Shown: one piece after another, positions 1 to 53,558 of the stretch | Layout of the letters: each line of letters opens with the position of its first letter | Position numbering within the stretch: the first letter of the stretch is position 1 | Origin: Fibrobacter sp. | GTDB taxonomy: Bacteria; Fibrobacterota; Fibrobacteria; Fibrobacterales; Fibrobacteraceae | Length of the DNA: 53,558 bases | NCBI GenBank assembly: GCA_017550445.1 | Contig: JAFZOV010000179.1 | Span: 1-53,558 of the forward strand | Direction: 5' to 3' | Notes under the pieces: model-generated | Seen by the model: the letters and a program-made list of their open reading frames with translations, nothing else | Database searches by the model: none | What the model was told of the DNA's origin: nothing | Translations under genes and position numbers: made by a program

Positions 1-36
1 CCCCGGCGGCTTACGCCAAGCGAGAGGCCACGATGA
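1..36 (+). CDS. C-terminal end of a truncated upstream gene
   Basis: Frame 1 is open from the window edge and stops at the TGA at 34-36. That TGA overlaps the next gene's ATG in an ATGA arrangement, a junction that recurs in this phage. Only about 11 residues, rich in Pro and Arg, are visible, so no function can be given. The overlap is the only evidence. Confidence 0.4.
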   Translation, partial: PRRLTPSERPR

Positions 37-326
37 AAAAACAATACGAATCGGAGCGGCTTCGGATTCGGTGGGGAATCCACCAGCTTACCAAGCGCCA
101 TATCCGCGTAGAACCCAAACAGCGACTTCTCCAGCGCAATAGGCTGGAGCGGCTCGGCTATATCGTTGACAAAGACCGGCTAATTGCCTACTACACGCCG
201 GAAACCAAACGCGCCACCCGAATTGAACGGGTCCCGCGAGGAAAAAAGGTGGGCTCTATAACGGGCTGGTACGATTTCGCACCACTCGAAACCAAAAAAG
301 ATTTCCGATATGAAAAAGATTGCTGA
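33..326 (+). CDS. small basic protein of unknown function
   Basis: A 97-residue protein rich in Arg, Lys and Gln. No motif is recognised. It starts at an ATG overlapping the preceding stop, and its 3' end overlaps the next gene (310-483) by 17 nt. It is therefore part of a tightly packed rightward early operon leading to recombination and modification genes. The basic N-terminal half (several Arg/Lys pairs) would suit nucleic-acid binding, but this is inference only. Confidence 0.6.
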   Translation: MKKQYESERLRIRWGIHQLTKRHIRVEPKQRLLQRNRLERLGYIVDKDRLIAYYTPETKRATRIERVPRGKKVGSITGWYDFAPLETKKDFRYEKDC

Positions 327-483
327 AAACGTAATCGCGGTGATTCTGCTCCTTGCGCTTGTGTGCGGTGGCGCTGAAACCGCGGACGGTGGGATTGATT
401 TGTGGTGGACGGGCGGTTGCCTTGCTATCGTGGCGCTGTGCGCCTTTGCCCTGAATCGGCTTGACAAATGTTCAACCAAATAG
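310..483 (+). CDS. small two-helix membrane protein
   Basis: A 57-residue ORF starting at the ATG at 310. It has two hydrophobic stretches, about residues 8-20 (rich in Val, Ile and Leu) and 35-47 (rich in Leu, Ala and Val). A polar loop with an Asp-Gly-Gly turn separates them. This predicts an inner-membrane hairpin protein. It overlaps both neighbours (17 nt upstream, 16 nt downstream), as expected for a translationally coupled phage gene. No family is recognised; its place among early genes fits a host-takeover or exclusion peptide, but that is a guess. Confidence 0.55.
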   Translation: MKKIAENVIAVILLLALVCGGAETADGGIDLWWTGGCLAIVALCAFALNRLDKCSTK

Positions 484-761
484 ATTTCGCTATGGATAAG
501 TTACAAGAGGATTTACAGCGTATCGTTGAGAAAACGCCAAGCTCAAAGAAATGCGGCGAGGCCTTCGACAAGTTGAGGATTCCCGCTATTTACACCTGGC
601 GCAACGAGGTGGGGCCCCAGGTCGCCAACCCGCTCGCGCATATCGCCACGACCCAGCTTTCACCAGAACAGCTGGAGGCGCTATTCGAATTGCTCTCGAG
701 CTTTTTTACAGCCGGTTACGTCGCCGGTGTGAAAGACGCGCAGGATTGCTATGACGGATAA
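468..761 (+). CDS. hypothetical early protein
   Basis: A 97-residue acidic, mostly helical protein with no recognised motif. The ATG at 468 overlaps the previous stop; an internal ATG at 492 is an alternative start. It overlaps the next ORF (751-909) by 11 nt. Sequence such as AYRH-free central helices and a C-terminal Gly/Val segment give no family match by eye. It sits between a membrane peptide and the methyltransferase-like gene in the same rightward operon. Confidence 0.55.
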   Translation: MFNQIDFAMDKLQEDLQRIVEKTPSSKKCGEAFDKLRIPAIYTWRNEVGPQVANPLAHIATTQLSPEQLEALFELLSSFFTAGYVAGVKDAQDCYDG

Positions 762-909
762 GGACAAAGCGCTTATCGAGAAAGCAAGGCGGTCCTATTG
801 GGCCGACATTGACGAGGACGCGGCAGATACGGAGGAGGCACGGGAAATCCTCCACCGTATAGCCGTGGACAGGTATCATTACGAGGAATTTAAAGCCGGT
901 ATGCTATAA
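751..909 (+). CDS. 52-residue hypothetical protein
   Basis: A small, highly charged helical ORF (many Asp, Glu, Lys and Arg). The ATG at 751 lies inside the end of the preceding gene. The stop TAA at 907-909 shares its last base with the ATG of the methyltransferase-like gene (TAATG). These tight junctions on both sides are the main evidence that it is translated. No function can be assigned. Confidence 0.5.
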   Translation: MTDKDKALIEKARRSYWADIDEDAADTEEAREILHRIAVDRYHYEEFKAGML

Positions 910-1637
910 TGGAAATCCGCGGTAAAGTCTATTGCTTATTTGAGCAATCCGGGACGTTCAAAAACGAATTTATCAAATTGGGAATCCCCGCAGAGGATTT
1001 TGACATTCAAGACAACTTCGGGCAAACGGACCACAAGATAGACCTCTTCGCGGAAATCGAAAAAGCCTATACGGGGGGGGGTATTTCTATCTTCGATGCG
1101 GTCACGCCTGACGACTTAATAATAGCGTTTTTTCCGTGCATATACTTTTCTTGCATGAGCCAAATGCTGATTAGTTATACGCACCGGAATTACGTTAATT
1201 ACACCCCGAAACAGCGCATTGACGCGATATTGGAACGGGCCGCTAACCGCGAGCTCTTTTTCGGCCGTATAGTCAAACTATGGGGTATCGCCAAGATACG
1301 CGGGCTCCGAATGATTATCGAGAACCCCTGGAGCGAGCAAACATTCCTCAAACAAAACTTCCCAGCGAATCCGTCAATCATTGACGCTAACCGGCTCTTG
1401 CGCGGTGACTTTTTCGTTAAGCCGACGGCCTATTGGTTTGTTGGCTGCGAGCCCACAAATCAAGTCACCGCCCAGCCGCAAGCAAAGGGCAAGAACATTT
1501 GCCAAATCGAGCCCAATCGTATGCCGGGCTTGTGCAATCAAGAGCGCTCGATGATTTCCACGGATTATGCACGCAACTTTATTTGCGACTTTGTTTTAGG
1601 CAAGCCGCAAGAGAACACGCAACTATCTTTATTCTAA
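909..1637 (+). CDS. cytosine-C5 methyltransferase-like protein
   Basis: A 242-residue protein with elements in the order seen in DNA C5-cytosine methyltransferases. There is an N-terminal SAM-site-like SGTFKNEF segment (about 14-21), a FFPC segment (about 74-77) like the catalytic Pro-Cys motif IV, and IIENP (about 136-140) like the ENV motif VI. It is shorter than typical enzymes (over 300 residues), and the target-recognition region looks reduced. It may be a divergent modifying enzyme or an inactive relative. A run of nine G lies in frame at 1073-1081 (Gly codons). With the two later methyltransferases it may protect phage DNA from host restriction. Confidence 0.55.
   Translation: MEIRGKVYCLFEQSGTFKNEFIKLGIPAEDFDIQDNFGQTDHKIDLFAEIEKAYTGGGISIFDAVTPDDLIIAFFPCIYFSCMSQMLISYTHRNYVNYTPKQRIDAILERAANRELFFGRIVKLWGIAKIRGLRMIIENPWSEQTFLKQNFPANPSIIDANRLLRGDFFVKPTAYWFVGCEPTNQVTAQPQAKGKNICQIEPNRMPGLCNQERSMISTDYARNFICDFVLGKPQENTQLSLF
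1073..1081 (+). repeat. nine-G homopolymer inside methyltransferase-like gene
   Basis: An uninterrupted run of nine G within the coding sequence (Thr-Gly-Gly-Gly-Ile). In many bacteria and phages, poly-G tracts in modification genes change length by polymerase slippage and switch the gene on or off. Here the frame is open in the sequenced copy. Switching is inferred, not shown. Confidence 0.7.
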
Positions 1638-1643
1638 TATCCT

Positions 1644-2267
1644 ATGGAGGAAAACAAAAACCTTGCGCTCTATAATAGAGTGCGCGAAGTCCCCCAGGAG
1701 GCCAAACGCGATATTCAGGCTGGCCGATTAAAAGGCAAGACTGATATTAACCCCCTTTGGCGAATCCAGACGCTCACCCGGGAATTTGGCCCGGCTGGAA
1801 TCGGCTGGTACACGGAGATTGTAAGACAATGGAACGAGGAAAGCGGCAACGAACGCGCCGTTTACCTCAAACTCAATCTCTACGTCAAGGTCAACGGCGA
1901 GTGGTCTAAACCTATCGAGGGCTTCGGCGGCGCTATGGTCGTCGCCAGCGAAAAGAACGGGCTTTTTCTCGATGATGATGCAGCAAAGAAAGCCTACACC
2001 GACGCGATTTCCCAGGCTTGCAGAAGCCTCGGTATCGGAGCCGATGTGTATTGGGCTAACGACGCTACAAAGTATCAGCAAGAGAAAGCCTTTAACGAAT
2101 CCCGCGAGCAGGCTATTGAATACCTGCAGAATCTCAAAACACCCCAGCAACTCCAAGAGGCATGGGCGTACTACCAGCAGTATTTCGGCAAAGATAAGGA
2201 CTTTATCAAAGCCTACAACAAACGCATGAAGGAGATTACCGATGCAGCTAACGGAAACAAACGATAG
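1644..2267 (+). CDS. single-strand annealing protein (Rad52/Sak/DUF1071-like)
   Basis: A 207-residue protein resembling phage single-strand annealing proteins. Features are the LYNRVREVP start, a GRLKGKTDINPLWRIQ segment (about 27-42), FGP-GIGW, a KVNGEWS strand, and DAISQACRSLGIGADVYW near residue 120, a signature of the Rad52-like phage recombinase group. Such proteins coat and anneal complementary single strands in phage recombination and replication. The next gene encodes the partner exonuclease and overlaps it by 26 nt, the usual two-gene recombination module. The C-terminal third is Gln-rich and variable. The call is by eye from family memory. Confidence 0.75.
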   Translation: MEENKNLALYNRVREVPQEAKRDIQAGRLKGKTDINPLWRIQTLTREFGPAGIGWYTEIVRQWNEESGNERAVYLKLNLYVKVNGEWSKPIEGFGGAMVVASEKNGLFLDDDAAKKAYTDAISQACRSLGIGADVYWANDATKYQQEKAFNESREQAIEYLQNLKTPQQLQEAWAYYQQYFGKDKDFIKAYNKRMKEITDAANGNKR

Positions 2268-3177
2268 GGTCTTTTTTGAACCCACGTCACACAGCTACCT
2301 GCTGGACGGCGAAACGCTCCTTTTGGGCGTAACAAGCCTAATGAAAAAGCATGGACTTTCAGCGGACTATTCCGGTATATCCGAGGCGACTCTCAAAAAG
2401 GCCGCAGAGGAGGGCACGGCAATCCATAAGGAAATCCAGGACTACGAAAACGGCGCTTCGGTGCTGGCAACGGACTTGATTACCGACTACAAAAAGCTCG
2501 GTCTTAAATTCCTTTGCGCGGAGTACCAAGTGACGGACTTTGAAACCGTGGCCTCGGCTATCGACGGGGTTTACAAGGGCAAAAAGAAAAACGGGGTTAT
2601 CCTGGTGGACTATAAGGCCACGCAGAAATATCACCGCAGGGCGCTCGAGTGGCAGCTCGGTATTTACAAGGTCCTTTTCGAGAACTTGAACCCGGGCGTT
2701 GTGGTCGAGGGTTGCTATTGCCTTTGGATTGACAAAAAGGCCCGTAAAATCAAAGATTTTATCCCGGTTGAGGTAGTCACTCGTCCGGAGGTAGAAAGTC
2801 TTTTAGAGGCCGAAAAAAGCGGCCTTATTTACGTGGACGAAAACGATAAGCCGGGCGTAGAGGTCGCACTTCCCGAAGGCGAACTTTCCGACTACGTTTC
2901 CAACGCCAAAATGATAGCCCAACTCAAAGCCCAGATAAAGGCGATTGAGGAGGCTATGAAAGCCAACGATGCAAAGGTGCTCGCCTACATGGAAGAGCAT
3001 AACCTTACCGAACTCAAAGCTGACGGCGGCACATTCAAACGCCGTGCGGCTTCTACTCAAATTCGCGTTGATTCCGCGAAACTCAAAGAGAATTTCCCGG
3101 CGGTCTTTGCAAAGGTCGCAAAGGAAATCCAAGTCAAGGGCTCAATCTCATTTAAAGAAGATGAACAAAAAGATTAA
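2242..3177 (+). CDS. PD-(D/E)XK exonuclease (recombination partner)
   Basis: A 311-residue protein with RecB/lambda-exo style nuclease motifs. These are GTAIHKEI near residue 58, AIDGVYKG (metal-binding Asp) near 107, VDYKAT (the D..K pair) near 122, and a downstream LEWQLGIYK helix (QxxxY). It would degrade one strand of double-stranded ends to supply substrate to the annealing protein encoded just upstream, whose end it overlaps. The C-terminal third is Lys/Glu-rich and helical, with an alternating Ala-Lys pattern that suggests a coiled coil. It overlaps the next gene by 17 nt. Confidence 0.82.
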   Translation: MQLTETNDRVFFEPTSHSYLLDGETLLLGVTSLMKKHGLSADYSGISEATLKKAAEEGTAIHKEIQDYENGASVLATDLITDYKKLGLKFLCAEYQVTDFETVASAIDGVYKGKKKNGVILVDYKATQKYHRRALEWQLGIYKVLFENLNPGVVVEGCYCLWIDKKARKIKDFIPVEVVTRPEVESLLEAEKSGLIYVDENDKPGVEVALPEGELSDYVSNAKMIAQLKAQIKAIEEAMKANDAKVLAYMEEHNLTELKADGGTFKRRAASTQIRVDSAKLKENFPAVFAKVAKEIQVKGSISFKEDEQKD

Positions 3178-3460
3178 CTCTATCGAGGAGCTTGTAGAAC
3201 TGATGCAAGCCGCGAGGGATTTCGTCATGGGGCGTAACAAAAACCTCCCCGCCGACAACAAGGATTCCCTTTGCTTTATCTACACCCACGGCAACGAGTT
3301 TCGTGGAATCCTCCAGGGTGACGGCGAGGCACTTGTGGCCGGAATGGTCGATGCGTCCAGAATGGACCCCAACTTTGAGCAGTTCCTCTACAAGCTGACT
3401 GAATTATTCTTTGTCCGCGATATTGTCCGTGGGCGCAAAGGTAAGAAACATGAAGATTAA
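3161..3460 (+). CDS. hypothetical protein, paralogue of the next gene
   Basis: A 99-residue protein starting at the ATG at 3161 inside the exonuclease gene's end; a longer reading upstream would only shadow the exonuclease. It opens with KINSIEELVE, a short helix, then strands with FRGILQGDGEAL. The same plan (KINSVEEFWE, then VGFLLAGFGKDL) occurs in the gene right after it, so the pair looks like an ancient tandem duplication. Function unknown; the position between recombination genes and SSB suggests a DNA-metabolism or early regulatory role. Confidence 0.6.
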   Translation: MNKKINSIEELVELMQAARDFVMGRNKNLPADNKDSLCFIYTHGNEFRGILQGDGEALVAGMVDASRMDPNFEQFLYKLTELFFVRDIVRGRKGKKHED

Positions 3461-3788
3461 CAGCGTAGAGGAATTTTGGGAGGCGCTGGAAGCGTGCCGC
3501 AACTTTGCCTCCGAGAACCAAGACGAACACCGCGCCACGCTTTTCTGCGTCGGCGGTTACGAGGATAGAGTCGGATTCCTCCTTGCTGGATTCGGTAAAG
3601 ACCTTATCGCGGCGAATTGCTGCGCTATCGACAACGACCAAGACTGCAAAGAAGTGTGGTCCGAAACCTCAATCGCCTTCGCTAAAGCCCGAGGCAAAAA
3701 CGTCCGCGTGATTCATGCGGAAGATGCAGAGGCAGAATATATGGCGGGCGGCGGTTTCCCGATTAAACCAAATCAAATTAAATCTTAA
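3450..3788 (+). CDS. hypothetical protein, paralogue of the previous gene
   Basis: A 112-residue protein. The chosen ATG at 3450 matches the N-terminus of its upstream paralogue (KINS then an EE-rich helix with ACRNFA against AARDFV); an ATG at 3411 would add 13 unrelated residues. The central FCVGGYEDRVGF strand pair lines up with FIYTHGNEFRGI in the paralogue. The genes overlap by 11 nt. No catalytic motif is apparent. It is acidic and could be a small binding protein. Confidence 0.6.
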   Translation: MKINSVEEFWEALEACRNFASENQDEHRATLFCVGGYEDRVGFLLAGFGKDLIAANCCAIDNDQDCKEVWSETSIAFAKARGKNVRVIHAEDAEAEYMAGGGFPIKPNQIKS

Positions 3789-3793
3789 TACCT

Positions 3794-4399
3794 ATGGCAA
3801 ATTTGAATCTTTGTCAATTTATTGGCAACGTGGGAGCCGACCCGGAAATCCGCGCGTTCCAAGACGGCGGGCGGGTGGCAAACCTGCGTATCGCCGTAAC
3901 CGAGAAATACACCGGGCGCGACGGCCAGCCTAAAGAATCGACGGAGTGGATTTCGCTCGTCGTGAACGGCAAGCTGGTGGACGTTGTGGCAAATTACGTC
4001 AAGAAGGGCTCGCCGTTGTATATCAATGGCCGCTTGCATAACCGCGAATGGACGGACCAGCAGGGGCAAAAGCACTATCAGACCGAGATTAACGTAGCCA
4101 ACCTGCAGTTGCTCGGCCAGAAATCGCAAGCCGCCACCCAGCCGGGCTATCAGCCCCAGGGCGGCTATGCACAACCCGCGCAGGGTTACGCTCCGGCTCC
4201 GGGCTATCCTCCGCGGGGAGGTTATGCCGCTCCACCTCAACAGCAATACGCCCAGCCCGGCTACCCGCCGCAGCCCCAAGGCGCAGCCCCCGGCGGCTAT
4301 CCACCGGCTCCCGGCCAGCCAGGTAATCCGAACTACCCGCCCATGAACGACCCGGCTTACACCACACCCCAGCCGGACGACCTGCCCGAAGGATTCTAA
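3794..4399 (+). CDS. ssb: single-stranded DNA-binding protein
   Basis: A 201-residue protein with an OB-fold in the first ~110 residues: NLNLCQFIGNVGADPEIR, FQDG.RVANLRIAVTE, ESTEWISLVVNGKLVDVV and YINGRLHNREWTDQQGQ. A low-complexity linker rich in Pro, Gly, Gln, Tyr and Ala (about 115-185) follows, then an acidic tip DDLPEGF. The tip is the usual docking site for replication and repair partners; here it carries an extra EG compared with the bacterial DDIPF form. It binds ssDNA during replication and recombination. Its stop overlaps the next ATG. Confidence 0.95.
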   Translation: MANLNLCQFIGNVGADPEIRAFQDGGRVANLRIAVTEKYTGRDGQPKESTEWISLVVNGKLVDVVANYVKKGSPLYINGRLHNREWTDQQGQKHYQTEINVANLQLLGQKSQAATQPGYQPQGGYAQPAQGYAPAPGYPPRGGYAAPPQQQYAQPGYPPQPQGAAPGGYPPAPGQPGNPNYPPMNDPAYTTPQPDDLPEGF

Positions 4400-4830
4400 T
4401 GAAGCTGACATTACTTAACACGCCGCAAGGGTTAAAGCCGTGTTACGACGAGGATTTTGACGCTAAAAAGGCACTGAAAATCGGAGCCGTTTACACGGCT
4501 GAAATCCGGCTGGCACGCAATTATGAGCTCCACAAAAAAGCCTTTGCGCTACTCAATGCGGCGTGGGCGCACCTTCCCGAGAAAACCCAAAACGGATTCC
4601 GGTCCGTGGAGGGTTTTCGGGATTATTTGACGGTTGCCGCCGGTTATTACAAGGTTTACTACAACCGCCGCTTGAAATCCTTTGTCGAGGCTCCTATCTC
4701 ATGGAACTTCAACACAATGGATAATGCGGAGTTCTCTACTTTCTACGAAAGGTTGAAAGACGTAGTATTCGGGGTGCTTCAGCCGTTCGTATCTCTCGAG
4801 GAATTTGAACAAAATTTAGCCAATTTCTAA
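4399..4830 (+). CDS. DUF1367-like phage protein
   Basis: A 143-residue protein resembling the DUF1367 family of phage early proteins. The recognisable part is AEIRLARNYELHKKAFALLNAAW (quoted in part, about residues 34-56), in which an Arg-Asn-x-x-x-H-K-K segment precedes a helix. The family is found near recombination and replication genes and is of unknown function. It overlaps the ssb stop by one base and is 2 nt upstream of the next gene, so it is co-translated with the DNA-metabolism set. Confidence 0.6.
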   Translation: MKLTLLNTPQGLKPCYDEDFDAKKALKIGAVYTAEIRLARNYELHKKAFALLNAAWAHLPEKTQNGFRSVEGFRDYLTVAAGYYKVYYNRRLKSFVEAPISWNFNTMDNAEFSTFYERLKDVVFGVLQPFVSLEEFEQNLANF

Positions 4831-4832
4831 CC

Positions 4833-5363
4833 ATGAGCACAAAAGAAAAAGAGGGTATCAGCAAGGCTATTATCAAGCAATACAAGGACCTGATAGATTT
4901 TGTGTATTCCCTGACACATGAAAAAGACTACACGGAGGGATTCGCGGCGTATCGAAACAACCGGCTTTCGGCTATCGTGACCGAGCTTGTGAAACGCGGG
5001 GTCCTTGAAAAGAAATCCAACTACAACGGGCACGGGGTACGATACTCCTTCACGTGGGTTGCCTCCAGCGCACCGACGCCGCATTTCGTTAATTCGGTTG
5101 CCGCGGTCGTCGAAGGTAAGACCCGCGAATACCAGCGCCGCTCCCGCGAAAAGAAACGAAACGAGGAAAAGCGCGAAATCCCCGGCATTGAATCAACAAA
5201 GAATGTTTCGACTCCCGCCGAGCCCGAAAAGCCCCGGGAAAACGAGAATCAAAAAGAAAACCCGCTGGCCGCTTACTCCCCGGCAGAACTTTGGGCCGAG
5301 CTCAAACGTCGCGGGGCCGTAATCCTGGACGGCAAAGTACAAATCCTTACCCCGCTCGAATAA
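4833..5363 (+). CDS. hypothetical protein with charged linker
   Basis: A 176-residue protein in two parts. The N-terminal ~75 residues look like a small winged-helix-type domain (helices, then a Val-Leu-Glu-Lys strand and a beta turn), the kind that reads short DNA sites. A long Lys/Glu/Arg/Pro-rich disordered region (about 85-145) and a short helical C-terminus follow. No family is recognised. A tRNA-like relic begins 10 nt after the stop. Confidence 0.6.
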   Translation: MSTKEKEGISKAIIKQYKDLIDFVYSLTHEKDYTEGFAAYRNNRLSAIVTELVKRGVLEKKSNYNGHGVRYSFTWVASSAPTPHFVNSVAAVVEGKTREYQRRSREKKRNEEKREIPGIESTKNVSTPAEPEKPRENENQKENPLAAYSPAELWAELKRRGAVILDGKVQILTPLE

Positions 5364-5372
5364 GGCGGGTCG

Positions 5373-5433
5373 CCCGGTGTGCCAGAATGGAATTGGATTT
5401 ATCGTGCGGGTTCGAGTCCCGCCTCCGGGTCCA
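5373..5433 (+). pseudogene. truncated tRNA-Leu-like relic with encoded CCA
   Basis: The 3' half is a normal tRNA: a GCGGG/CCCGC T-stem with loop TTCGAGT (5406-5422), an acceptor strand CTCCGGG (5423-5429), a T discriminator and CCA (5431-5433). CCCGGTG at 5373-5379 pairs with that acceptor strand in six of seven positions. Between acceptor and T arm only 26 nt remain where about 41 are needed, so D arm, anticodon arm and variable arm cannot all form. The surviving sequence (GGAATTGGATTTA then TCGTGCGGG) resembles tRNA-Leu. It is probably a deletion relic, or possibly an att-like or processing element. Confidence 0.6.
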
Positions 5434-5450
5434 CATTAAAACTTTGAGTT

Positions 5451-5834
5451 ATGTTGAATGGATTTACACAAGAAACGGCCCCTTTAAGCGACCTTGAACT
5501 TCAAGCTATGGAATTTATCATTCCGACGCTAAAACTCGCTTACGGGCGCGAAAACGCGGTTTATAACCAGCAAATCGCGGACTCCTGCCCGCTGGAACTG
5601 AAACCCGGTCCGGCACGAATCCGAAAAATCATTAACCATATCCGGCAAAACGATTTGGTCCCGTGCTTGATTGCCTCCTCCAAAGGCTATTATATTGCCG
5701 AAACCGAGGACGAACTAAAAGAGTACGAGGATTCCTTACGTGGCCGGGCCGAGGCTATCATGGGTGTTTGTGAAAGTATCGAACGCCAACGAAAATACCG
5801 GTTCGGTGGTCCGTTCCAGGGGAGGCTATTCTAA
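5451..5834 (+). CDS. putative winged-helix regulator
   Basis: A 127-residue protein with a probable winged-helix layout. It has a helix beginning LSDLELQAMEF, a second helix with NQQIAD, a recognition-helix-like RIRKIINHIRQNDL (about 62-75), then strands CLIASSKGYYIAET forming a wing. Similar small proteins are common in Bacteroides phages but not characterised. A role as a transcription regulator or replication accessory is inferred. Its stop overlaps the dam ATG (TAATG). Confidence 0.55.
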   Translation: MLNGFTQETAPLSDLELQAMEFIIPTLKLAYGRENAVYNQQIADSCPLELKPGPARIRKIINHIRQNDLVPCLIASSKGYYIAETEDELKEYEDSLRGRAEAIMGVCESIERQRKYRFGGPFQGRLF

Positions 5835-6763
5835 TGCAATACGGACTACCTTACAAGGGCTCCAAATCCCGCATAGCGCAGGAAATCATGGAGCACCTTC
5901 CACCGGCCAATACGCTGTATGATTTGTTTGCTGGCGGCTGTGCGATTACTCACGCGGCCATGTTTTCCGGCAAGTATCAGCGCGTGGTCGCCAACGACGT
6001 GAAACCATATCCGCAAATCTTCGCCAATGCGCTCGCCGGGGAATACCGGGACGAAACCCGCTGGATTTCCCGAGAGGACTTTTTCAAGACTGATGATGCG
6101 CTGATAAAGCTCTTGTTTTCGTTCGGGACCGACTGCAGGACGTACATATACGCCGCTGGAGAGGTCGAGAACTACAAGAAGGCACTCCACTACGCGATAG
6201 TCTTTCGGGATTATTCGCTGATTGCCGACTACGGCTACGACCTTACGCCGATTGATTCCGAGCCGGATATTCAGCAGCGCAGACTCATGGCCTACGACAT
6301 TATCAACGCGGCAAATAACGACGGGCGGGCGGTGCATTTGGAACATTTAGAAAGGGTCGCCCGGTTGCAAAATCTCGAGCGCGTCGCCCGGTTGCAAAAT
6401 CTCGAGCGCGTCGCCCGGTTGCAAAATCTCGAGCGCGTCGCCCGGTTGCAAATATCGCAGCAACCCTACAACGAAGTTGTGATAGAACCCGATTCTATCA
6501 TTTATCTGGACCCGCCATACGCCGGTACAAACGGCTACGGGAAAAAGAAAATATCCGACTTCGACTCCGCTGCGCTGTACGCATGGATTGAGCAGCAGAA
6601 AGTGCCGGTCTATATCTCCGAGTACGAAATGCCCGAGGATAGGTTTGAATGTATTTGGGAAACTAAAATCAATTCAACCCTGAACGCCGACCGGCCCACG
6701 GAATCCGTGGAGCGGCTGTTTGTCGCAAAAGGGCAGGATTACTTTAAACCAACGCTTTTCTGA
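5834..6763 (+). CDS. dam: DNA adenine (N6) methyltransferase, Dam type
   Basis: A 309-residue alpha-class N6-adenine methyltransferase. Motif X-like YKGSKSRI is at about residues 7-14, the SAM-binding DLFAGG at 30-35, and catalytic DPPY at 226-229. Between motifs I and IV, where Dam enzymes carry the target-recognition region, lie four copies of a nine-residue repeat (LERVARLQN, residues 172-207), encoded by near-identical 27-bp units. It methylates adenine in a short target, probably shielding phage DNA. It ends in FKPTLF and overlaps the next gene by one base. Confidence 0.9.
   Translation: MQYGLPYKGSKSRIAQEIMEHLPPANTLYDLFAGGCAITHAAMFSGKYQRVVANDVKPYPQIFANALAGEYRDETRWISREDFFKTDDALIKLLFSFGTDCRTYIYAAGEVENYKKALHYAIVFRDYSLIADYGYDLTPIDSEPDIQQRRLMAYDIINAANNDGRAVHLEHLERVARLQNLERVARLQNLERVARLQNLERVARLQISQQPYNEVVIEPDSIIYLDPPYAGTNGYGKKKISDFDSAALYAWIEQQKVPVYISEYEMPEDRFECIWETKINSTLNADRPTESVERLFVAKGQDYFKPTLF
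6347..6454 (+). repeat. four tandem 27-bp repeats inside dam
   Basis: Four in-frame 27-bp units. Units 2, 3 and 4 are identical except for the last codon of unit 4; unit 1 differs by synonymous changes in its first three codons. Each encodes Leu-Glu-Arg-Val-Ala-Arg-Leu-Gln-Asn, predicted as a helix or coiled coil. Near-identity at DNA level argues for recent expansion. Copy-number changes would keep the frame. Confidence 0.95.
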
Positions 6764-6999
6764 TGCAAGACGAATTAAAGACCGGGGACCGCGTGCGGTG
6801 GGACACCGTAACGGGCCCTAAAACGGGCGTAATTGAATTATTTTCCGATAGAGGTATTCGTATTCGTCTGCCGAACGGGAAGTGCATATACGCCAGCGAA
6901 AATAGTTTAACCAAAATCTTTGAGTATGACCGAAAAAGAGAAACAAACCCTGGAGGAAAAGAGGGCGAGGCTGCGGCCCTACCCGGACTATTTGGATAA
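6763..6999 (+). CDS. hypothetical protein, SH3-like barrel
   Basis: A 78-residue protein whose first ~50 residues read like a small all-beta (SH3/KOW-like) fold: GDRVRWDTVTGPKTGVI, RGIRIRLPNGKCIYA, ENSLTKI. This is a common plan for small nucleic-acid or protein adaptors. It overlaps dam by one base and the next methyltransferase by 74 nt, so its charged C-terminus may be poorly constrained. It may be an accessory to the flanking methyltransferases. Confidence 0.5.
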   Translation: MQDELKTGDRVRWDTVTGPKTGVIELFSDRGIRIRLPNGKCIYASENSLTKIFEYDRKRETNPGGKEGEAAALPGLFG

Positions 7000-7795
7000 A
7001 GAGGCCGGGATTCAGCTCTGCAACGATTCCTACCAAAATTGGAAATCCCACGGCATTAACGAAAAAGCCCAGCTGATTTTGTCCGACATTCCCTACGCCA
7101 TTGGGACCGACGCTTACGGTAGTAATCCCATGTGGTACGAGGGCGGCGACAACGCTAACGGCGAGTCCAAGCTGGCCGGAAAAGCCTTCTTTGATACTGA
7201 TTACACGTTCCGCGTTAAGGAGTTCCTTCATTTCAGCTCTCAAATGCTGAAACCAGAGCCGAAATCCAACGACGAAGGAAAAGCAATCGGCAAGAACGGC
7301 AAGAAATCCGGCGGGGCCCCGTGCATGATTATCTTTTGCTCGTTTGAGCAGCAATTCCAGCTGATTGAAACGGCAAAGGAGTTCGGATTCAACAACTACA
7401 TTAACCTGGTATTCCGCAAGAACTATTCGGCGCAAGTGCTGAAAGCTAATATGCGCGTTGTTGGTAACTGCGAATACGCCGTGCTGCTGTACCGAAACCG
7501 GCTCCCGAAATTTAACAACAACGGGGCTATGGTCTTTAACTGCTTTGATTGGGTGCGCGACACCGACACTTACAAGGTCCACCCGACACAAAAGAGCGTG
7601 CCGGTGCTGGAGCGCTTAATCTCTATATTTACCGACGAGGGCGACGTGGTGATAGACCCGTGCGCCGGGTCCGGCACTACGCTTTTGGCCGCAGCCAACC
7701 TCAAACGAAAGGCATACGGCTTTGAAATCAAAAAGGATATTTTCAAGGACGCTACCGAGAAGGTCCTCCCGTTTGTTCAACGCCAACTTTTCTAA
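6926..7795 (+). CDS. DNA N4/N6 methyltransferase, beta class
   Basis: A 289-residue amino-methyltransferase with the beta-class order of motifs. Catalytic DIPY (residues 54-57) comes first, then HPTQKS and the SAM-binding DPCAGSGTT near residue 245. It resembles phage enzymes that methylate adenine N6 or cytosine N4. The start is the ATG at 6926; an in-frame TTG at 6920 is the only upstream option. Together with dam and the C5-like protein it makes three modification genes within 7 kb, with no matching nuclease seen. This suggests protection against restriction rather than a restriction system. Confidence 0.88.
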   Translation: MTEKEKQTLEEKRARLRPYPDYLDKEAGIQLCNDSYQNWKSHGINEKAQLILSDIPYAIGTDAYGSNPMWYEGGDNANGESKLAGKAFFDTDYTFRVKEFLHFSSQMLKPEPKSNDEGKAIGKNGKKSGGAPCMIIFCSFEQQFQLIETAKEFGFNNYINLVFRKNYSAQVLKANMRVVGNCEYAVLLYRNRLPKFNNNGAMVFNCFDWVRDTDTYKVHPTQKSVPVLERLISIFTDEGDVVIDPCAGSGTTLLAAANLKRKAYGFEIKKDIFKDATEKVLPFVQRQLF

Positions 7796-7797
7796 TC

Positions 7798-8277
7798 ATG
7801 GCAAGATTTATAGCTTATACGGACGGGTCCTTTGATATGAACGACCAAGTAGGCTCCTCGGCTTTGGTGATTCTGGACGAAAAGCAAGAAAGAATCCTCT
7901 TTGAAAGAGCCGCGGCCCGAAAGTGTGTTTACGACCCGGAAAAGAAACAGCGCAACAACGAGCAAGAGCTCGGCGCTATCATACGAACCCTTATGAGCGT
8001 TCCCGAAGGGAGCCAGCTTTTGATTCATTCGGATTCTCAATACGCCGTGAAAGTCCTTTCGGGCGATTGGGAAGCAAAGGCGAATTTAGGGCTCGTTGAC
8101 CGATTCCACCAGGAGAAACGAAAACGCCGTTTGCGCGTCGAGCTTCGGTGGGTCCGGGGCCACAACGGAAATCCGATGAACGAACGCGCCGACCAGCTCT
8201 GCGCTATGGCTGCTAATAGCGTGCGCAAGGGTGGTCCGGCTGTGTTCCAATCGGAGAGAAACTTGTGCTTTGAATAG
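7798..8277 (+). CDS. rnhA: ribonuclease HI
   Basis: A 159-residue RNase HI with the four catalytic acids in their usual contexts: YTDGS (Asp9), NEQEL (Glu57), IHSDSQYAV (Asp79) and NERADQL near residue 130. RGHNGNPMNERAD matches the family's C-terminal histidine-loop region. It cleaves the RNA strand of RNA-DNA hybrids and probably removes primers or processes replication R-loops. It is the last gene of the upstream early operon: the next base after its stop starts a double TCAATAC promoter element. Confidence 0.93.
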   Translation: MARFIAYTDGSFDMNDQVGSSALVILDEKQERILFERAAARKCVYDPEKKQRNNEQELGAIIRTLMSVPEGSQLLIHSDSQYAVKVLSGDWEAKANLGLVDRFHQEKRKRRLRVELRWVRGHNGNPMNERADQLCAMAANSVRKGGPAVFQSERNLCFE

Positions 8278-8330
8278 TCAATACAAGTCAATACAAATTG
8301 CGCTTTATTGGCAAAACGAGCTTACCTTTG
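8278..8330 (+). promoter_or_regulatory. phage promoter with double TCAATAC box
   Basis: TCAATAC occurs at 8278-8284 and 8288-8294, exactly 10 bp apart. Then come 3 nt, TTG (8298-8300), 22 nt and TACCTTTG (8323-8330), the Bacteroidetes -7 box. The same build occurs at three other promoters here. The 7-bp boxes sit where an activator on one face of the helix would touch polymerase. It drives the replication genes after a leader of about 140 nt. Confidence 0.75.
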
Positions 8331-8387
8331 TGTGCTCCTTTTTGTGACGATTAAGGACGCGCAAATACTGACATATAGGCTTAACGC

Positions 8388-8469
8388 CACAATTATAGGT
8401 TTTCGCCCCGTATCTTAATCGTCACCTCCGTAAGGAGAAGATGCGGGGCGAGAACTTTTTATAATTGTG
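8388..8469 (+). promoter_or_regulatory. long structured leader hairpin before replication gene
   Basis: CACAATTATA (8388-8397) pairs perfectly with TATAATTGTG (8460-8469). Inside, 8403-8416 pairs with 8438-8451 (14 bp, one G-U). At the tip CTCC (8426-8429) pairs with GGAG (8434-8437) around a GTAA loop, a GNRA-type tetraloop. AAGGAG precedes an ATG at 8441 that opens a seven-codon ORF (MRGENFL). The hairpin ends 7 nt before the next gene's ATG. It may be a regulatory 5' leader, a processed RNA or an mRNA stabiliser. Confidence 0.7.
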
Positions 8470-8476
8470 ACGAGTT

Positions 8477-9241
8477 ATGAAAACCTTTGTAACTATGGGG
8501 CATATCAAACTGCACCGAAAACTCTTTGAGTGGGAATGGTACGGAGTGCCGGAAATGACGGCTCTTTGGATTCACTTACTCCTTTCCGCTAATTGGGAAC
8601 AAAAGACGTGGCGCGGCCTGGTGATTGAACGCGGGCAATTCGTTACCTCTTTATCGACGCTCGCCAATGATACCGGCCTTTCATTCTCACAAGTTAGGCT
8701 ATGTTTAAAGCGGCTTCAAGATAGCGGACAAATAAAAATTGACGCGACAAACCAAATGACAAAGATAACTATTTGTAATTACGATAGTTACCAAGACAAA
8801 GGCGACTCGCAAACACAAACGGATAACACGCCGGAGAGCAATCAAAACGCATCTGAAACAGCAACAACTAAAGAAGTAAAGAAGATAAGAAGAAAAGAAA
8901 ATAATAATATATACTCGTCTGACGCCGACAAAGTTTATGCCGCCTATCCGACCAAGTGCCCGATTTCCGGGCGGTCCCTCGGCAAGTCCTCATCTGACAA
9001 AAAGAAGATTGAGAGATTACTTAAAGCCGGGCGAACGCCGGAAGAGCTCATTTCAACTATTGAGCATTATATTGCCGACTGCAGTAAGACGAACACCTAC
9101 GCAAAGAACTTCTCTACCTTCTTGAATAATCTTCCAGACTATTCGGAACCCGAAACCGAGTCAGCGACGACAACGCCGCAAAATTCGCTGTTCTATTTCG
9201 AGAACGGCGAGCGTAATCGCTTTAGAGTACCGCAGACATGA
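8477..9241 (+). CDS. replication initiation protein with winged-helix domain
   Basis: A 254-residue protein of the type common in Bacteroides phages just before the primase-helicase. The N-terminal ~100 residues contain GHIKLHRKLFEWEWY, a WRGLVIERGQFVTSL segment and TGLSFSQVRLCLKRL, which reads as a winged-helix DNA-binding fold (phage O/DnaD-like). A polar linker follows (about 110-145), then a helical C-terminal domain beginning near YAAYPTKCP. It probably recognises the phage origin and loads the helicase. Met7 is an alternative start. Its end overlaps the next gene by 4 nt. Confidence 0.7.
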   Translation: MKTFVTMGHIKLHRKLFEWEWYGVPEMTALWIHLLLSANWEQKTWRGLVIERGQFVTSLSTLANDTGLSFSQVRLCLKRLQDSGQIKIDATNQMTKITICNYDSYQDKGDSQTQTDNTPESNQNASETATTKEVKKIRRKENNNIYSSDADKVYAAYPTKCPISGRSLGKSSSDKKKIERLLKAGRTPEELISTIEHYIADCSKTNTYAKNFSTFLNNLPDYSEPETESATTTPQNSLFYFENGERNRFRVPQT

Positions 9242-11283
9242 TTAACGAGCAAGAAATACGGCGCTGGTGGGATTTGTTCAAGCGTGACAACCCGCTAACC
9301 GAAATTCGCATTTTGGGCCACGGAAAAACCTTCTCCGGGTATTATACCAACCCAGAGCAAGTGATTAACGACATTCGGGCCTACGACGCTTACGGCATAT
9401 ACGCCACGATTAACGCCGTCAAGGAGTCGTGCTACGGGCGTACACAGCACGACTGCATTATTTCCAAACCGAAAGCCACCACGTCCGATACCGATATTGA
9501 GTGCCGGACCACGCTGCTGATTGACCTGGACCCGGAACGCTCCAGCGACACCAACGCCTCTGACGAGGAAAAGGCTGCCGCGTGGCAAACGGCAAAAGCG
9601 ATTTGTCAGTACCTTTCGGACCAGGGCTTTGAAAAGCCGGTGATTGCCGATTCTGCAAACGGCTATCATCTGCTCTATAAGATTTACCTCGGGAACACAC
9701 CGGAAACCACGGAGCTAATCAAAAACTTTCTCCAAGTTCTTGATATGCTCTTTTCTAATGACGCTGTAAAGATTGACACAAGCGTATTCAACGCCTCGCG
9801 TATCTCGAAGCTCATTGGGACCAAATCGGCAAAGGGAACCGACACCCCGGAGCGCCCGCAGCGACAGTCCTTCTTCGTGTACGTCCCGGATAACTACAAG
9901 TCGGTCGATATTGCCTATATCCGCAAGGTCGCGGACCTGCTCCCGAAACCGGAACAGCCCAGCCGCCACAATAACTACTCTACGGAGAAATTCGACATTC
10001 GCGGCTTTATTGCCGAGCACGGGATTAAGATTGCGAAAGAGTCCAGATTCTCCGGGGGCTTGAAGCTGGTGCTGGAAGAGTGCCCGTTCGGGGGCCACAA
10101 GGCTCCGGATTCGGCGCTGTTCGTCATGGATTCCGGGGCAATCGCTTTCAGGTGCTTGCACAATTCCTGCCAGCATTTCCATTGGCGGGAGTTCCGCTTG
10201 CACTACGACCCGCAAGCCTACGACCGACACGACCGCGAAGAATACGCCCGTAAACGCACTTACTACGGACGGGTTGACCCGAAACCCGTTGAGCCGATAA
10301 AAGAGGACGAGAGGGGTAAAAAATGGCTTTCAATGAGCGATATTGTATGGCAGGACCCGTCGCAACTCATAAGCATACCCTCCGGGGTGGAAGCCCTGGA
10401 CCGAAAAATTATGGGATTCACGCTCGGCGACCTTACGATATTCTCCGGGCTGTCCGGGGCTGGTAAAACTACGTTTTTGGATTTCTTTGCGCTTAACGCT
10501 GTGCAAAGGGGCTACAAAACGGCGATATTCTCCGGGGAGCTGCAGAGCTCGCGCTTTCAGTCGTGGATAGACCAAATGGCCGCCGGTAAGACGTTTGTTC
10601 AGCAAAAGGCCGGGTTTGAGAATATCTACTACGCGCCGAAGCGGATTGCTGACCAAGTGAACCAATGGCTCGACGACAAGCTGTATCTCTACAACAACGA
10701 CTACGGCTCGAATTGGGACCAGCTGTACCAAGAAATCGTGACTATCATTCACGAAAAGGGCGTGCGGCTCGTTATGATTGACAACCTAATGGCGCTTGAC
10801 TTTGACTCCGAGAGCGGCGACCAGAACACCAGGGAAACGCGCTTTATCAAGCAGTTTAAAGACCTCTGCAAGCGTGAAAATATCCACGGGATTCTTGTGT
10901 GCCACCCGCGAAAGGAGCAATCATTCCAGCTGCTCCGCAAAGAGTCTATCGCCGGTACGGCCAATCTTACGAACCTTTGCGATAACCTGATTATTTCGCA
11001 CCGGGTCGGTAACGACTTCGTGAAACGCGCAAAGGACTTTTTCGGCGAGGCAAAGGTAGCGGAGCTTATGGCGTATGACGTTGTGCTGGAGGTCGTTAAA
11101 AACCGGTCTATCGGCGTGACGGATTACCTCATTGGGCTGTACTACGAAGCGGAAACCCGGCGTATCAAAAACGACGTTGCGGAAAATATCATTTTCGGCT
11201 GGCAAGAGCAGCCGGTCCAAACGACGTTTGAGGAACCGGAAACGGAGCCGCAAAACGAGGAAATCGACGACTTACCCTTTTAG
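9238..11283 (+). CDS. fused primase and DnaB-type helicase
   Basis: A 681-residue replication protein. The N-terminal part resembles archaeo-eukaryotic primases: a LLIDLDPE acidic pair (Asp96/Asp98) and NGYHLLYK with the conserved His (141-148). A zinc-binding segment follows (Cys282, Cys306, Cys311 and neighbouring His). The C-terminal RecA-like ATPase has Walker A GLSGAGKT (404-411) and Walker B LVMIDNLMA near 510, as in DnaB/Twinkle. It should prime and unwind the replication fork. The extreme C-terminus, EEIDDLPF, closely copies the SSB acidic tip. A second helicase (48901-50247) is also present. Confidence 0.88.
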   Translation: MINEQEIRRWWDLFKRDNPLTEIRILGHGKTFSGYYTNPEQVINDIRAYDAYGIYATINAVKESCYGRTQHDCIISKPKATTSDTDIECRTTLLIDLDPERSSDTNASDEEKAAAWQTAKAICQYLSDQGFEKPVIADSANGYHLLYKIYLGNTPETTELIKNFLQVLDMLFSNDAVKIDTSVFNASRISKLIGTKSAKGTDTPERPQRQSFFVYVPDNYKSVDIAYIRKVADLLPKPEQPSRHNNYSTEKFDIRGFIAEHGIKIAKESRFSGGLKLVLEECPFGGHKAPDSALFVMDSGAIAFRCLHNSCQHFHWREFRLHYDPQAYDRHDREEYARKRTYYGRVDPKPVEPIKEDERGKKWLSMSDIVWQDPSQLISIPSGVEALDRKIMGFTLGDLTIFSGLSGAGKTTFLDFFALNAVQRGYKTAIFSGELQSSRFQSWIDQMAAGKTFVQQKAGFENIYYAPKRIADQVNQWLDDKLYLYNNDYGSNWDQLYQEIVTIIHEKGVRLVMIDNLMALDFDSESGDQNTRETRFIKQFKDLCKRENIHGILVCHPRKEQSFQLLRKESIAGTANLTNLCDNLIISHRVGNDFVKRAKDFFGEAKVAELMAYDVVLEVVKNRSIGVTDYLIGLYYEAETRRIKNDVAENIIFGWQEQPVQTTFEEPETEPQNEEIDDLPF

Positions 11284-11286
11284 ACT

Positions 11287-11520
11287 ATGGCAGAACAAAT
11301 CCATTACTACAAGACTATCTCCGGGGCCGCGCACTTTGCCGAAACCGGAGTAGTCAAAAACGAGGCCAAGTTAGGCCAATATCTCCGTATGCTCCGGTAC
11401 GCCAAAAAAGAGCCGGTGCAAATGTTCCTTGATTACCCGCAAGACTTTGAGGAAATCAAGCGTCTATTCAAATTCCCCAATGGGACAACATGGCAGGACG
11501 TTTATTTAGAGAACGTATGA
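11287..11520 (+). CDS. 77-residue hypothetical protein
   Basis: A small protein, 3 nt downstream of the primase-helicase stop and overlapping the next gene by 4 nt (ATGA). It is rich in aromatic and charged residues, with a LRMLRYAKKEP helix in the middle. No family or motif is recognised. Tight spacing suggests co-expression with the replication genes. Confidence 0.55.
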   Translation: MAEQIHYYKTISGAAHFAETGVVKNEAKLGQYLRMLRYAKKEPVQMFLDYPQDFEEIKRLFKFPNGTTWQDVYLENV

Positions 11521-11705
11521 ACAAATCAGATTTACGCCGGGTTTCCCGGGCGCAGCGCCACATAAAGAAGGCGCTTATAGAATTGGGCCGCGTTCAGTTC
11601 GACGGGGTTAAAAAGCCCGAATACGACAAGGTTATGGCCGTGATTCTCACTACTACCGACTTGTATTGTAACATTGAAGATTTAACAACTAAACAACATG
11701 ATTAA
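11517..11705 (+). CDS. 62-residue hypothetical protein
   Basis: A short, basic, helical protein (RRVSRAQRHIKKALIELG near its start). The ATG at 11517 overlaps the previous stop in an ATGA junction; the longer reading from 11490 would be internal to the previous gene. Its end overlaps the start of the diversified lectin-like gene by 8 nt, so the two are probably translationally coupled. Function unknown. Confidence 0.55.
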   Translation: MNKSDLRRVSRAQRHIKKALIELGRVQFDGVKKPEYDKVMAVILTTTDLYCNIEDLTTKQHD

Positions 11706-12231
11706 AGACCTGAACGCCCTTATCGAGAGGGCAAAAGTCGTCGTAAACGACAAAAACACCGGTATCGCTATCCGCGAGGCCGTGGCAAACCTTTTCGACT
11801 TTAAACCGAATTGGATTCCAGAAGAGCGTCATTGGGTTGATTTGGGGCTCCCGTCCGGCAACCTTTGGTATGATTCCAACGGCGAGGTTAACGGCAACGA
11901 GTTCTTTAACCATGACGACGCGCTGGAGGCGTTTGGTGAGTATCTTCCCAGCGCTACCTCAATGGCGGAGCTTTATGAAAATTGCGAGTGGGAATGGACC
12001 GGGAGCGGCTATAAAGTTACCGGGCCCAACGGCAAGTCAATCGCGCTTCCTGCCCGTGGACGGAACGAATGTAGAAGCACGGAATACGGGTATTATTGGA
12101 CCTCTTGTAAGAGTAAAACAAGCCAGGCCGGCGCCCGCTTCCTCTACTTCGGCAGCGGCGGCGTGGGCCCGTTGGCCGACGACTACCGTAGCTACGGCTT
12201 TTCCGTGCGCCCGTGCCGAGAATTAGTTTAA
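11698..12231 (+). CDS. second DGR target: C-type-lectin-like variable protein
   Basis: A 177-residue protein with an N-terminal helical part (residues 1-35, with GIAIREAVANLF). A domain follows beginning HWVDLGLPSGNLWYD, a start typical of Bacteroidetes C-type-lectin-like/FGE-like proteins. It ends in the diversified segment SQAGARFLYF..., RSYGFSVRPCRELV. The last ~100 nt match the DGR template in every base except 18 template adenines. No signal peptide, transmembrane segment or tail-fibre domain is seen, so how it reaches a ligand is unclear. It is 7 kb from the retroelement, on the opposite strand, inside the early operon. Confidence 0.85.
   Translation: MIKDLNALIERAKVVVNDKNTGIAIREAVANLFDFKPNWIPEERHWVDLGLPSGNLWYDSNGEVNGNEFFNHDDALEAFGEYLPSATSMAELYENCEWEWTGSGYKVTGPNGKSIALPARGRNECRSTEYGYYWTSCKSKTSQAGARFLYFGSGGVGPLADDYRSYGFSVRPCRELV
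12121..12220 (+). repeat. DGR variable region 2 (VR2)
   Basis: One hundred bases aligned without gaps to the coding-strand complement of the template repeat (19559-19658). I count 18 differences, all where the template has A (mostly AAC codons), changing 12 residues: Asn to Gly, Phe, Tyr, Ala or Asp, and Thr to Ala. The final 26 nt are identical to the template, as expected for the initiation-of-mutagenic-homology end. Similarity stops at 12121. Confidence 0.93.
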
Positions 12232-12241
12232 TCCTTTATCC

Positions 12242-12266
12242 GTCCCCGCCTTACCGTGGCGGGGAC
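12242..12266 (+). promoter_or_regulatory. DGR target hairpin downstream of VR2
   Basis: GTCCCCGCC (12242-12250) pairs perfectly with GGCGGGGAC (12258-12266) around the loop TTACCGT. It begins 21 nt after VR2. VR1 has a hairpin with the same loop at 22 nt. In the Bordetella phage DGR, a hairpin or cruciform just downstream of VR is needed for retrohoming, which is the likely role here. A weak terminator role is an alternative, but there is no T-run. Confidence 0.8.
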
Positions 12267-12280
12267 ATTTCATTAAAGCC

Positions 12281-12637
12281 ATGAACAAAAAACTAAAAAC
12301 CGAATTTTCGGCCACGTTTATAGCGCTCTTAATCGTGGTCGTTTTGTGTATTCCGCTTTGCTCGCTCAAACTGATTAACCGGACCGAGCAACAACACGTC
12401 ATTAACGAAATATCAAAGATTCAGGAAGTAAGCGGCTCCGACGGAAATGTTAGCACTACTACTTACTATCTTGTGCACACGGATAAGGGCACTTTTAAAA
12501 TTGAAATGGCGGGTCTTAACGCGGCTCCGTATTGCGCTGGAATCATTCACGAAGGCGATACGCTGAACCTTATTACCCGTGGCGTTCTATTCCCGCTTTT
12601 CGGCCTATATCCATACATAATAGCCGTAAACGAATGA
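12281..12637 (+). CDS. membrane-anchored hypothetical protein
   Basis: A 118-residue protein with one N-terminal transmembrane helix (about residues 10-31, FIALLIVVVLCIPLCSL) after a short basic tail. An extracytoplasmic, mostly beta segment follows, and a hydrophobic C-terminus (about 98-114). A periplasmic-facing or superinfection-exclusion-like role is possible, but no family is recognised. It starts 15 nt after the VR2 hairpin and overlaps the next gene (ATGA). Confidence 0.6.
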   Translation: MNKKLKTEFSATFIALLIVVVLCIPLCSLKLINRTEQQHVINEISKIQEVSGSDGNVSTTTYYLVHTDKGTFKIEMAGLNAAPYCAGIIHEGDTLNLITRGVLFPLFGLYPYIIAVNE

Positions 12638-12939
12638 GGACCAAATTAGTTAACCGGGACCCGTTTAGCAACGGGACTGAACACGAGGTTTGGGAGGAAA
12701 TGAATTGTGAAAAATGCGTGAAGGGCTCTCACTATAAGGGCGAAGATAGCGACGGGCTGGACGTATGGACGAAAATTAAGTGCTCTATTCAGCGCGACAT
12801 ATATACCCGTATGTGCAGCGACGAGCCGATAGCCCAGCGGACTATTGACGCTTGCAGTCACGACATTTGCCCGTATCTCCAAACCGAGCGGAAACGCTAT
12901 GAGAAAAACAAGGGACTCCCGAAATTATTTGAGATATGA
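12634..12939 (+). CDS. Cys-rich hypothetical protein
   Basis: A 101-residue protein with CEKC near residue 22, then further Cys residues ending in HDICPY near 84. This layout suggests a metal-binding module. The ATG at 12634 overlaps the previous stop; a longer upstream reading would shadow the membrane protein. No known family is recognised. It overlaps the next gene by 4 nt. Confidence 0.6.
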   Translation: MRTKLVNRDPFSNGTEHEVWEEMNCEKCVKGSHYKGEDSDGLDVWTKIKCSIQRDIYTRMCSDEPIAQRTIDACSHDICPYLQTERKRYEKNKGLPKLFEI

Positions 12940-13223
12940 CGGCCACAAGTCAAGAACAATCCCAGCGGCTGATTGACGCGGGGATAAAGCAAAATACCGC
13001 CGATATGCAGTACAACGCAGTCCCGACAAAGGACGGGCCGGTAGTTGAGCTGTTCAACGGCGAAGTAACACCCAATGGGCTCCCGGCATGGAGCCTTTCG
13101 GCACTTTGGGACGCGGCCCGCACTTTAGGTATTCCGTTCGTCTTTTCTGACGAAGATACCGGCGAAGATGCTATCCGGTCGCTCGTTTCTCTAATCGAAT
13201 ACAAACTACGCCATGAAAATTAA
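12936..13223 (+). CDS. hypothetical Bacteroides-phage protein
   Basis: A 95-residue protein whose start (QRLIDAGIKQNTADMQY) resembles a small protein seen often in Bacteroides phages and mobile elements. An acidic middle and a helical end (DAIRSLVSLIEYKL) follow. No enzymatic motif is visible. It overlaps both neighbours (4 nt and 11 nt). Confidence 0.6.
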   Translation: MTATSQEQSQRLIDAGIKQNTADMQYNAVPTKDGPVVELFNGEVTPNGLPAWSLSALWDAARTLGIPFVFSDEDTGEDAIRSLVSLIEYKLRHEN

Positions 13224-13428
13224 AAAGATTATCAGCCAGAATCGCCGCGATTTCTACGCTATCTATGAGTGCGAGCACTGCGGCCACACCCACGAGGGCT
13301 CCGGCTATGACGACGCGCATTTTCACCACAACGTAATCCCGGATATGGTCTGCCCCGTTTGCGGCAAGAAAGCAGGTGACGACTACCGCCCGCTGGAAAC
13401 GAAATATCCGGAGGGTATGCAGGTATGA
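13213..13428 (+). CDS. small zinc-ribbon protein
   Basis: A 71-residue protein with CEHCGH (about 18-23) and CPVCGKK (about 51-57), two knuckles separated by a His-rich loop (FHHN). This is the layout of a zinc ribbon. Such small phage proteins often bind nucleic acids or host polymerase. The partner is unknown. It overlaps the next ORF by 4 nt. Confidence 0.7.
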   Translation: MKIKKIISQNRRDFYAIYECEHCGHTHEGSGYDDAHFHHNVIPDMVCPVCGKKAGDDYRPLETKYPEGMQV

Positions 13429-13580
13429 CCTACGCAGAGTTAGAGCAAAAAGCCAAGCGCTATTGCAAAGAGTTCCCGGACCAAGACCCGGTGACAATCT
13501 TTATTAACGGATTTATTCAAGGCGGAGCCGAATACGAAAGGGAGCTCCGCGAAAAATTCAAGGAGGAATTTCAATGGTAA
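13425..13580 (+). CDS. 51-residue hypothetical protein
   Basis: A short helical acidic ORF from the ATG at 13425 (overlapping the zinc-ribbon stop) to the TAA at 13578-13580, overlapping the next gene by 7 nt. It contains GFIQGGAEYERELREKF, a segment often seen at the end of small phage proteins. Function unknown; the overlaps support its reality. Confidence 0.5.
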   Translation: MTYAELEQKAKRYCKEFPDQDPVTIFINGFIQGGAEYERELREKFKEEFQW

Positions 13581-13840
13581 AAAGAGAAATCTATATCGAA
13601 ATAGATATAGATAAAGACGACGAGCCCGGAAGTCACGGGCCAGCAGATGCGACGCTTTCCGTTTTCGAGGACGGCGAACTAAAAGATAAGTGGACCCCGG
13701 CGCAGCTTGTATCGACGGCACGAATGCTCGCCGGATTCGCCTTGCAGCTGTTAGACAAGTCCTTGGAGTCGCTCGTTGAAGTCGAAAAGCATATCGACAA
13801 AGACGGCAATATTCACGTAGTTAAACAGCCCGAAAAATGA
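13574..13840 (+). CDS. 88-residue hypothetical protein
   Basis: A small acidic protein: a beta-rich start (REIYIEIDIDKD), an ATLSVFEDGEL strand pair, a helix (LVSTARMLAGFALQLLDKS) and a beta tail (DGNIHVV). No family is recognised. It overlaps both neighbours, within the rightward accessory run between the VR2 gene and the tRNAs. Confidence 0.55.
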   Translation: MVKREIYIEIDIDKDDEPGSHGPADATLSVFEDGELKDKWTPAQLVSTARMLAGFALQLLDKSLESLVEVEKHIDKDGNIHVVKQPEK

Positions 13841-14472
13841 CAAAGAAAGAACTTTGCGAGCTCGGGCTAAAGGGCGCTGGTCGCGTCCACGCGAAAGGCG
13901 ACACGATAGCGCCGATTCTCCCGTTTCTTTTGGCTGATATAGCCTATCAATGCCAGCTGAAAGGGGAAAAGGCTATTGGGCCGCTACGGCACGCTCAAAA
14001 GCAAAAATCGGCCATGTGGCACAAGCAGTATACGCTGTTTAACCGCCCGTTTTTCTCACTCATTCCAGCCGAAAATCAAGAGGAAGTAACCGACCTCATG
14101 GACTCGCTGTATGAATATATCTCAAACGAGATTGTCATGCTCCAAAGTGGAATACTCCAAATGTTCGACGGGGTGGATTTCGAGCAAAAGAAAAACGTAA
14201 GCTGGTTCATGCTGGCCCATATCTTTGCTCAATTCGCAAACGCGGCGTGGAAAAACGTAAACTATCACGTAAGACGCGCCCCGTATGGTGACGTTCTGGA
14301 GCCGGAAACAAACGACGTTCTGAATCGGCTCCGGGACTATTCCTTCGGAATGGCTATGGCCTACCTTCGCGGGCTCCCGGGAAAAGGCGAAATCACTATT
14401 TCAAACCTCAAATCAGATAACCTATTCACGGTTATTTCGAGGAAAATTCACGAATGGCTAAAAGAGAACTAA
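13837..14472 (+). CDS. hypothetical helical protein
   Basis: A 211-residue protein, the largest in this run. It is strongly helical, with a Phe/Met-rich middle (SWFMLAHIFAQFANAAW) that looks amphipathic rather than membrane-spanning. No motif is recognised. It overlaps the previous gene by 4 nt and sits 1 nt from the next. It is possibly a host-interaction protein, with no direct evidence. Confidence 0.55.
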   Translation: MTKKELCELGLKGAGRVHAKGDTIAPILPFLLADIAYQCQLKGEKAIGPLRHAQKQKSAMWHKQYTLFNRPFFSLIPAENQEEVTDLMDSLYEYISNEIVMLQSGILQMFDGVDFEQKKNVSWFMLAHIFAQFANAAWKNVNYHVRRAPYGDVLEPETNDVLNRLRDYSFGMAMAYLRGLPGKGEITISNLKSDNLFTVISRKIHEWLKEN

Positions 14473-14473
14473 A

Positions 14474-14902
14474 ATGACTGAAACTATAATTATCCTCGCG
14501 GTCGTGCTTATAGCGCTGGCCGCTTTTAATATGTGGTCTGCAATCAAGAGCCGCAATATCGAAAAGGACCTCAAAGCCCGCAAAAGCGAGCTTGAACGCC
14601 TGCAGCAAATCATTGAGATTCGGGAGAGGGCCGCAAACGTAGTAATGGCGGAGGCCCAGCGCATTAAAGACGAAAACGACCTTACAAGCCAGGAAGTAAG
14701 GCCGGTCAGGGCCATGTACGTTGTGAGCGAATCCGACGAATACCGGTACAACAACGAGAAGCTAATGGCAAAGGGCGTAAAGAAACAGCTAACAGCCGCG
14801 CTGGCCGATTCCCTTGCCCGGGAATTTGGCGCACCGGAAGAGGGCCAAACGCCGGAGGGGCGCAAGATTTTCTCATACAATTTTGTCGTTAAGCGGGTAT
14901 GA
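14474..14902 (+). CDS. membrane-anchored coiled-coil protein
   Basis: A 142-residue protein with one N-terminal transmembrane helix (about 4-22, IIILAVVLIALAAFNMW). A charged coiled coil follows (about 25-75, many Glu, Lys and Arg with Leu spacing), then a small mixed domain. The N-terminus resembles an anchored spanin or Rz-like layout, but it lies in the early region far from the lysis genes. Function unknown. Confidence 0.6.
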   Translation: MTETIIILAVVLIALAAFNMWSAIKSRNIEKDLKARKSELERLQQIIEIRERAANVVMAEAQRIKDENDLTSQEVRPVRAMYVVSESDEYRYNNEKLMAKGVKKQLTAALADSLAREFGAPEEGQTPEGRKIFSYNFVVKRV

Positions 14903-15072
14903 TAACGGTTAAGGAACTGAAGGAATTTTTAGCCCAGCTTCCGGAGGGGTCCGATGATTTGGAACTCAAATACGATAATGGATTCGACTATAACGAAATC
15001 CAGGCTATTCGGCCAAAGTACTCGCCGGACTTACGAAACCTGGATAAGCCGATTTTCCTCGCAATTATGTAG
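14899..15072 (+). CDS. 57-residue hypothetical protein
   Basis: A short ORF beginning ITVKELKEFLAQLPEG and ending in a Leu/Ile-rich strand. This plan (a helix, then LPDD-like acidic beta strands) is typical of small phage proteins of unknown role. The ATG at 14899 overlaps the previous stop; the next gene begins 3 nt later. Confidence 0.5.
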   Translation: MITVKELKEFLAQLPEGSDDLELKYDNGFDYNEIQAIRPKYSPDLRNLDKPIFLAIM

Positions 15073-15075
15073 CTT

Positions 15076-15312
15076 ATGGAATGGCACGATTTTGAAAACT
15101 ACCCTCCGCCAGCGCCGGTGAACCGGGACCATACGGATTTTCTTTGCCGGGTCGTAGGGTTGCCGTACATGGAATACGTCGTGTTCCGGTATGACGGCAA
15201 ACATTGGTGGAGCTATTTGCCGCCGGGGCTCTTTGATAGCTTTGCCGGCGGTTGGGTTGGCCTACCACGCGGGGCCAAAATCACTCATTGGGCCTTCATT
15301 GAGCCCATGTAA
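15076..15312 (+). CDS. DUF551-like small protein
   Basis: A 78-residue protein rich in Trp, Tyr and Pro. Its plan (WHDFENYPPPAP, CRVVGLPYMEYVVFRY, WWSY, ITHWAFIEPM) resembles DUF551-type phage proteins, which end in a THWMPLPEPP-like segment. The function of that family is unknown. It is the last gene of the rightward early operon; an intrinsic terminator follows its stop by 3 nt. Confidence 0.6.
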   Translation: MEWHDFENYPPPAPVNRDHTDFLCRVVGLPYMEYVVFRYDGKHWWSYLPPGLFDSFAGGWVGLPRGAKITHWAFIEPM

Positions 15313-15315
15313 CCG

Positions 15316-15354
15316 CAAGGCTCTTCGTGAAAAAATCACGGAGGGCCTTGTTTT
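15316..15354 (+). terminator. intrinsic terminator of the early operon
   Basis: CAAGGC and CTTCGTG (15316-15329) pair with CACGGAG and GCCTTG (15337-15350) across an A-rich loop, followed by TTTT. It follows the last early gene and overlaps the -33 TTG of the tRNA promoter. Confidence 0.8.
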
Positions 15355-15378
15355 ATTGATTTTTGTTGCGTACCTTTG
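15348..15378 (+). promoter_or_regulatory. Bacteroidetes-type promoter for the tRNA cluster
   Basis: TTG (15348-15350), 20 nt, then TACCTTTG (15371-15378). This is the canonical spacing, without the TCAATAC boxes. It lies 72 nt upstream of tRNA-Lys. Confidence 0.75.
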
Positions 15379-15449
15379 CACCCGTGATTACGAATCTGAA
15401 ACATAAACGCTAACCGATTGGCCTCCTTGCTGCGGGGTCAATAACAACT

Positions 15450-15522
15450 GACCTTGTGGCGCAATCGGTAGCGCACCGGGCTTTTAACCCGGGTGTTGAG
15501 GGTTCGAGCCCCTCCGGGGTCA
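15450..15522 (+). tRNA. tRNA-Lys (anticodon TTT)
   Basis: A complete 73-nt cloverleaf. Acceptor GACCTTG pairs with CGGGGTC, the anticodon stem CCGGG/CCCGG encloses CTTTTAA (anticodon TTT), and the T arm is GAGGG-TTCGAGC-CCCTC. No CCA is encoded. A tRNA-Lys reading AAA/AAG may supplement the host pool, and AAG is also the codon at the candidate frameshift site in the tail chaperone gene. Confidence 0.92.
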
Positions 15523-15643
15523 CAAAGGCCGTGTAAAGCAAAATCAGAATATTTCGCGGTCTTTTCTTTGAAATAAACGGAGCGCATTGGCAAAGTAGAG
15601 CTACCGCCAGCCGCTTACCAAGTCACCTCCGTAAACATATAAT

Positions 15644-15718
15644 TGTGGGGTAGAGCAGAAGTAAGCTCGCCGGGCTCATAACCCGGAGGTCGTGGTTGAG
15701 CATTTCCCACCCCCGCAA
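15644..15718 (+). tRNA. tRNA-Met-like (anticodon CAT) with odd T arm
   Basis: Acceptor TGTGGGG pairs with CCCCGCA, the D stem GAGC/GCTC is perfect, and the anticodon stem CCGGG/CCCGG encloses CTCATAA (CAT). The T arm is abnormal: GTGG pairs with CCAC, but 19 nt are present where 17 are usual, and the TTCGA loop signature is disrupted (TTGAGCATT). It may be a functional divergent phage tRNA (elongator Met, or lysidine-type Ile) or a decaying one. Confidence 0.7.
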
Positions 15719-15762
15719 CAACGTATCCAAACGCTGAGCGCTCGCCGGAGGATACAAAATGA

Positions 15763-15795
15763 AGCCGAGGTGCAAATTAAGCACCCCGGCTTTTT
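15763..15795 (+). terminator. terminator between converging operons
   Basis: AGCCGAGGTGC (15763-15773) pairs with GCACCCCGGCT (15781-15791) with one mismatch across AAATTAA, followed by TTTT on the plus strand. On the minus strand the run is weaker. It separates the tRNA transcript from the leftward lysis operon ending at 15855. An extra GTATCC/GGATAC inverted repeat lies just upstream (15723-15754). Confidence 0.75.
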
Positions 15796-15854
15796 CGTTG
15801 GATTTCAACAGCTCGCGTGTTTCGCATTACCGGAGCTGGATTGGCCCAACGAAG

Positions 15855-16163
15855 CTATATCCATGCAAACAGCTGAATCACGAAAGCGCCCAGCACAAAC
15901 GCCAGGGCGTTCCACCATTTCGGCTCTTTGTTTGTAAACACCCGGATAAAGCAGATTATCGCAGCCAGCATAGCCAGCGGGAAAATCGGCCACGCTATTG
16001 CACCCGGGAACACTATTACCAAGAAGGCGCAGGCAATCATTCCGAGAATGAAATAGACGTACTTTGATACCGGGATTCGGAGCAGAAGGTCAACTACCTT
16101 CTTCCAGAGGGACGATACGAAATTCTTAATCGCGTCCCAAATCTTTTTAAAAAAGTCTTTCAT
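15855..16163 (-). CDS. small membrane protein, lysis region
   Basis: A 102-residue protein. Its start at 16163 gives a plausible MKDFFKKIWDAIKNF amphipathic opening; the longer reading adds an unrelated low-complexity stretch. Three hydrophobic segments follow (about 34-50, 54-70 and 82-100). As the last gene of the leftward lysis cassette it may be an accessory holin or antiholin. That role is inferred from location and topology only. Confidence 0.6.
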   Translation of the reverse strand: MKDFFKKIWDAIKNFVSSLWKKVVDLLLRIPVSKYVYFILGMIACAFLVIVFPGAIAWPIFPLAMLAAIICFIRVFTNKEPKWWNALAFVLGAFVIQLFAWI

Positions 16164-16167
16164 TGTG

Positions 16168-16464
16168 CTATTTTGTTTTGAAAGTAAAAGGCCACATGAT
16201 AATACCCAGCACGATATACTGCCATTCCGGGCGGTCGCACGGGTTGTCGAGGTCGGCGTCGCCGGTCCTCTCCCGCTCATAGCCTATCATGTAAAGGAAA
16301 TTATGAACGGTCCACTCCAGGCAAAGCGAGCACATACACCGCTCCCAAACGCGGCTTTCGGGGTGCTCGTCCCGGATTTCGCGCAAGGTCTTACCAAAAG
16401 CGAATTTGCTTACCTTGTGTGAATCGACGAGGTGAAGGTTGGTTTCGGAAATAGTATATTGCAT
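16168..16464 (-). CDS. hypothetical protein conserved near lysis genes
   Basis: A 98-residue protein with a HLVDSHKVSKFAFGKT segment, three Cys residues, EWTVHNFLYMIGYERERTGD (about 51-70) and a hydrophobic C-terminal helix. The combination of an HN-LY motif and a short C-terminal membrane segment resembles small proteins often found in Bacteroides phage lysis regions. No biochemical role is known. It is 3 nt from the spanin-like gene upstream of it. Confidence 0.6.
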   Translation of the reverse strand: MQYTISETNLHLVDSHKVSKFAFGKTLREIRDEHPESRVWERCMCSLCLEWTVHNFLYMIGYERERTGDADLDNPCDRPEWQYIVLGIIMWPFTFKTK

Positions 16465-16467
16465 GGC

Positions 16468-17031
16468 TTAAAATGCTACTTTAAAGATTAGTTTTCGGAA
16501 TATCCACAGCAAACAAAGCACAAGAGCCCCGCAAAGCCACCAAAAAGCCCCTAATTTAAACGATTTCCACCACGATAAGGGTTTCTCTGCCTGGACGACT
16601 TTCGTTAAAATTTCGGCCTTATTTTGCGTTATTTCCGTTTGGATAATCCGCGTCGGTATTTTTGCGACGTAAGGGAGCTTCGTGCGCTTGTTTTCGAGAT
16701 TGAGATTCAAATGCCCCAGCGTGTCAACCCACGCCTCCGCTTTAGCCACGGAGGTTTCCCTCCGGGCCGTATCACCTGCGGCCACAATAACCCGCCCGGA
16801 TTCCAGCGGAATAGGCACATAGAGTAAGCTATCGCGCCAGGCCGTGCTATCCCGATACACGATTTTTTCCTTCTCCACTATCTCGCGGTAAATCTTCGGG
16901 CAGCAGGATTGAGAACATAAGATTGCCAGCGCGATAAGCACGATGAAGGCGGCGTAGGTAATCAAAGTGTCCCTACGCCACCCGTCCTCCGGTCTTTTCG
17001 ATTGAGCGCCCATTATTGGATAGTCAGCCAT
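16468..17031 (-). CDS. spanin-like protein with two membrane helices
   Basis: A 187-residue protein. An N-terminal transmembrane helix (about 23-43) ends in a CSQSCCP Cys cluster. A long charged periplasmic stretch follows (VEKEKIVYRDSTAWRDSLLY, GDTARRETSVAKAEAWVD), and a second transmembrane helix near 160-178. The RDS-rich segment recurs in Bacteroides phage lysis cassettes. It could span the envelope and act at the outer-membrane step of lysis; its two-membrane-helix layout differs from classical spanins. It overlaps the DUF5675 gene by 19 nt. Confidence 0.6.
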   Translation of the reverse strand: MADYPIMGAQSKRPEDGWRRDTLITYAAFIVLIALAILCSQSCCPKIYREIVEKEKIVYRDSTAWRDSLLYVPIPLESGRVIVAAGDTARRETSVAKAEAWVDTLGHLNLNLENKRTKLPYVAKIPTRIIQTEITQNKAEILTKVVQAEKPLSWWKSFKLGAFWWLCGALVLCLLWIFRKLIFKVAF

Positions 17032-17477
17032 ATTTCCTCGCCCCGTTCGTGAGCGGGAATGAGGTATTTATCCATAAGCGCGTAGTAGCAGGCGGTGGAT
17101 TCTACCAGCTCGCCGACTTTCTTGTTTCGCCCGACAAGAGGGCAGCCCAGCGTATCGGAGGCTTTGTTTCCTGGGTGGATTCTCACGCCGGAAAAGCCCT
17201 TTACACCGAGCACCTCCGGGACGAGCCCGCGGTACTTGCGACCCCAGGTGCGCCCGTTGAATTTCGGTGAAACGGAGAGCACGACGCGGTAACGCCCTTT
17301 CGGGATTGCTGTTTTGCCGTACACCTTGACGGTGTTAATCACTCCGGTAGGCATGGAAGATACCAGCCCACGGTCGGTATCTTCAAGCGACTCGCAAAGG
17401 CGTTCACCATTGACGCTGAACGCGCCAATGGTGTACTCGACTTTGGGCCACTTTCGTTCGATAAGAAGTTCAATCAT
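17013..17477 (-). CDS. DUF5675-family lysis protein
   Basis: A 154-residue protein matching by eye the DUF5675 family of phage and Bacteroidetes proteins. It shows LLIERKWPKVEYTIGAFSVNGE, CESLEDTDRG, IPKGRYRVVLS, GVRIHPGN and SDTLGCPLVGRNK. The conserved Glu-Asp, His and Cys in these positions suggest a cysteine peptidase or L,D-transpeptidase-like wall enzyme. It lies beside a holin, so it is the best endolysin candidate in the window; no other wall hydrolase is seen. It is 5 nt downstream of the holin gene. Confidence 0.75.
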   Translation of the reverse strand: MIELLIERKWPKVEYTIGAFSVNGERLCESLEDTDRGLVSSMPTGVINTVKVYGKTAIPKGRYRVVLSVSPKFNGRTWGRKYRGLVPEVLGVKGFSGVRIHPGNKASDTLGCPLVGRNKKVGELVESTACYYALMDKYLIPAHERGEEIWLTIQ

Positions 17478-17482
17478 GGCTA

Positions 17483-17977
17483 TTATTTTTTAACAAACCG
17501 TTCGCGAGAATCGCGCTCGCGGTTCTTGATGATAGAAGCAGCGTCCTCTGCGGTCACTTCCAGCCCAGCCTTACCGGCCCCGGCCTTGAAAGCCCAGCGG
17601 TAGAAGTCTTTGAGCGAAACCTCCACGCCTTTTGTTTCGAGATAGTTTCCGACGATAGACGCAAGCTCGTTAATGTAAACGAGTCCAAGTACGGCCCATT
17701 CAATCCAATTCAGTTGGAACGCCACGGCGGAGGCCGAGGCAAGCACCAGCCAGCAAAGGTAACTGAACAGCTTTGTAACGCTCCGGCGAACGGCGGTAGA
17801 AAGACGGGCCCTCTCTCCCCGGTGCTTTGCGGCTTTCACGCCGTACAGCAGGTCGAGGATAATCAGGAAGACAGACGGTACGGCATAGGGAATCATTCTC
17901 AATACCGTTGCTTGAAGGAAGGCTATGGCCGTTGCGGCCACGCTGCCCTGCAAGATGAAAGCGGATTCCTCGTTCAT
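17483..17977 (-). CDS. phage holin (holin_4/TcdE-like)
   Basis: A 164-residue protein with three hydrophobic helices (about 15-45, 68-88 and 92-108). Between the first two lies a basic loop (GVKAAKHRGERARLSTAVRRSVTK in part), typical of the phage holin_4 family. The C-terminal third is soluble and charged. It would form the inner-membrane lesion that releases or activates the endolysin. It sits upstream of the DUF5675 gene in the same leftward operon. Confidence 0.8.
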   Translation of the reverse strand: MNEESAFILQGSVAATAIAFLQATVLRMIPYAVPSVFLIILDLLYGVKAAKHRGERARLSTAVRRSVTKLFSYLCWLVLASASAVAFQLNWIEWAVLGLVYINELASIVGNYLETKGVEVSLKDFYRWAFKAGAGKAGLEVTAEDAASIIKNRERDSRERFVKK

Positions 17978-17980
17978 GGC

Positions 17981-18334
17981 CTAATCCCCCAAGATGCGCC
18001 GAGCCTCTGCCTTGCAGGACTCGGCAAAGCTGTTGAAAGCGTCAAACTCTGCGTCCGCGCCTTCGTCACCGGCAATCTTGTGGCGCATGATAGCCTCCAC
18101 GTCGGACTGCGAATAGCTGGTACGAATCAGCGCGTCAACGATAACACCCTTTTCGAGAGCGTCAACGTCCACAGCGTCGTACAAATAAGTGGTTACTTCC
18201 TCCGTCACCTTTTCCTCGGTTTCGGGGTCCACGGTTTCCACAGTTTCGGTGTGTACTTCCTCGTTGTAGAAGCAACGGATTTTACCGTTGTTCAGGGCAG
18301 CGGTGCGCTGCGGTTCAGAAAATTGGTACTTCAT
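17981..18334 (-). CDS. hypothetical acidic protein after the DGR
   Basis: A 117-residue acidic protein (Glu/Thr-rich repeats of VETVDPETEEKV type, about 28-50, then helices). It resembles small tail-fibre accessory or assembly proteins that follow tail genes, but no family is recognised. Its start overlaps the reverse transcriptase stop by 20 nt, so its translation may be coupled to RT. It is 3 nt upstream of the holin gene. Confidence 0.55.
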   Translation of the reverse strand: MKYQFSEPQRTAALNNGKIRCFYNEEVHTETVETVDPETEEKVTEEVTTYLYDAVDVDALEKGVIVDALIRTSYSQSDVEAIMRHKIAGDEGADAEFDAFNSFAESCKAEARRILGD

Positions 18335-19511
18335 TGTATGTAGGGTTTAAGATGATTGCTTTCTTGCGGTCCGCGGTGAAAAGGAAAACCTTTCGCGCGT
18401 GCTCGGATTTCTCGATTGCGTGCCCGACTACTTTTGCGTCGTCAAAGTGCTGCAGATAACCGAGCCGGGAATTGACAATAGCCAGCTCTTTTTCAAGGTT
18501 CACTTGATTACCGGCGGCTATCTTCTTATCGAGCGCTTTCATAGCCGCATTGAACTTGTCAACGGATTTCGGCGTCGCCATTCTGCGGAACGGCAGGAAC
18601 ACGACACCGAGATACACGTTCGGCTCATAGACGCTGGTTATGCTTGTCTTGCGGTCGTTGACTCTTAAATGGAGTTCGTTCCAAAGGAACTCCTTGCTAC
18701 GGCCCAGGCAATCCTCCAGATATGCGCGGCTTTCGTGCATTTGCCGGGAGTCGTCAACATAGCGGTCGTAGCATTTTATTTTCAGCACCCGTTTCACAAA
18801 TTGGTCGAACGGGTTAAGGTAGATATTGCTTTTGAGCTGGTTAATCACGTCACCAATCGGGAGGCCAACACCCTCCGGCTGGCCGAAAAGGCTCTTGTTT
18901 GGCTGAACGAGCCGACGGAGATTCGGATTCCCATGATAGCGGGAGCCCTTCAGCGGATTGCGGAACAAAAAGGCCCGCAGCATATAGTCGGTAAAGCCAT
19001 AGTCAATCGCCTCGGGGAAACGGGCCCGGAATTTCGCCAAATCGGCGCAAATCATATTATAGAGTATCATTCGGTCTATCGACATGAAATAGCCCGAAAT
19101 ATCAATGTTTAGACAATAAGCGTCGCGCATAAAGTTGTTGGTTACACTGCGCAAGTGGTGTTCAAACCGATTTATTCCGAAAAGCGTTCCCTTACCGGCC
19201 CTGCAGGAATGGCTATCGTAGATAAACAAGCGGTTGTAAATCGGCTCGAGAATAGAGAAAAGCACATGACTTACTATTCTATCCCGGAATTGGGGTGCAA
19301 AGACTTCTCTCACGGAGGGTTCCGTAAGCACAAAGAAGTCCAGCGGTTCGGGACTCCACCGCCGTTTGAACAAGTCCCACGCGAGCTCCCGGAGGCCCGT
19401 TTCTACCACCAGCTCGAATTTGAGCGGCTCGGCTTCGGACCGTTCGTGTTCCCGCGCTTTGAGATAGCCAAAGACCGTAAGGCGGTGTATTTCCTCGAAA
19501 GAATATATCAT
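18315..19511 (-). CDS. DGR reverse transcriptase
   Basis: A 398-residue group-II-intron-like reverse transcriptase of the DGR type. Motif A is NIDISGYFMSID (Asp136), motif B GLPIGDVINQ (about 217-225; DGR enzymes have IGxxxSQ, here with Asn for Ser), and the active site YVDD is at 251-254. A conserved APQFRDRIV and YDSHSCRAGKG N-terminal region is also present. It copies the template RNA with errors at adenines and, with Avd, feeds mutated cDNA into the variable regions. The frame is open upstream through the template repeat to 19997, but the ATG at 19511 starts after the template and gives the family length. Confidence 0.95.
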   Translation of the reverse strand: MIYSFEEIHRLTVFGYLKAREHERSEAEPLKFELVVETGLRELAWDLFKRRWSPEPLDFFVLTEPSVREVFAPQFRDRIVSHVLFSILEPIYNRLFIYDSHSCRAGKGTLFGINRFEHHLRSVTNNFMRDAYCLNIDISGYFMSIDRMILYNMICADLAKFRARFPEAIDYGFTDYMLRAFLFRNPLKGSRYHGNPNLRRLVQPNKSLFGQPEGVGLPIGDVINQLKSNIYLNPFDQFVKRVLKIKCYDRYVDDSRQMHESRAYLEDCLGRSKEFLWNELHLRVNDRKTSITSVYEPNVYLGVVFLPFRRMATPKSVDKFNAAMKALDKKIAAGNQVNLEKELAIVNSRLGYLQHFDDAKVVGHAIEKSEHARKVFLFTADRKKAIILNPTYNEVPIF

Positions 19512-19990
19512 GTTTATTTCATAAAAAGCATATCGGCGGCTTATTGGTTTATCTAATACTCGGCACGGGCGCACGGAAAAGCCGTTGCTACGGTTGTTGT
19601 TGTTCAACGGGTTCACGTTGCCGCTGTTGAAGTTGAGGTTGCGGGCGTTGGTCTGGCTAATCGGAGCAAAACTCCAATAGTTGCCGTTGCTCGATACGTT
19701 CGTCAACGCTCCACTACCGTTGTTCCGGTAGCCGGAAGCCGCGAACAGCACAAACGCGCGGGGGCTTTGTGCAAGAGCACCCGTGTTTGAGCACGCTGTC
19801 TTGAATGAATGTAAATCCGGGAGCGACTTAACGCTGACGGAAATGCAGACTTCGGGGAGCTCGTCCCTTGTAATAGTGGGCCTTTTGCAAGGCGCAGCGT
19901 GCTGAATTAAATTGAACCCATGACGGCAGTTGCTACGAAAAGCACGACCGCCGTTCCCGGTCCAACAACCTCCCGATATGCTTGTGTTTG
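19512..19990 (-). ncRNA. DGR RNA region containing the template repeat
   Basis: The 479 bases between avd and the RT start hold no independent gene. In the Bordetella DGR the equivalent avd-TR-rt RNA is the template and carries structured spacers needed for priming. Here there are about 245 nt upstream of TR, TR itself, and a 47-nt spacer before RT. The in-frame open reading across it is probably incidental. Confidence 0.7.
19559..19745 (-). repeat. DGR template repeat (TR)
   Basis: A 187-nt repeat aligned without gaps to VR1 (20563-20749), with 23 differences, all opposite coding-strand A in TR. It is packed with AAC (Asn) codons, as in YRNNGSG and PLNNNNRSNG, which can mutate to most amino acids but not to stops at these positions. 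The last 26 coding-strand bases are identical in TR, VR1 and VR2. No hairpin follows it, unlike the two VRs. Confidence 0.95.
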
Positions 19991-20347
19991 TTAGCATTTC
20001 GTTGATTCAGCCCAGCCGTTAAGTTGTCTTTCAACGTCCGCTTCAAGGCGCATGATTGCTGCATAACCCTCCTTGCCGATAATGTGCAGGTCGTAATAAA
20101 TCCGCACGCGGACCTCGAAGAAGTTAAGATTTCGCAAGCTACGCATGATAAACTCATGGCGGCTTGATTTATCTTCCTCCTGGTACTTGTTGGCCCAAAT
20201 GATATTCTCCATTATGCCGAACACAAGCTCTTGAAGCTGTGAAAGCTGGTGCATACGGAAATTCCTCGGGACCTTTTGCGTACTCCTTTCGAGCTGGATA
20301 TACAGCTGGCGGGCGGAGTTATAAACGGGTAGCTGGTGTGCGTCCAT
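19991..20347 (-). CDS. avd: DGR accessory variability determinant
   Basis: A 118-residue, basic, all-helical protein like the four-helix-bundle Avd/S23-type proteins: VPRNFRMHQLSQLQELVFGIMENI, then ANKYQEEDKSSRHEFIMRSLRNLNFFEVRVRIYYDL (in parts) and a C-terminal helix ending QLNGW. Bordetella Avd has the same PRK-x-x helix start and a GSW end. It forms a pentamer that binds RT and template RNA. The ATG at 20347 is preferred; a TTG at 20371 is the only longer start. It overlaps the small upstream ORF by 29 nt. Confidence 0.9.
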   Translation of the reverse strand: MDAHQLPVYNSARQLYIQLERSTQKVPRNFRMHQLSQLQELVFGIMENIIWANKYQEEDKSSRHEFIMRSLRNLNFFEVRVRIYYDLHIIGKEGYAAIMRLEADVERQLNGWAESTKC

Positions 20348-20495
20348 AGCGCTCTTTAAGTTTCCGGACAAAGTTCATACAATCAACCGGCGTGGCGCTC
20401 GATAAATCAAAGTCTTGTATCTCTTTGATTACGGACTCGCTACGCTTATTCAAAAGGGTTACTCTCGAATGTTTGATTATATGGAAATCGAACAT
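20319..20495 (-). CDS. 58-residue protein between VR1 gene and avd
   Basis: A short ORF starting MFDFHIIKHSRVTLL and ending in the basic KLKERYGRTPATRL. It lies between the DGR target gene hairpin and avd and overlaps the avd start by 29 nt, so the two are probably co-translated. It is not part of the classical Bordetella DGR. It may be a tail gene of its own or a small DGR accessory. No motif is recognised. Confidence 0.55.
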   Translation of the reverse strand: MFDFHIIKHSRVTLLNKRSESVIKEIQDFDLSSATPVDCMNFVRKLKERYGRTPATRL

Positions 20496-20513
20496 GGCTG
20501 GCTGGTAGTTAGT

Positions 20514-20540
20514 CCCTGCGCCCACGGTAAGGGCGCAGGG
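20514..20540 (-). promoter_or_regulatory. DGR target hairpin downstream of VR1
   Basis: CCCTGCGCCC (20514-20523) pairs perfectly with GGGCGCAGGG (20531-20540). The loop on the coding strand is TTACCGT. It begins 22 nt after the end of VR1, just past the stop codon. The loop is identical to that of the VR2 hairpin although the stems differ, which argues for function in target recognition rather than termination. Confidence 0.85.
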
Positions 20541-20551
20541 GGTTAAAGGTT

Positions 20552-21913
20552 TTAATCAGATTCTCGGCACGGGCGCACGGAAAAGCCGTAGCTACGGCGG
20601 CTGTTGTACAACGGGCCCACGGCGCCGCTGAAGAAGAGGAGGTAGCGGGCGTTGGCCTGGCTAATCGGAGCAAAACTCCAATAGTAGCCGAGGCTCGACA
20701 CGTCCGTCAACGCTCCACTACCGCCGTCCCGGTAGCCGGAAGCCGCGAAGTAGTTACCCTGCGCGTCGCTCGCGTTACGCATGAAGCTCCAGCCGTTAGC
20801 CCAGGAGCCAACAACATTGAACTGCGTAGAATCGGACGAGTTAGAACCGGTGGTCGTAAAGCCGGTGAACGCACGGCCAGCGGGCAGCATGAAGCCGACC
20901 GGGCACGGGTCGTAAATGGTCTTTACGGCGCTGTCCTGATTGTCACCGGTGTTATCACCGCCGCCGGTAATCGCCGCGTTCCAGAAGTTGTTGAACCACG
21001 TAAGGTTATTCCAATTATGGCTCGTCTGGTCGTAGCGCGTAAAGAACAAATTGGGGTTCTTAATGGCGTTGGCGACCGTCTTTGTGGAAAGCTGGTCGGA
21101 ATCAGCGCCCAGCACGCCAAATCCGGTGTAAACGGCGTTGTTAATGTCGTAGAGCGTCATTTGAGAAGAGGACGAGTACGATGCTGGCGGGGCCATAGGG
21201 TCCTTGCGTCCCCATTGGTAATGAGGATTGCAGCACCGGGTACGGGCCTCGTTCCAAATCGTACCGAGGTTCTCGCTCATGAGCTTGTAGGCAACGTCGG
21301 TGTGATTCGTGAAGTTTTCCGGGCCGAGTGCGTCGGAGGTGAGCCAAATGGTCCAGCTCCACATGATATTGCCGCCGGAATCCTTGACGAACAGCACGGC
21401 AAGTCCGTTTGTGGCGGGCACGCTGCCCACGGTGAACTGAATGTACTTGCAGTCGCCGCCCTCAACGAGCGATACGCTGGTGATAAGGCTTTGGCCGGTC
21501 TGCCAAAGGAGGCCTGCGGTGGCGGGCTGGCAGTTGGCGTTTTTCTCGATATACGGGGAGGTAATCGTGTTGCCGAGGTGGTTCACGAAATCAGCCGTAT
21601 AGGTCGAGCCTTGGCGGGTGTATGCTGCGGTATTGGCAACGCCGCGCTTGATACCGTTTCCGTACACAAGCGGGAACTTATAGACTCCAGCGGTGCGCAC
21701 AACATAGCAGTTGGCGGTTTCGCGGAGAATGAGAGAGGTCCCGTCCACGGTGAACATGGAGAGGTCCTTTGCGACCGCGACGAGCTTTTCAGCGTCAAAG
21801 CTGATTGCGTCGCCGGTGGTCTTGTCATGGAGCAATACGGCCTTCCCTGCAACGAGGGCGGGGTCGCTGTAAACCGTCAAATCGGTTACGGGGGTTTCAG
21901 TTGCTGCTGGCAT
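20552..21913 (-). CDS. DGR target: tail-associated receptor-binding protein
   Basis: A 453-residue protein. The N-terminal ~250 residues are beta-rich without clear motifs. The C-terminal ~200 form a C-type-lectin-like module (TIYDPCPVGFMLPAGRAF, GYYWSFAPIS, YGFSVRPCRESD). The last ~62 residues are encoded by VR1, where 15 residues differ from the template. Its place between the giant tail protein and the DGR genes matches phage receptor-binding proteins such as Bordetella Mtd. It probably sits at the tail tip and switches host receptor. The VR ends next to the stop codon. Confidence 0.9.
   Translation of the reverse strand: MPAATETPVTDLTVYSDPALVAGKAVLLHDKTTGDAISFDAEKLVAVAKDLSMFTVDGTSLILRETANCYVVRTAGVYKFPLVYGNGIKRGVANTAAYTRQGSTYTADFVNHLGNTITSPYIEKNANCQPATAGLLWQTGQSLITSVSLVEGGDCKYIQFTVGSVPATNGLAVLFVKDSGGNIMWSWTIWLTSDALGPENFTNHTDVAYKLMSENLGTIWNEARTRCCNPHYQWGRKDPMAPPASYSSSSQMTLYDINNAVYTGFGVLGADSDQLSTKTVANAIKNPNLFFTRYDQTSHNWNNLTWFNNFWNAAITGGGDNTGDNQDSAVKTIYDPCPVGFMLPAGRAFTGFTTTGSNSSDSTQFNVVGSWANGWSFMRNASDAQGNYFAASGYRDGGSGALTDVSSLGYYWSFAPISQANARYLLFFSGAVGPLYNSRRSYGFSVRPCRESD
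20563..20749 (-). repeat. DGR variable region 1 (VR1)
   Basis: 187 nt aligned to TR at a constant offset of 1004 nt with no gaps. The 23 mismatches all fall at template adenines; one (GTA to GTG) is silent. Changed residues are Asn to Asp, Gly, Leu, Tyr, Phe, Ala, Ser or Arg, and one Thr to Ala. This is the direct footprint of adenine-specific mutagenic retrohoming. Confidence 0.96.
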
Positions 21914-21918
21914 AGACT

Positions 21919-22188
21919 TTAATTATTGATAATGTTAGAGTTAAAGGAGTCGATAAACGCCGGTGTAAATCCGCCTTCGACGAACGGACGGAGAATAGCC
22001 ATATCCTCGTCCGATAGTTCCAGGGGGCCCTCGGATTTGAAGATGCGCATAGCAAGGTCAAGGGAGGCCACGCCGTTTACGTTTTTGTAAAGCAGGTCGG
22101 CGAGCTCTTTTCTTGCGTCAGTTTCTACGATTTGCTCATGGGCAATATCTTGAAACATTTTGAAGTGCTGAAAGTTAATTTTTGGCAT
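21919..22188 (-). CDS. small hypothetical tail-region protein
   Basis: An 89-residue acidic helical protein (FQDIAHEQIVETDARKELADLLYKN) ending in a Phe/Asn-rich tail. It lies between the giant tail protein and the DGR target gene, 5 nt from the latter. It could be a tail-fibre adaptor or chaperone for the diversified protein. No family is recognised. Confidence 0.6.
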   Translation of the reverse strand: MPKINFQHFKMFQDIAHEQIVETDARKELADLLYKNVNGVASLDLAMRIFKSEGPLELSDEDMAILRPFVEGGFTPAFIDSFNSNIINN

Positions 22189-22199
22189 TGTTCTTATTT

Positions 22200-25100
22200 T
22201 TAGTTATGGAAGAATTGACAAATCCAGCAACCGGTGTAGGTCGTTCCGTTAATTGTTGCTGTCATAGATGCGTTATATATCAGCAGGCACATTTCACGCG
22301 CGGTAGAGCTGATACTTGTTACGTTCATTCCAACGTGCCATTGATTTTCGTGCTGTACCCAAATCGGGTGCACGCTATCCCTCGGGGAGATATAAAAAGC
22401 GTTGGTTGTCATGTGAACAAACAAGTATTCCTCTCCGTCTTGCGGGCTCGAGGAAACATAGAGCGTTCCGTTTTGTCCGGTGTTGTTTACGATTATCGTG
22501 TGCGCCCTTGTAGGATAGTCGGAGGCAATCCTATCCGTATAGATAAATCCACCCGTAGAATAATAAACAAGTGGACGCAAGCCGGAAATCATGCCGCTCA
22601 CGCAATCTATCGCAATATTCTTTTGGAATCTGGTTACGTTAAGGCTCATGCCGATACCATAAATCGGCAGACTTTGCGTATTGCCGAGCCCGTCAAGCCA
22701 CGCCTCCACGGCCTTACCACCAACATAACTATCCCCGTACACCGAGCCGCCGATAGTAAGTCGCGCCTTGACGTTGCTATTACTGCGCTTAAACTGCAAA
22801 TAGTTTGCGTACAGCGCCATACCATTGTCGTTAGAGCTTGGCGAGCCGCTCGGCGTTGGCTGGGACCCCGCGATACCGAGGTGGTCGGTAGCAATCGTGA
22901 ATCCACCGATAGTACCGCCGGTAGCAGTAAGGTTACTCGTTGTAATGGCCCCGCTGATAGTTGCGTTGTTTGCGGTCAAAACACCTGCTTTTGTAACCTT
23001 GAAAGCACCCTTACCCAATGCGATACCGTCAGTTCCGATATACACGCCGTCGTGCGTGGTGTCGGCTAAAGACTCCATGCCGTTGTAAAGCGACGTTTGC
23101 CCGATATGGAACGAGCCGATAAGGCCGGAAACGGAATACAGCGCACCTGCCGCGGAAACGCGGAACTTACCACCACCGAGGCCGATACCGTCAGTACCCA
23201 AATACACCCCGTCGTCAGCGGAGGCAAAGGAGGCCATGCCGTTGTAAAGCGAGGTGGTCCCAATTACGAACCCGCCAATAATACCGCCGTTCAAAGCGTA
23301 GAGGCTGTTAGTTACAATCGTTCCGTCCTCAAAAATGCGGGTTTTTGCGGTTGTGGCGGCGGTTGCAAGGTTGGTAATGCCCGCGGCAATCATCAAAATA
23401 CCGTGGGTAGTTTCCCTGAATCCAGCAATATCGCCGCTTGCGTTGATAGCCGCCTTGACGGAGTTGTTTTCTTTCACTCCGATAAACGAGGACAACACCA
23501 TACCGCCAGCAATAACCGTGTCGTCCTTCGCGAGCGCCTGCGTGAGATACGCAACGTCGGAGGACGCGGCTTTTGCGTCAATCAGCGACTTTTCGTAAGC
23601 GTCGATAGACTCGGCCAGCGTATCACGATAGCCGTACCACGCGGCGATATACTCATAGTCAGCGTCGCGGGCCTGCGTGGTCGTCAAGTCTGCGGTGTAC
23701 TTATTAAGCGCGGTCAATGCCCGGGTGGTCGCCTGCGCAAAGTCGGTGTAATCGCGTCCGTAGAGCGTAGCCTTCGCAACAAGGGTATCTCGCTCCTCCT
23801 GGATATTGGCCTTGATTTGAACGAGGCCGCGCTTTTCCATAGGGGAAATAGCGCCGTCCGCACCCCAAAGAGTCAGCTCGCCAACGGCGGCTTGCGCGTC
23901 CGAAAGAGCTTGGTTTGCGGTCGTTTGCGCGTCGTCGGCAGCCTTCTTTGCAACGTCGGTCAGCACCTGCATTACGTTATTCAGTGCCACGTCGTAATCG
24001 CGCAGGAGCGCCGCGTAAACCTCGCGGGAGAATCCCTCAAACGGCCCGTCGATATTGAGCTGGACCGCGTTAAGGTACTCGCGGAGCGCAAGGTAGGCCG
24101 CATCAAGGGCATTTTCGCCCATGTTGTTGTAGTCGTAAATGACCCGGCCATAGGTCTGCGTCTGCTCGTCATACGCGCCCCGGAAGGTGTAAATCTTCCC
24201 GTTGTAGGAGAATTTCACCGGGAGCCCGGTGTGGGACGCGGCTTGAATCATCTGCTTGGCGGCATAGTAAGTACCGGTCTTACCCAACGCGCCGGTAGAA
24301 ACAATGCCGTTAATTCCGGTCCACGTGGTACGGATAGCTTCTTTCTCGGCCTGGTCCAGCACGTCGTCAAGGTTGATTTGCTCGAGAGCCGCAGCAACGG
24401 CCTCCGCGGTGTCCTTTGCGCTTTGTGCAAGGGTGGCCGCGTCGTCGGCTGTCTGCTGGGCGTTATCGGCAACAAGGCGGGCCGCGTCGGAAATCGCCTC
24501 GAGGATAGTCGCGCGAGCGTCATAATAGGCGGCGATATTCGCGTAGTCGTTTTCAACCTGGATAGATTCGGGGCTGGCGGCGGTGTACTTCTGGAACGCG
24601 GCTATCGCGTTGGTATAGGCGCTCAAATAGGACGTAGTGGAAACGGAGTAATCGGCGGCCTGGGCTACAATCTGGTCGCGCTCGGTTTGAACGTCCTTAT
24701 ATTGCTGTTTCAGCGCGGTTTTCTCGGTCGGGGAAATATACCCGTCGTTGCCCCATGTGGCGAGCTTGTCGCGGGCGGCTTCGGCAATACTCTTTGCGGA
24801 ATTGGCCGTGCTTTGAGCCGTGGCTGCGGCTGCGGCCGCGTTGGCGGCGGCGGTTTGAGCCAGGGCGGCGGCACTACCGGCGGCGGTGGCCGTCTGCTGG
24901 GCCGCATCTGCTGCGGCTTGTGCGTCCGTAGCGACTTTCTTTGCGGCAACGGCAATCGTGTTAAGGATAGTCGAACGAGCGTCGTAGTAGGCTACGATAT
25001 TGGCAAAATCGCTTTCAACAGCAATCAGCTCCGGCGTGGCTGCAGAGTACTTGTTAAGTGCTGTTACAGCGGCGTTATAGGCAGCTACAAAAGTAGTCGT

Positions 25101-28100
25101 CGTAACGGAGTACCGTGCCGCGTCAGCGATAATTTCCGCGTAGTCAGCGTCGATTTCCTCTTTCTGCTGTTTGAGCCCGAGCTTCTCGGTCGGCGCAATA
25201 TAGCCGTCGTCAGCCCAATTATCAAGGCGCGTGCTCACTCCGGAGGCAACGGTGGCCGCATTGTCGGCGGTCGATTGGGCCCGGGAGGCGGCATTGGCGG
25301 CACTATCGGCGGAGGATTGAGCCGCATTGGCGGCGGCCTGGGCAGCATTAGCTACCGTATCATCGGTATATTTCGTGGCCGTGGTCCAATGGTTCGCGTT
25401 GAACGCAACGCCTGCGGCCTTTGCGGTGCGACAAACGAGCGTTTCGTCGGAATAGACCCCGATAGTGGCGTGCAGCCAAAGGTCGCCCACGTCGTAAGCG
25501 TCCGCGTCGGTAGGCTGGCCGACAAACACGCGGCGCTTGTGGTCTGCGGTGTCCTGGGCGGCACGGGCGGCAGCGAGCGCAGCGGTTGCCACGGAGTCCT
25601 GCAGGAGATTCCAATAGTACGTGTTATTCGCATCGTCGAATTGGAACCGGTAGCCGTTGCCGGTATCATCGTCGTAATACAAGTCGCCGAGGTGGCTCTC
25701 ATATTCATTTGGCTGCCAGCCGGAGGCCGGGAGGTTATTCAGCGTGGGAACACCGGAATAGAAATACGTTTCAATGGTGTTATCCAGCACCGCCTGCATT
25801 TCGTCGATAGTTTCCTGAATCGCGCTCTCGAACGTGGTAATATCGGCGAGGATTTCGGCCTTCGTATCTTCGATTTGGCGCTGGATAGCCTTGTTGATAT
25901 TGTCATTGACAAGGAGCTCTGCGTCGTAGTAGTCGGTCAGCAGGTCGGAGAAGTGCGCCCGGTCGAATCCCTCAAAGACGGTTTCCCGGTCATTCAGTCC
26001 GACGGAACGCAGGAACTCACGGAGGGCCATATAAGCCGCGTCAAGGGCCGAAACGCCGATAGCGGCATAAGAATACACTACGTTGTCGAAAGTGTAAATA
26101 CGGCCATTATAGACGTATTTAACGCGGCCTCCGAGGGAGCTGTACTGCGAGAAAAGGTTTTTAGTGGTTATGTAAGAGCCCTTTGCCCCGGTGCGGCCCA
26201 AATCTTCCGTTCCGTTAATGGTAATCCACTCGGTACGAATCACATTCTTTTCCGTTTGGTCGAGCACCGTGTCGTCGTTCAGCAGCGCAAGGGCAGCGGC
26301 GGTTGCATCGGCCTTTGCTTGGGCGGTTTGAGCAGCAAGGGCGGCTGCGTCGGCTTTAGAAACAGCCGTATTAGCGGTCGATTGCGCGGTATCAGCAAGA
26401 CCCTTCGCGGCGGCGGCAATAGAGCTCAATATCGTAGCGCGGGACGTGTAATAAGCCCCAATATTGGCGTAATCGGCTTCCTTTGCCGTGCTTTGCTCCG
26501 GATTGGCCGTGTACTTTTGGAACGCGGCATTTGCCAGCGTGTAAGCCGCCGTAAAGGCAGACGAACTTACGCCGTAGCGGGTAGCGTCGGCGATAATCTG
26601 CGAGTATTCGTTGCGAACGTCGGTCCATTGGTTAGAGAGCGGCTCCTTCTCGACGGGGGAAATATACCCGTCGTCGGCCCACTCTTCCAGCGCGGCATTG
26701 GCCCTATCCGCATCGGCTTGTGCATCAGCCGCGGCCTGCGCAGCGTCAGCGATAGAGTCCGACAAATCCTGCCACTCGTCGAGCGCCTGCAAGCCGGAGC
26801 CGCCGGTGATAGTCACCCGGCCCGTAAATTCTCCGTTCTGGGTGAACACGCCAACCTCGCCGTTGCGAACGCCCACGGTGGTAATCAGCTTGCCCGTAAG
26901 GTTGTAGGAGTTGATTCCCTTGTAGTAGTCGTCACGCGGGGAGTTATTGTCAATCACCGTCGTTACCTTGACGCTTTGGCGGTTGGTGTTCGTCCGGTGG
27001 CCCACCTGCACGATATTATCCCCGGCGGCGGGAACCCCGGAGCCGGTGTCGCAGTCGGTCTTGGAGAGGATAATATAATCATCACCAACAGCGGTAACAA
27101 GTCGCCAATAGTATTTGGCTGTGGTCGTGCCGAGGTTGAACCGCTGGCAGCGGGCTTGGTCGCCAACGACAAACTGATTCGGCTCTTGGATATTGCCGTT
27201 TCCGTCCTCTTTGGTGTCAAGGTAGCACTTATAGCCGGTTTCCAGCTCCTCAACCCGGGTGCAAACGCCCGAGGCGGCGGAGTAGATAATCATGCCGCCC
27301 TGGTATTTGAGCTGCTGGATAATCAGCTCATAGACTTTCATTGTCTTACGGACGGTCAGCTCGTCCAGCTCCAGCGCCGCGTCCCCGTTCGTGGGCTTAT
27401 ACAGCCGGAATCCAGCACCGAGCGGGCCGGTGGTGAAATCGGGGCTCTTTATATCTCGGGAAACGACCGTAGGCGTTGTAACTTTGTTGAAAGCCACGTC
27501 GTCGGTAGAGCGGACCGGCTGATTAAGATAGTCGCCGAATTGCGCGTTATCCCACTTGTCGGAATCCAGCGCGTAATCTGCCGTTTGGGCCCGCGTTGCA
27601 AGGTCGGCATTGGTGGCGTGCGTTGCGTCGTCGGCGGTGGCCGCATGGGTGGCCTCGTCCGCGGTATCTGCGTGCGCTGCGTCGGTGGCGTAATCGGCCC
27701 GGTCTGCATCATCGGCCTCTGCGGCCCTATCGGCAAATCCCGCCTGGGACTTCGCGCCGTTAACCGTCACATAAAGGCCGTCAACGCCGAGCTTATCCAA
27801 ATCGGCCTTGTTTTCGTGCGTGTGGCCCGAGCCCGAACCGCCGCCAGAGGTGTCGGTCGTGTTTGTGGTCGTAGTCGTGATTTCCTCGACCGAACGGGAC
27901 GAAACCGGCGTTACGGAGGCTTTGTCGGAATAGGACTTTTTCTTTTTGTCCCGGAGCGTCACTTTGTAGGTCGGAATCGCGGCCTCGCTTTCGCTGATAG
28001 TCACCGAATCAATCAAAATCCGGGTGGGGCCGCTCGGCACAATATCATCTTCCAGCGTAATGTTCTGGGCGGGAAGAAGGACGCGCCCGCTCTCGACCAT

Positions 28101-30131
28101 GAATTTAGCGTCGATTTCCGGGGTGTATTGCCATTGTTCTTTTGCCGTGTCTGCCAGCACCTCCTGCGCGGACGCAAGGAGCCGTTTCTCGGCAATCGAG
28201 ATATACATTCCCGGCATGGCAATATCCAGCAAAACAAAGTGGTCGCCAGCGGCAATTTGATAGGTGCTATTCGGGAACCATTGAGCGAGCGACTCGTCCT
28301 CTGAACGGATTACTTCAAGCTCCCATGTGTCGGTAGCCTGCCGGTAGGTCACGTTTTTAATCTTGAACTCGCGGCCAGCGCAAGCGCCGGACCGGAAGGC
28401 AAGCGTCATGCCCTCGCCCAAAGCCGCCTGCTCGGAAATGTCAAAACCGATTTGCGGGATTGTCATTATGAACGTCTTTGCGCGGTAGTTGGAGATTTTA
28501 ACCTCCATATAAGCGTCATAAGCGTAGTTGTAGCTCTTTGCCGCCGTTCCTTCCGTGTTCGATATAATCAGCGCGGCGCTCACCTCAAATACGGTCCCGG
28601 ACGCAATCTGAAATTCGTCCAATGTGAACTCGCCGCCGGAGAATCGGAACCCGCCCTCGTCGTTGTTTTTTGCCGTGATTGTTTCGCGGTAGTAAGTACC
28701 GGAATGAGCACCCGGCGCAAGGTAGCCAACGCGAAGCTCAACATAAGCGCTTTCGCACTCGGTCGTAACATTACCGTTAATCTTAACGCTAACGTCCAGC
28801 TTCATTTTGCTGTATTCGTCGGGCGTGATATTCTTTGAGAAAAGTTCAATCCGGTGCTGGGAAGAAGCGCTCACGTTGCCGGAGCCGTTACCGGCGAAAT
28901 CTTCCTCTTCCTTTTGCGAATACGCTTTACCGGTAGTGTTGGAAGCAAGGCCCGTATCAGCCGGATTTTGGCAGGAATAGACCTCATCGACGCGCTGGGA
29001 ATCGGGCCAACTTTGCGCCGGTACGTAGCCCGGGCTGGCCGCACGGACCTCGGCGATAGTCACGCGCTCAATCGTCGGGTAAATCTCTTTCAGGTCGCCG
29101 GAGCCGTCAAAGTAGATACTCTTTGCACGGAGCCCGCGGGCCGCGATAGAAGCCGCGTCCTCGATAAAAGCCTTTGCGGGGTCCGGGAGGCCGTCAGTAA
29201 GGCCCCAACCGGAATAGTGGCTCATCGGGCCGGGGAACGTGTAAATATGGCCGTCGTAGGTGTAAATCTGCCCGTTATATACGTACTTAACGGCGCTACC
29301 CTCTACGGCATTGACCGGCAGCATGAGGTTTTGAATATCGACGGATTCAGCGCCGTGGATTTCCAGCTTGTTATACCAATTCGCCAGCATATTACGGTTA
29401 GAGCCGTAAACATATAGCCGATTGGCAATTTCCTCGGTATTAGCGGCGGTTTTCGTCAGCGCTTTAAGACCGTGGCCGCGTCCGTATTGGTATGCGTCGC
29501 CGTTCCCGTTAAGCCCGGCCCCGCCAATCGTAATGACGTGCTGGCCGTTCTCAAAGGAATAAACCCAACCCACCTCGGGCCAAATCTCATAGACCTTTTC
29601 GAGAACACCAATCAGCGAAACGCCGGAAACCACAAATTCGCGCTCTTCCTCCATAAGGGCCAAAAGCTCCGTAGAAGCGCCCATTTGCTGCGTCGCCAGC
29701 CGGACCAGCCAAGCGTTCGGGTGGAAGTTATCGAGGCAGGCTTGAATCCGCTCGGCAATACCGGCCACGTCGTCGAAAACGCTTATCGCGCTTTGCGTGG
29801 AGAAATGCACCCGGTTATCACCTGCAACCAAATCCCGGAAGGGGCAGATTTCAAGCTCATAGGACGCATCGTGCAGTTGTACGTTCTGATACACGTATGC
29901 CGCCCCGTGAGTCTTGAAACCAGCCTGCTTCTTGACCTGGGGAATATTATAGAGATAGTAACGAAGGCCGGTACGGGAGTAGTCCACGTAAGCGCCGATA
30001 CGCCAATTTATCGGACTCGGAGAGGCGATTTCCCGGAACGTCAAAGCGCCGGGCTTCATGTAAGTACCGGTGAACGTGGGCGCTCCGTTTGCGATTGGCG
30101 CGTTATTCTGGATAATGTCGAATCTTGCCAT
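22200..30131 (-). CDS. giant modular tail-tip/fibre protein
   Basis: A 2643-residue structural protein. The N-terminal ~750 residues resemble tail-tip hub/endopeptidase-like proteins (RTGLRYYLYNIPQ, LEVIRSEDESL), with a Gly/Ser/Thr-rich break. A long Ala-rich coiled-coil region follows with repeated modules: four about 90-residue units starting W-x-D-G-x-I-x-P-x-EK, and two longer units with LDQ-x-EK, NGRIYTF and ALDAAY-x-ALRE. The C-terminal ~450 residues carry beta repeats (IGTTSLYNGM, IGQTSLYNGM, DGVYIGTDGI) and a final globular domain. It probably forms the central tail fibre reaching to the host. It is encoded 3 nt after the distal tail gene. Confidence 0.88.
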   Translation of the reverse strand: MARFDIIQNNAPIANGAPTFTGTYMKPGALTFREIASPSPINWRIGAYVDYSRTGLRYYLYNIPQVKKQAGFKTHGAAYVYQNVQLHDASYELEICPFRDLVAGDNRVHFSTQSAISVFDDVAGIAERIQACLDNFHPNAWLVRLATQQMGASTELLALMEEEREFVVSGVSLIGVLEKVYEIWPEVGWVYSFENGQHVITIGGAGLNGNGDAYQYGRGHGLKALTKTAANTEEIANRLYVYGSNRNMLANWYNKLEIHGAESVDIQNLMLPVNAVEGSAVKYVYNGQIYTYDGHIYTFPGPMSHYSGWGLTDGLPDPAKAFIEDAASIAARGLRAKSIYFDGSGDLKEIYPTIERVTIAEVRAASPGYVPAQSWPDSQRVDEVYSCQNPADTGLASNTTGKAYSQKEEEDFAGNGSGNVSASSQHRIELFSKNITPDEYSKMKLDVSVKINGNVTTECESAYVELRVGYLAPGAHSGTYYRETITAKNNDEGGFRFSGGEFTLDEFQIASGTVFEVSAALIISNTEGTAAKSYNYAYDAYMEVKISNYRAKTFIMTIPQIGFDISEQAALGEGMTLAFRSGACAGREFKIKNVTYRQATDTWELEVIRSEDESLAQWFPNSTYQIAAGDHFVLLDIAMPGMYISIAEKRLLASAQEVLADTAKEQWQYTPEIDAKFMVESGRVLLPAQNITLEDDIVPSGPTRILIDSVTISESEAAIPTYKVTLRDKKKKSYSDKASVTPVSSRSVEEITTTTTNTTDTSGGGSGSGHTHENKADLDKLGVDGLYVTVNGAKSQAGFADRAAEADDADRADYATDAAHADTADEATHAATADDATHATNADLATRAQTADYALDSDKWDNAQFGDYLNQPVRSTDDVAFNKVTTPTVVSRDIKSPDFTTGPLGAGFRLYKPTNGDAALELDELTVRKTMKVYELIIQQLKYQGGMIIYSAASGVCTRVEELETGYKCYLDTKEDGNGNIQEPNQFVVGDQARCQRFNLGTTTAKYYWRLVTAVGDDYIILSKTDCDTGSGVPAAGDNIVQVGHRTNTNRQSVKVTTVIDNNSPRDDYYKGINSYNLTGKLITTVGVRNGEVGVFTQNGEFTGRVTITGGSGLQALDEWQDLSDSIADAAQAAADAQADADRANAALEEWADDGYISPVEKEPLSNQWTDVRNEYSQIIADATRYGVSSSAFTAAYTLANAAFQKYTANPEQSTAKEADYANIGAYYTSRATILSSIAAAAKGLADTAQSTANTAVSKADAAALAAQTAQAKADATAAALALLNDDTVLDQTEKNVIRTEWITINGTEDLGRTGAKGSYITTKNLFSQYSSLGGRVKYVYNGRIYTFDNVVYSYAAIGVSALDAAYMALREFLRSVGLNDRETVFEGFDRAHFSDLLTDYYDAELLVNDNINKAIQRQIEDTKAEILADITTFESAIQETIDEMQAVLDNTIETYFYSGVPTLNNLPASGWQPNEYESHLGDLYYDDDTGNGYRFQFDDANNTYYWNLLQDSVATAALAAARAAQDTADHKRRVFVGQPTDADAYDVGDLWLHATIGVYSDETLVCRTAKAAGVAFNANHWTTATKYTDDTVANAAQAAANAAQSSADSAANAASRAQSTADNAATVASGVSTRLDNWADDGYIAPTEKLGLKQQKEEIDADYAEIIADAARYSVTTTTFVAAYNAAVTALNKYSAATPELIAVESDFANIVAYYDARSTILNTIAVAAKKVATDAQAAADAAQQTATAAGSAAALAQTAAANAAAAAATAQSTANSAKSIAEAARDKLATWGNDGYISPTEKTALKQQYKDVQTERDQIVAQAADYSVSTTSYLSAYTNAIAAFQKYTAASPESIQVENDYANIAAYYDARATILEAISDAARLVADNAQQTADDAATLAQSAKDTAEAVAAALEQINLDDVLDQAEKEAIRTTWTGINGIVSTGALGKTGTYYAAKQMIQAASHTGLPVKFSYNGKIYTFRGAYDEQTQTYGRVIYDYNNMGENALDAAYLALREYLNAVQLNIDGPFEGFSREVYAALLRDYDVALNNVMQVLTDVAKKAADDAQTTANQALSDAQAAVGELTLWGADGAISPMEKRGLVQIKANIQEERDTLVAKATLYGRDYTDFAQATTRALTALNKYTADLTTTQARDADYEYIAAWYGYRDTLAESIDAYEKSLIDAKAASSDVAYLTQALAKDDTVIAGGMVLSSFIGVKENNSVKAAINASGDIAGFRETTHGILMIAAGITNLATAATTAKTRIFEDGTIVTNSLYALNGGIIGGFVIGTTSLYNGMASFASADDGVYLGTDGIGLGGGKFRVSAAGALYSVSGLIGSFHIGQTSLYNGMESLADTTHDGVYIGTDGIALGKGAFKVTKAGVLTANNATISGAITTSNLTATGGTIGGFTIATDHLGIAGSQPTPSGSPSSNDNGMALYANYLQFKRSNSNVKARLTIGGSVYGDSYVGGKAVEAWLDGLGNTQSLPIYGIGMSLNVTRFQKNIAIDCVSGMISGLRPLVYYSTGGFIYTDRIASDYPTRAHTIIVNNTGQNGTLYVSSSPQDGEEYLFVHMTTNAFYISPRDSVHPIWVQHENQWHVGMNVTSISSTAREMCLLIYNASMTATINGTTYTGCWICQFFHN

Positions 30132-30134
30132 AGC

Positions 30135-30656
30135 CTAACCCTCCACGATAAAGTGATTTGCCGGATTGTAAACCATGCTCGTTACCGGGTCGTTGACTTT
30201 CAGTACGACCTGGAAAAGAACCCGGGTGCACCCGTTCCATACCGAATAAGCGTCCTCCTCCGGCTGTGGGAACTCCTGCAAGCGCACCTGCCGGAACCCG
30301 AAGCCCGTGTAAGCGTCGTAGGTTTTCATAAAGCCCTGCGACAACGCCATTTGGAAATTGCGGATAGCCGTTTTGAGCTCCGCGATAGCCGCGTCGTCGC
30401 TGGCCCCGCGAGCGAAAATAACGCACTCCAGCTTGAACGTAAAGGCTTCAAAATTCAACCCCAAAGGCGAGATATATTCCTCGTCCCCGTGCTGGTCTTT
30501 CCATTGATTTTTGTACGGCTCCTTGACTTTGAGGGCCGCCGGATAATCATGCGCACGGACTATCACGGAGTAGTTTTGGAGAATGTCAATAGCAAAGCCG
30601 GTTTCAAACTGAAGGTAGAACGGCTTATAGTCGGATATGGAAGGAACGTACAACAT
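30135..30656 (-). CDS. distal tail protein-like
   Basis: A 173-residue beta-rich protein located between tape measure and tail-tip genes, the standard place of the distal tail protein that links tube to tip. It has FARGASDDAAIAELKTAIRNFQ in the middle and a Trp/Tyr-rich C-terminus. Family assignment is from order and size only. The ATG at 30656 is just 8 nt past the -7 box of its promoter, so the mRNA should be almost leaderless. It starts the tail/DGR/lysis operon. Confidence 0.65.
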   Translation of the reverse strand: MLYVPSISDYKPFYLQFETGFAIDILQNYSVIVRAHDYPAALKVKEPYKNQWKDQHGDEEYISPLGLNFEAFTFKLECVIFARGASDDAAIAELKTAIRNFQMALSQGFMKTYDAYTGFGFRQVRLQEFPQPEEDAYSVWNGCTRVLFQVVLKVNDPVTSMVYNPANHFIVEG

Positions 30657-30663
30657 AGCGTTG

Positions 30664-30716
30664 CAATTTTAAGCAATTTGCCCCTATAAGGGGCAAAAAG
30701 TATTGAAATGTATTGA
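30664..30716 (-). promoter_or_regulatory. phage promoter with double TCAATAC box (tail operon)
   Basis: Read leftward: TCAATAC (30716-30710), 3 nt, TCAATAC (30706-30700), 3 nt, TTG (30696-30694), 22 nt, TAAAATTG (30671-30664; consensus TAnnTTTG with one change). The build and spacing equal those at 8278-8330. A perfect hairpin TTTGCCCC/GGGGCAAA with a 5-nt loop (30677-30697) lies inside the spacer and covers TTG, a possible operator. Confidence 0.7.
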
Positions 30717-30727
30717 TTTTGAGAAAG

Positions 30728-30756
30728 CGTAACGCCCTAATTTATAGAGCGTTACG
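30728..30756 (-). terminator. probable terminator after tape measure gene
   Basis: CGTAACGC (30728-30735) pairs perfectly with GCGTTACG (30749-30756), immediately after the tape measure stop. In the leftward direction a moderately T-rich CTTTCTC follows. It would end the head-tail operon before the next promoter. Confidence 0.55.
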
Positions 30757-30758
30757 TG

Positions 30759-33700
30759 TTACACCGTTTCGACCCTCAAAACGTCCCCGGTCGTACCGGC
30801 GGGGCCAATCACGGAGCGAAGCTCTGCAAGAATAGCCGCCGTGTCTTGCGAGGCGTTGTAGGTGTTCGCGGCAATCTGCTGGACGTATTCGGCGAGGGAC
30901 GGGGTGATTACGCCAGCCAGCGCCTCGATACTCTCCCAGCCCTTTTCCTGGAGCGCCCGCATGAAGGAAACGTCCGCACGGATAGCGTTCAAGTAGGAGG
31001 CCAGCAAAGACGCGGTTTCCTCGGTGATAGACTTAATGCCGTTGCCGAGGCTGTTGCTGCTGGAACCGCTTTCGTCGCCCATTCCCAAAAGCCCTCTTTC
31101 TGCAAATGCGTTAATCATGGAGTTAATCGCATCGGAGTTACGTTCCGCGTCGTCTTGCACCCTTTCGGTAAAACCGTGCAGCCACGCGGCGTATGCCTCC
31201 GGGGTCATATCGCCAGCGGCATAGCTCCTCAAAGCATTTTGGGCTTCGGATTCGTACTTTTTGAGGATTTCGTCAAGGATATAGGACTGCAGCAGGCTAC
31301 GAAGGATAGTTTCGCCGAGGCTTTCAAAGACGGAGCCCAGGTCCTCAACGGCGTTTCCCATTTCCTTGAAATTGTCGATAAATTCCGTCGTCATGTCGGA
31401 CGCAAGGGAATTAAACAATTCCGTTGTAGCCTTCTTGATTTCCTCAATAGCTTTGTTGTACTTTTCGGCAGCCTCTTGCTCTTGTTTGAGCCAATCAAGC
31501 GCGTGCTCATTCAGTCCACCGTACAGCTCAATTACCTTCTTAATCAGCTCTGGATTCATAAAGCCGCCTTCGCCATAAAGCTCCATGCCGAGCTGTTCGG
31601 CGATTTCGGAAAGGTGCGCCCAGGAGTTGCCGTTCCAGAACGAGTGGCTTGTAACAATAGCCGCGTCGCCGCGTTCTTGGCTCAAAAGAGGCCAATATCC
31701 AAAGGGCGCATCGGAGCCCATTCGTACATATTGCTTGTATTTGTACATATAGCCCCAGGCGTTTTTCATCTGCTCGTTAGCCTCCGAAATTCCGTCGATT
31801 GCGTTCTTAACGCCCTTGATAAAGTTCTCGCCAAACAGTCCGTTCACGCCGTCCTCGAGCCGATTTTCGTAGTTCGTCATTTCTACCTCGTAGCGGATTT
31901 CGCGGACCCTATCGCGCAGCTTGCGGGCTTCGGCCTCTGCTTCCGAAACGGAGCTTATAATCTGCGTGAAAATATCCAGCACACCGGCGATTACAGCGCC
32001 CCAAACACCACCGGCAGAAAAGCCCGCTGCGGCGGCACTCAAAGTTTCAGAGATAGCACCAACGGCAGAAGCAACGTCCGCAAGCGCCACGTTTCCGGTA
32101 GCCTCGGCAAATTCGCACATAGAGCTGGCGGCCTTGCTCATGTTGCTCGCTATCTGCTGTGCGGTTCGGACCCACGCTTTACCCTCTTCCGGCTTTACGG
32201 TGTTTTCGATATTTTCACCGGCAATCTTTTTCAGCTCCTCAAAGAGCAATTTCGCTATCTCAAAGTCATCGCTCAAAGACTTTTTCAAGTCGTCTGGCAG
32301 ATTGACGTTTTCCATAGCTTCGCGTATGGCTTGAATCTGCGAAATGGTCTTGTCGGTCCAATCCGTAAGGTCGAACCCTTCCATTTGTTCGTTGAACAGC
32401 TCTTTAGCCATGTTGCGAATACGCTCTTTCGTGACGCGCTTATTCTGCTCAATTTCCTCGTTCGCTTTGTCGCGGATTTCGGTTTTGCGGCGCTCGCGGT
32501 AGGTGTCCCAATAGGCGTTTGCTTCGTCTTGCGAATGGCCCTCGGCAATATAGTCACTTACGACTTTTTGGCGCTCTTTTTCGAGGTCGGAAACAAGTTT
32601 TGTATAGTTGGATTCAACCCCGGCGTTTTTAGTATTGAGGTCCGCAAGGGCTTTTGTCACCTTTGCCGCGACGCGCTCGCCCTCAACGCCAAAATCCTTT
32701 GCCAAATAATCGGTAATCTTCTGCTCGGCTTTCGCGTAATCATCGGCGGCTTTCTTTGCCGCCTTATCGGCTTTCTCCAGCTTGCTTACAGCGTCCATAC
32801 CGAGCCGGGATTCGATTGCGTCTGCTGCGTCGTTACCTTCTTTGCCGAGTTTGCGCAGGTCCGCAATTAGGGTTTCAATTTGGCCGTCCAGATTTACAAA
32901 GGTGATTTGCGGTTTTTTGTAGAAATCAACAAGCCACGAAATAGCAGTGCCCTCGTCACCGCCTTTAATGGCGACGAGCTTTTCGTATTCGGAGCGGTAC
33001 TTCTCCAGCAGTTGAATACGCTGTTTGAGGTCCTCCCTTGCGATACGCTGGGCCCTTTCGGCGGCAGACTCGCCGTTTCGGGTGTCTTTATCGTAATCAA
33101 CCCCCATGATTTCCTTATAGAGGTCGGTCAGCTCCTTGCGGTCCTTTACAAGACCGGCGAGCTCCGTCTTTTCGTCGGCGGTAATCGAGCCGTTCTTTGC
33201 CTTATCGCGGATAGCCTTAATATCCTTGTCAACGCGCTTAATCCCCTCAACGATAGACGCAATTTTGTAAACCTCATTCTCGGTTGCCCCGCCGTCCTCT
33301 CCGGGCGAAACAAGAGCATCACTAAACGACTTGATAACGTCGAGCCCGTTATTGTATTCGGCATTGAGGGCCTCCACGCGCTTTCGGAGGTTTTCAATAT
33401 ACACGGCGGCTTTTACGGGGCCGGTATCGCCAGCGCCGTAGCTCACCCAGCCGTTATCAATCTTTTCAAACAAAGACGCGGCCTCCGCCAAAGCGCGGAG
33501 TTCTTGCTCGGAACTTACGCCGCCGATAAGCATTTTCAAGAAGCCCTGCTCCTTTGCGTCAAGGTCAAGCGCATTTGCTGCACGGACAAAAGAGAATCGC
33601 CCGTTTTTATCCATAATGCCCCCGATTTCCTCGCCATAGGTTTGGTCCAGGGCGGCACGGGCAGACGCGACAAATCGGGCTTTAGCCGCATCTTCAACCT

Positions 33701-35216
33701 TTTGCCGGAGCTGGTCGTAGATATTAGCAAGGTTAGAAACCTCAACACCCTCGGCGCGAAGCTGATTGATATACTCCCCGTAGCGGGACTGAATCGCACG
33801 AACAGCGGCGTTGTATGCGTCGGTTCCCTCGGCGGCAAGTTTGAGCTTACCGTAAAGCAGGTCCAGCTCGTTTCGGCCGGTAATAAGGTCGGTCGTGTAT
33901 TTACTTTGCTCGGAGTTCAGCGTCTTTTGAATCGCAGTCGCCTCCTGCATACCGTCAATCATCTTATAGATTGCCGCTCCTACGGTTACAATGGCGGCGG
34001 CAAGCATGGCGTAAGGATTGGCGAGGATAGTCTTGTTAAGCACGTTCATTACGCCGATTTGGGCGGTTTCCGCTACCGTAAGACCGGCTGCAGCACCTTC
34101 GGCCAGCAAAAGCGCAACGCGATAAGCGCCGAACACGGAAACAAGCTCGAGAACGGTTTTACCAAAGTTCTCATAATGCAAGAGCGCGTTGGAAACGTCG
34201 CTTACAACGCCCTTTAAGATACCGGAATTAGCCTGCCCGATAGCCGCAAGCATATTTTCCCAACGGCCTTTGAGAATGTTAATCTGACCGGCGAGCGTCT
34301 TTGCCAAAACCTCCTGCATCTGGTAGAACTTACCACCCTCGGAAGTCATGCGACGGAACGCCTCCTCGACCATTTCAAACGGGATTTCCCGCTTCATCAT
34401 GCGGTCGAACACGTCACCCAAAGAAACGGCCCGTTTCTCGGTTTCCTCAAACATTTTCGCCAGCTCTTCAAGAATCGGCACGCCGTTTTGGGAGAAAGAA
34501 CGGAGCTGAATACCACGAAGGAATCCGGAGGACTTAACATGACCGTAGGCCAAAATCAAGCGGTCCATAGAAACGCCCACGCCGGAGGCAACGTCGCCGA
34601 GCATCTTTGTAGTTTCCAGCAGGTTATTTTTGTCGATATTGAAAGCGGACAGCTGTTTGGCGTATTTAGCCAGCTCGGAGAAGCGATAAGTCGAATCGCT
34701 GGAGAAGCGGTAAAGGTCCTCAAAAATCTTATCCGCGCCGTCAATGTCCTGGAGCATATTTCGGAGCGCCATTCGCTGAACCTCAAATTGGCCGGTAATG
34801 TCAACAAGGGATTCAAGGAAACGACGGAGCCCAACGACGGAAAACGCCACCCCCGTAAGCTGGGACAGCGTGCGGAGGACGGATTTCATGTTGGTATATT
34901 CCGCTGTGGTCTGCCGGGCCGCGCCGGTGTGCCGCTCCTGGAGTATGCGGGTGCGCTCAACCTCGGTAGCGACTTTTTGCTGCTGGAGCGCGGTCTTGGC
35001 AATTTCCTGGGCCGTGCGCTCCTCGGCTTGACGCACCTTTTCAGCATTGACAATCTGCTGGGTCGTTTCGGTGTTCAGCCGCTTTTTGAGATTAAGGATA
35101 TTTGTAAGTTTCGTGTTAAGGTCCTGCGCGAGTTTCAAGTCGGCTTCAATCGACTTTTTAAACTTGTCGTCTTTCAGGATAACCTCGAAATTCAGGGAAT
35201 CAATCGTTCCGGCCAT
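30759..35216 (-). CDS. tape measure protein
   Basis: A 1485-residue protein, by size and composition the tail length ruler. It begins with a long coiled coil (about 20-130). A region with LRTLSQLTGVAFSVVGLRRFLESLVDI (in part) and FSSDSTYRFSELAKYAKQLSAFNI follows, characteristic of phage tape measures. Hydrophobic helices lie near 395-425 and near 1090-1125 (Gly/Ala-rich), and more coiled coil between. At roughly 1.5 angstroms per residue it would set a tail of about 220 nm, consistent with a siphovirus. It follows the tail assembly chaperones, as expected. Confidence 0.93.
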   Translation of the reverse strand: MAGTIDSLNFEVILKDDKFKKSIEADLKLAQDLNTKLTNILNLKKRLNTETTQQIVNAEKVRQAEERTAQEIAKTALQQQKVATEVERTRILQERHTGAARQTTAEYTNMKSVLRTLSQLTGVAFSVVGLRRFLESLVDITGQFEVQRMALRNMLQDIDGADKIFEDLYRFSSDSTYRFSELAKYAKQLSAFNIDKNNLLETTKMLGDVASGVGVSMDRLILAYGHVKSSGFLRGIQLRSFSQNGVPILEELAKMFEETEKRAVSLGDVFDRMMKREIPFEMVEEAFRRMTSEGGKFYQMQEVLAKTLAGQINILKGRWENMLAAIGQANSGILKGVVSDVSNALLHYENFGKTVLELVSVFGAYRVALLLAEGAAAGLTVAETAQIGVMNVLNKTILANPYAMLAAAIVTVGAAIYKMIDGMQEATAIQKTLNSEQSKYTTDLITGRNELDLLYGKLKLAAEGTDAYNAAVRAIQSRYGEYINQLRAEGVEVSNLANIYDQLRQKVEDAAKARFVASARAALDQTYGEEIGGIMDKNGRFSFVRAANALDLDAKEQGFLKMLIGGVSSEQELRALAEAASLFEKIDNGWVSYGAGDTGPVKAAVYIENLRKRVEALNAEYNNGLDVIKSFSDALVSPGEDGGATENEVYKIASIVEGIKRVDKDIKAIRDKAKNGSITADEKTELAGLVKDRKELTDLYKEIMGVDYDKDTRNGESAAERAQRIAREDLKQRIQLLEKYRSEYEKLVAIKGGDEGTAISWLVDFYKKPQITFVNLDGQIETLIADLRKLGKEGNDAADAIESRLGMDAVSKLEKADKAAKKAADDYAKAEQKITDYLAKDFGVEGERVAAKVTKALADLNTKNAGVESNYTKLVSDLEKERQKVVSDYIAEGHSQDEANAYWDTYRERRKTEIRDKANEEIEQNKRVTKERIRNMAKELFNEQMEGFDLTDWTDKTISQIQAIREAMENVNLPDDLKKSLSDDFEIAKLLFEELKKIAGENIENTVKPEEGKAWVRTAQQIASNMSKAASSMCEFAEATGNVALADVASAVGAISETLSAAAAGFSAGGVWGAVIAGVLDIFTQIISSVSEAEAEARKLRDRVREIRYEVEMTNYENRLEDGVNGLFGENFIKGVKNAIDGISEANEQMKNAWGYMYKYKQYVRMGSDAPFGYWPLLSQERGDAAIVTSHSFWNGNSWAHLSEIAEQLGMELYGEGGFMNPELIKKVIELYGGLNEHALDWLKQEQEAAEKYNKAIEEIKKATTELFNSLASDMTTEFIDNFKEMGNAVEDLGSVFESLGETILRSLLQSYILDEILKKYESEAQNALRSYAAGDMTPEAYAAWLHGFTERVQDDAERNSDAINSMINAFAERGLLGMGDESGSSSNSLGNGIKSITEETASLLASYLNAIRADVSFMRALQEKGWESIEALAGVITPSLAEYVQQIAANTYNASQDTAAILAELRSVIGPAGTTGDVLRVETV

Positions 35217-35224
35217 ATCTATTG

Positions 35225-35524
35225 CTATTTAAAAACCTCGTTCATAGTGACCGGGGCCTTCCCGGCCATACGCGCGGCCCTTCTTTCTGCGGCCCGGCGA
35301 TTCGCTTCTTCCTGCCGCGCTATTGCCGGGTCCTTTGGATTGAATTTAAACGCCTTTTTAGGGCCTTTTGAGCCGCCGCCGGTAGATTTCCTATGCCGGT
35401 ACAAAGTATGCGGCAAATCGGCTTGCATTAGCTCAATTTGGGCGAGGGTTAAGATACACCGGTAGCCGAAGTTTCGCTCCCAACGGAAAAGCCGCCAGCG
35501 GGGCCTTCCATATCCGGGGAAGTC
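35225..35524 (-). CDS. tail assembly chaperone, -1 frameshift extension
   Basis: The frame ending at 35225 is open well upstream of its first ATG (35428), in the -1 frame relative to the preceding chaperone gene. The upstream part reads DFPGYGRPRWRLF, then FGYRCILTLAQIELM, clearly protein-like. The layout equals the G-GT frameshift of lambda-like tails. The best slip site I see is A-AAG (35527-35524), giving a fusion of the upstream protein to this 100-residue extension. The extension ends just before the tape measure gene. A separate 67-residue product from the ATG at 35428 is the alternative. Confidence 0.65.
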   Translation of the reverse strand, partial: DFPGYGRPRWRLFRWERNFGYRCILTLAQIELMQADLPHTLYRHRKSTGGGSKGPKKAFKFNPKDPAIARQEEANRRAAERRAARMAGKAPVTMNEVFK

Positions 35525-36021
35525 TTTGCAGAAAGCCGCTTCGCTTCCGATAGAAGTTCGGCTCGGTATTGCTCTGCTTCTTTCTTCGTCATCTTCATCA
35601 TATCCGTCCTCATATCCAGCGAGTACGCCATAGTCCCGTAGTGTGCCATAAGCGGAAGTTTTTTTTTACCTTCTGCTATGATTGGGGCTATCTGCGCCTC
35701 GCTGTACTTGAACGCAAGCCAGCGCCAAAGAAACGGGTAGAAAAGCCGAATCTTAATGTCGTGATTAAGAATCATAAGCGCCGCCTCCTTAAAGGCGAAA
35801 TACGGCTCTTTTACAAGGTCTTTCAGCACGTCTGCGCCCTTTTCCAGCTGGGCTGCGGCCAGGTCACGCTCAATCCAAACTTGCGTGATTCGCTCAATCG
35901 TATAAGGCTTCAACCAGCGAAGCCGGACACTCTTTTTTGTGCCTTGTATCGGTACTACGGACACGGAATTGCTCTCAATATCCAAATACTCTATCCTTTG
36001 TTCAAGGGCGGGCTGTTTCAT
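35449..36021 (-). CDS. tail assembly chaperone (G-like)
   Basis: A 190-residue, largely helical protein just before the tape measure region: RWLKPYTIERITQVWIERDLAAAQ, FYPFLWRWLAFKYSEAQ, ending in a Gly/Ser/Thr-rich tail. Position and the overlapping -1 frame mark it as the G-type chaperone that coats the tape measure during tail assembly. If ribosomes slip near 35524, its last ~25 residues are replaced by the extension. Confidence 0.7.
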   Translation of the reverse strand: MKQPALEQRIEYLDIESNSVSVVPIQGTKKSVRLRWLKPYTIERITQVWIERDLAAAQLEKGADVLKDLVKEPYFAFKEAALMILNHDIKIRLFYPFLWRWLAFKYSEAQIAPIIAEGKKKLPLMAHYGTMAYSLDMRTDMMKMTKKEAEQYRAELLSEAKRLSAKTSPDMEGPAGGFSVGSETSATGVS

Positions 36022-36091
36022 GTGTTCTTGAATTTAAAAAGGGGCAGGGCTTTACACCCCGCCCCTCGGTTTAGGTTTTCCCGTCTTTTGA

Positions 36092-36715
36092 TTAGGCGGT
36101 AGGCTCTGCGGTGGCCTTCAGCACGGCGAAGTCGCCAACATACTCGTTGCTCTTCTTGTAGGGGTTCGGGAGAATGAAGCCCACGAAGGAGAGGTAAGCG
36201 GGGTTCGTGTTGTCGTCCTTCTTCACGGGGGAAACAACAAGTTTCACGTGCGGGAAGAGGATAGCCGTGTTCTTGGACTCGGACTCTACCAGGATAGAAA
36301 CCTCGATAGTTTCCGGGGTGGAAAGGAAGCCCTTACCGGTGTAGTAAGCACCGTCGGAGCCCTTAACGCCGGTCTTGGAGGCGGCGGAGCCAGCGCTGAT
36401 AGCAGCGCCCTCGGTGAAGAAGTACTCGATGAGTTCCTGGGCCACGGAGGGGATATTGCCGGTCATGCGCCAATTACCGCCCTTTTCAATGTTCTGGTCG
36501 ATAACCTCCTGGTGCTGGTCGATGCGGATTTCGGTGCTGGAAGGGTCGTCAGCCGAAAGGTTGAAAGAGCCCTCCAGGGTGAAAATCTGGTCTGCAGCGG
36601 AGAAGTCCATTCCAGCGGTAATGTCAACACCTGCGGGGGTGTAAGCCAGCAGGGACAAAGATGCGTTGCCGATATGGAGGTCGTCAAGCATAGCGTGAGT
36701 AAGAGTAGCAGGCAT
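36092..36715 (-). CDS. major tail tube protein
   Basis: A 207-residue beta-rich protein (TLEGSFNLSADDPSSTEI, TIEVSILVESESKNTAILFPHVKL in part) just upstream of the chaperones, where the tail tube protein lies in siphoviruses. Ala/Gly/Thr-rich composition and length are as expected for a structural tube subunit. No sheath gene is present, supporting a non-contractile tail. It is 3 nt downstream of the tail terminator-like gene. Confidence 0.75.
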   Translation of the reverse strand: MPATLTHAMLDDLHIGNASLSLLAYTPAGVDITAGMDFSAADQIFTLEGSFNLSADDPSSTEIRIDQHQEVIDQNIEKGGNWRMTGNIPSVAQELIEYFFTEGAAISAGSAASKTGVKGSDGAYYTGKGFLSTPETIEVSILVESESKNTAILFPHVKLVVSPVKKDDNTNPAYLSFVGFILPNPYKKSNEYVGDFAVLKATAEPTA

Positions 36716-36718
36716 GGT

Positions 36719-37108
36719 CTATTGAGATTTAATGAATACTTTAAAATTGAGAATCCGTGTGTGGAAACCGAAATCATCTGCGGTATCGCCAATGACGCGA
36801 GGTTTTCCGTTGATTAGGAGCGGCTCTATCCAGAGCGGCAACGCCCTTAACCTCTGCTGCATAACGGAGAGGCGCTTGGCGTTTTTCATTTCCTTAACGT
36901 CGCGGGCGAAAAGGTATATCAATACCCGGCAATCGCCGTAAGCGGCCTTGTCGGAAATGCCGCCGGAAACCTTCACCACGACAAAATCAGAAATCGTGTC
37001 GTCCGTGGCTTTCGGTCGGTTATTCCAAACGTGCTCCGAAACACCGAGCTTTCTCACCTCTGCCGAAATGAGATTCTCGATAGTCGTTATGTCGAAGTCG
37101 TTAAGCAT
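36719..37108 (-). CDS. tail terminator/completion-like protein
   Basis: A 129-residue alpha/beta protein (IENLISAEVRKLGV, DCRVLIYLFARDVKEM, a long helix, then FHTRILNFKVFIKS). The helix-sheet plan and its place directly before the tail tube gene fit the tail terminator that caps the tube. The assignment is positional. Confidence 0.6.
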   Translation of the reverse strand: MLNDFDITTIENLISAEVRKLGVSEHVWNNRPKATDDTISDFVVVKVSGGISDKAAYGDCRVLIYLFARDVKEMKNAKRLSVMQQRLRALPLWIEPLLINGKPRVIGDTADDFGFHTRILNFKVFIKSQ

Positions 37109-37120
37109 TGTGTTCCGTTT

Positions 37121-37579
37121 TTATGCCGTTTGTACCTCTTTGAAGTACTTGTTAAATTCCCTTTCAAGGTCCTCCCGCGTGGAGTTCAGCACGCTTATTT
37201 CGTAGTCAAGATTGAATATGAAACTGCGTGGACGGCTCCCGCCGACACCCACGTACATTGACGCGAGCAAGATTCCAACCCAACCCTCGTTCGGGGCCTC
37301 CCGGGCGGCTTTCATAAGGTCGCCGTAAGCGTGTCCCTCTCCGTGTTGTCCCTCGTTGACTTTGTGGGCTATGTGGGCCCCGTTATGGAGCACCAGCCAG
37401 CCGTAAGAGTCTGCGGTGGAACGGTGAAACCAATGGTCTTGGTCGTGGGTGGCAAGCGCAATAAGTATGGCCTTTTCCATAAGCTCAATCATGCCCTTTT
37501 CAATGATAGAATCCTTGCTTTGGGCGAGTCGCTTAAAGCCAGCTTTTATTTTGCGGTCGTTGTCACCTTGATAGCTCAT
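37121..37579 (-). CDS. HK97 gp10-like neck/tail completion protein
   Basis: A 152-residue protein with a helical N-terminus (IIEKGMIELMEKAILIALATH) followed by a DSYGWLVLHNGAHIAHKVN-type segment. It resembles the HK97 gp10 class of head-tail connectors, where the helix precedes a Gly-rich strand. It lies between the head-closure and tail-terminator genes. Its start overlaps the previous stop by one base. Confidence 0.6.
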   Translation of the reverse strand: MSYQGDNDRKIKAGFKRLAQSKDSIIEKGMIELMEKAILIALATHDQDHWFHRSTADSYGWLVLHNGAHIAHKVNEGQHGEGHAYGDLMKAAREAPNEGWVGILLASMYVGVGGSRPRSFIFNLDYEISVLNSTREDLEREFNKYFKEVQTA

Positions 37580-37989
37580 TAGTTTTTCACGTTGTCAATC
37601 CAAATGTTCGTACCCCAATTATAGGTAGTGGCCTTCATCACCTTTCCGAGGAAAGTGTGCGTATCGTCGGTCAGTTCCAGAATGGTCCCCGTGGGGATTT
37701 CGGTAAGGCATTTGGGGGTGGAAATCTTATAGTCGGCAACAATCACGTCACCGGCCTCTTTAAGGCCGCCCGTAGAAGTACGATAACCCCACGGCATAAC
37801 CGTAACCTCCTCGTAGGCGTGGCTCCCGTCGCTGTTAAAACGGGGGTTCCATTGAGAATCGTAAATGCACTTTTTCAGCGTCACTTCGGCCTCGACGGGG
37901 TTTCCGTTTTCGTCAGTAACGGGGAGTCCGTTTGCGTCAAGGGACTCGCCCTTGATTCGGAAGGTATGGGGCCACCGGGGATTATACAT
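37579..37989 (-). CDS. head closure (stopper)-like protein
   Basis: A 136-residue beta-rich protein starting NPRWPHTFRIKGESLDANG, with TEIPTGTILELTDDTHTFLGKVMKATTYNWG (in part) at the end. Such small beta-barrel proteins sit between connector and tail terminator genes and close the capsid after packaging. The call rests on order and fold impression. Confidence 0.6.
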   Translation of the reverse strand: MYNPRWPHTFRIKGESLDANGLPVTDENGNPVEAEVTLKKCIYDSQWNPRFNSDGSHAYEEVTVMPWGYRTSTGGLKEAGDVIVADYKISTPKCLTEIPTGTILELTDDTHTFLGKVMKATTYNWGTNIWIDNVKN

Positions 37990-37990
37990 A

Positions 37991-38365
37991 CTAATACAAG
38001 GGTTTCATGCGGATTTTGTTGCGCGGGTCGATAAAAGCCTCGTCCCATTTGTCGTAGAGCGCCTTTGCCATATCCAGGAGTCCGGCACGGTTAACGGCGT
38101 TCTTGATTGCGACGTAGTGGGTCCAGCCTCCGTCGGATTCACCTTGCGTTCCCGTCTTGACGGAAGAAACGGCAGCAGCATAAAGCACGTCCGCAAAGCA
38201 AAGGTCTTTTTGCTTATCGGTTGCGTCCGTATAAAGGAGCGAATCGTCCGTGATTCCCCGCCCGACGAGGACAGAGAAAAGGAAATCGTCGGAGAGGTCC
38301 ATGAACGGCTCGGCCTTTGCCCGGAGCCACCTTACAAAAGTGAGATTTGCGGTAATATCTGCCAT
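37991..38365 (-). CDS. head-tail connector adaptor protein
   Basis: A 124-residue helical protein from the ATG at 38365 (an ATG at 38377 would add four residues). It is placed directly after the capsid gene in the transcript. Helices such as LTFVRWLRAKAEPFMDLSDDFLFSVLV resemble gp6/gp15-like adaptors that bind beneath the portal. No specific family can be confirmed by eye. Confidence 0.6.
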   Translation of the reverse strand: MADITANLTFVRWLRAKAEPFMDLSDDFLFSVLVGRGITDDSLLYTDATDKQKDLCFADVLYAAAVSSVKTGTQGESDGGWTHYVAIKNAVNRAGLLDMAKALYDKWDEAFIDPRNKIRMKPLY

Positions 38366-38393
38366 TTCTTCCTTCAATTACGGGTTACACGAT

Positions 38394-39563
38394 TTAGACC
38401 TCGTTAGGGTAAAGATACCACATGAGCTGGGGAGCTGTAGGAATGACGAGCGAGGTCATTTCCGTATTGTAGCTCTGGCACTTCTTAACGAAGTCAACAC
38501 CAACGGTCAGCAGCAGGCGGCCGCCGTAGAAGGAGGCGTAGTTGCCGCCCTCAATGGCGATAGGCTCGACGGTCTTTACAACACCGATTTCGCCGTCGGG
38601 AACGAACACAAACACATTCTTCTCGAAGGCGTTAATGTTCGAGCGGGTGAAGGCTTTTTCAGTCTTGTCGATGCTCTCCACGGGAACCAGGCTGTCGATA
38701 GCCTTGATAGGAGCACCAATCAGGCTCTCCAGGGCAGACTTCTTGGCCTCGTAAGAGAGAATACCGGCGTAAGCCACCTGGGCGGTAGAGTCGGAGGCGG
38801 GCAGAGTGGCAACGCCAATCTGGGCCAGCACCTTGCTGTGAGAAAGGACCTCCTTCAGGTAGTCGATTTCCACCTCGAAATGACCGAGGACACCGGCGTA
38901 GCGGGCCTTTGCCACAATGTCGGTCAGGTCCTTAACCGGGTTGGCGGCGGAGCCTTCGTTGGCCTGGGTGTGGGTGCTGGAGGTCCACCAGCGAGCGGTG
39001 CTGGTAAGGGTGGTCTTGTTGCCGCTGGGAACGTGGTAATCAAGAGTAATGTTCTTGATACCCTTCGGGTTGTTGGTGTTGTTAATCACGAACTTACCCG
39101 TAGAAACGGCCTGGTGACGCTGATAGGTCAGAGCGTTGGTGTGACCGCCAATCAGTTTGTCTATGGTGATAAACAGCTGCTGATAAGCGATGAGGGCCAC
39201 CTGCTCGGGGGTGGTGGATTTGCGGTCCTCAATGAGCTTCATCTTGCGGAGCTTATCCTCGTTGAAGTATTCCACCTTCTTCATGCGAGGAATCTTACCG
39301 GTGTAAGACTTGAAGCCGAGGGTTCCGTCGGGCAGGGCCGGGGAGTCAACGTCGTAGTACTGCGCCATGACGTTCAGACCCAACTCGCCCACAATCTGCT
39401 CGTAGGTGAAATCGGTCTGCATGAAAGGCTCGAAAGTAAAGCCGTCCAGCTGGAGGGCGTTGTACTTCTGGGCCATAGTGCTGTCCAGGAAGGACTGAAT
39501 GCTCTCACCGGCACCGAGGGCGCGGGAAAGAAGGTCGTAGAACTGAATTTGATAGGCGTCCAT
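38394..39563 (-). CDS. major capsid protein (HK97-fold, E-like)
   Basis: A 389-residue protein, the right size for an HK97-fold capsid. It has an N-terminal helix (YQIQFYDLLSRALGAGESIQSFL), a glycine-rich E-loop-like stretch, an Ala/Thr-rich P-domain and a C-terminal FYGGRLLLTVGVDFVKKCQSYNTEM strand region. It resembles the phage capsid E-type proteins. It lies between scaffold/decoration genes and connectors. No protease is seen, so assembly is probably scaffold-driven. Confidence 0.85.
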   Translation of the reverse strand: MDAYQIQFYDLLSRALGAGESIQSFLDSTMAQKYNALQLDGFTFEPFMQTDFTYEQIVGELGLNVMAQYYDVDSPALPDGTLGFKSYTGKIPRMKKVEYFNEDKLRKMKLIEDRKSTTPEQVALIAYQQLFITIDKLIGGHTNALTYQRHQAVSTGKFVINNTNNPKGIKNITLDYHVPSGNKTTLTSTARWWTSSTHTQANEGSAANPVKDLTDIVAKARYAGVLGHFEVEIDYLKEVLSHSKVLAQIGVATLPASDSTAQVAYAGILSYEAKKSALESLIGAPIKAIDSLVPVESIDKTEKAFTRSNINAFEKNVFVFVPDGEIGVVKTVEPIAIEGGNYASFYGGRLLLTVGVDFVKKCQSYNTEMTSLVIPTAPQLMWYLYPNEV

Positions 39564-39591
39564 AGTTGTTTTATCTCCTATTCGTTAAGGG

Positions 39592-40287
39592 TTAAACAAG
39601 CACCTGGAGTACGCCCGGAACGGCTGCTGCCATTTGAGCCTTGACGGCGGCGGCAGGGGTCAGTTCGACGAGCAGACCTTCGGAATGGAACTTGACGACA
39701 GCGCCGGTAGCGGCAACATTCTCGTTGAGCTCGCCGGTGTAAATGTCGTTGTAGAGGTATCCGTCGGGAATGACAGCGATGCTCTTGCTGGAGCCAGCGG
39801 CCTCGGCAGCAGAGAAGGTAATCACGTCACCAGCGGAAGGGGTGTCGATAGTCGCGCTGTGAGCGACCTTTACTTCGTAGCAACCCTTGTTGTCGCCGGA
39901 GGTCAGGAGTTCGGAGTCAGTCACAACGGCGGCTTTACCGGTAGCGGCAAAGGTAGCGCCGAGCTTCTGAATCACGTCGTCCACGGCAGGGGCGATAACA
40001 ACACCGCCGAACACGGCGGGCTTCACTACGATAGTGTCCTTCGTTACGGTAGTACCGTCACCGGCGGTAAAGCTCACGACCTCAAAACCCACAAAGGGGG
40101 TGAGAATCTTGTTGGCGAGCTTCACGGCTGCGCCAGCGCCCAGGAGGAAATTGGCCCTTGCGAAATCGCTCGCAAGGGTTCCACCCACGGGAACCGGGGT
40201 AACGACACCCAGCCAAACGGGGACATGGCTCTGGCCGATAGTTTTAGCCGCGGAGCCAAATGCGTTGAAAGAACTGAAGTTAGGCAT
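39592..40287 (-). CDS. capsid decoration/head fibre-like protein
   Basis: A 231-residue Ala/Gly/Val/Thr-rich beta protein with two similar-looking halves (VVSFTAGDGTTVTKDTIVVKP; GDVITFSAAEAAGSSKSI). It sits between scaffold and capsid genes. Composition and place fit a head decoration or fibre protein. Function inferred. Confidence 0.6.
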   Translation of the reverse strand: MPNFSSFNAFGSAAKTIGQSHVPVWLGVVTPVPVGGTLASDFARANFLLGAGAAVKLANKILTPFVGFEVVSFTAGDGTTVTKDTIVVKPAVFGGVVIAPAVDDVIQKLGATFAATGKAAVVTDSELLTSGDNKGCYEVKVAHSATIDTPSAGDVITFSAAEAAGSSKSIAVIPDGYLYNDIYTGELNENVAATGAVVKFHSEGLLVELTPAAAVKAQMAAAVPGVLQVLV

Positions 40288-40305
40288 GGTGCTTTTAAAT
40301 TAAGG

Positions 40306-40977
40306 TTATGATTCCTTTTCGGGTTTGGGGAGAAGTCCCTGCTGGCGCAGAAAATCGTTTTTCTTGTCGATAGCGGTTTTTGCGTCACCGAAAGCGGTTC
40401 CACCGGCTGCGGGAGGAATAGGACCGTCGCCAAAGATTGCTTTCAGGGAGCTGTTATACTCGCCTTTCAGCCTTTCGATAGCGGCCTCCTCGGTTTCGTC
40501 TTTCTGAAGGGCAAAGCCTTTCAAAACGGCGGCGAGGATTCCCGCGTTCACACAGCCAGCTTGCTTCAGGCCCGCTTCCATTCGTCCGGTCAGTTCCTTG
40601 TGGGCGCGTGCTTCGTCGTCGGCCTTTTGGCGGGCGAGGAGCTTTTCGTTCTGCTCGCGCAGGGTTTTGGCCCATGCGGGTTCCGTCGGGTCCGGTTTGG
40701 GGTCGGGGTCCGGGTCGGGATTGCTGTCGGGGTGACTCTCCTTGTAAGCGTCAAAAGACTTCTGCAAGTCGGTTCGCGTCTGAATCTCCTTGTCACGCAT
40801 CTTTTGGAGTTCGCTTGCAATAAGGTTCATCGTGGTAGCGGTATCAAGCGCCCCCGCGATTTCCTCTTCTTTGGTGACTGTCTTTTCCAATGCAGAGGCA
40901 ATCCGGTCAATAGCCTCGTTGCTCAATCCAAAGCTCTTAAACTTCGTCTTGAACGCATCAATAATTTTTGTTTTCAT
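40306..40977 (-). CDS. capsid scaffolding-like protein
   Basis: A 223-residue, highly charged helical protein with a central acidic Pro-Asp repeat (PDSNPDPDPDPKPDP, about 81-95) linking coiled-coil halves and a short C-terminal tail. It is placed immediately before decoration and capsid genes in the transcript. Coiled-coil content and lack of motifs are typical of scaffolding proteins that organise capsid subunits and then leave. Confidence 0.65.
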   Translation of the reverse strand: MKTKIIDAFKTKFKSFGLSNEAIDRIASALEKTVTKEEEIAGALDTATTMNLIASELQKMRDKEIQTRTDLQKSFDAYKESHPDSNPDPDPDPKPDPTEPAWAKTLREQNEKLLARQKADDEARAHKELTGRMEAGLKQAGCVNAGILAAVLKGFALQKDETEEAAIERLKGEYNSSLKAIFGDGPIPPAAGGTAFGDAKTAIDKKNDFLRQQGLLPKPEKES

Positions 40978-41005
40978 TTGCTTTCAATGAGCGGTTAGGT
41001 TATAC

Positions 41006-41050
41006 AAAAAAACCCGAAGCCGAAATCCTCATTGGGACTTCTACTCCGGG
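41006..41050 (-). terminator. attenuator/terminator between Com-like and scaffold genes
   Basis: Read leftward, CCCGGAG (41050-41044) pairs with CTTCGGG (41019-41013) with one G-T pair, followed by seven T (41012-41006). It may reduce, rather than stop, transcription into the head genes, since no other promoter is evident before the scaffold gene. Confidence 0.55.
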
Positions 41051-41107
41051 CCTAAAACGGTTATCTGGTAACTCTACGTGGCCTCTAATGTGCGCTCATG
41101 GCGCTGG

Positions 41108-41269
41108 CTATTTTATATCACGCAAGGTAAGCTCGCTTATCCGCTTACAATGCGGGCAACGGACCGAGAGCTGAAGCCTTCCGGTCAGGGCTTGCACCCG
41201 CACGGGAAACGGCTTCTTGCAAAGCGGGCAGGTAATCTGCACACCGGTATTTGCGCTCTTTTCGTCCAT
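41108..41269 (-). CDS. Com-like zinc-ribbon protein
   Basis: A 53-residue protein with CPLCKK (about 14-19) and CPHCKR (about 38-43), like the Mu Com family of small RNA-binding zinc proteins. Com activates mom translation in Mu; a homologous role is not shown here. The ATG at 41269 follows the -7 box by 10 nt; the longer frame from 41311 would start upstream of the promoter. It is the first gene of the leftward head operon and could be a regulator. Confidence 0.7.
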   Translation of the reverse strand: MDEKSANTGVQITCPLCKKPFPVRVQALTGRLQLSVRCPHCKRISELTLRDIK

Positions 41270-41278
41270 ATACACGGG

Positions 41279-41331
41279 CAAAGATAAAGCTAAAAAATCA
41301 ATACGTTCCAATAATTATTGATTTGTATTGA
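41279..41331 (-). promoter_or_regulatory. leftward phage promoter with double TCAATA box (head operon)
   Basis: Read leftward: TCAATAC (41331-41325), 3 nt, TCAATAA (41321-41315), 3 nt, TTG (41311-41309), 22 nt, TATCTTTG (41286-41279). It interleaves with the rightward terminase promoter. A 12-bp palindrome CAATAATTATTG (41309-41320) is at the shared centre. Confidence 0.72.
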
Positions 41332-41350
41332 AAACAAATTGCAATCTTTG
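41298..41350 (+). promoter_or_regulatory. rightward phage promoter with double TCAATAC-like box (packaging operon)
   Basis: TCAATAC (41298-41304), 3 nt, CCAATAA (41308-41314), 3 nt, TTG (41318-41320), 22 nt, AATCTTTG (41343-41350; one change from TAnnTTTG). It shares the layout of the other three promoters. The terminase ATG is 8 nt downstream of the -7 box. Confidence 0.68.
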
Positions 41351-41357
41351 CAACGAA

Positions 41358-43010
41358 ATGAGCGCACAAAACATTATAGACGAAAAACAATACCTGGACC
41401 CCGTGTTTGCTGAATACGGGCTGGACGTGTACTCTTACGACTACGCGCAGAAAATCCGGCACGATAATTTGGAGCAAAAACGCCTCGGCAAACGTATATG
41501 GGACCTGATACCGCAGGAGGGCTTTCAAGAAAAGGTCCTCACCAGCAAGGCCGACATTACGATATGCGGAGGTAAGCGCGGTGCGGGTAAGACGGCTATT
41601 AGCCTTATCGGTGCGCTCTATTACGCCGAAAACCCGGACGTTTCCCTATACGGCTTCCGTCGCCTGGAAAACGACGTAAAGCGTGGCATTTGGAAGTCTT
41701 GTAAGCCGCTATTCCGCGGTTTTGCCACGTTTGCCGATACGTCCTTTGAAGCCAAATTCTTTGGCGGGGCCGGGGCTACTATGAAAATGGAGCACCTCGC
41801 GGACCTAAAAGCGGTTAAAGACCGTTTCCGCGGTGCTGAAATGCCTTATATCGTCATTGAGGAGCTGGCGGAGTTCACCCGTGAGAACTTGAACGTCATT
41901 TTTGACCTCATGGGCTCCAACCGTTCCACCACCGGGCTGCCCGCTCGTTTCATTTGTACTTGCAACCCGGTAGGCAAATCCAACAAACTCCGTTGGCTTC
42001 TCGATTGGTGGATTGACCCGGAAACGGACGAGGTGATTCCTGCCCGTTCCGGGAAGATTCGCTATTTCTGCCGTTACGGCGAGGACGTTACCGAAATCGC
42101 ATGGGGCGACACGCCGGAAGAAGTGTACCAGAACCCCAATGCCCGCAATAAGATTCGCTCGCTTACGGATAACCCGGACGAGGACTACCGGGAATTTATC
42201 ACGTCGCTTACTTTCATTGACGGCGAATTTGGCGAGAATAAGATTCTGCAAGCGTCCGACCCCAAATACATGAATAGAATATCCTCCGGCGGCTCAAAGG
42301 CCGTTATAAACGATATCAGGGGCGTTTGGCGGGATATTGACGACACCGGCTCGCTCATTACAGCCGGGGATATGTATAAGTTTTTCCAAAACGCGCCGCA
42401 GACGAACGGGCGCAGAGTAGCCGGGGGCGATATTGCGCTACGAGGGGATTGGCTGGTGCTGTGGGCTATGGACGGCTGGCATATCATTGACGTAGAGGCG
42501 GCAAAGTACGTTACCGCCGAGGACGTAGTGCCGCGAATCAAGGCGTTTTTGGAACGCAACGGCGTGGCCGAGGAAGATTTCGCTTACGACGTTAACGGAA
42601 TCGGGAATTGGCTCCGTCAATCCGAGGACCTCCGACGCGCACACGCATTTGATAATAAGGGACCGGCCCGGGATAAGACAGCTTACACAAAACGCAAGTC
42701 CGAGTGCGCCGGTATTCTCATAGAGAAAATCCAAAACGGGGAAATCTCGATTGAGGAAAGCGTGGCCCGCCGAATCTTCATGGATAAACGCATACCGTTC
42801 ACGATTGAGGAGCGACTGATGCAAGAGCGTATCGTGCTGAAATGGATTGAGAACGAAAGCCCGCGCTCGCTGATTAAAAAGAAAGATATGATTGCCATGC
42901 TGGGCCATTCCCCGGACTTTATCGAAGCCTTGCTGTATGCTGTGGACCGCGCCGACAATGCCCGCGCAACCCGCCGTGTACGCCGTGGCGATTGGAGCTT
43001 TTTTAGTTAG
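41358..43010 (+). CDS. terL: terminase large subunit
   Basis: A 550-residue packaging motor. The ATPase has Walker A GGKRGAGKT (71-79) and Walker B YIVIEEL (163-169), then a TCNPVG segment like the coupling motif. The C-terminal nuclease region begins near AGGDIALRGDW (first catalytic Asp), with further acids in AYDVNGIG and HSPDFIEALLYA. It cuts and pumps DNA into the prohead through the portal encoded next. The ATG at 41358 is chosen because the promoter -7 box lies between it and the only upstream in-frame start. Confidence 0.95.
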   Translation: MSAQNIIDEKQYLDPVFAEYGLDVYSYDYAQKIRHDNLEQKRLGKRIWDLIPQEGFQEKVLTSKADITICGGKRGAGKTAISLIGALYYAENPDVSLYGFRRLENDVKRGIWKSCKPLFRGFATFADTSFEAKFFGGAGATMKMEHLADLKAVKDRFRGAEMPYIVIEELAEFTRENLNVIFDLMGSNRSTTGLPARFICTCNPVGKSNKLRWLLDWWIDPETDEVIPARSGKIRYFCRYGEDVTEIAWGDTPEEVYQNPNARNKIRSLTDNPDEDYREFITSLTFIDGEFGENKILQASDPKYMNRISSGGSKAVINDIRGVWRDIDDTGSLITAGDMYKFFQNAPQTNGRRVAGGDIALRGDWLVLWAMDGWHIIDVEAAKYVTAEDVVPRIKAFLERNGVAEEDFAYDVNGIGNWLRQSEDLRRAHAFDNKGPARDKTAYTKRKSECAGILIEKIQNGEISIEESVARRIFMDKRIPFTIEERLMQERIVLKWIENESPRSLIKKKDMIAMLGHSPDFIEALLYAVDRADNARATRRVRRGDWSFFS

Positions 43011-43030
43011 AACTTAAAATACAATACACA

Positions 43031-44536
43031 ATGCGACTTACTCCGTCTATTGCGGCCATGACCCCGCAGCAAATCCTCCGGAAGAGGCCCTTTACCGTGC
43101 CTATCCCTCCGGACGTAATCGGAACTATGCCGATTCTCAACCCGAATCAGCCCTTTGCGGTGAATATCAGCAACGTAAAGCAGGAACTCCGCACGCAGGA
43201 CGATTTCTACCGCGAATTTTTCCCGACTTCGCACAAGATTAACCAGCTCAAATACTACCCGAACACCATGTATATCAACAAGGAAACGGGCGCATATCAA
43301 GCAAAAGTGCGGAGCCGTATTGCTATCGGTTTCCAGGAGCGTATTCTCACGAAACGCAAGGAGGCCCTGCTGGGAAACAATATCGGAATGAAACTGATTT
43401 CCGACGCTACCAACCAAAAGATGATTGACACGCTGGCCTTCTTCCGCGAGGGCTGGGAAGAGCGGGATATGGAAGTGGCAATCAACGAGGCGGTGGAGGC
43501 CGATTTCAAGATTGGCGACGTGGCCGTTTACGTCTTTATGGACGGCGGCAAAGTGAATTGGCGCGTTTTCTCCTACATGAAGGGCGACGTTCTCTATCCC
43601 CACTACGATACCCTCACCGGTAAGCTGTCCCTTTTGGGCCGACTTTACACGCAGGAGGATTGGGACGGCAACCAAAATCAGTACTTGGACGTAATCGACA
43701 AGACGGACTACGTGACCTACAAAAAGAATCCGGAGGGCGATGGCTGGACTATGGAAGGAGCTCCTAAAAAGCACGGATTCCCGGATATTCCCGTAGTCTA
43801 TCACCGGCGCGATTCCGGCCCCGTTTGGAGCGCCTCGCAGGGAATCATTGAGGGTTACGAAATCGGCATTTCGCAGTTCAGCGAAAACAACGCGGCCTAC
43901 GCGCTCCGTATTCTCTACACCCTGGGCGGCGATATGGAGGTAATGACGAACACGGACGGTACTCCTAACCGCATTGACTCTATCGACCCGAACGCAAAGG
44001 TTGGATTCCTGGAGCCCGCGCAGGGCGCAGACGGCGCTTTCGCAAAGCAGCTGGAAATCATGGAAAAGAATATCATGCGCGGCTCGTTCGCGGTGGAAAC
44101 GCCCGAAATCAAGTCCGGCGCGGATATGAGCTCCCGTACCGTGAAAATGCTCTTTGCGGATTCCTACCTGAAGGCCCTTTCGGATTCCGTCGAGTACCAG
44201 CAATTCCTTAACGCCGTTGTCGCGCTGTTCAAGCACGGCTATTTCCTGGAGCAGAACCGGGCCAACGAGGCCGCCAGCTTCAAAGTCAAGGCTTACATGG
44301 ACCCGTTCATTTTCCTCTCCGAAAACGACGTTATTTCCGGTATTCAGCAACTTGTGGCCGCCGGGGCCATGTCCCGCAAGACCGCAACGGAAATCGCCTA
44401 TAATATCGGCTATTCGTCCCCGGACGAGGTGAACCGGCTCCTGCAGGAGGCCCACGACGACGCGGTTGCCGCCGCGCAAGTGACCGCACAGCAAATCAAG
44501 TCCAATCCCGTAACCGCAAGCCGGAACAATGCTTAA
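43031..44536 (+). CDS. portal protein
   Basis: A 501-residue protein directly after the terminase, with typical portal composition. It has a long helical stem region, NNAAYALRILYTLGGDMEV, DMSSRTVKMLFADSYLKALSDSVEY, and a C-terminal crown with TATEIAYNIGYSSPDEV. It forms the dodecameric ring for DNA entry and connector attachment. Family naming is by position and general resemblance to Bacteroides phage portals. It overlaps the minor head gene by 8 nt. Confidence 0.82.
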   Translation: MRLTPSIAAMTPQQILRKRPFTVPIPPDVIGTMPILNPNQPFAVNISNVKQELRTQDDFYREFFPTSHKINQLKYYPNTMYINKETGAYQAKVRSRIAIGFQERILTKRKEALLGNNIGMKLISDATNQKMIDTLAFFREGWEERDMEVAINEAVEADFKIGDVAVYVFMDGGKVNWRVFSYMKGDVLYPHYDTLTGKLSLLGRLYTQEDWDGNQNQYLDVIDKTDYVTYKKNPEGDGWTMEGAPKKHGFPDIPVVYHRRDSGPVWSASQGIIEGYEIGISQFSENNAAYALRILYTLGGDMEVMTNTDGTPNRIDSIDPNAKVGFLEPAQGADGAFAKQLEIMEKNIMRGSFAVETPEIKSGADMSSRTVKMLFADSYLKALSDSVEYQQFLNAVVALFKHGYFLEQNRANEAASFKVKAYMDPFIFLSENDVISGIQQLVAAGAMSRKTATEIAYNIGYSSPDEVNRLLQEAHDDAVAAAQVTAQQIKSNPVTASRNNA

Positions 44537-45263
44537 CCACCACAAGCTAAACGCCTCCTTTGACGAGTTCGCCGGAGCGTCGAAAAAGCGCTTTAACGAC
44601 GCTTTGACGGCGCTTTTGGCGCTCGCGTGGAAGTACCGGCACTTGGGCGCGGATTTCTCCTACGAGGCCGACGAAACGCTCTACAAGGAGGCGTTGAAGA
44701 TTTGTGTTGAGCTGTCCGATAACTGCGTGGCCGACGCTCGCCGGATTACCTACGACTTGATTACCGACTCGCTGGATTACGCAGATGAGGAAGTGGCGTT
44801 TGAAACGGCCCTGGGCGACCAGCGGGACCGGTTCGATATGACCGGGGCGCACCTGCTCGAGCTGCTGGGCGTTTGGGTGGGCCTGGCGCTGGCCCGGGAC
44901 TATACACAAGGGTATTTGCGCGTGCTGATTTCCCGGTATCTCAATAACCCGTTCTTATGCCCGCTTTGGCGCGAGGCCGGGATTCCGTCTTTCGGCTGGG
45001 GGCGCGGATATGCGTTCAATATCTTTAATCAGCTGTCGCTAATCGGGGCCGACCTTATCACCGACGCGGCCCGGTATGCCGAATGGGTGGACGCTATGGA
45101 AAACGGAGCGCTTTACTACGTGCTGCGCCGCGGCTCGTCCTACGATTGCCCGGAGTGCGATAGTATGTGCGGCAAACCGATTCCGATTGACACGCCATTT
45201 GAGCGACCGCACCCGCGTTGCCAATGTTACCCGGAGTATATCTTTGAACCTATGGAAATATGA
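44529..45263 (+). CDS. minor head protein (Mu F/SPP1 gp7-like)
   Basis: A 244-residue protein with the C-terminal signature of Mu-F-like head morphogenesis proteins: a YDCPECDSMCGK metal-binding-like cluster, then RPHPRCQCYPEYIF. The N-terminal half is helical. Such proteins bind the portal and are packaged in small numbers, sometimes for ejection with DNA. It sits between portal and a nuclease-like gene, overlapping both by 4-8 nt. Confidence 0.82.
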   Translation: MLNHHKLNASFDEFAGASKKRFNDALTALLALAWKYRHLGADFSYEADETLYKEALKICVELSDNCVADARRITYDLITDSLDYADEEVAFETALGDQRDRFDMTGAHLLELLGVWVGLALARDYTQGYLRVLISRYLNNPFLCPLWREAGIPSFGWGRGYAFNIFNQLSLIGADLITDAARYAEWVDAMENGALYYVLRRGSSYDCPECDSMCGKPIPIDTPFERPHPRCQCYPEYIFEPMEI

Positions 45264-45652
45264 TAGCACGTAGAAAATACGGAAATAAGAAAATCCAGAC
45301 TACCGAAGGGGAGTTTGCGTCGAAGCTGGAGTTTAACCGCTGGCTAATCCTCAAAGAAGCCCAAAATAAAGGCGAAATCAGCGCACTTCGTAAGCAGGTT
45401 GAGTTCCCGTTGCTCCCGGCCCAATATCGGCCCGTAGTAAAGAAATTAAAGACCAAAGAAAAGGTCGTGCAACAGCTTGTAGAACGCGCGGTTACTTATG
45501 TGGCTGATTACGTCTATGAGAAAGACGGCGTTTTGGTCGTGGAGGATTGTAAGGGATTCCCGGACGAAAAGTACCCGATTAAGCGAAAGATGATGCTCTA
45601 CTTTCACGGAATCCAGCTCCGGGAAATTAAAAAGGCCACGGAGCCGATTTAA
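45260..45652 (+). CDS. DUF1064-like nuclease-fold protein
   Basis: A 130-residue protein similar to DUF1064 phage proteins. KYGNKKIQTTEGEFASKLEFNRWL is at the start, and YVADYVYEKDGVLVVEDCKGF later, which holds an Asp and E-D-x-K of a PD-(D/E)XK-like active site. Family members are small nuclease-fold proteins near packaging or recombination genes, some acting like resolvases. Here it is the last gene of the packaging operon and could debranch DNA before packaging. Confidence 0.72.
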   Translation: MIARRKYGNKKIQTTEGEFASKLEFNRWLILKEAQNKGEISALRKQVEFPLLPAQYRPVVKKLKTKEKVVQQLVERAVTYVADYVYEKDGVLVVEDCKGFPDEKYPIKRKMMLYFHGIQLREIKKATEPI

Positions 45653-45737
45653 TCCTACGGATTTTGCATTATATTGCAATTTCGCGGTATAGAAACGGGA
45701 TTTTTCCGATTTTATAAGGTTGAATCGAAAAATTCAC

Positions 45738-45745
45738 TACCTTTG
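45738..45745 (+). promoter_or_regulatory. -7 promoter box of a short RNA gene
   Basis: TACCTTTG (45738-45745). A TTG lies at 45720-45722, only 15 nt upstream, so the -33 element is not canonical. There are no TCAATAC boxes. The palindrome TTGCATTATATTGCAA (45664-45679) is upstream. Confidence 0.6.
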
Positions 45746-45749
45746 CAAG

Positions 45750-45813
45750 TAATTGGCGTGAGCCAACAAATAACTCAAAGATTTGGCCTCCTGGAAACGG
45801 GGGGCTTTTTTAT
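45750..45813 (+). ncRNA. candidate small RNA between packaging and accessory operons
   Basis: Between the -7 box and an intrinsic terminator (GCCTCC/GGGGGC stem at 45786-45805, then T-run to 45811) lie about 60 nt with no ORF. They include a TTGGC/GCCAA hairpin (45753-45766). The terminator also faces the 3' end of the leftward gene at 45810. It could be a small regulatory RNA. Confidence 0.5.
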
Positions 45814-46289
45814 TTCTTTCTCACGATATAGCCGCTTTCAAGGTGCACCTTAAAGCCCTTGAAGCGCTTACCCAATAGGGGACGGAAATACCGCGTCGGA
45901 TTGCACCCGGCAACGTAGTGAGAATCTACACTAATCCGTTTCCAAAGAGCGGCCGAAATATGCAAGGTAAGATTGACTCCAGGAACCGCCTTAAAGCACG
46001 ACCGGGCATAGTGGGTCACATTCTCCAGCTCTGCCTCCCGGACCATGCGCATAAGCGCCGGCAGGCTGTCTGGCTCCACGTTGAACGTAGCCGATAACTC
46101 GCCCGCTTTGTACCAGCCAATCGGGCGGGGCTCCTCCGGCTTTTCCGTCAGCAACAGCTGGCCCGCCTCGGCTACGTGTACCTCTTTGTATGCCGAATCG
46201 GGTTCACCGGCACGTTTGAGGTACACGTGGCTATATGGGTTTTCTATCCCCGAGCAAGGGAAGGCGACTTTACTCCCCTTTGGCGGCAT
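45810..46289 (-). CDS. hypothetical protein
   Basis: A 159-residue protein from the ATG at 46289 (the longer frame to 46334 runs through the upstream gene). It is beta-rich with a GWYKAGELSATFNV segment and a basic C-terminus ending in ESGYIVRKK. No motif is recognised. It overlaps the end of the preceding gene in the transcript by 20 nt and is the last gene of the leftward accessory operon. Confidence 0.6.
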   Translation of the reverse strand: MPPKGSKVAFPCSGIENPYSHVYLKRAGEPDSAYKEVHVAEAGQLLLTEKPEEPRPIGWYKAGELSATFNVEPDSLPALMRMVREAELENVTHYARSCFKAVPGVNLTLHISAALWKRISVDSHYVAGCNPTRYFRPLLGKRFKGFKVHLESGYIVRKK

Positions 46290-46743
46290 GGCGGGCGGTC
46301 CGTTTGCGTTTGGGCTTTTCGGCCTCGGCGGCAACTTCTTCTTTCACGCCCTCCTCAAACTCCTTCATTTCCTTAACAGCCTGGGCGGCCTCGGCGTTTT
46401 CCTTGTCGTCGTCGCTGGGTTTATAGCCGTACCAATCCGGGTGGCGTTTCATGGCCTCCTCGGTCAGTTTCAAGATACCGGTAACAGCTTCTTGGTCCGG
46501 CACAAGGGCAAGGAAACTCCATACGGTAGCGGCGTAAGTCCGGAGGGTTTCGTGGCCCTCCTCGCCCCGTTTGAGGGTGTTTTCCAGCCAGATACCAACG
46601 GCCATTTTGCGGCCAACGCGGAACGACATTAAGCCGTTGAGGTCCTGAATCTTAATGTGGTCGCCCTCAATCTTGAAAAAGAAATTGCCGACGCGGGTTT
46701 CACCGCGCTCCAGCTTGATTTTGTTGTTTCGTAATATCTTCAT
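46270..46743 (-). CDS. hypothetical protein with basic-acidic tail
   Basis: A 157-residue protein from the ATG at 46743. The first half is a small alpha/beta domain (VGNFFFKIEGDHIKIQDLNG). The C-terminal ~50 residues are low-complexity, rich in Glu, Lys, Ala and Arg (KPKRKRTARHAAKGE), likely disordered and nucleic-acid binding. It is next to the dUTPase gene, 13 nt downstream. Role unknown. Confidence 0.6.
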   Translation of the reverse strand: MKILRNNKIKLERGETRVGNFFFKIEGDHIKIQDLNGLMSFRVGRKMAVGIWLENTLKRGEEGHETLRTYAATVWSFLALVPDQEAVTGILKLTEEAMKRHPDWYGYKPSDDDKENAEAAQAVKEMKEFEEGVKEEVAAEAEKPKRKRTARHAAKGE

Positions 46744-46756
46744 AGTCAGATAGTTA

Positions 46757-47242
46757 TTATTTTCCAGAAGAGCCGTAGCCACCGGCCCCGCGGTCGGTTT
46801 CCGAAAGTTCCTCGACCTCCTCAAATTCCACCTGGGGAATCGGCATGATGATAAGCTGGCCGATACGCTCGCCCTCATCGTAGAGCTGGTAAGGGACCCG
46901 GCACGCGGCCTTGAACTTAAACAAAATCTCACCCCGGTAGTGGGAATCAATCACGCCAACGGCGTTCGTCAAGAAAAGGTCGATTTTTGAGATAGACGAG
47001 CGCGGGAAGATGAGCCCGACGTGGCCCTCGGGGATTTCTACGGCGAGGCCGGTCCCGTACACGTAGTTACCGCTTTCGCGCCAGGACGAAACGGCCACAA
47101 GGTCAAAGCCCGCGTCCGTGGGGTGAGCCTTGACGGGCATACAAGCGCGGGGGTCCAGCTTCTTGAACTTGACTTTAACGGAGCAGGACTCTTTGAGGTC
47201 CTTACTGCCTATCCAATTAAGGATTTTCGTAATGGCGTTCAT
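46757..47242 (-). CDS. dut: dUTP diphosphatase
   Basis: A 161-residue trimeric-type dUTPase with all five motifs: DAGFDL (I), PRSSISK (II), GVIDSHYRGE (III), GERIGQL (IV) and TDRGAGGYGSSG (V, the flexible P-loop-like tail). It hydrolyses dUTP to dUMP, keeping uracil out of phage DNA and feeding dTMP synthesis. Phage dUTPases can also moonlight as regulators. It lies in the leftward accessory operon. Confidence 0.95.
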   Translation of the reverse strand: MNAITKILNWIGSKDLKESCSVKVKFKKLDPRACMPVKAHPTDAGFDLVAVSSWRESGNYVYGTGLAVEIPEGHVGLIFPRSSISKIDLFLTNAVGVIDSHYRGEILFKFKAACRVPYQLYDEGERIGQLIIMPIPQVEFEEVEELSETDRGAGGYGSSGK

Positions 47243-47247
47243 GCTGG

Positions 47248-47496
47248 CTACTTAATGACGATTTGGAAATCCTTTGAGGACCCTCCGTGATACACGCTTG
47301 CGGGAATCACAGCGGCGGCTTCAAGACGGCCCGGATAGTGGCGGCGAATGTACTTGTCGCCCTCGCGCACAATCTCGTTGCGACCGTGGAGCATTTCGTG
47401 TTGCTGTTTGCGTACTTCTTTGTACGTCTGGAACGGCATACCCTCCGGGCGGGCCGTGATAAGGTGCTGGACCTTTGCAATAGTGATAGTTTCCAT
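47248..47496 (-). CDS. 82-residue hypothetical protein
   Basis: A small basic protein (ITIAKVQHLITARPEGMPFQTYKEVRKQQHEML, in part) ending in a beta strand, FQIVIK. The SFQ/PFQTYKEVRK segment resembles short proteins found beside dut genes in Bacteroides phages. Function unknown. It is 5 nt upstream of dut and probably co-translated. Confidence 0.6.
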   Translation of the reverse strand: METITIAKVQHLITARPEGMPFQTYKEVRKQQHEMLHGRNEIVREGDKYIRRHYPGRLEAAAVIPASVYHGGSSKDFQIVIK

Positions 47497-47508
47497 TGGC
47501 TTTATGGA

Positions 47509-47710
47509 TTAAAAGTTAGGACCGATTAGGGCGTATGCCACAAAGGCAACGATAAGGGTAAGGGCAAGGACCTCCGAACCCGTCAAGGGCAAGGGTAACG
47601 TCAGTACCGCCGGAGCGGCGTTTTTCAGTTGCGAGCCGGAGCCATTTTTGCTTTTCAATAGCAAGCAATTCCCAAAATTGCTCTTATGTTGTGCGAACGT
47701 GCACGGGTGA
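47509..47710 (-). other. gap with weak hydrophobic ORF
   Basis: Between the 82-residue gene and the tRNA, one frame ends at 47509 with a hydrophobic stretch (TGSEVLALTLIVAFVAYALIG), like a single membrane helix. Its only ATGs lie inside the tRNA, so the start is unclear; a non-ATG start after the tRNA is possible. I cannot confirm a gene here. Confidence 0.25.
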
Positions 47711-47781
47711 CTATGGCGGTCGGATTTGAACCGACGACCTCCGGCCATAGGCCAGCGTGCTAACCTCTGCACCACGCCATT
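47711..47781 (-). tRNA. tRNA with unusual anticodon loop
   Basis: On the minus strand the acceptor AATGGCG pairs with CGCCATA (six of seven), the D stem is GTGC/GCAC, and the T arm is GTCGG-TTCAAAT-CCGAC. The anticodon arm is self-complementary around GGCCTATGGCC. A five-pair stem leaves a 5-nt loop, and a seven-base loop (CCTATGG) would give anticodon TAT (Ile) but lacks the usual T33. It may be a divergent phage tRNA-Ile or a decaying gene. Confidence 0.65.
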
Positions 47782-47843
47782 AATCAAATTGTGCATACGC
47801 CCCTTTCGTTAGTCCGGGTTTCAAGCAGGCTATCAGCCCCGGA

Positions 47844-48716
47844 TTATCCGTTAATCATTTCATATAGTTTCCGGTAGCGAGCCGGTATGACAATCTTCAA
47901 TTCCTCGACCAGCTTTCGGCGGTCCATACGAGCCTGCTCAATCTCGGTCTTTTGAGCGTCCACGTCACGGAGCCACTCGTCTTTAGCCTTGCGGTAGTCG
48001 TCCATTTTCCGCTGTGCGTCGCGCACGCGGATTTGGTCTATCTCATGCTTTAGACCATTGAGCTCTGCCTCGGATTTGCGGTGCTCGGCCTGCAGCTGGG
48101 TAATAATGCCGTCGATTTCACCGGCAGAAACAGCGCTTTCACGGTGGATAAAGCAGGTATCACGACCGGCCATAGCAACCTTTGTTGGCTCCTGGAACAC
48201 GTCAAAAGCGGCTTTGCGGGCGCTTGACAAAACGCCTCCGGGGTGAATATATTTTCCGAACGTGGCCGCGCGGGCTTCGGTGGCAAGATACTGAACTCGC
48301 TCGCCGATATTCATACGGGCGACGATTTCCTCCTCGGAAACCGGGTGTTCCGGGCGCGGTTCGTTCGTTCGGAGCTTTTGATACTCCAGCGTGGTATAGT
48401 CCTCGATTTCCTCGGTAAGACGCTTTTTCTCTTTGATTGCCTCCCGGAGGAAAGCGATAAAACCCTTACAAGAGGCGACTTCTTCCAGGCGGTTGCAGAT
48501 ACCGTCAGCGTCAAAGAGCATGGCTTTACGCATGATATTTTCCTCCTGGCTTCCGACAATCTGCATCTTCTCGGTAACGAAATTGAGCGAATTAAGCTCA
48601 TTTTCCACCCTTTCGTAGTGGAGCTTCAAGAGGTTTGCGATATGATTCGCTGAAGTGGCGGTCAAGCCGCTGTCCCCGAAAAAGCCCTCGGGAATGGGCG
48701 AAAACTGAAAAATCAT
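47844..48716 (-). CDS. coiled-coil hypothetical protein
   Basis: A 290-residue protein dominated by charged helices with coiled-coil spacing (about 25-60, 90-130 and 205-270). A less regular middle (ATFGKYIHPGGVLSSARKAAFDVF) may be a small domain. No enzymatic motif is recognised. It lies just downstream of the tRNA on the transcript's far side and before the D5 helicase region, so a replication-linked role is possible but unproven. Confidence 0.65.
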   Translation of the reverse strand: MIFQFSPIPEGFFGDSGLTATSANHIANLLKLHYERVENELNSLNFVTEKMQIVGSQEENIMRKAMLFDADGICNRLEEVASCKGFIAFLREAIKEKKRLTEEIEDYTTLEYQKLRTNEPRPEHPVSEEEIVARMNIGERVQYLATEARAATFGKYIHPGGVLSSARKAAFDVFQEPTKVAMAGRDTCFIHRESAVSAGEIDGIITQLQAEHRKSEAELNGLKHEIDQIRVRDAQRKMDDYRKAKDEWLRDVDAQKTEIEQARMDRRKLVEELKIVIPARYRKLYEMING

Positions 48717-48728
48717 GTGCGTATCGTT

Positions 48729-48914
48729 TTAATCAGGTACATTCTTACTAAAATCAACCCCGACCACCGGGGGCTTCCACCCGCGCCGCCTCTCCAGCTC
48801 CATTCTCATATCATACAGCTCCGGCGGGTGTACGCCCGTGCGCACAGCCTCGTCACGCAAGGCGGCCCAACGCTTTTCAAGCTCGGCGGTCGGAACATGG
48901 CTATACTTTCTCAT
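48729..48914 (-). CDS. 61-residue hypothetical protein
   Basis: A short basic helical protein (SHVPTAELEKRWAALRDEAVRTG, RRRGWKPPVVGVDFS) whose start overlaps the helicase stop by 14 nt. The ELEKRWAALRDE helix could bind nucleic acid or the helicase. Unrecognised. Confidence 0.55.
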   Translation of the reverse strand: MRKYSHVPTAELEKRWAALRDEAVRTGVHPPELYDMRMELERRRGWKPPVVGVDFSKNVPD

Positions 48915-50247
48915 ACACTTTGTATTTCATAACCTTGCTCCGGAACGGCTGAACCCCGAAGGCGGTAAGCTCGCGGGTAATCATGTGAGTAGAAACGGCC
49001 CCGCCGAGCCCGTCGTAAATCTCCTGCCTGGAAATCATCACGGGAGCCTGGCCGTTGTAGGACGGATAAACGGACAGCCCTCGGGACTCCAGCCAGGATT
49101 TCACGGGGTATTCCCCGCCACCACGGACCTTCCCGCGGAGGATATTCAGGTCCTTTTCCATTTTCTCCGAGTAAGTGAACTCCCCGCCGTTACGCATGAG
49201 CCGGAAACGCCCGTCAAGAATCCAATTCATTATACCGGGCCGGTCCGAAGAGCAAATGCGCTCAACGAGCCGTTTATCCTGCCGGTGCGGGGGAATCTGG
49301 ACCTCAAAAGTGAAAAGCAAGATTCGTCTAAAGAACGCATCGGTAACGTCCCGGAAACGCGGGAGCTCATTCATGGCAAAGCAAAGGGGAGGACACTTGA
49401 TTTTTTCGGCTTCGCCGTAAATCTTGCGCCCCGTAACGTCCTGGCCGGAGGCAAGGGCCTTCAAGGCCGAGGAAAAGTCCTTTTGACTCGCCATATCCGG
49501 GGAGAAATTCAGCCGGGCCCCTTTCACGTAGGGGAGCATCTTTTCGTCGGACAGCTGGACGGAATCAAGCGTAGTCACGTTCGCCTCGCCGATAACCCGT
49601 TTCATTACCTCGAAGATTACGCTTTTTCCGTTCGCACCCTTACCGACAAAGAGGGCGAATTTCTCAACCGAAAAGCCCGAGCGGTCCAAATAGACCATGC
49701 CAAAGAACTCCTGAAGCACAAGCCGCTGGCACTCGTCCGGCATAATCTCTTTCAAGAACTTATCCCAAAGAGGGCATTGGGCGTAACCGTCGTAGGCGTA
49801 GTCCAGATATTCCGTGACAATACGCTGGGGATTGAACCCCTCGGACCACTCCATAGTGTTGACATTGAGAACCCCGTTAGAGAAAGCAAGATAGGGCGAG
49901 CGGGGATAGGACTTTTCAGAAAGCACGGTCAAGTGCAAATCACCCATGCGCCGAATATCATACGGCGAAGTGCCGGAGTCCATGAGGATATTATTCAGCG
50001 TATCGAGCACGACACCCGGGCGCACGGCCGCGTGAATCTTCCCGTCGAAATACACCAGCGCCCCGTCAACGTAGCATATCGACGAGGCCCGGAGCACCGA
50101 CCGGCAAAGCATAGTCAGCGCGTCCACCCTTTCGGCAGCGGCCTTCATCGCAAGAATAGTCTTGTAATGCACGACGTGCTGGCCCAAAAGGAGTTTCAGC
50201 TCATTATGAAGGGCGGTTTCTATACCTCGCCCTCCTTTTTGAACCAA
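48901..50247 (-). CDS. D5-type SF3 helicase
   Basis: A 448-residue protein resembling phage/poxvirus D5 helicases. The N-terminal ~190 residues include a D5_N-like segment (CPLWDKFLKEIMPDE, LQEFFGMVYL). Walker A GKGANGKSV is at 202-210, followed by the SF3 B and C motifs around KGARLNFSPDM and PPLCFAMNELPRF, with an Arg finger region FFRRILLFTF. A C-terminal DNA-binding-like domain follows. It would assemble as a hexamer at an origin. No primase domain is fused to it, yet a separate primase-helicase exists in the early operon. Confidence 0.88.
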   Translation of the reverse strand: MVQKGGRGIETALHNELKLLLGQHVVHYKTILAMKAAAERVDALTMLCRSVLRASSICYVDGALVYFDGKIHAAVRPGVVLDTLNNILMDSGTSPYDIRRMGDLHLTVLSEKSYPRSPYLAFSNGVLNVNTMEWSEGFNPQRIVTEYLDYAYDGYAQCPLWDKFLKEIMPDECQRLVLQEFFGMVYLDRSGFSVEKFALFVGKGANGKSVIFEVMKRVIGEANVTTLDSVQLSDEKMLPYVKGARLNFSPDMASQKDFSSALKALASGQDVTGRKIYGEAEKIKCPPLCFAMNELPRFRDVTDAFFRRILLFTFEVQIPPHRQDKRLVERICSSDRPGIMNWILDGRFRLMRNGGEFTYSEKMEKDLNILRGKVRGGGEYPVKSWLESRGLSVYPSYNGQAPVMISRQEIYDGLGGAVSTHMITRELTAFGVQPFRSKVMKYKVYEKV

Positions 50248-50501
50248 ACATTACGGCAGTCCATGCGGTCCCATTTCGAGCATTGAATATCCGAACAGTT
50301 GATAATCAAAGTCCCGTTCCGGCCTTTCGAGAACCAGCACCCGGAACACGCCTCGCATGGGAGTAGGCGGGCCGCCGCTGGCCGCTGCACCGCAACCAGA
50401 CGAGTACCGTAGCGGGTAATCACACCGCCAACCGGCACAAAGCGCGTGGGTAACTTTTCCGAAGTCCGAAGCAGACTCCTGCTTTCCTTTTCTCTTGTCA
50501 T
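50220..50501 (-). CDS. Cys-rich hypothetical protein
   Basis: A 93-residue protein from the ATG at 50501, with CEACSGCWFSKG (about 45-56) and later CSDIQCSKW and DCRNVWF. These Cys pairs suggest a zinc-binding fold. It is the first gene after the leftward promoter, with the ATG 6 nt from the -7 box, so leaderless translation is likely. It overlaps the helicase gene by 28 nt. Being the first gene beside a repressor, it may be a regulator. Confidence 0.6.
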   Translation of the reverse strand: MTREKESRSLLRTSEKLPTRFVPVGGVITRYGTRLVAVQRPAAARLLPCEACSGCWFSKGRNGTLIINCSDIQCSKWDRMDCRNVWFKKEGEV

Positions 50502-50506
50502 GAGCG

Positions 50507-50537
50507 CAAAGTTAAAAACAAGAGCAACAAAAAGCAA
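50507..50537 (-). promoter_or_regulatory. leftward promoter of the accessory operon
   Basis: Read leftward: TTG (50537-50535), 20 nt, TAACTTTG (50514-50507). This is a canonical Bacteroidetes promoter without TCAATAC boxes. It faces away from the XRE promoter. Confidence 0.72.
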
Positions 50538-50542
50538 TAGTT

Positions 50543-50586
50543 GTCGGAAAAAGTTGGCGAGAAAAATTTTTGGAGGAAAATCCGAC
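50543..50586. promoter_or_regulatory. GTCGGA inverted repeat, candidate repressor operator
   Basis: GTCGGA (50543-50548) and TCCGAC (50581-50586) lie between the divergent promoters, 32 nt apart, each followed or preceded by A-rich tracts. Placement is right for XRE repressor half-sites controlling both directions. No footprint data; inference only. Confidence 0.4.
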
Positions 50587-50592
50587 TATCTA

Positions 50593-50623
50593 TTGACGGA
50601 GTAAAAATTTCTATTTACTTTTG
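50593..50623 (+). promoter_or_regulatory. rightward promoter of the XRE regulator gene
   Basis: TTG (50593-50595), 20 nt, TACTTTTG (50616-50623), with the regulator ATG 17 nt further at 50640. Canonical spacing, no TCAATAC boxes. Confidence 0.75.
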
Positions 50624-50639
50624 CAGAAAATTTTTAACT

Positions 50640-50963
50640 ATGCAGAATTTCCGCGAAAACGTCCTTTACGTCCTCAAAGCACGCGGCCTCACACAAACCG
50701 AGGTCGCAAAAAGACTCGACGTAACCAAACAATCTATCCAGCACTACCTGAGCGGACGCATCACCGTACCGACACTTTACGCCCTGGCAGACGCACTCGA
50801 TACGACACCAGCAACCCTGCTGTCAGAAGTCCCGCTATCCATGACCGGAGAAGCAATCCCCGGAAGGCAGAAAGCCAGCGCGACTACACTTACCTGCCCG
50901 TGCTGCGGAGCCGAGCTCAAACTCATGGCAAGAGCAGACCTCAAACGAGAAAGCGAGAAATAG
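50640..50963 (+). CDS. XRE-family transcriptional regulator
   Basis: A 107-residue protein. The first ~60 residues are a helix-turn-helix of the lambda-repressor/XRE class (LKARGLTQTEVAKRLDVTKQ, then SIQHYLSGRITVPTLYALADALD). The C-terminus has CPCCGAEL (about 83-90), a zinc-binding-like pair. It lacks the C-terminal LexA/CI-type peptidase domain. It faces the leftward accessory operon across a compact divergent control region and so may be the repressor of that operon. Unlike a prophage module, no integrase is adjacent. Confidence 0.85.
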   Translation: MQNFRENVLYVLKARGLTQTEVAKRLDVTKQSIQHYLSGRITVPTLYALADALDTTPATLLSEVPLSMTGEAIPGRQKASATTLTCPCCGAELKLMARADLKRESEK

Positions 50964-50998
50964 GCCGCAAGGGCCACCACGCCGGAGCACCCGACCGA

Positions 50999-51038
50999 AA
51001 CCCGCCGAGATTCACAAACGATTCGAGGCGGGTTTTAT
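50999..51038 (+). terminator. terminator after the XRE gene
   Basis: AACCCGCC (50999-51006) pairs perfectly with GGCGGGTT (51027-51034), followed by TTTA. The 20-nt loop contains GATTCACAAACGATTC, itself partly self-complementary. Confidence 0.75.
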
Positions 51039-51612
51039 GGCACTCCACCAGCACGCTACTACCCTTATTTTCCCCGAAAACGCCAGCTCAAAGTGCGCAA
51101 AAATGGCCGATTTTGCAGGTTTTGTGCAAGTTTTAAAAGCAAAAGTTACAACGATTTTCGCCCTCCCAGGCCCGTAGAAGGCCGAAAATTGTAAGTTTTG
51201 TAAGTTTTACCCTATACTTCATGCGTATATTATTATTAGTTTCACCTATTCCGCGTAAAGAGTATATAGAAATCTACAAAAGTTACAATTTTTGCCGTTT
51301 GAACGCGCTATAAGGCCGATTTTGGGTGTAAGTTTGGCGTTTGAAATCTGCAAAAATGTTGCAATCTCAAACAAAAGTCCAGAAAATAGCTCGATTTTAT
51401 GTAACAACTTTGTTACATTTTCGCGGAGCTTGCGCAATAGTTTGGCACAAGGTCAAGATAGGGGCTGGGGTGAGTGAAAAAAAATTTTCAAAAAATAATT
51501 TTGGGTGGATACCCCCGGCCCCGTCCTGGCCCCCGTTTTCCCCCTCCCGGGGTCCCGTCGGCACGAGCGCCCGCTCGCCGTCGTAAACGCTTGATTTTTA
51601 GCGGGTTTTTCG
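51039..51612. other. noncoding region with repeated GTTACA-type motifs
   Basis: No convincing gene. CAAAAGTTACAA occurs at 51140-51151 and 51277-51288. Related TGTAAGTTTTG/C and GTAAGTTT copies occur at 51190-51210 and near 51327. A perfect inverted repeat TGTAACAA-CT-TTGTTACA is at 51400-51417. An AT-rich stretch and a C/G-rich stretch (51500-51580) follow. Repeated sites in noncoding DNA fit an iteron-type origin or operator cluster; which is not known. Confidence 0.5.
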
Positions 51613-52152
51613 TTACAATATATCTATATTTTTACGTTTTTCCACGTATAGCGGGCATTGATAGCAAAGTAACGGCAAATAAGCCCGTACCTGCCGCCCC
51701 TCCCGGGCCGCCTGCCTATCATCGCGCTGCCCGGCTACTATGATTTTAAGCGCGTCAATAGCCTCGCCCGGGTCCGTTGCCGTCGCTATCAATCGGTTTA
51801 ATAGCTTTTTTTGCTCCTCCGGTTTAGTATAATCCACGACTCCCGCCCCGCTATCATCGCCCGCCGCCGTCAATAATTCCTCCTGCCCGGCGATATATCC
51901 CGCCTTCCGTATCTCATTATCGCGGGCTTCCCGGGCGGCGTTTAAATCCCGTATAAATGCACGGACTTTTGAGGAGTTTTTCCATGCTGATATTTGCGAG
52001 TCATGAAAGGGGCGCTCGAGGTCCCCGGGCTGCGCTATTTGATATAGTTTTTTCCAATCATCGCACCCGCCGAAAACGTGCAAATATAGGGCGCTTTTTT
52101 CGCGGTCCGTCATTGTGCGATTTATCAATCCTTTTAGTGGTTTTTCCGTCAT
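51613..52152 (-). CDS. hypothetical protein with C-terminal Cys motif
   Basis: A 179-residue protein starting TEKPLKGLINRTMTDREKSALYLHVFGG. Helices follow (SQISAWKNSSKVRAFIRDLNAARE), then a DPGEAIDALKIIVAGQRDDRQAAREGRQVRAYLP segment (in part) and a final CYQCPLY knuckle. Similar proteins occur in many Bacteroides phages. A small-terminase-like role has some appeal (helical, DNA-binding-like start), but the gene is far from terL and this is unproven. Met14 is an alternative start. A TATATTTG box is upstream (52186-52179). Confidence 0.6.
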   Translation of the reverse strand: MTEKPLKGLINRTMTDREKSALYLHVFGGCDDWKKLYQIAQPGDLERPFHDSQISAWKNSSKVRAFIRDLNAAREARDNEIRKAGYIAGQEELLTAAGDDSGAGVVDYTKPEEQKKLLNRLIATATDPGEAIDALKIIVAGQRDDRQAAREGRQVRAYLPLLCYQCPLYVEKRKNIDIL

Positions 52153-52191
52153 GGGTTCAAATGTTTAGTTATGCCGGGCAAATATAGCTAT

Positions 52192-52519
52192 TTTCGCCGG
52201 GCTTTATTGCTTTTGTTTTGGTATATCTGATTCAATGCTGCGCTGCTGTTATCGGTCCCGCCGTTTTTCGTGTTTTCTCAAATGCTTATAATTTGCCCGC
52301 AAAGGGCGTTTATTTTCGTTTTAACGGACTTTTGCGCCCGGCTTGATAAATTATATATCCCGGAGTCAAAATAAGCCCTTACAAGCCAAAAGCGGGCCTC
52401 GTTTTATTTGGGTGCAATCCCCGAAAATTTTTTTAGTGCTAAATTGCTATATTTCAATAACTTACATTTTTAAGAAAATTTATTTAGGGGGTAAACCCCC
52501 AAAATAGTTAAAATATCTA
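52192..52519. other. AT-rich noncoding stretch
   Basis: No gene is apparent. The stretch holds a TATATTTG-type box for the leftward gene just before it, long T/A runs, and a perfect GGGGG-TAAA-CCCCC hairpin (52487-52500) upstream of the next promoter. The hairpin lacks a T-run, so it is not a clear terminator. Confidence 0.4.
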
Positions 52520-52549
52520 TTGCAAATACAATATTTTTACGTACCTTTG
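52520..52549 (+). promoter_or_regulatory. strong Bacteroidetes-type promoter
   Basis: TTG (52520-52522), 19 nt, TACCTTTG (52542-52549). It matches the consensus most closely of all promoters in the window and lies upstream of the long candidate leader RNA. Confidence 0.85.
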
Positions 52550-52554
52550 CAGTA

Positions 52555-52943
52555 GTTCTTTAACATATTGATTTAGTTAAAACGCCGTCGCAGGTGACGG
52601 GCTATTGAAAAATAGCGGTTTAATCCTATAACACTAAATCGATATTTGCCGAGGGTCCGGTTCTAAATACCCCGAAATGAACCACGATACAAGGACCCGA
52701 GCAGCCGGGGCAGTTCTTTGAAAATACGGGATTTAGTAAGATAGGCAGCGACGAAACTCGCGCAGTTTGTGGGATTGTGGAAAATGTTGCAGCCCTGGAT
52801 TTTTCCGGGGTCCTATTGCAGTGGAGCCCTTCATGGAGTACTCTAAACAATGCCCCTTCTATTTGAATAATCTGATAACTCAAAATGTTAGATTTAATTG
52901 TTATTTGCCGCCCCGGGTGCAATACGGCGCCCGGGTTTATTTT
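52555..52943 (+). ncRNA. long untranslated leader with two boxA-like repeats
   Basis: About 390 nt from promoter to an intrinsic terminator (CCCGGGTGC 52912-52920 paired with GCGCCCGGG 52927-52935, then TTTATTTT). It has no convincing ORF. AGTTCTTTAACATA (52554-52567) and AGTTCTTTGAAAATA (52712-52726) are near copies, each followed by GATTTAGT, and resemble boxA antitermination sites of rRNA leaders. Other hairpins include GCTATT/AATAGC and GGGTCC/GGACCC. It may be a stand-alone RNA or an antitermination leader for the gene at 53001. Confidence 0.6.
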
Positions 52944-53000
52944 CTCGGGATTGATACCCCGCTAAAATACCAAACAATAACAATTAAATTTTAATGCTTT

Positions 53001-53558
53001 ATGAAACACAATGCAAACATTTTGAACTGCTATGTAAACGGCAAAAAAAGCGCTATTATTTGCGAGTCCGGTTCTATGTTTTTGGGTTCTCATACCCTTG
53101 CATGGAACAATGTGAAACTCTCGAATATGTACGGCTGGAAATTCATGTATAAACTTTGCGATTTTTCCGGGGTTTTAACTGAATCGGCCGCCGTTACAGC
53201 CCTCGCCGAGTCCGGTCCCGAAGCCCTTAAAAATGTATGTTTTGAGGGGTCCGAGGCCTTCTCCGAGATACGCGCAAATATCACCCGCCGCACCCGTAAA
53301 GATAGCGCCCCTGCGCAGCCCGCTGAACCCGCTCCCGCACCCATGCCGGAGCCCGTCCCGGTCCCTGCGCCCGCACCCGCCGCACCCCGCAAAGATACCG
53401 AGGTAAAACATGAATGTTTTAACGCGCTTTTGCAGTTAGTGCAGCTCGGTGAGTCCGTCTATCTTTACGGGCCTGCGGGGTCCGGTAAAAATTATGTTTG
53501 TGAGCAAATAGCCCGCGCCCTCGGGATTGAATTTTATTATCAAAATTCAATAACGGAC
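53001..53558 (+). CDS. AAA+ ATPase, N-terminal part (cut by window edge)
   Basis: 186 codons are visible, running off the window. The N-terminal ~95 residues are a domain of unknown type. A Pro/Ala-rich linker (about 100-130) follows, then the start of an AAA+ domain with YLYGPAGSGKN (Walker A with Asn in place of Ser/Thr) and EQIARALGIEFYYQ. This resembles MoxR/CobS-like phage ATPases often paired with VWA-type partners. Its long upstream leader suggests special regulation. Codon choice (ggg tcc ggt, gcc, ccc) is more skewed than in neighbouring genes. Confidence 0.75.
   Translation, partial: MKHNANILNCYVNGKKSAIICESGSMFLGSHTLAWNNVKLSNMYGWKFMYKLCDFSGVLTESAAVTALAESGPEALKNVCFEGSEAFSEIRANITRRTRKDSAPAQPAEPAPAPMPEPVPVPAPAPAAPRKDTEVKHECFNALLQLVQLGESVYLYGPAGSGKNYVCEQIARALGIEFYYQNSITD

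What the first reader, a model, noticed from the sequence alone, without database searches (positions are those of the whole stretch)
12121..12220. Second, remote DGR target on the opposite strand in the early region
The last 100 nt of the gene at 11698-12231 match TR in all but 18 positions, every one a TR adenine, and share the identical 26-nt mutagenic-homology end. This gene is about 7.4 kb from the retroelement, in opposite orientation, and inside the replication-side operon rather than the tail operon. One template thus serves two target genes in different expression classes. The product is a small lectin-like protein with no tail domain, signal peptide or membrane anchor. Its role may be a virion-attached or early-expressed variable binder, which is unusual for a phage.
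Basis: partly seen in the sequence, partly recalled or inferred. Interest (0 to 1): 0.95.

Follow-up and report, generated by a model that had tools for sequence, protein, structure and literature searches.

The report
Remote second target for phage hypermutation
A small lectin-like gene among the DNA-replication genes of this phage, likely a phage of ruminant gut bacteria, carries the mark of the phage's own mutation machine 7.3 kb away on the other strand, and in two related phage genomes the matching gene holds all 18 differences found between them; it is likely rewritten again and again to give new binding proteins, whose use to the phage is untested.

Summary
VR2 (12121-12220, +) differs from the template repeat at 18 of 100 positions, all at template adenines (P 4e-13), ends in an identical 27-nt run and is followed by a hairpin that the template lacks. 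The sequence 5' of VR2 is unrelated to the template, so this is no duplication of the near target gene. Remote targets recur in nine other phage or prophage records read here, four of them also on the opposite strand. In the pair G004/G005 all 18 differences in 46,694 aligned bases lie in the remote VR, while template and near VR are identical: the remote target changes, and can do so alone. The window has only two perfect hairpins with stem of 8 bp or more and a 7-nt loop; they follow the two targets, share the loop TTACCGT and have different stems. The protein is a predicted C-type lectin domain without a visible signal; its function is inferred only. Remote, opposite-strand, non-structural second targets are already in print (Quimbyvirus; Bacuni phages; four gut prophage species), so the arrangement is not new. 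New here: the protein family beside a primase/helicase, the near-isogenic pair, and shared, phage-specific hairpin loops longer than the published tetraloop.

The parts
11698..12231 (+). remote target gene, 177 aa, predicted C-type lectin fold at residues 42-177
   Evidence: ORF; model pLDDT 92.5; VIA-align rows
12121..12220 (+). VR2
   Evidence: 18 of 18 mismatches to TR at TR adenines
12194..12220 (+). 27-nt run identical to TR (IMH-type end); next base is A, in TR it is T
12242..12266 (+). hairpin 3' of VR2: 9-bp stem, loop TTACCGT
19559..19745 (-). template repeat TR; 19559-19658 pairs with VR2
20563..20749 (-). VR1, near target
   Evidence: 15 of 15 mismatches at TR adenines in the 100 nt shared with VR2
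20514..20540 (-). hairpin 3' of VR1: 10-bp stem, loop TTACCGT
20552..21913 (-). near target gene, 453 aa, one gene away from a 2643-aa tail-type protein (22200-30131)
   Evidence: ORFs; PHROG tail fiber hit of the 2643-aa protein
18315..19511 (-). DGR reverse transcriptase (ATG read at 19511; searches used 18315-19505)
   Evidence: RVT_1 1.6e-10; phrog_1423 1.4e-71
19991..20371 (-). Avd-type accessory protein
   Evidence: phrog_3206 'Avd protein of DGR' 3.3e-11; Pfam bAvd 23 bits, below its cut-off of 40
9238..11283 (+). primase/helicase upstream of the remote target gene (two small ORFs lie between)
   Evidence: same order in L001 and L002

Best explanation
The 3' end of the gene at 11698-12231 (VR2, 12121-12220) is likely a second, remote target of the retroelement at 18315-20371: over 100 nt it differs from the template only at template adenines, it has the same 27-nt end and a hairpin follows it, so it would be overwritten by mutagenized cDNA from the one template that also serves the tail-side gene. 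Shown: the A-only mismatches; a hairpin at both targets and none at TR; natural variation at the remote target alone in near-identical relatives. Inferred from BPP-1 work: RT and Avd copy TR RNA with errors at A, and the cDNA enters a gene that has the IMH end plus a hairpin, whatever its strand or distance; the phage-specific loop likely helps to mark a site as a target. Inferred, about 0.45: the signal-less lectin-fold protein is made with the replication genes and works inside the infected cell as a changeable binder in the conflict with the host or with other phages, not as a tail part. The confidence given is for the target-site part.
For: 18 of 18 mismatches at TR adenines, P 4.3e-13. 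Hairpins after VR1 and VR2, none after TR, and the only two perfect ones (stem 8 or more, loop 7) in the window. G004 against G005: 18 differences in 46,694 aligned bases, all in the remote VR, 16 of 18 at TR adenines; TR and near VR identical. G014 and the G004-type proteins P0020-P0024 and P0028 show more VR2 versions; P0001 differs from the window protein only inside VR2. Remote targets also in G003, G012, G015, G029, G030, G031, G021. Complete DGR present: RT, Avd, TR, near VR. Replication-type neighbours in window, L001, L002, G012, G010, G031; methyltransferases 3.9 and 4.9 kb upstream in the window.
Against: No reads of this phage were seen; variation comes from assemblies of relatives. 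2 of 18 G004/G005 differences are not at TR adenines, and the G003 remote VR has 1 non-A mismatch in 90 nt. Seven VR2-bearing records show no RT match (G001, G002; G010, G011, G013, G014, G016), though all may be fragments. No perfect hairpin was found after the remote VR of L002 and G013 nor after the near VR of G021. Nothing here tests expression time or place of action; G003's gene has no clear replication neighbours, and those of G004/G005 are mostly unassigned.
Confidence: 0.85

Rival explanations
1. Same mutation mechanism, but the remote protein is an accessory virion adhesin or decoration protein that is merely encoded away from the tail genes.
For: Its fold is that of adhesin-type C-type lectin domains; the Bacuni authors propose that both of their targets serve host adhesion (PMC8143477); in G003 the gene lies beside small unassigned genes that are not clearly replication genes.
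Against: No tail family hit; placed among replication genes on the other strand in the window; two small N-terminal helices only.
Confidence: 0.35
2. VR2 is a relic: a past copying event or recombination from VR1, no longer active.
For: No activity was measured in this phage.
Against: VR1 and VR2 differ at 15 positions, all TR adenines; live variation in G004/G005/G014 and P0001; signals intact.
Confidence: 0.08
3. The hairpins are ordinary transcription terminators and say nothing about targeting.
For: They follow stop codons and are GC-rich; other perfect hairpins with loops of 7-8 nt exist in G003, G004, G015, G019 and G029.
Against: In the window no T-run follows either hairpin; loops of the two targets are identical in 6 of 7 rumen phages with both hairpins read, while the stem pairs that differ are changed on both sides; comparable hairpins are needed for BPP-1 homing (PMC3240598).
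Confidence: 0.1

Closest known systems
Quimbyvirus DGR (PMC8008677; passages read)
   Same: Two C-type lectin targets; the second is distal to the structural genes and on the opposite strand, with methyltransferases nearby; authors infer a role in conflict.
   Different: Protein homology of the second target not tested (sequence not held); the Quimbyvirus RT is split over three frames, here it is one ORF.
Bacuni phages F1-F4 of Bacteroides uniformis (PMC8143477; passages; record MT806185 read)
   Same: One near and one remote target; in F4 the remote gene lies between a cytosine methyltransferase gene and, one hypothetical gene further on, DNA polymerase A, without a visible signal; F1 and F2 differ by 15 SNPs in the secondary VR.
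   Different: Same strand as the DGR; loops GAAA and GCAA; RT 32% identical over part; N-terminus unlike the window's.
Four gut prophage species with a distal second VR (PMC12629997; passages)
   Same: Second VR far from the RT cassette, near counter-defence genes such as a DNA methyltransferase.
   Different: Sequences not compared here.
BPP-1 target recognition (PMC3240598; passages)
   Same: IMH end plus GC-rich hairpin 3' of VR; stems differ, loops conserved.
   Different: BPP-1-type loops are 4 nt (GRNA); here 5-13 nt and phage-specific.
Tentaclin phages nd4/nd12 (PMC10743442; passages)
   Same: Two lectin-domain targets from one TR, both variable across related genomes.
   Different: Described as two targets within DGR cassettes; one VR is in the 5' part of its gene.

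Membership tests
Diversity-generating retroelement | DGR-type reverse transcriptase | tested here: met
   RVT_1 41.5 bits, cut-off 29.6; phrog_1423 1.4e-71; YVDD visible in the translation
Diversity-generating retroelement | accessory Avd protein | tested here: met
   phrog_3206 3.3e-11; Pfam bAvd only below its cut-off
Diversity-generating retroelement | TR/VR pair with mismatches at TR adenines | tested here: met
   VR2 18 of 18, VR1 15 of 15 in the shared 100 nt
Diversity-generating retroelement | variable residues on a C-type lectin fold | tested here: met
Diversity-generating retroelement | RT-dependent activity at this target | not testable with these tools
   Only natural variation in relatives
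BPP-1-type target hairpin | 7-10 bp GC-rich stem 3' of VR, absent at TR | tested here: met
   9- and 10-bp stems at VR2 and VR1, none at TR
BPP-1-type target hairpin | 4-nt GRNA loop | tested here: not met
   Loop TTACCGT, 7 nt
Quimbyvirus-type remote second target | target distal to structural genes and on the opposite strand | tested here: met
   7.3 kb, opposite strand, among replication genes
Quimbyvirus-type remote second target | methyltransferases within 7 kb | tested here: met
   5834-6763 and 6920-7795, 4.9 and 3.9 kb upstream of the gene
Quimbyvirus-type remote second target | homologous target protein | not tested
   Quimbyvirus sequence not fetched

The most novel reading that the evidence does not exclude
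One phage template feeds two kinds of weapon: a variable tail-side protein for entry and a variable free lectin for use inside the infected cell. The hairpin loop is the address code: each retroelement lineage reads its own loop, so a gene that gains the IMH end plus that loop joins the mutation programme, and its strand relative to replication sets how fast it changes.
Probability: 0.25. Interest if true: 0.85.

Novelty: new variant of a known kind. Interest (0 to 1): 0.57.

Why it matters
Surveys can miss remote targets (stated in PMC8144416), and the role of second targets is called open in print (PMC8008677; PMC10743442). Here a defined protein family, a near-isogenic pair in which only the remote VR differs, and target hairpins that share a loop within a phage but mostly not between phages make three questions testable: whether the loop is read by the machinery, whether remote targets change on their own, and what a hypervariable protein of the replication region binds. 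PMC12875486 reports that target orientation relative to replication changes editing rates, which gives opposite-strand targets a testable meaning.

Tried and rejected
Duplication of the near target gene as source of VR2: rejected, 18 of 87 positions match 5' of VR2, about chance. Further targets in the window: none at the scan's threshold. A link between loop and template cassette: the loops of window, G003, G012, G015 and G029 occur in the cassette only at the VR1 hairpin, plus one further TTACCGT at 18282 in the window; the 5-nt strings of G004 and G031 are too short to judge. Near relatives: no match of 8000-20000 in 50,697 phage records; the protein has one hit there, 30% identity over 53%. 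PDB sequence search with the family profile: 0. Foldseek: 0 of 658 PDB and 0 of 872 viral matches at E 0.001. GC skew shows no clear origin, so the orientation effect could not be applied. RT relatives at 33-35% identity: G006, G007 and G009 have two matches to the remote protein, G008 none; in G006 and G007 the two are TR and near VR; G021 (35%) does have a remote target. In one search, 15 of 22 records, distant homologues included, show no RT match. RT was not searched in G030 and G031. Not looked at one by one: most loci of L066-L096 and L098-L176; one search scanned 20 loci, seven contigs, 74 loci, eight contigs; L130-L176 were not scanned. N-termini: 7 of 36 pairs reached 3 or fewer of 300 shuffles. 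Literature: shared loops were not seen in the listings, and PMC6199706 has no occurrence of hairpin, cruciform, stem or loop (term search); this does not show that they are not in print. Papers were seen as passages or listings only, none in full.

Full report
The observation. The window holds a complete DGR on the - strand: RT 18315-19511, TR 19559-19745, an Avd-type gene 19991-20371 and the near target gene 20552-21913 with VR1 at its 3' end. On the + strand, 7.3 kb away, the gene 11698-12231 ends in VR2. Over 100 nt VR2 differs from TR at 18 positions, all TR adenines out of 28 (P 4.3e-13), all at codon positions 1 or 2; the last 27 nt are identical. VR1 and VR2 differ from each other at 15 of these 100 positions, all TR adenines, so neither is a plain copy of the other. 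The 87 nt 5' of VR2 match the corresponding TR stretch at 18 of 87 positions, about chance, so the gene was not made by duplicating the near target gene. An adenine-tolerant scan shows no third target at its threshold. The window is a tailed phage by its terminase, portal, major head and tape-measure hits.

Target signals. A perfect hairpin follows VR2 after 21 nt and VR1 after 22 nt; none follows TR. With a 7-nt loop and a stem of at least 8 bp these are the only two in the window, both with loop TTACCGT, while 6 of 9 stem pairs compared differ and all 6 are changed on both sides. With 8-nt loops three more exist elsewhere in the window, unrelated in loop. In relatives the loops of VR1 and VR2 are identical in G003 (GTCTGAG), G012 (ACCATTTTAAGGG), G015 (ATTTGGGC), G029 (ATTTCAA) and G031 (CACAA) and differ in G004 (ATTTGGGC, ATTTGCC): 6 of 7 rumen phages with both hairpins read, window included and G005 left out as a twin of G004. 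In G015 the stems are identical too, so that case may be a recent copy. Left out for want of a pair: G014 and G019 (one hairpin each), G021 (none found at VR1), L001, L002, G010, G011, G013 and G030 (remote VR only, and no perfect hairpin in L002 and G013). Bacuni F4 has GAAA and GCAA. Guo 2011 found 7-10 bp stems with GRNA tetraloops and a critical loop (PMC3240598, passages). The present loops are longer and mostly differ by phage (G004 and G015 share one). That they are read by the machinery is inference.

Natural variation. G004 and G005 bear different IMG metagenome numbers and differ at 18 positions in 46,694 aligned bases, all in the remote VR; 16 of 18 are at TR adenines, 2 are not. 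TR and VR1 are identical. G014, 96-97% identical to G004 over its three longest aligned pieces, has a third version. P0001 is 96% identical to the window protein and differs only inside VR2. These are assemblies, so each shows a dominant variant, not a population.

Spread. Eight records, window included, carry an RT at least 47% identical to the window's: window, G003, G004, G005, G012, G015, G019, G029. Seven have a remote target; in G019 a homologous gene is cut by the contig end. G030, G031 and G021 (RT 35%) add three. Thus nine other records have a verified TR/remote-VR pair. Opposite strand: window, G012, G030, G031, G021. Same strand: G003, G004, G005, G015, G029. G029 is likely a prophage: its TR, both VRs and RT lie on a 189-kb contig of a Bacteroidales MAG from goat omasum, which suggests the host group; the MAG could be mis-binned. 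Against a strict link: seven VR2-bearing records show no RT match, one of them 43 kb long (G013), though they may be fragments.

How it likely works. RT and Avd copy TR RNA with errors at adenine; the cDNA enters at the IMH end beside the hairpin of either gene. VR2 takes about 100 nt of the template, VR1 about 190. Steps beyond the sequence pattern are inferred from BPP-1. Function of the remote protein is inferred: intracellular conflict about 0.45, virion adhesin about 0.35.

Novelty. Quimbyvirus (PMC8008677, passages), Bacuni phages (PMC8143477, passages; record MT806185 read) and four gut prophage species (PMC12629997, passages) already show remote second targets; in the first the target is called likely non-structural and is on the opposite strand. 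The finding is therefore a new variant of a known kind. What it adds: the protein family, the near-isogenic pair, and the shared phage-specific loops.

Noticed in passing
G021 74.7-75.5 kb, G030 from 1080, MT806185 6961-7635 (L197): The remote targets of G021 and G030 share an N-terminal helical-looking stretch with the remote target of Bacuni F4 (0 of 300 shuffles reach the score for either pair; the G031-Bacuni pair was not among those at 3 or fewer), which hints at a common N-terminal module of remote targets.
   Followed up: partly
G015 29374-30051: A diverged paralogue of the remote target gene lies directly upstream of it, with a degenerate VR-like end.
   Followed up: no
window 19558 and relatives: The base after CCGAG is A at the VRs and T (window) or C (G003, G004, G015, G019, G029) at TR, a compact IMH/IMH* type difference.
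   Followed up: partly
window 6338-6445: 27-nt tandem repeat inside the D12-type methyltransferase gene, giving repeats of LERVARLQN.
   Followed up: no
window 15450-15523, 15644-15718, 47709-47782: tRNA-Lys, a second tRNA-like match found by Rfam only, and tRNA-Ile.
   Followed up: no
L089 (G030) 1080-2068: The reading frame of the remote gene ends inside the template-like stretch in this record: broken copy or assembly error.
   Followed up: no
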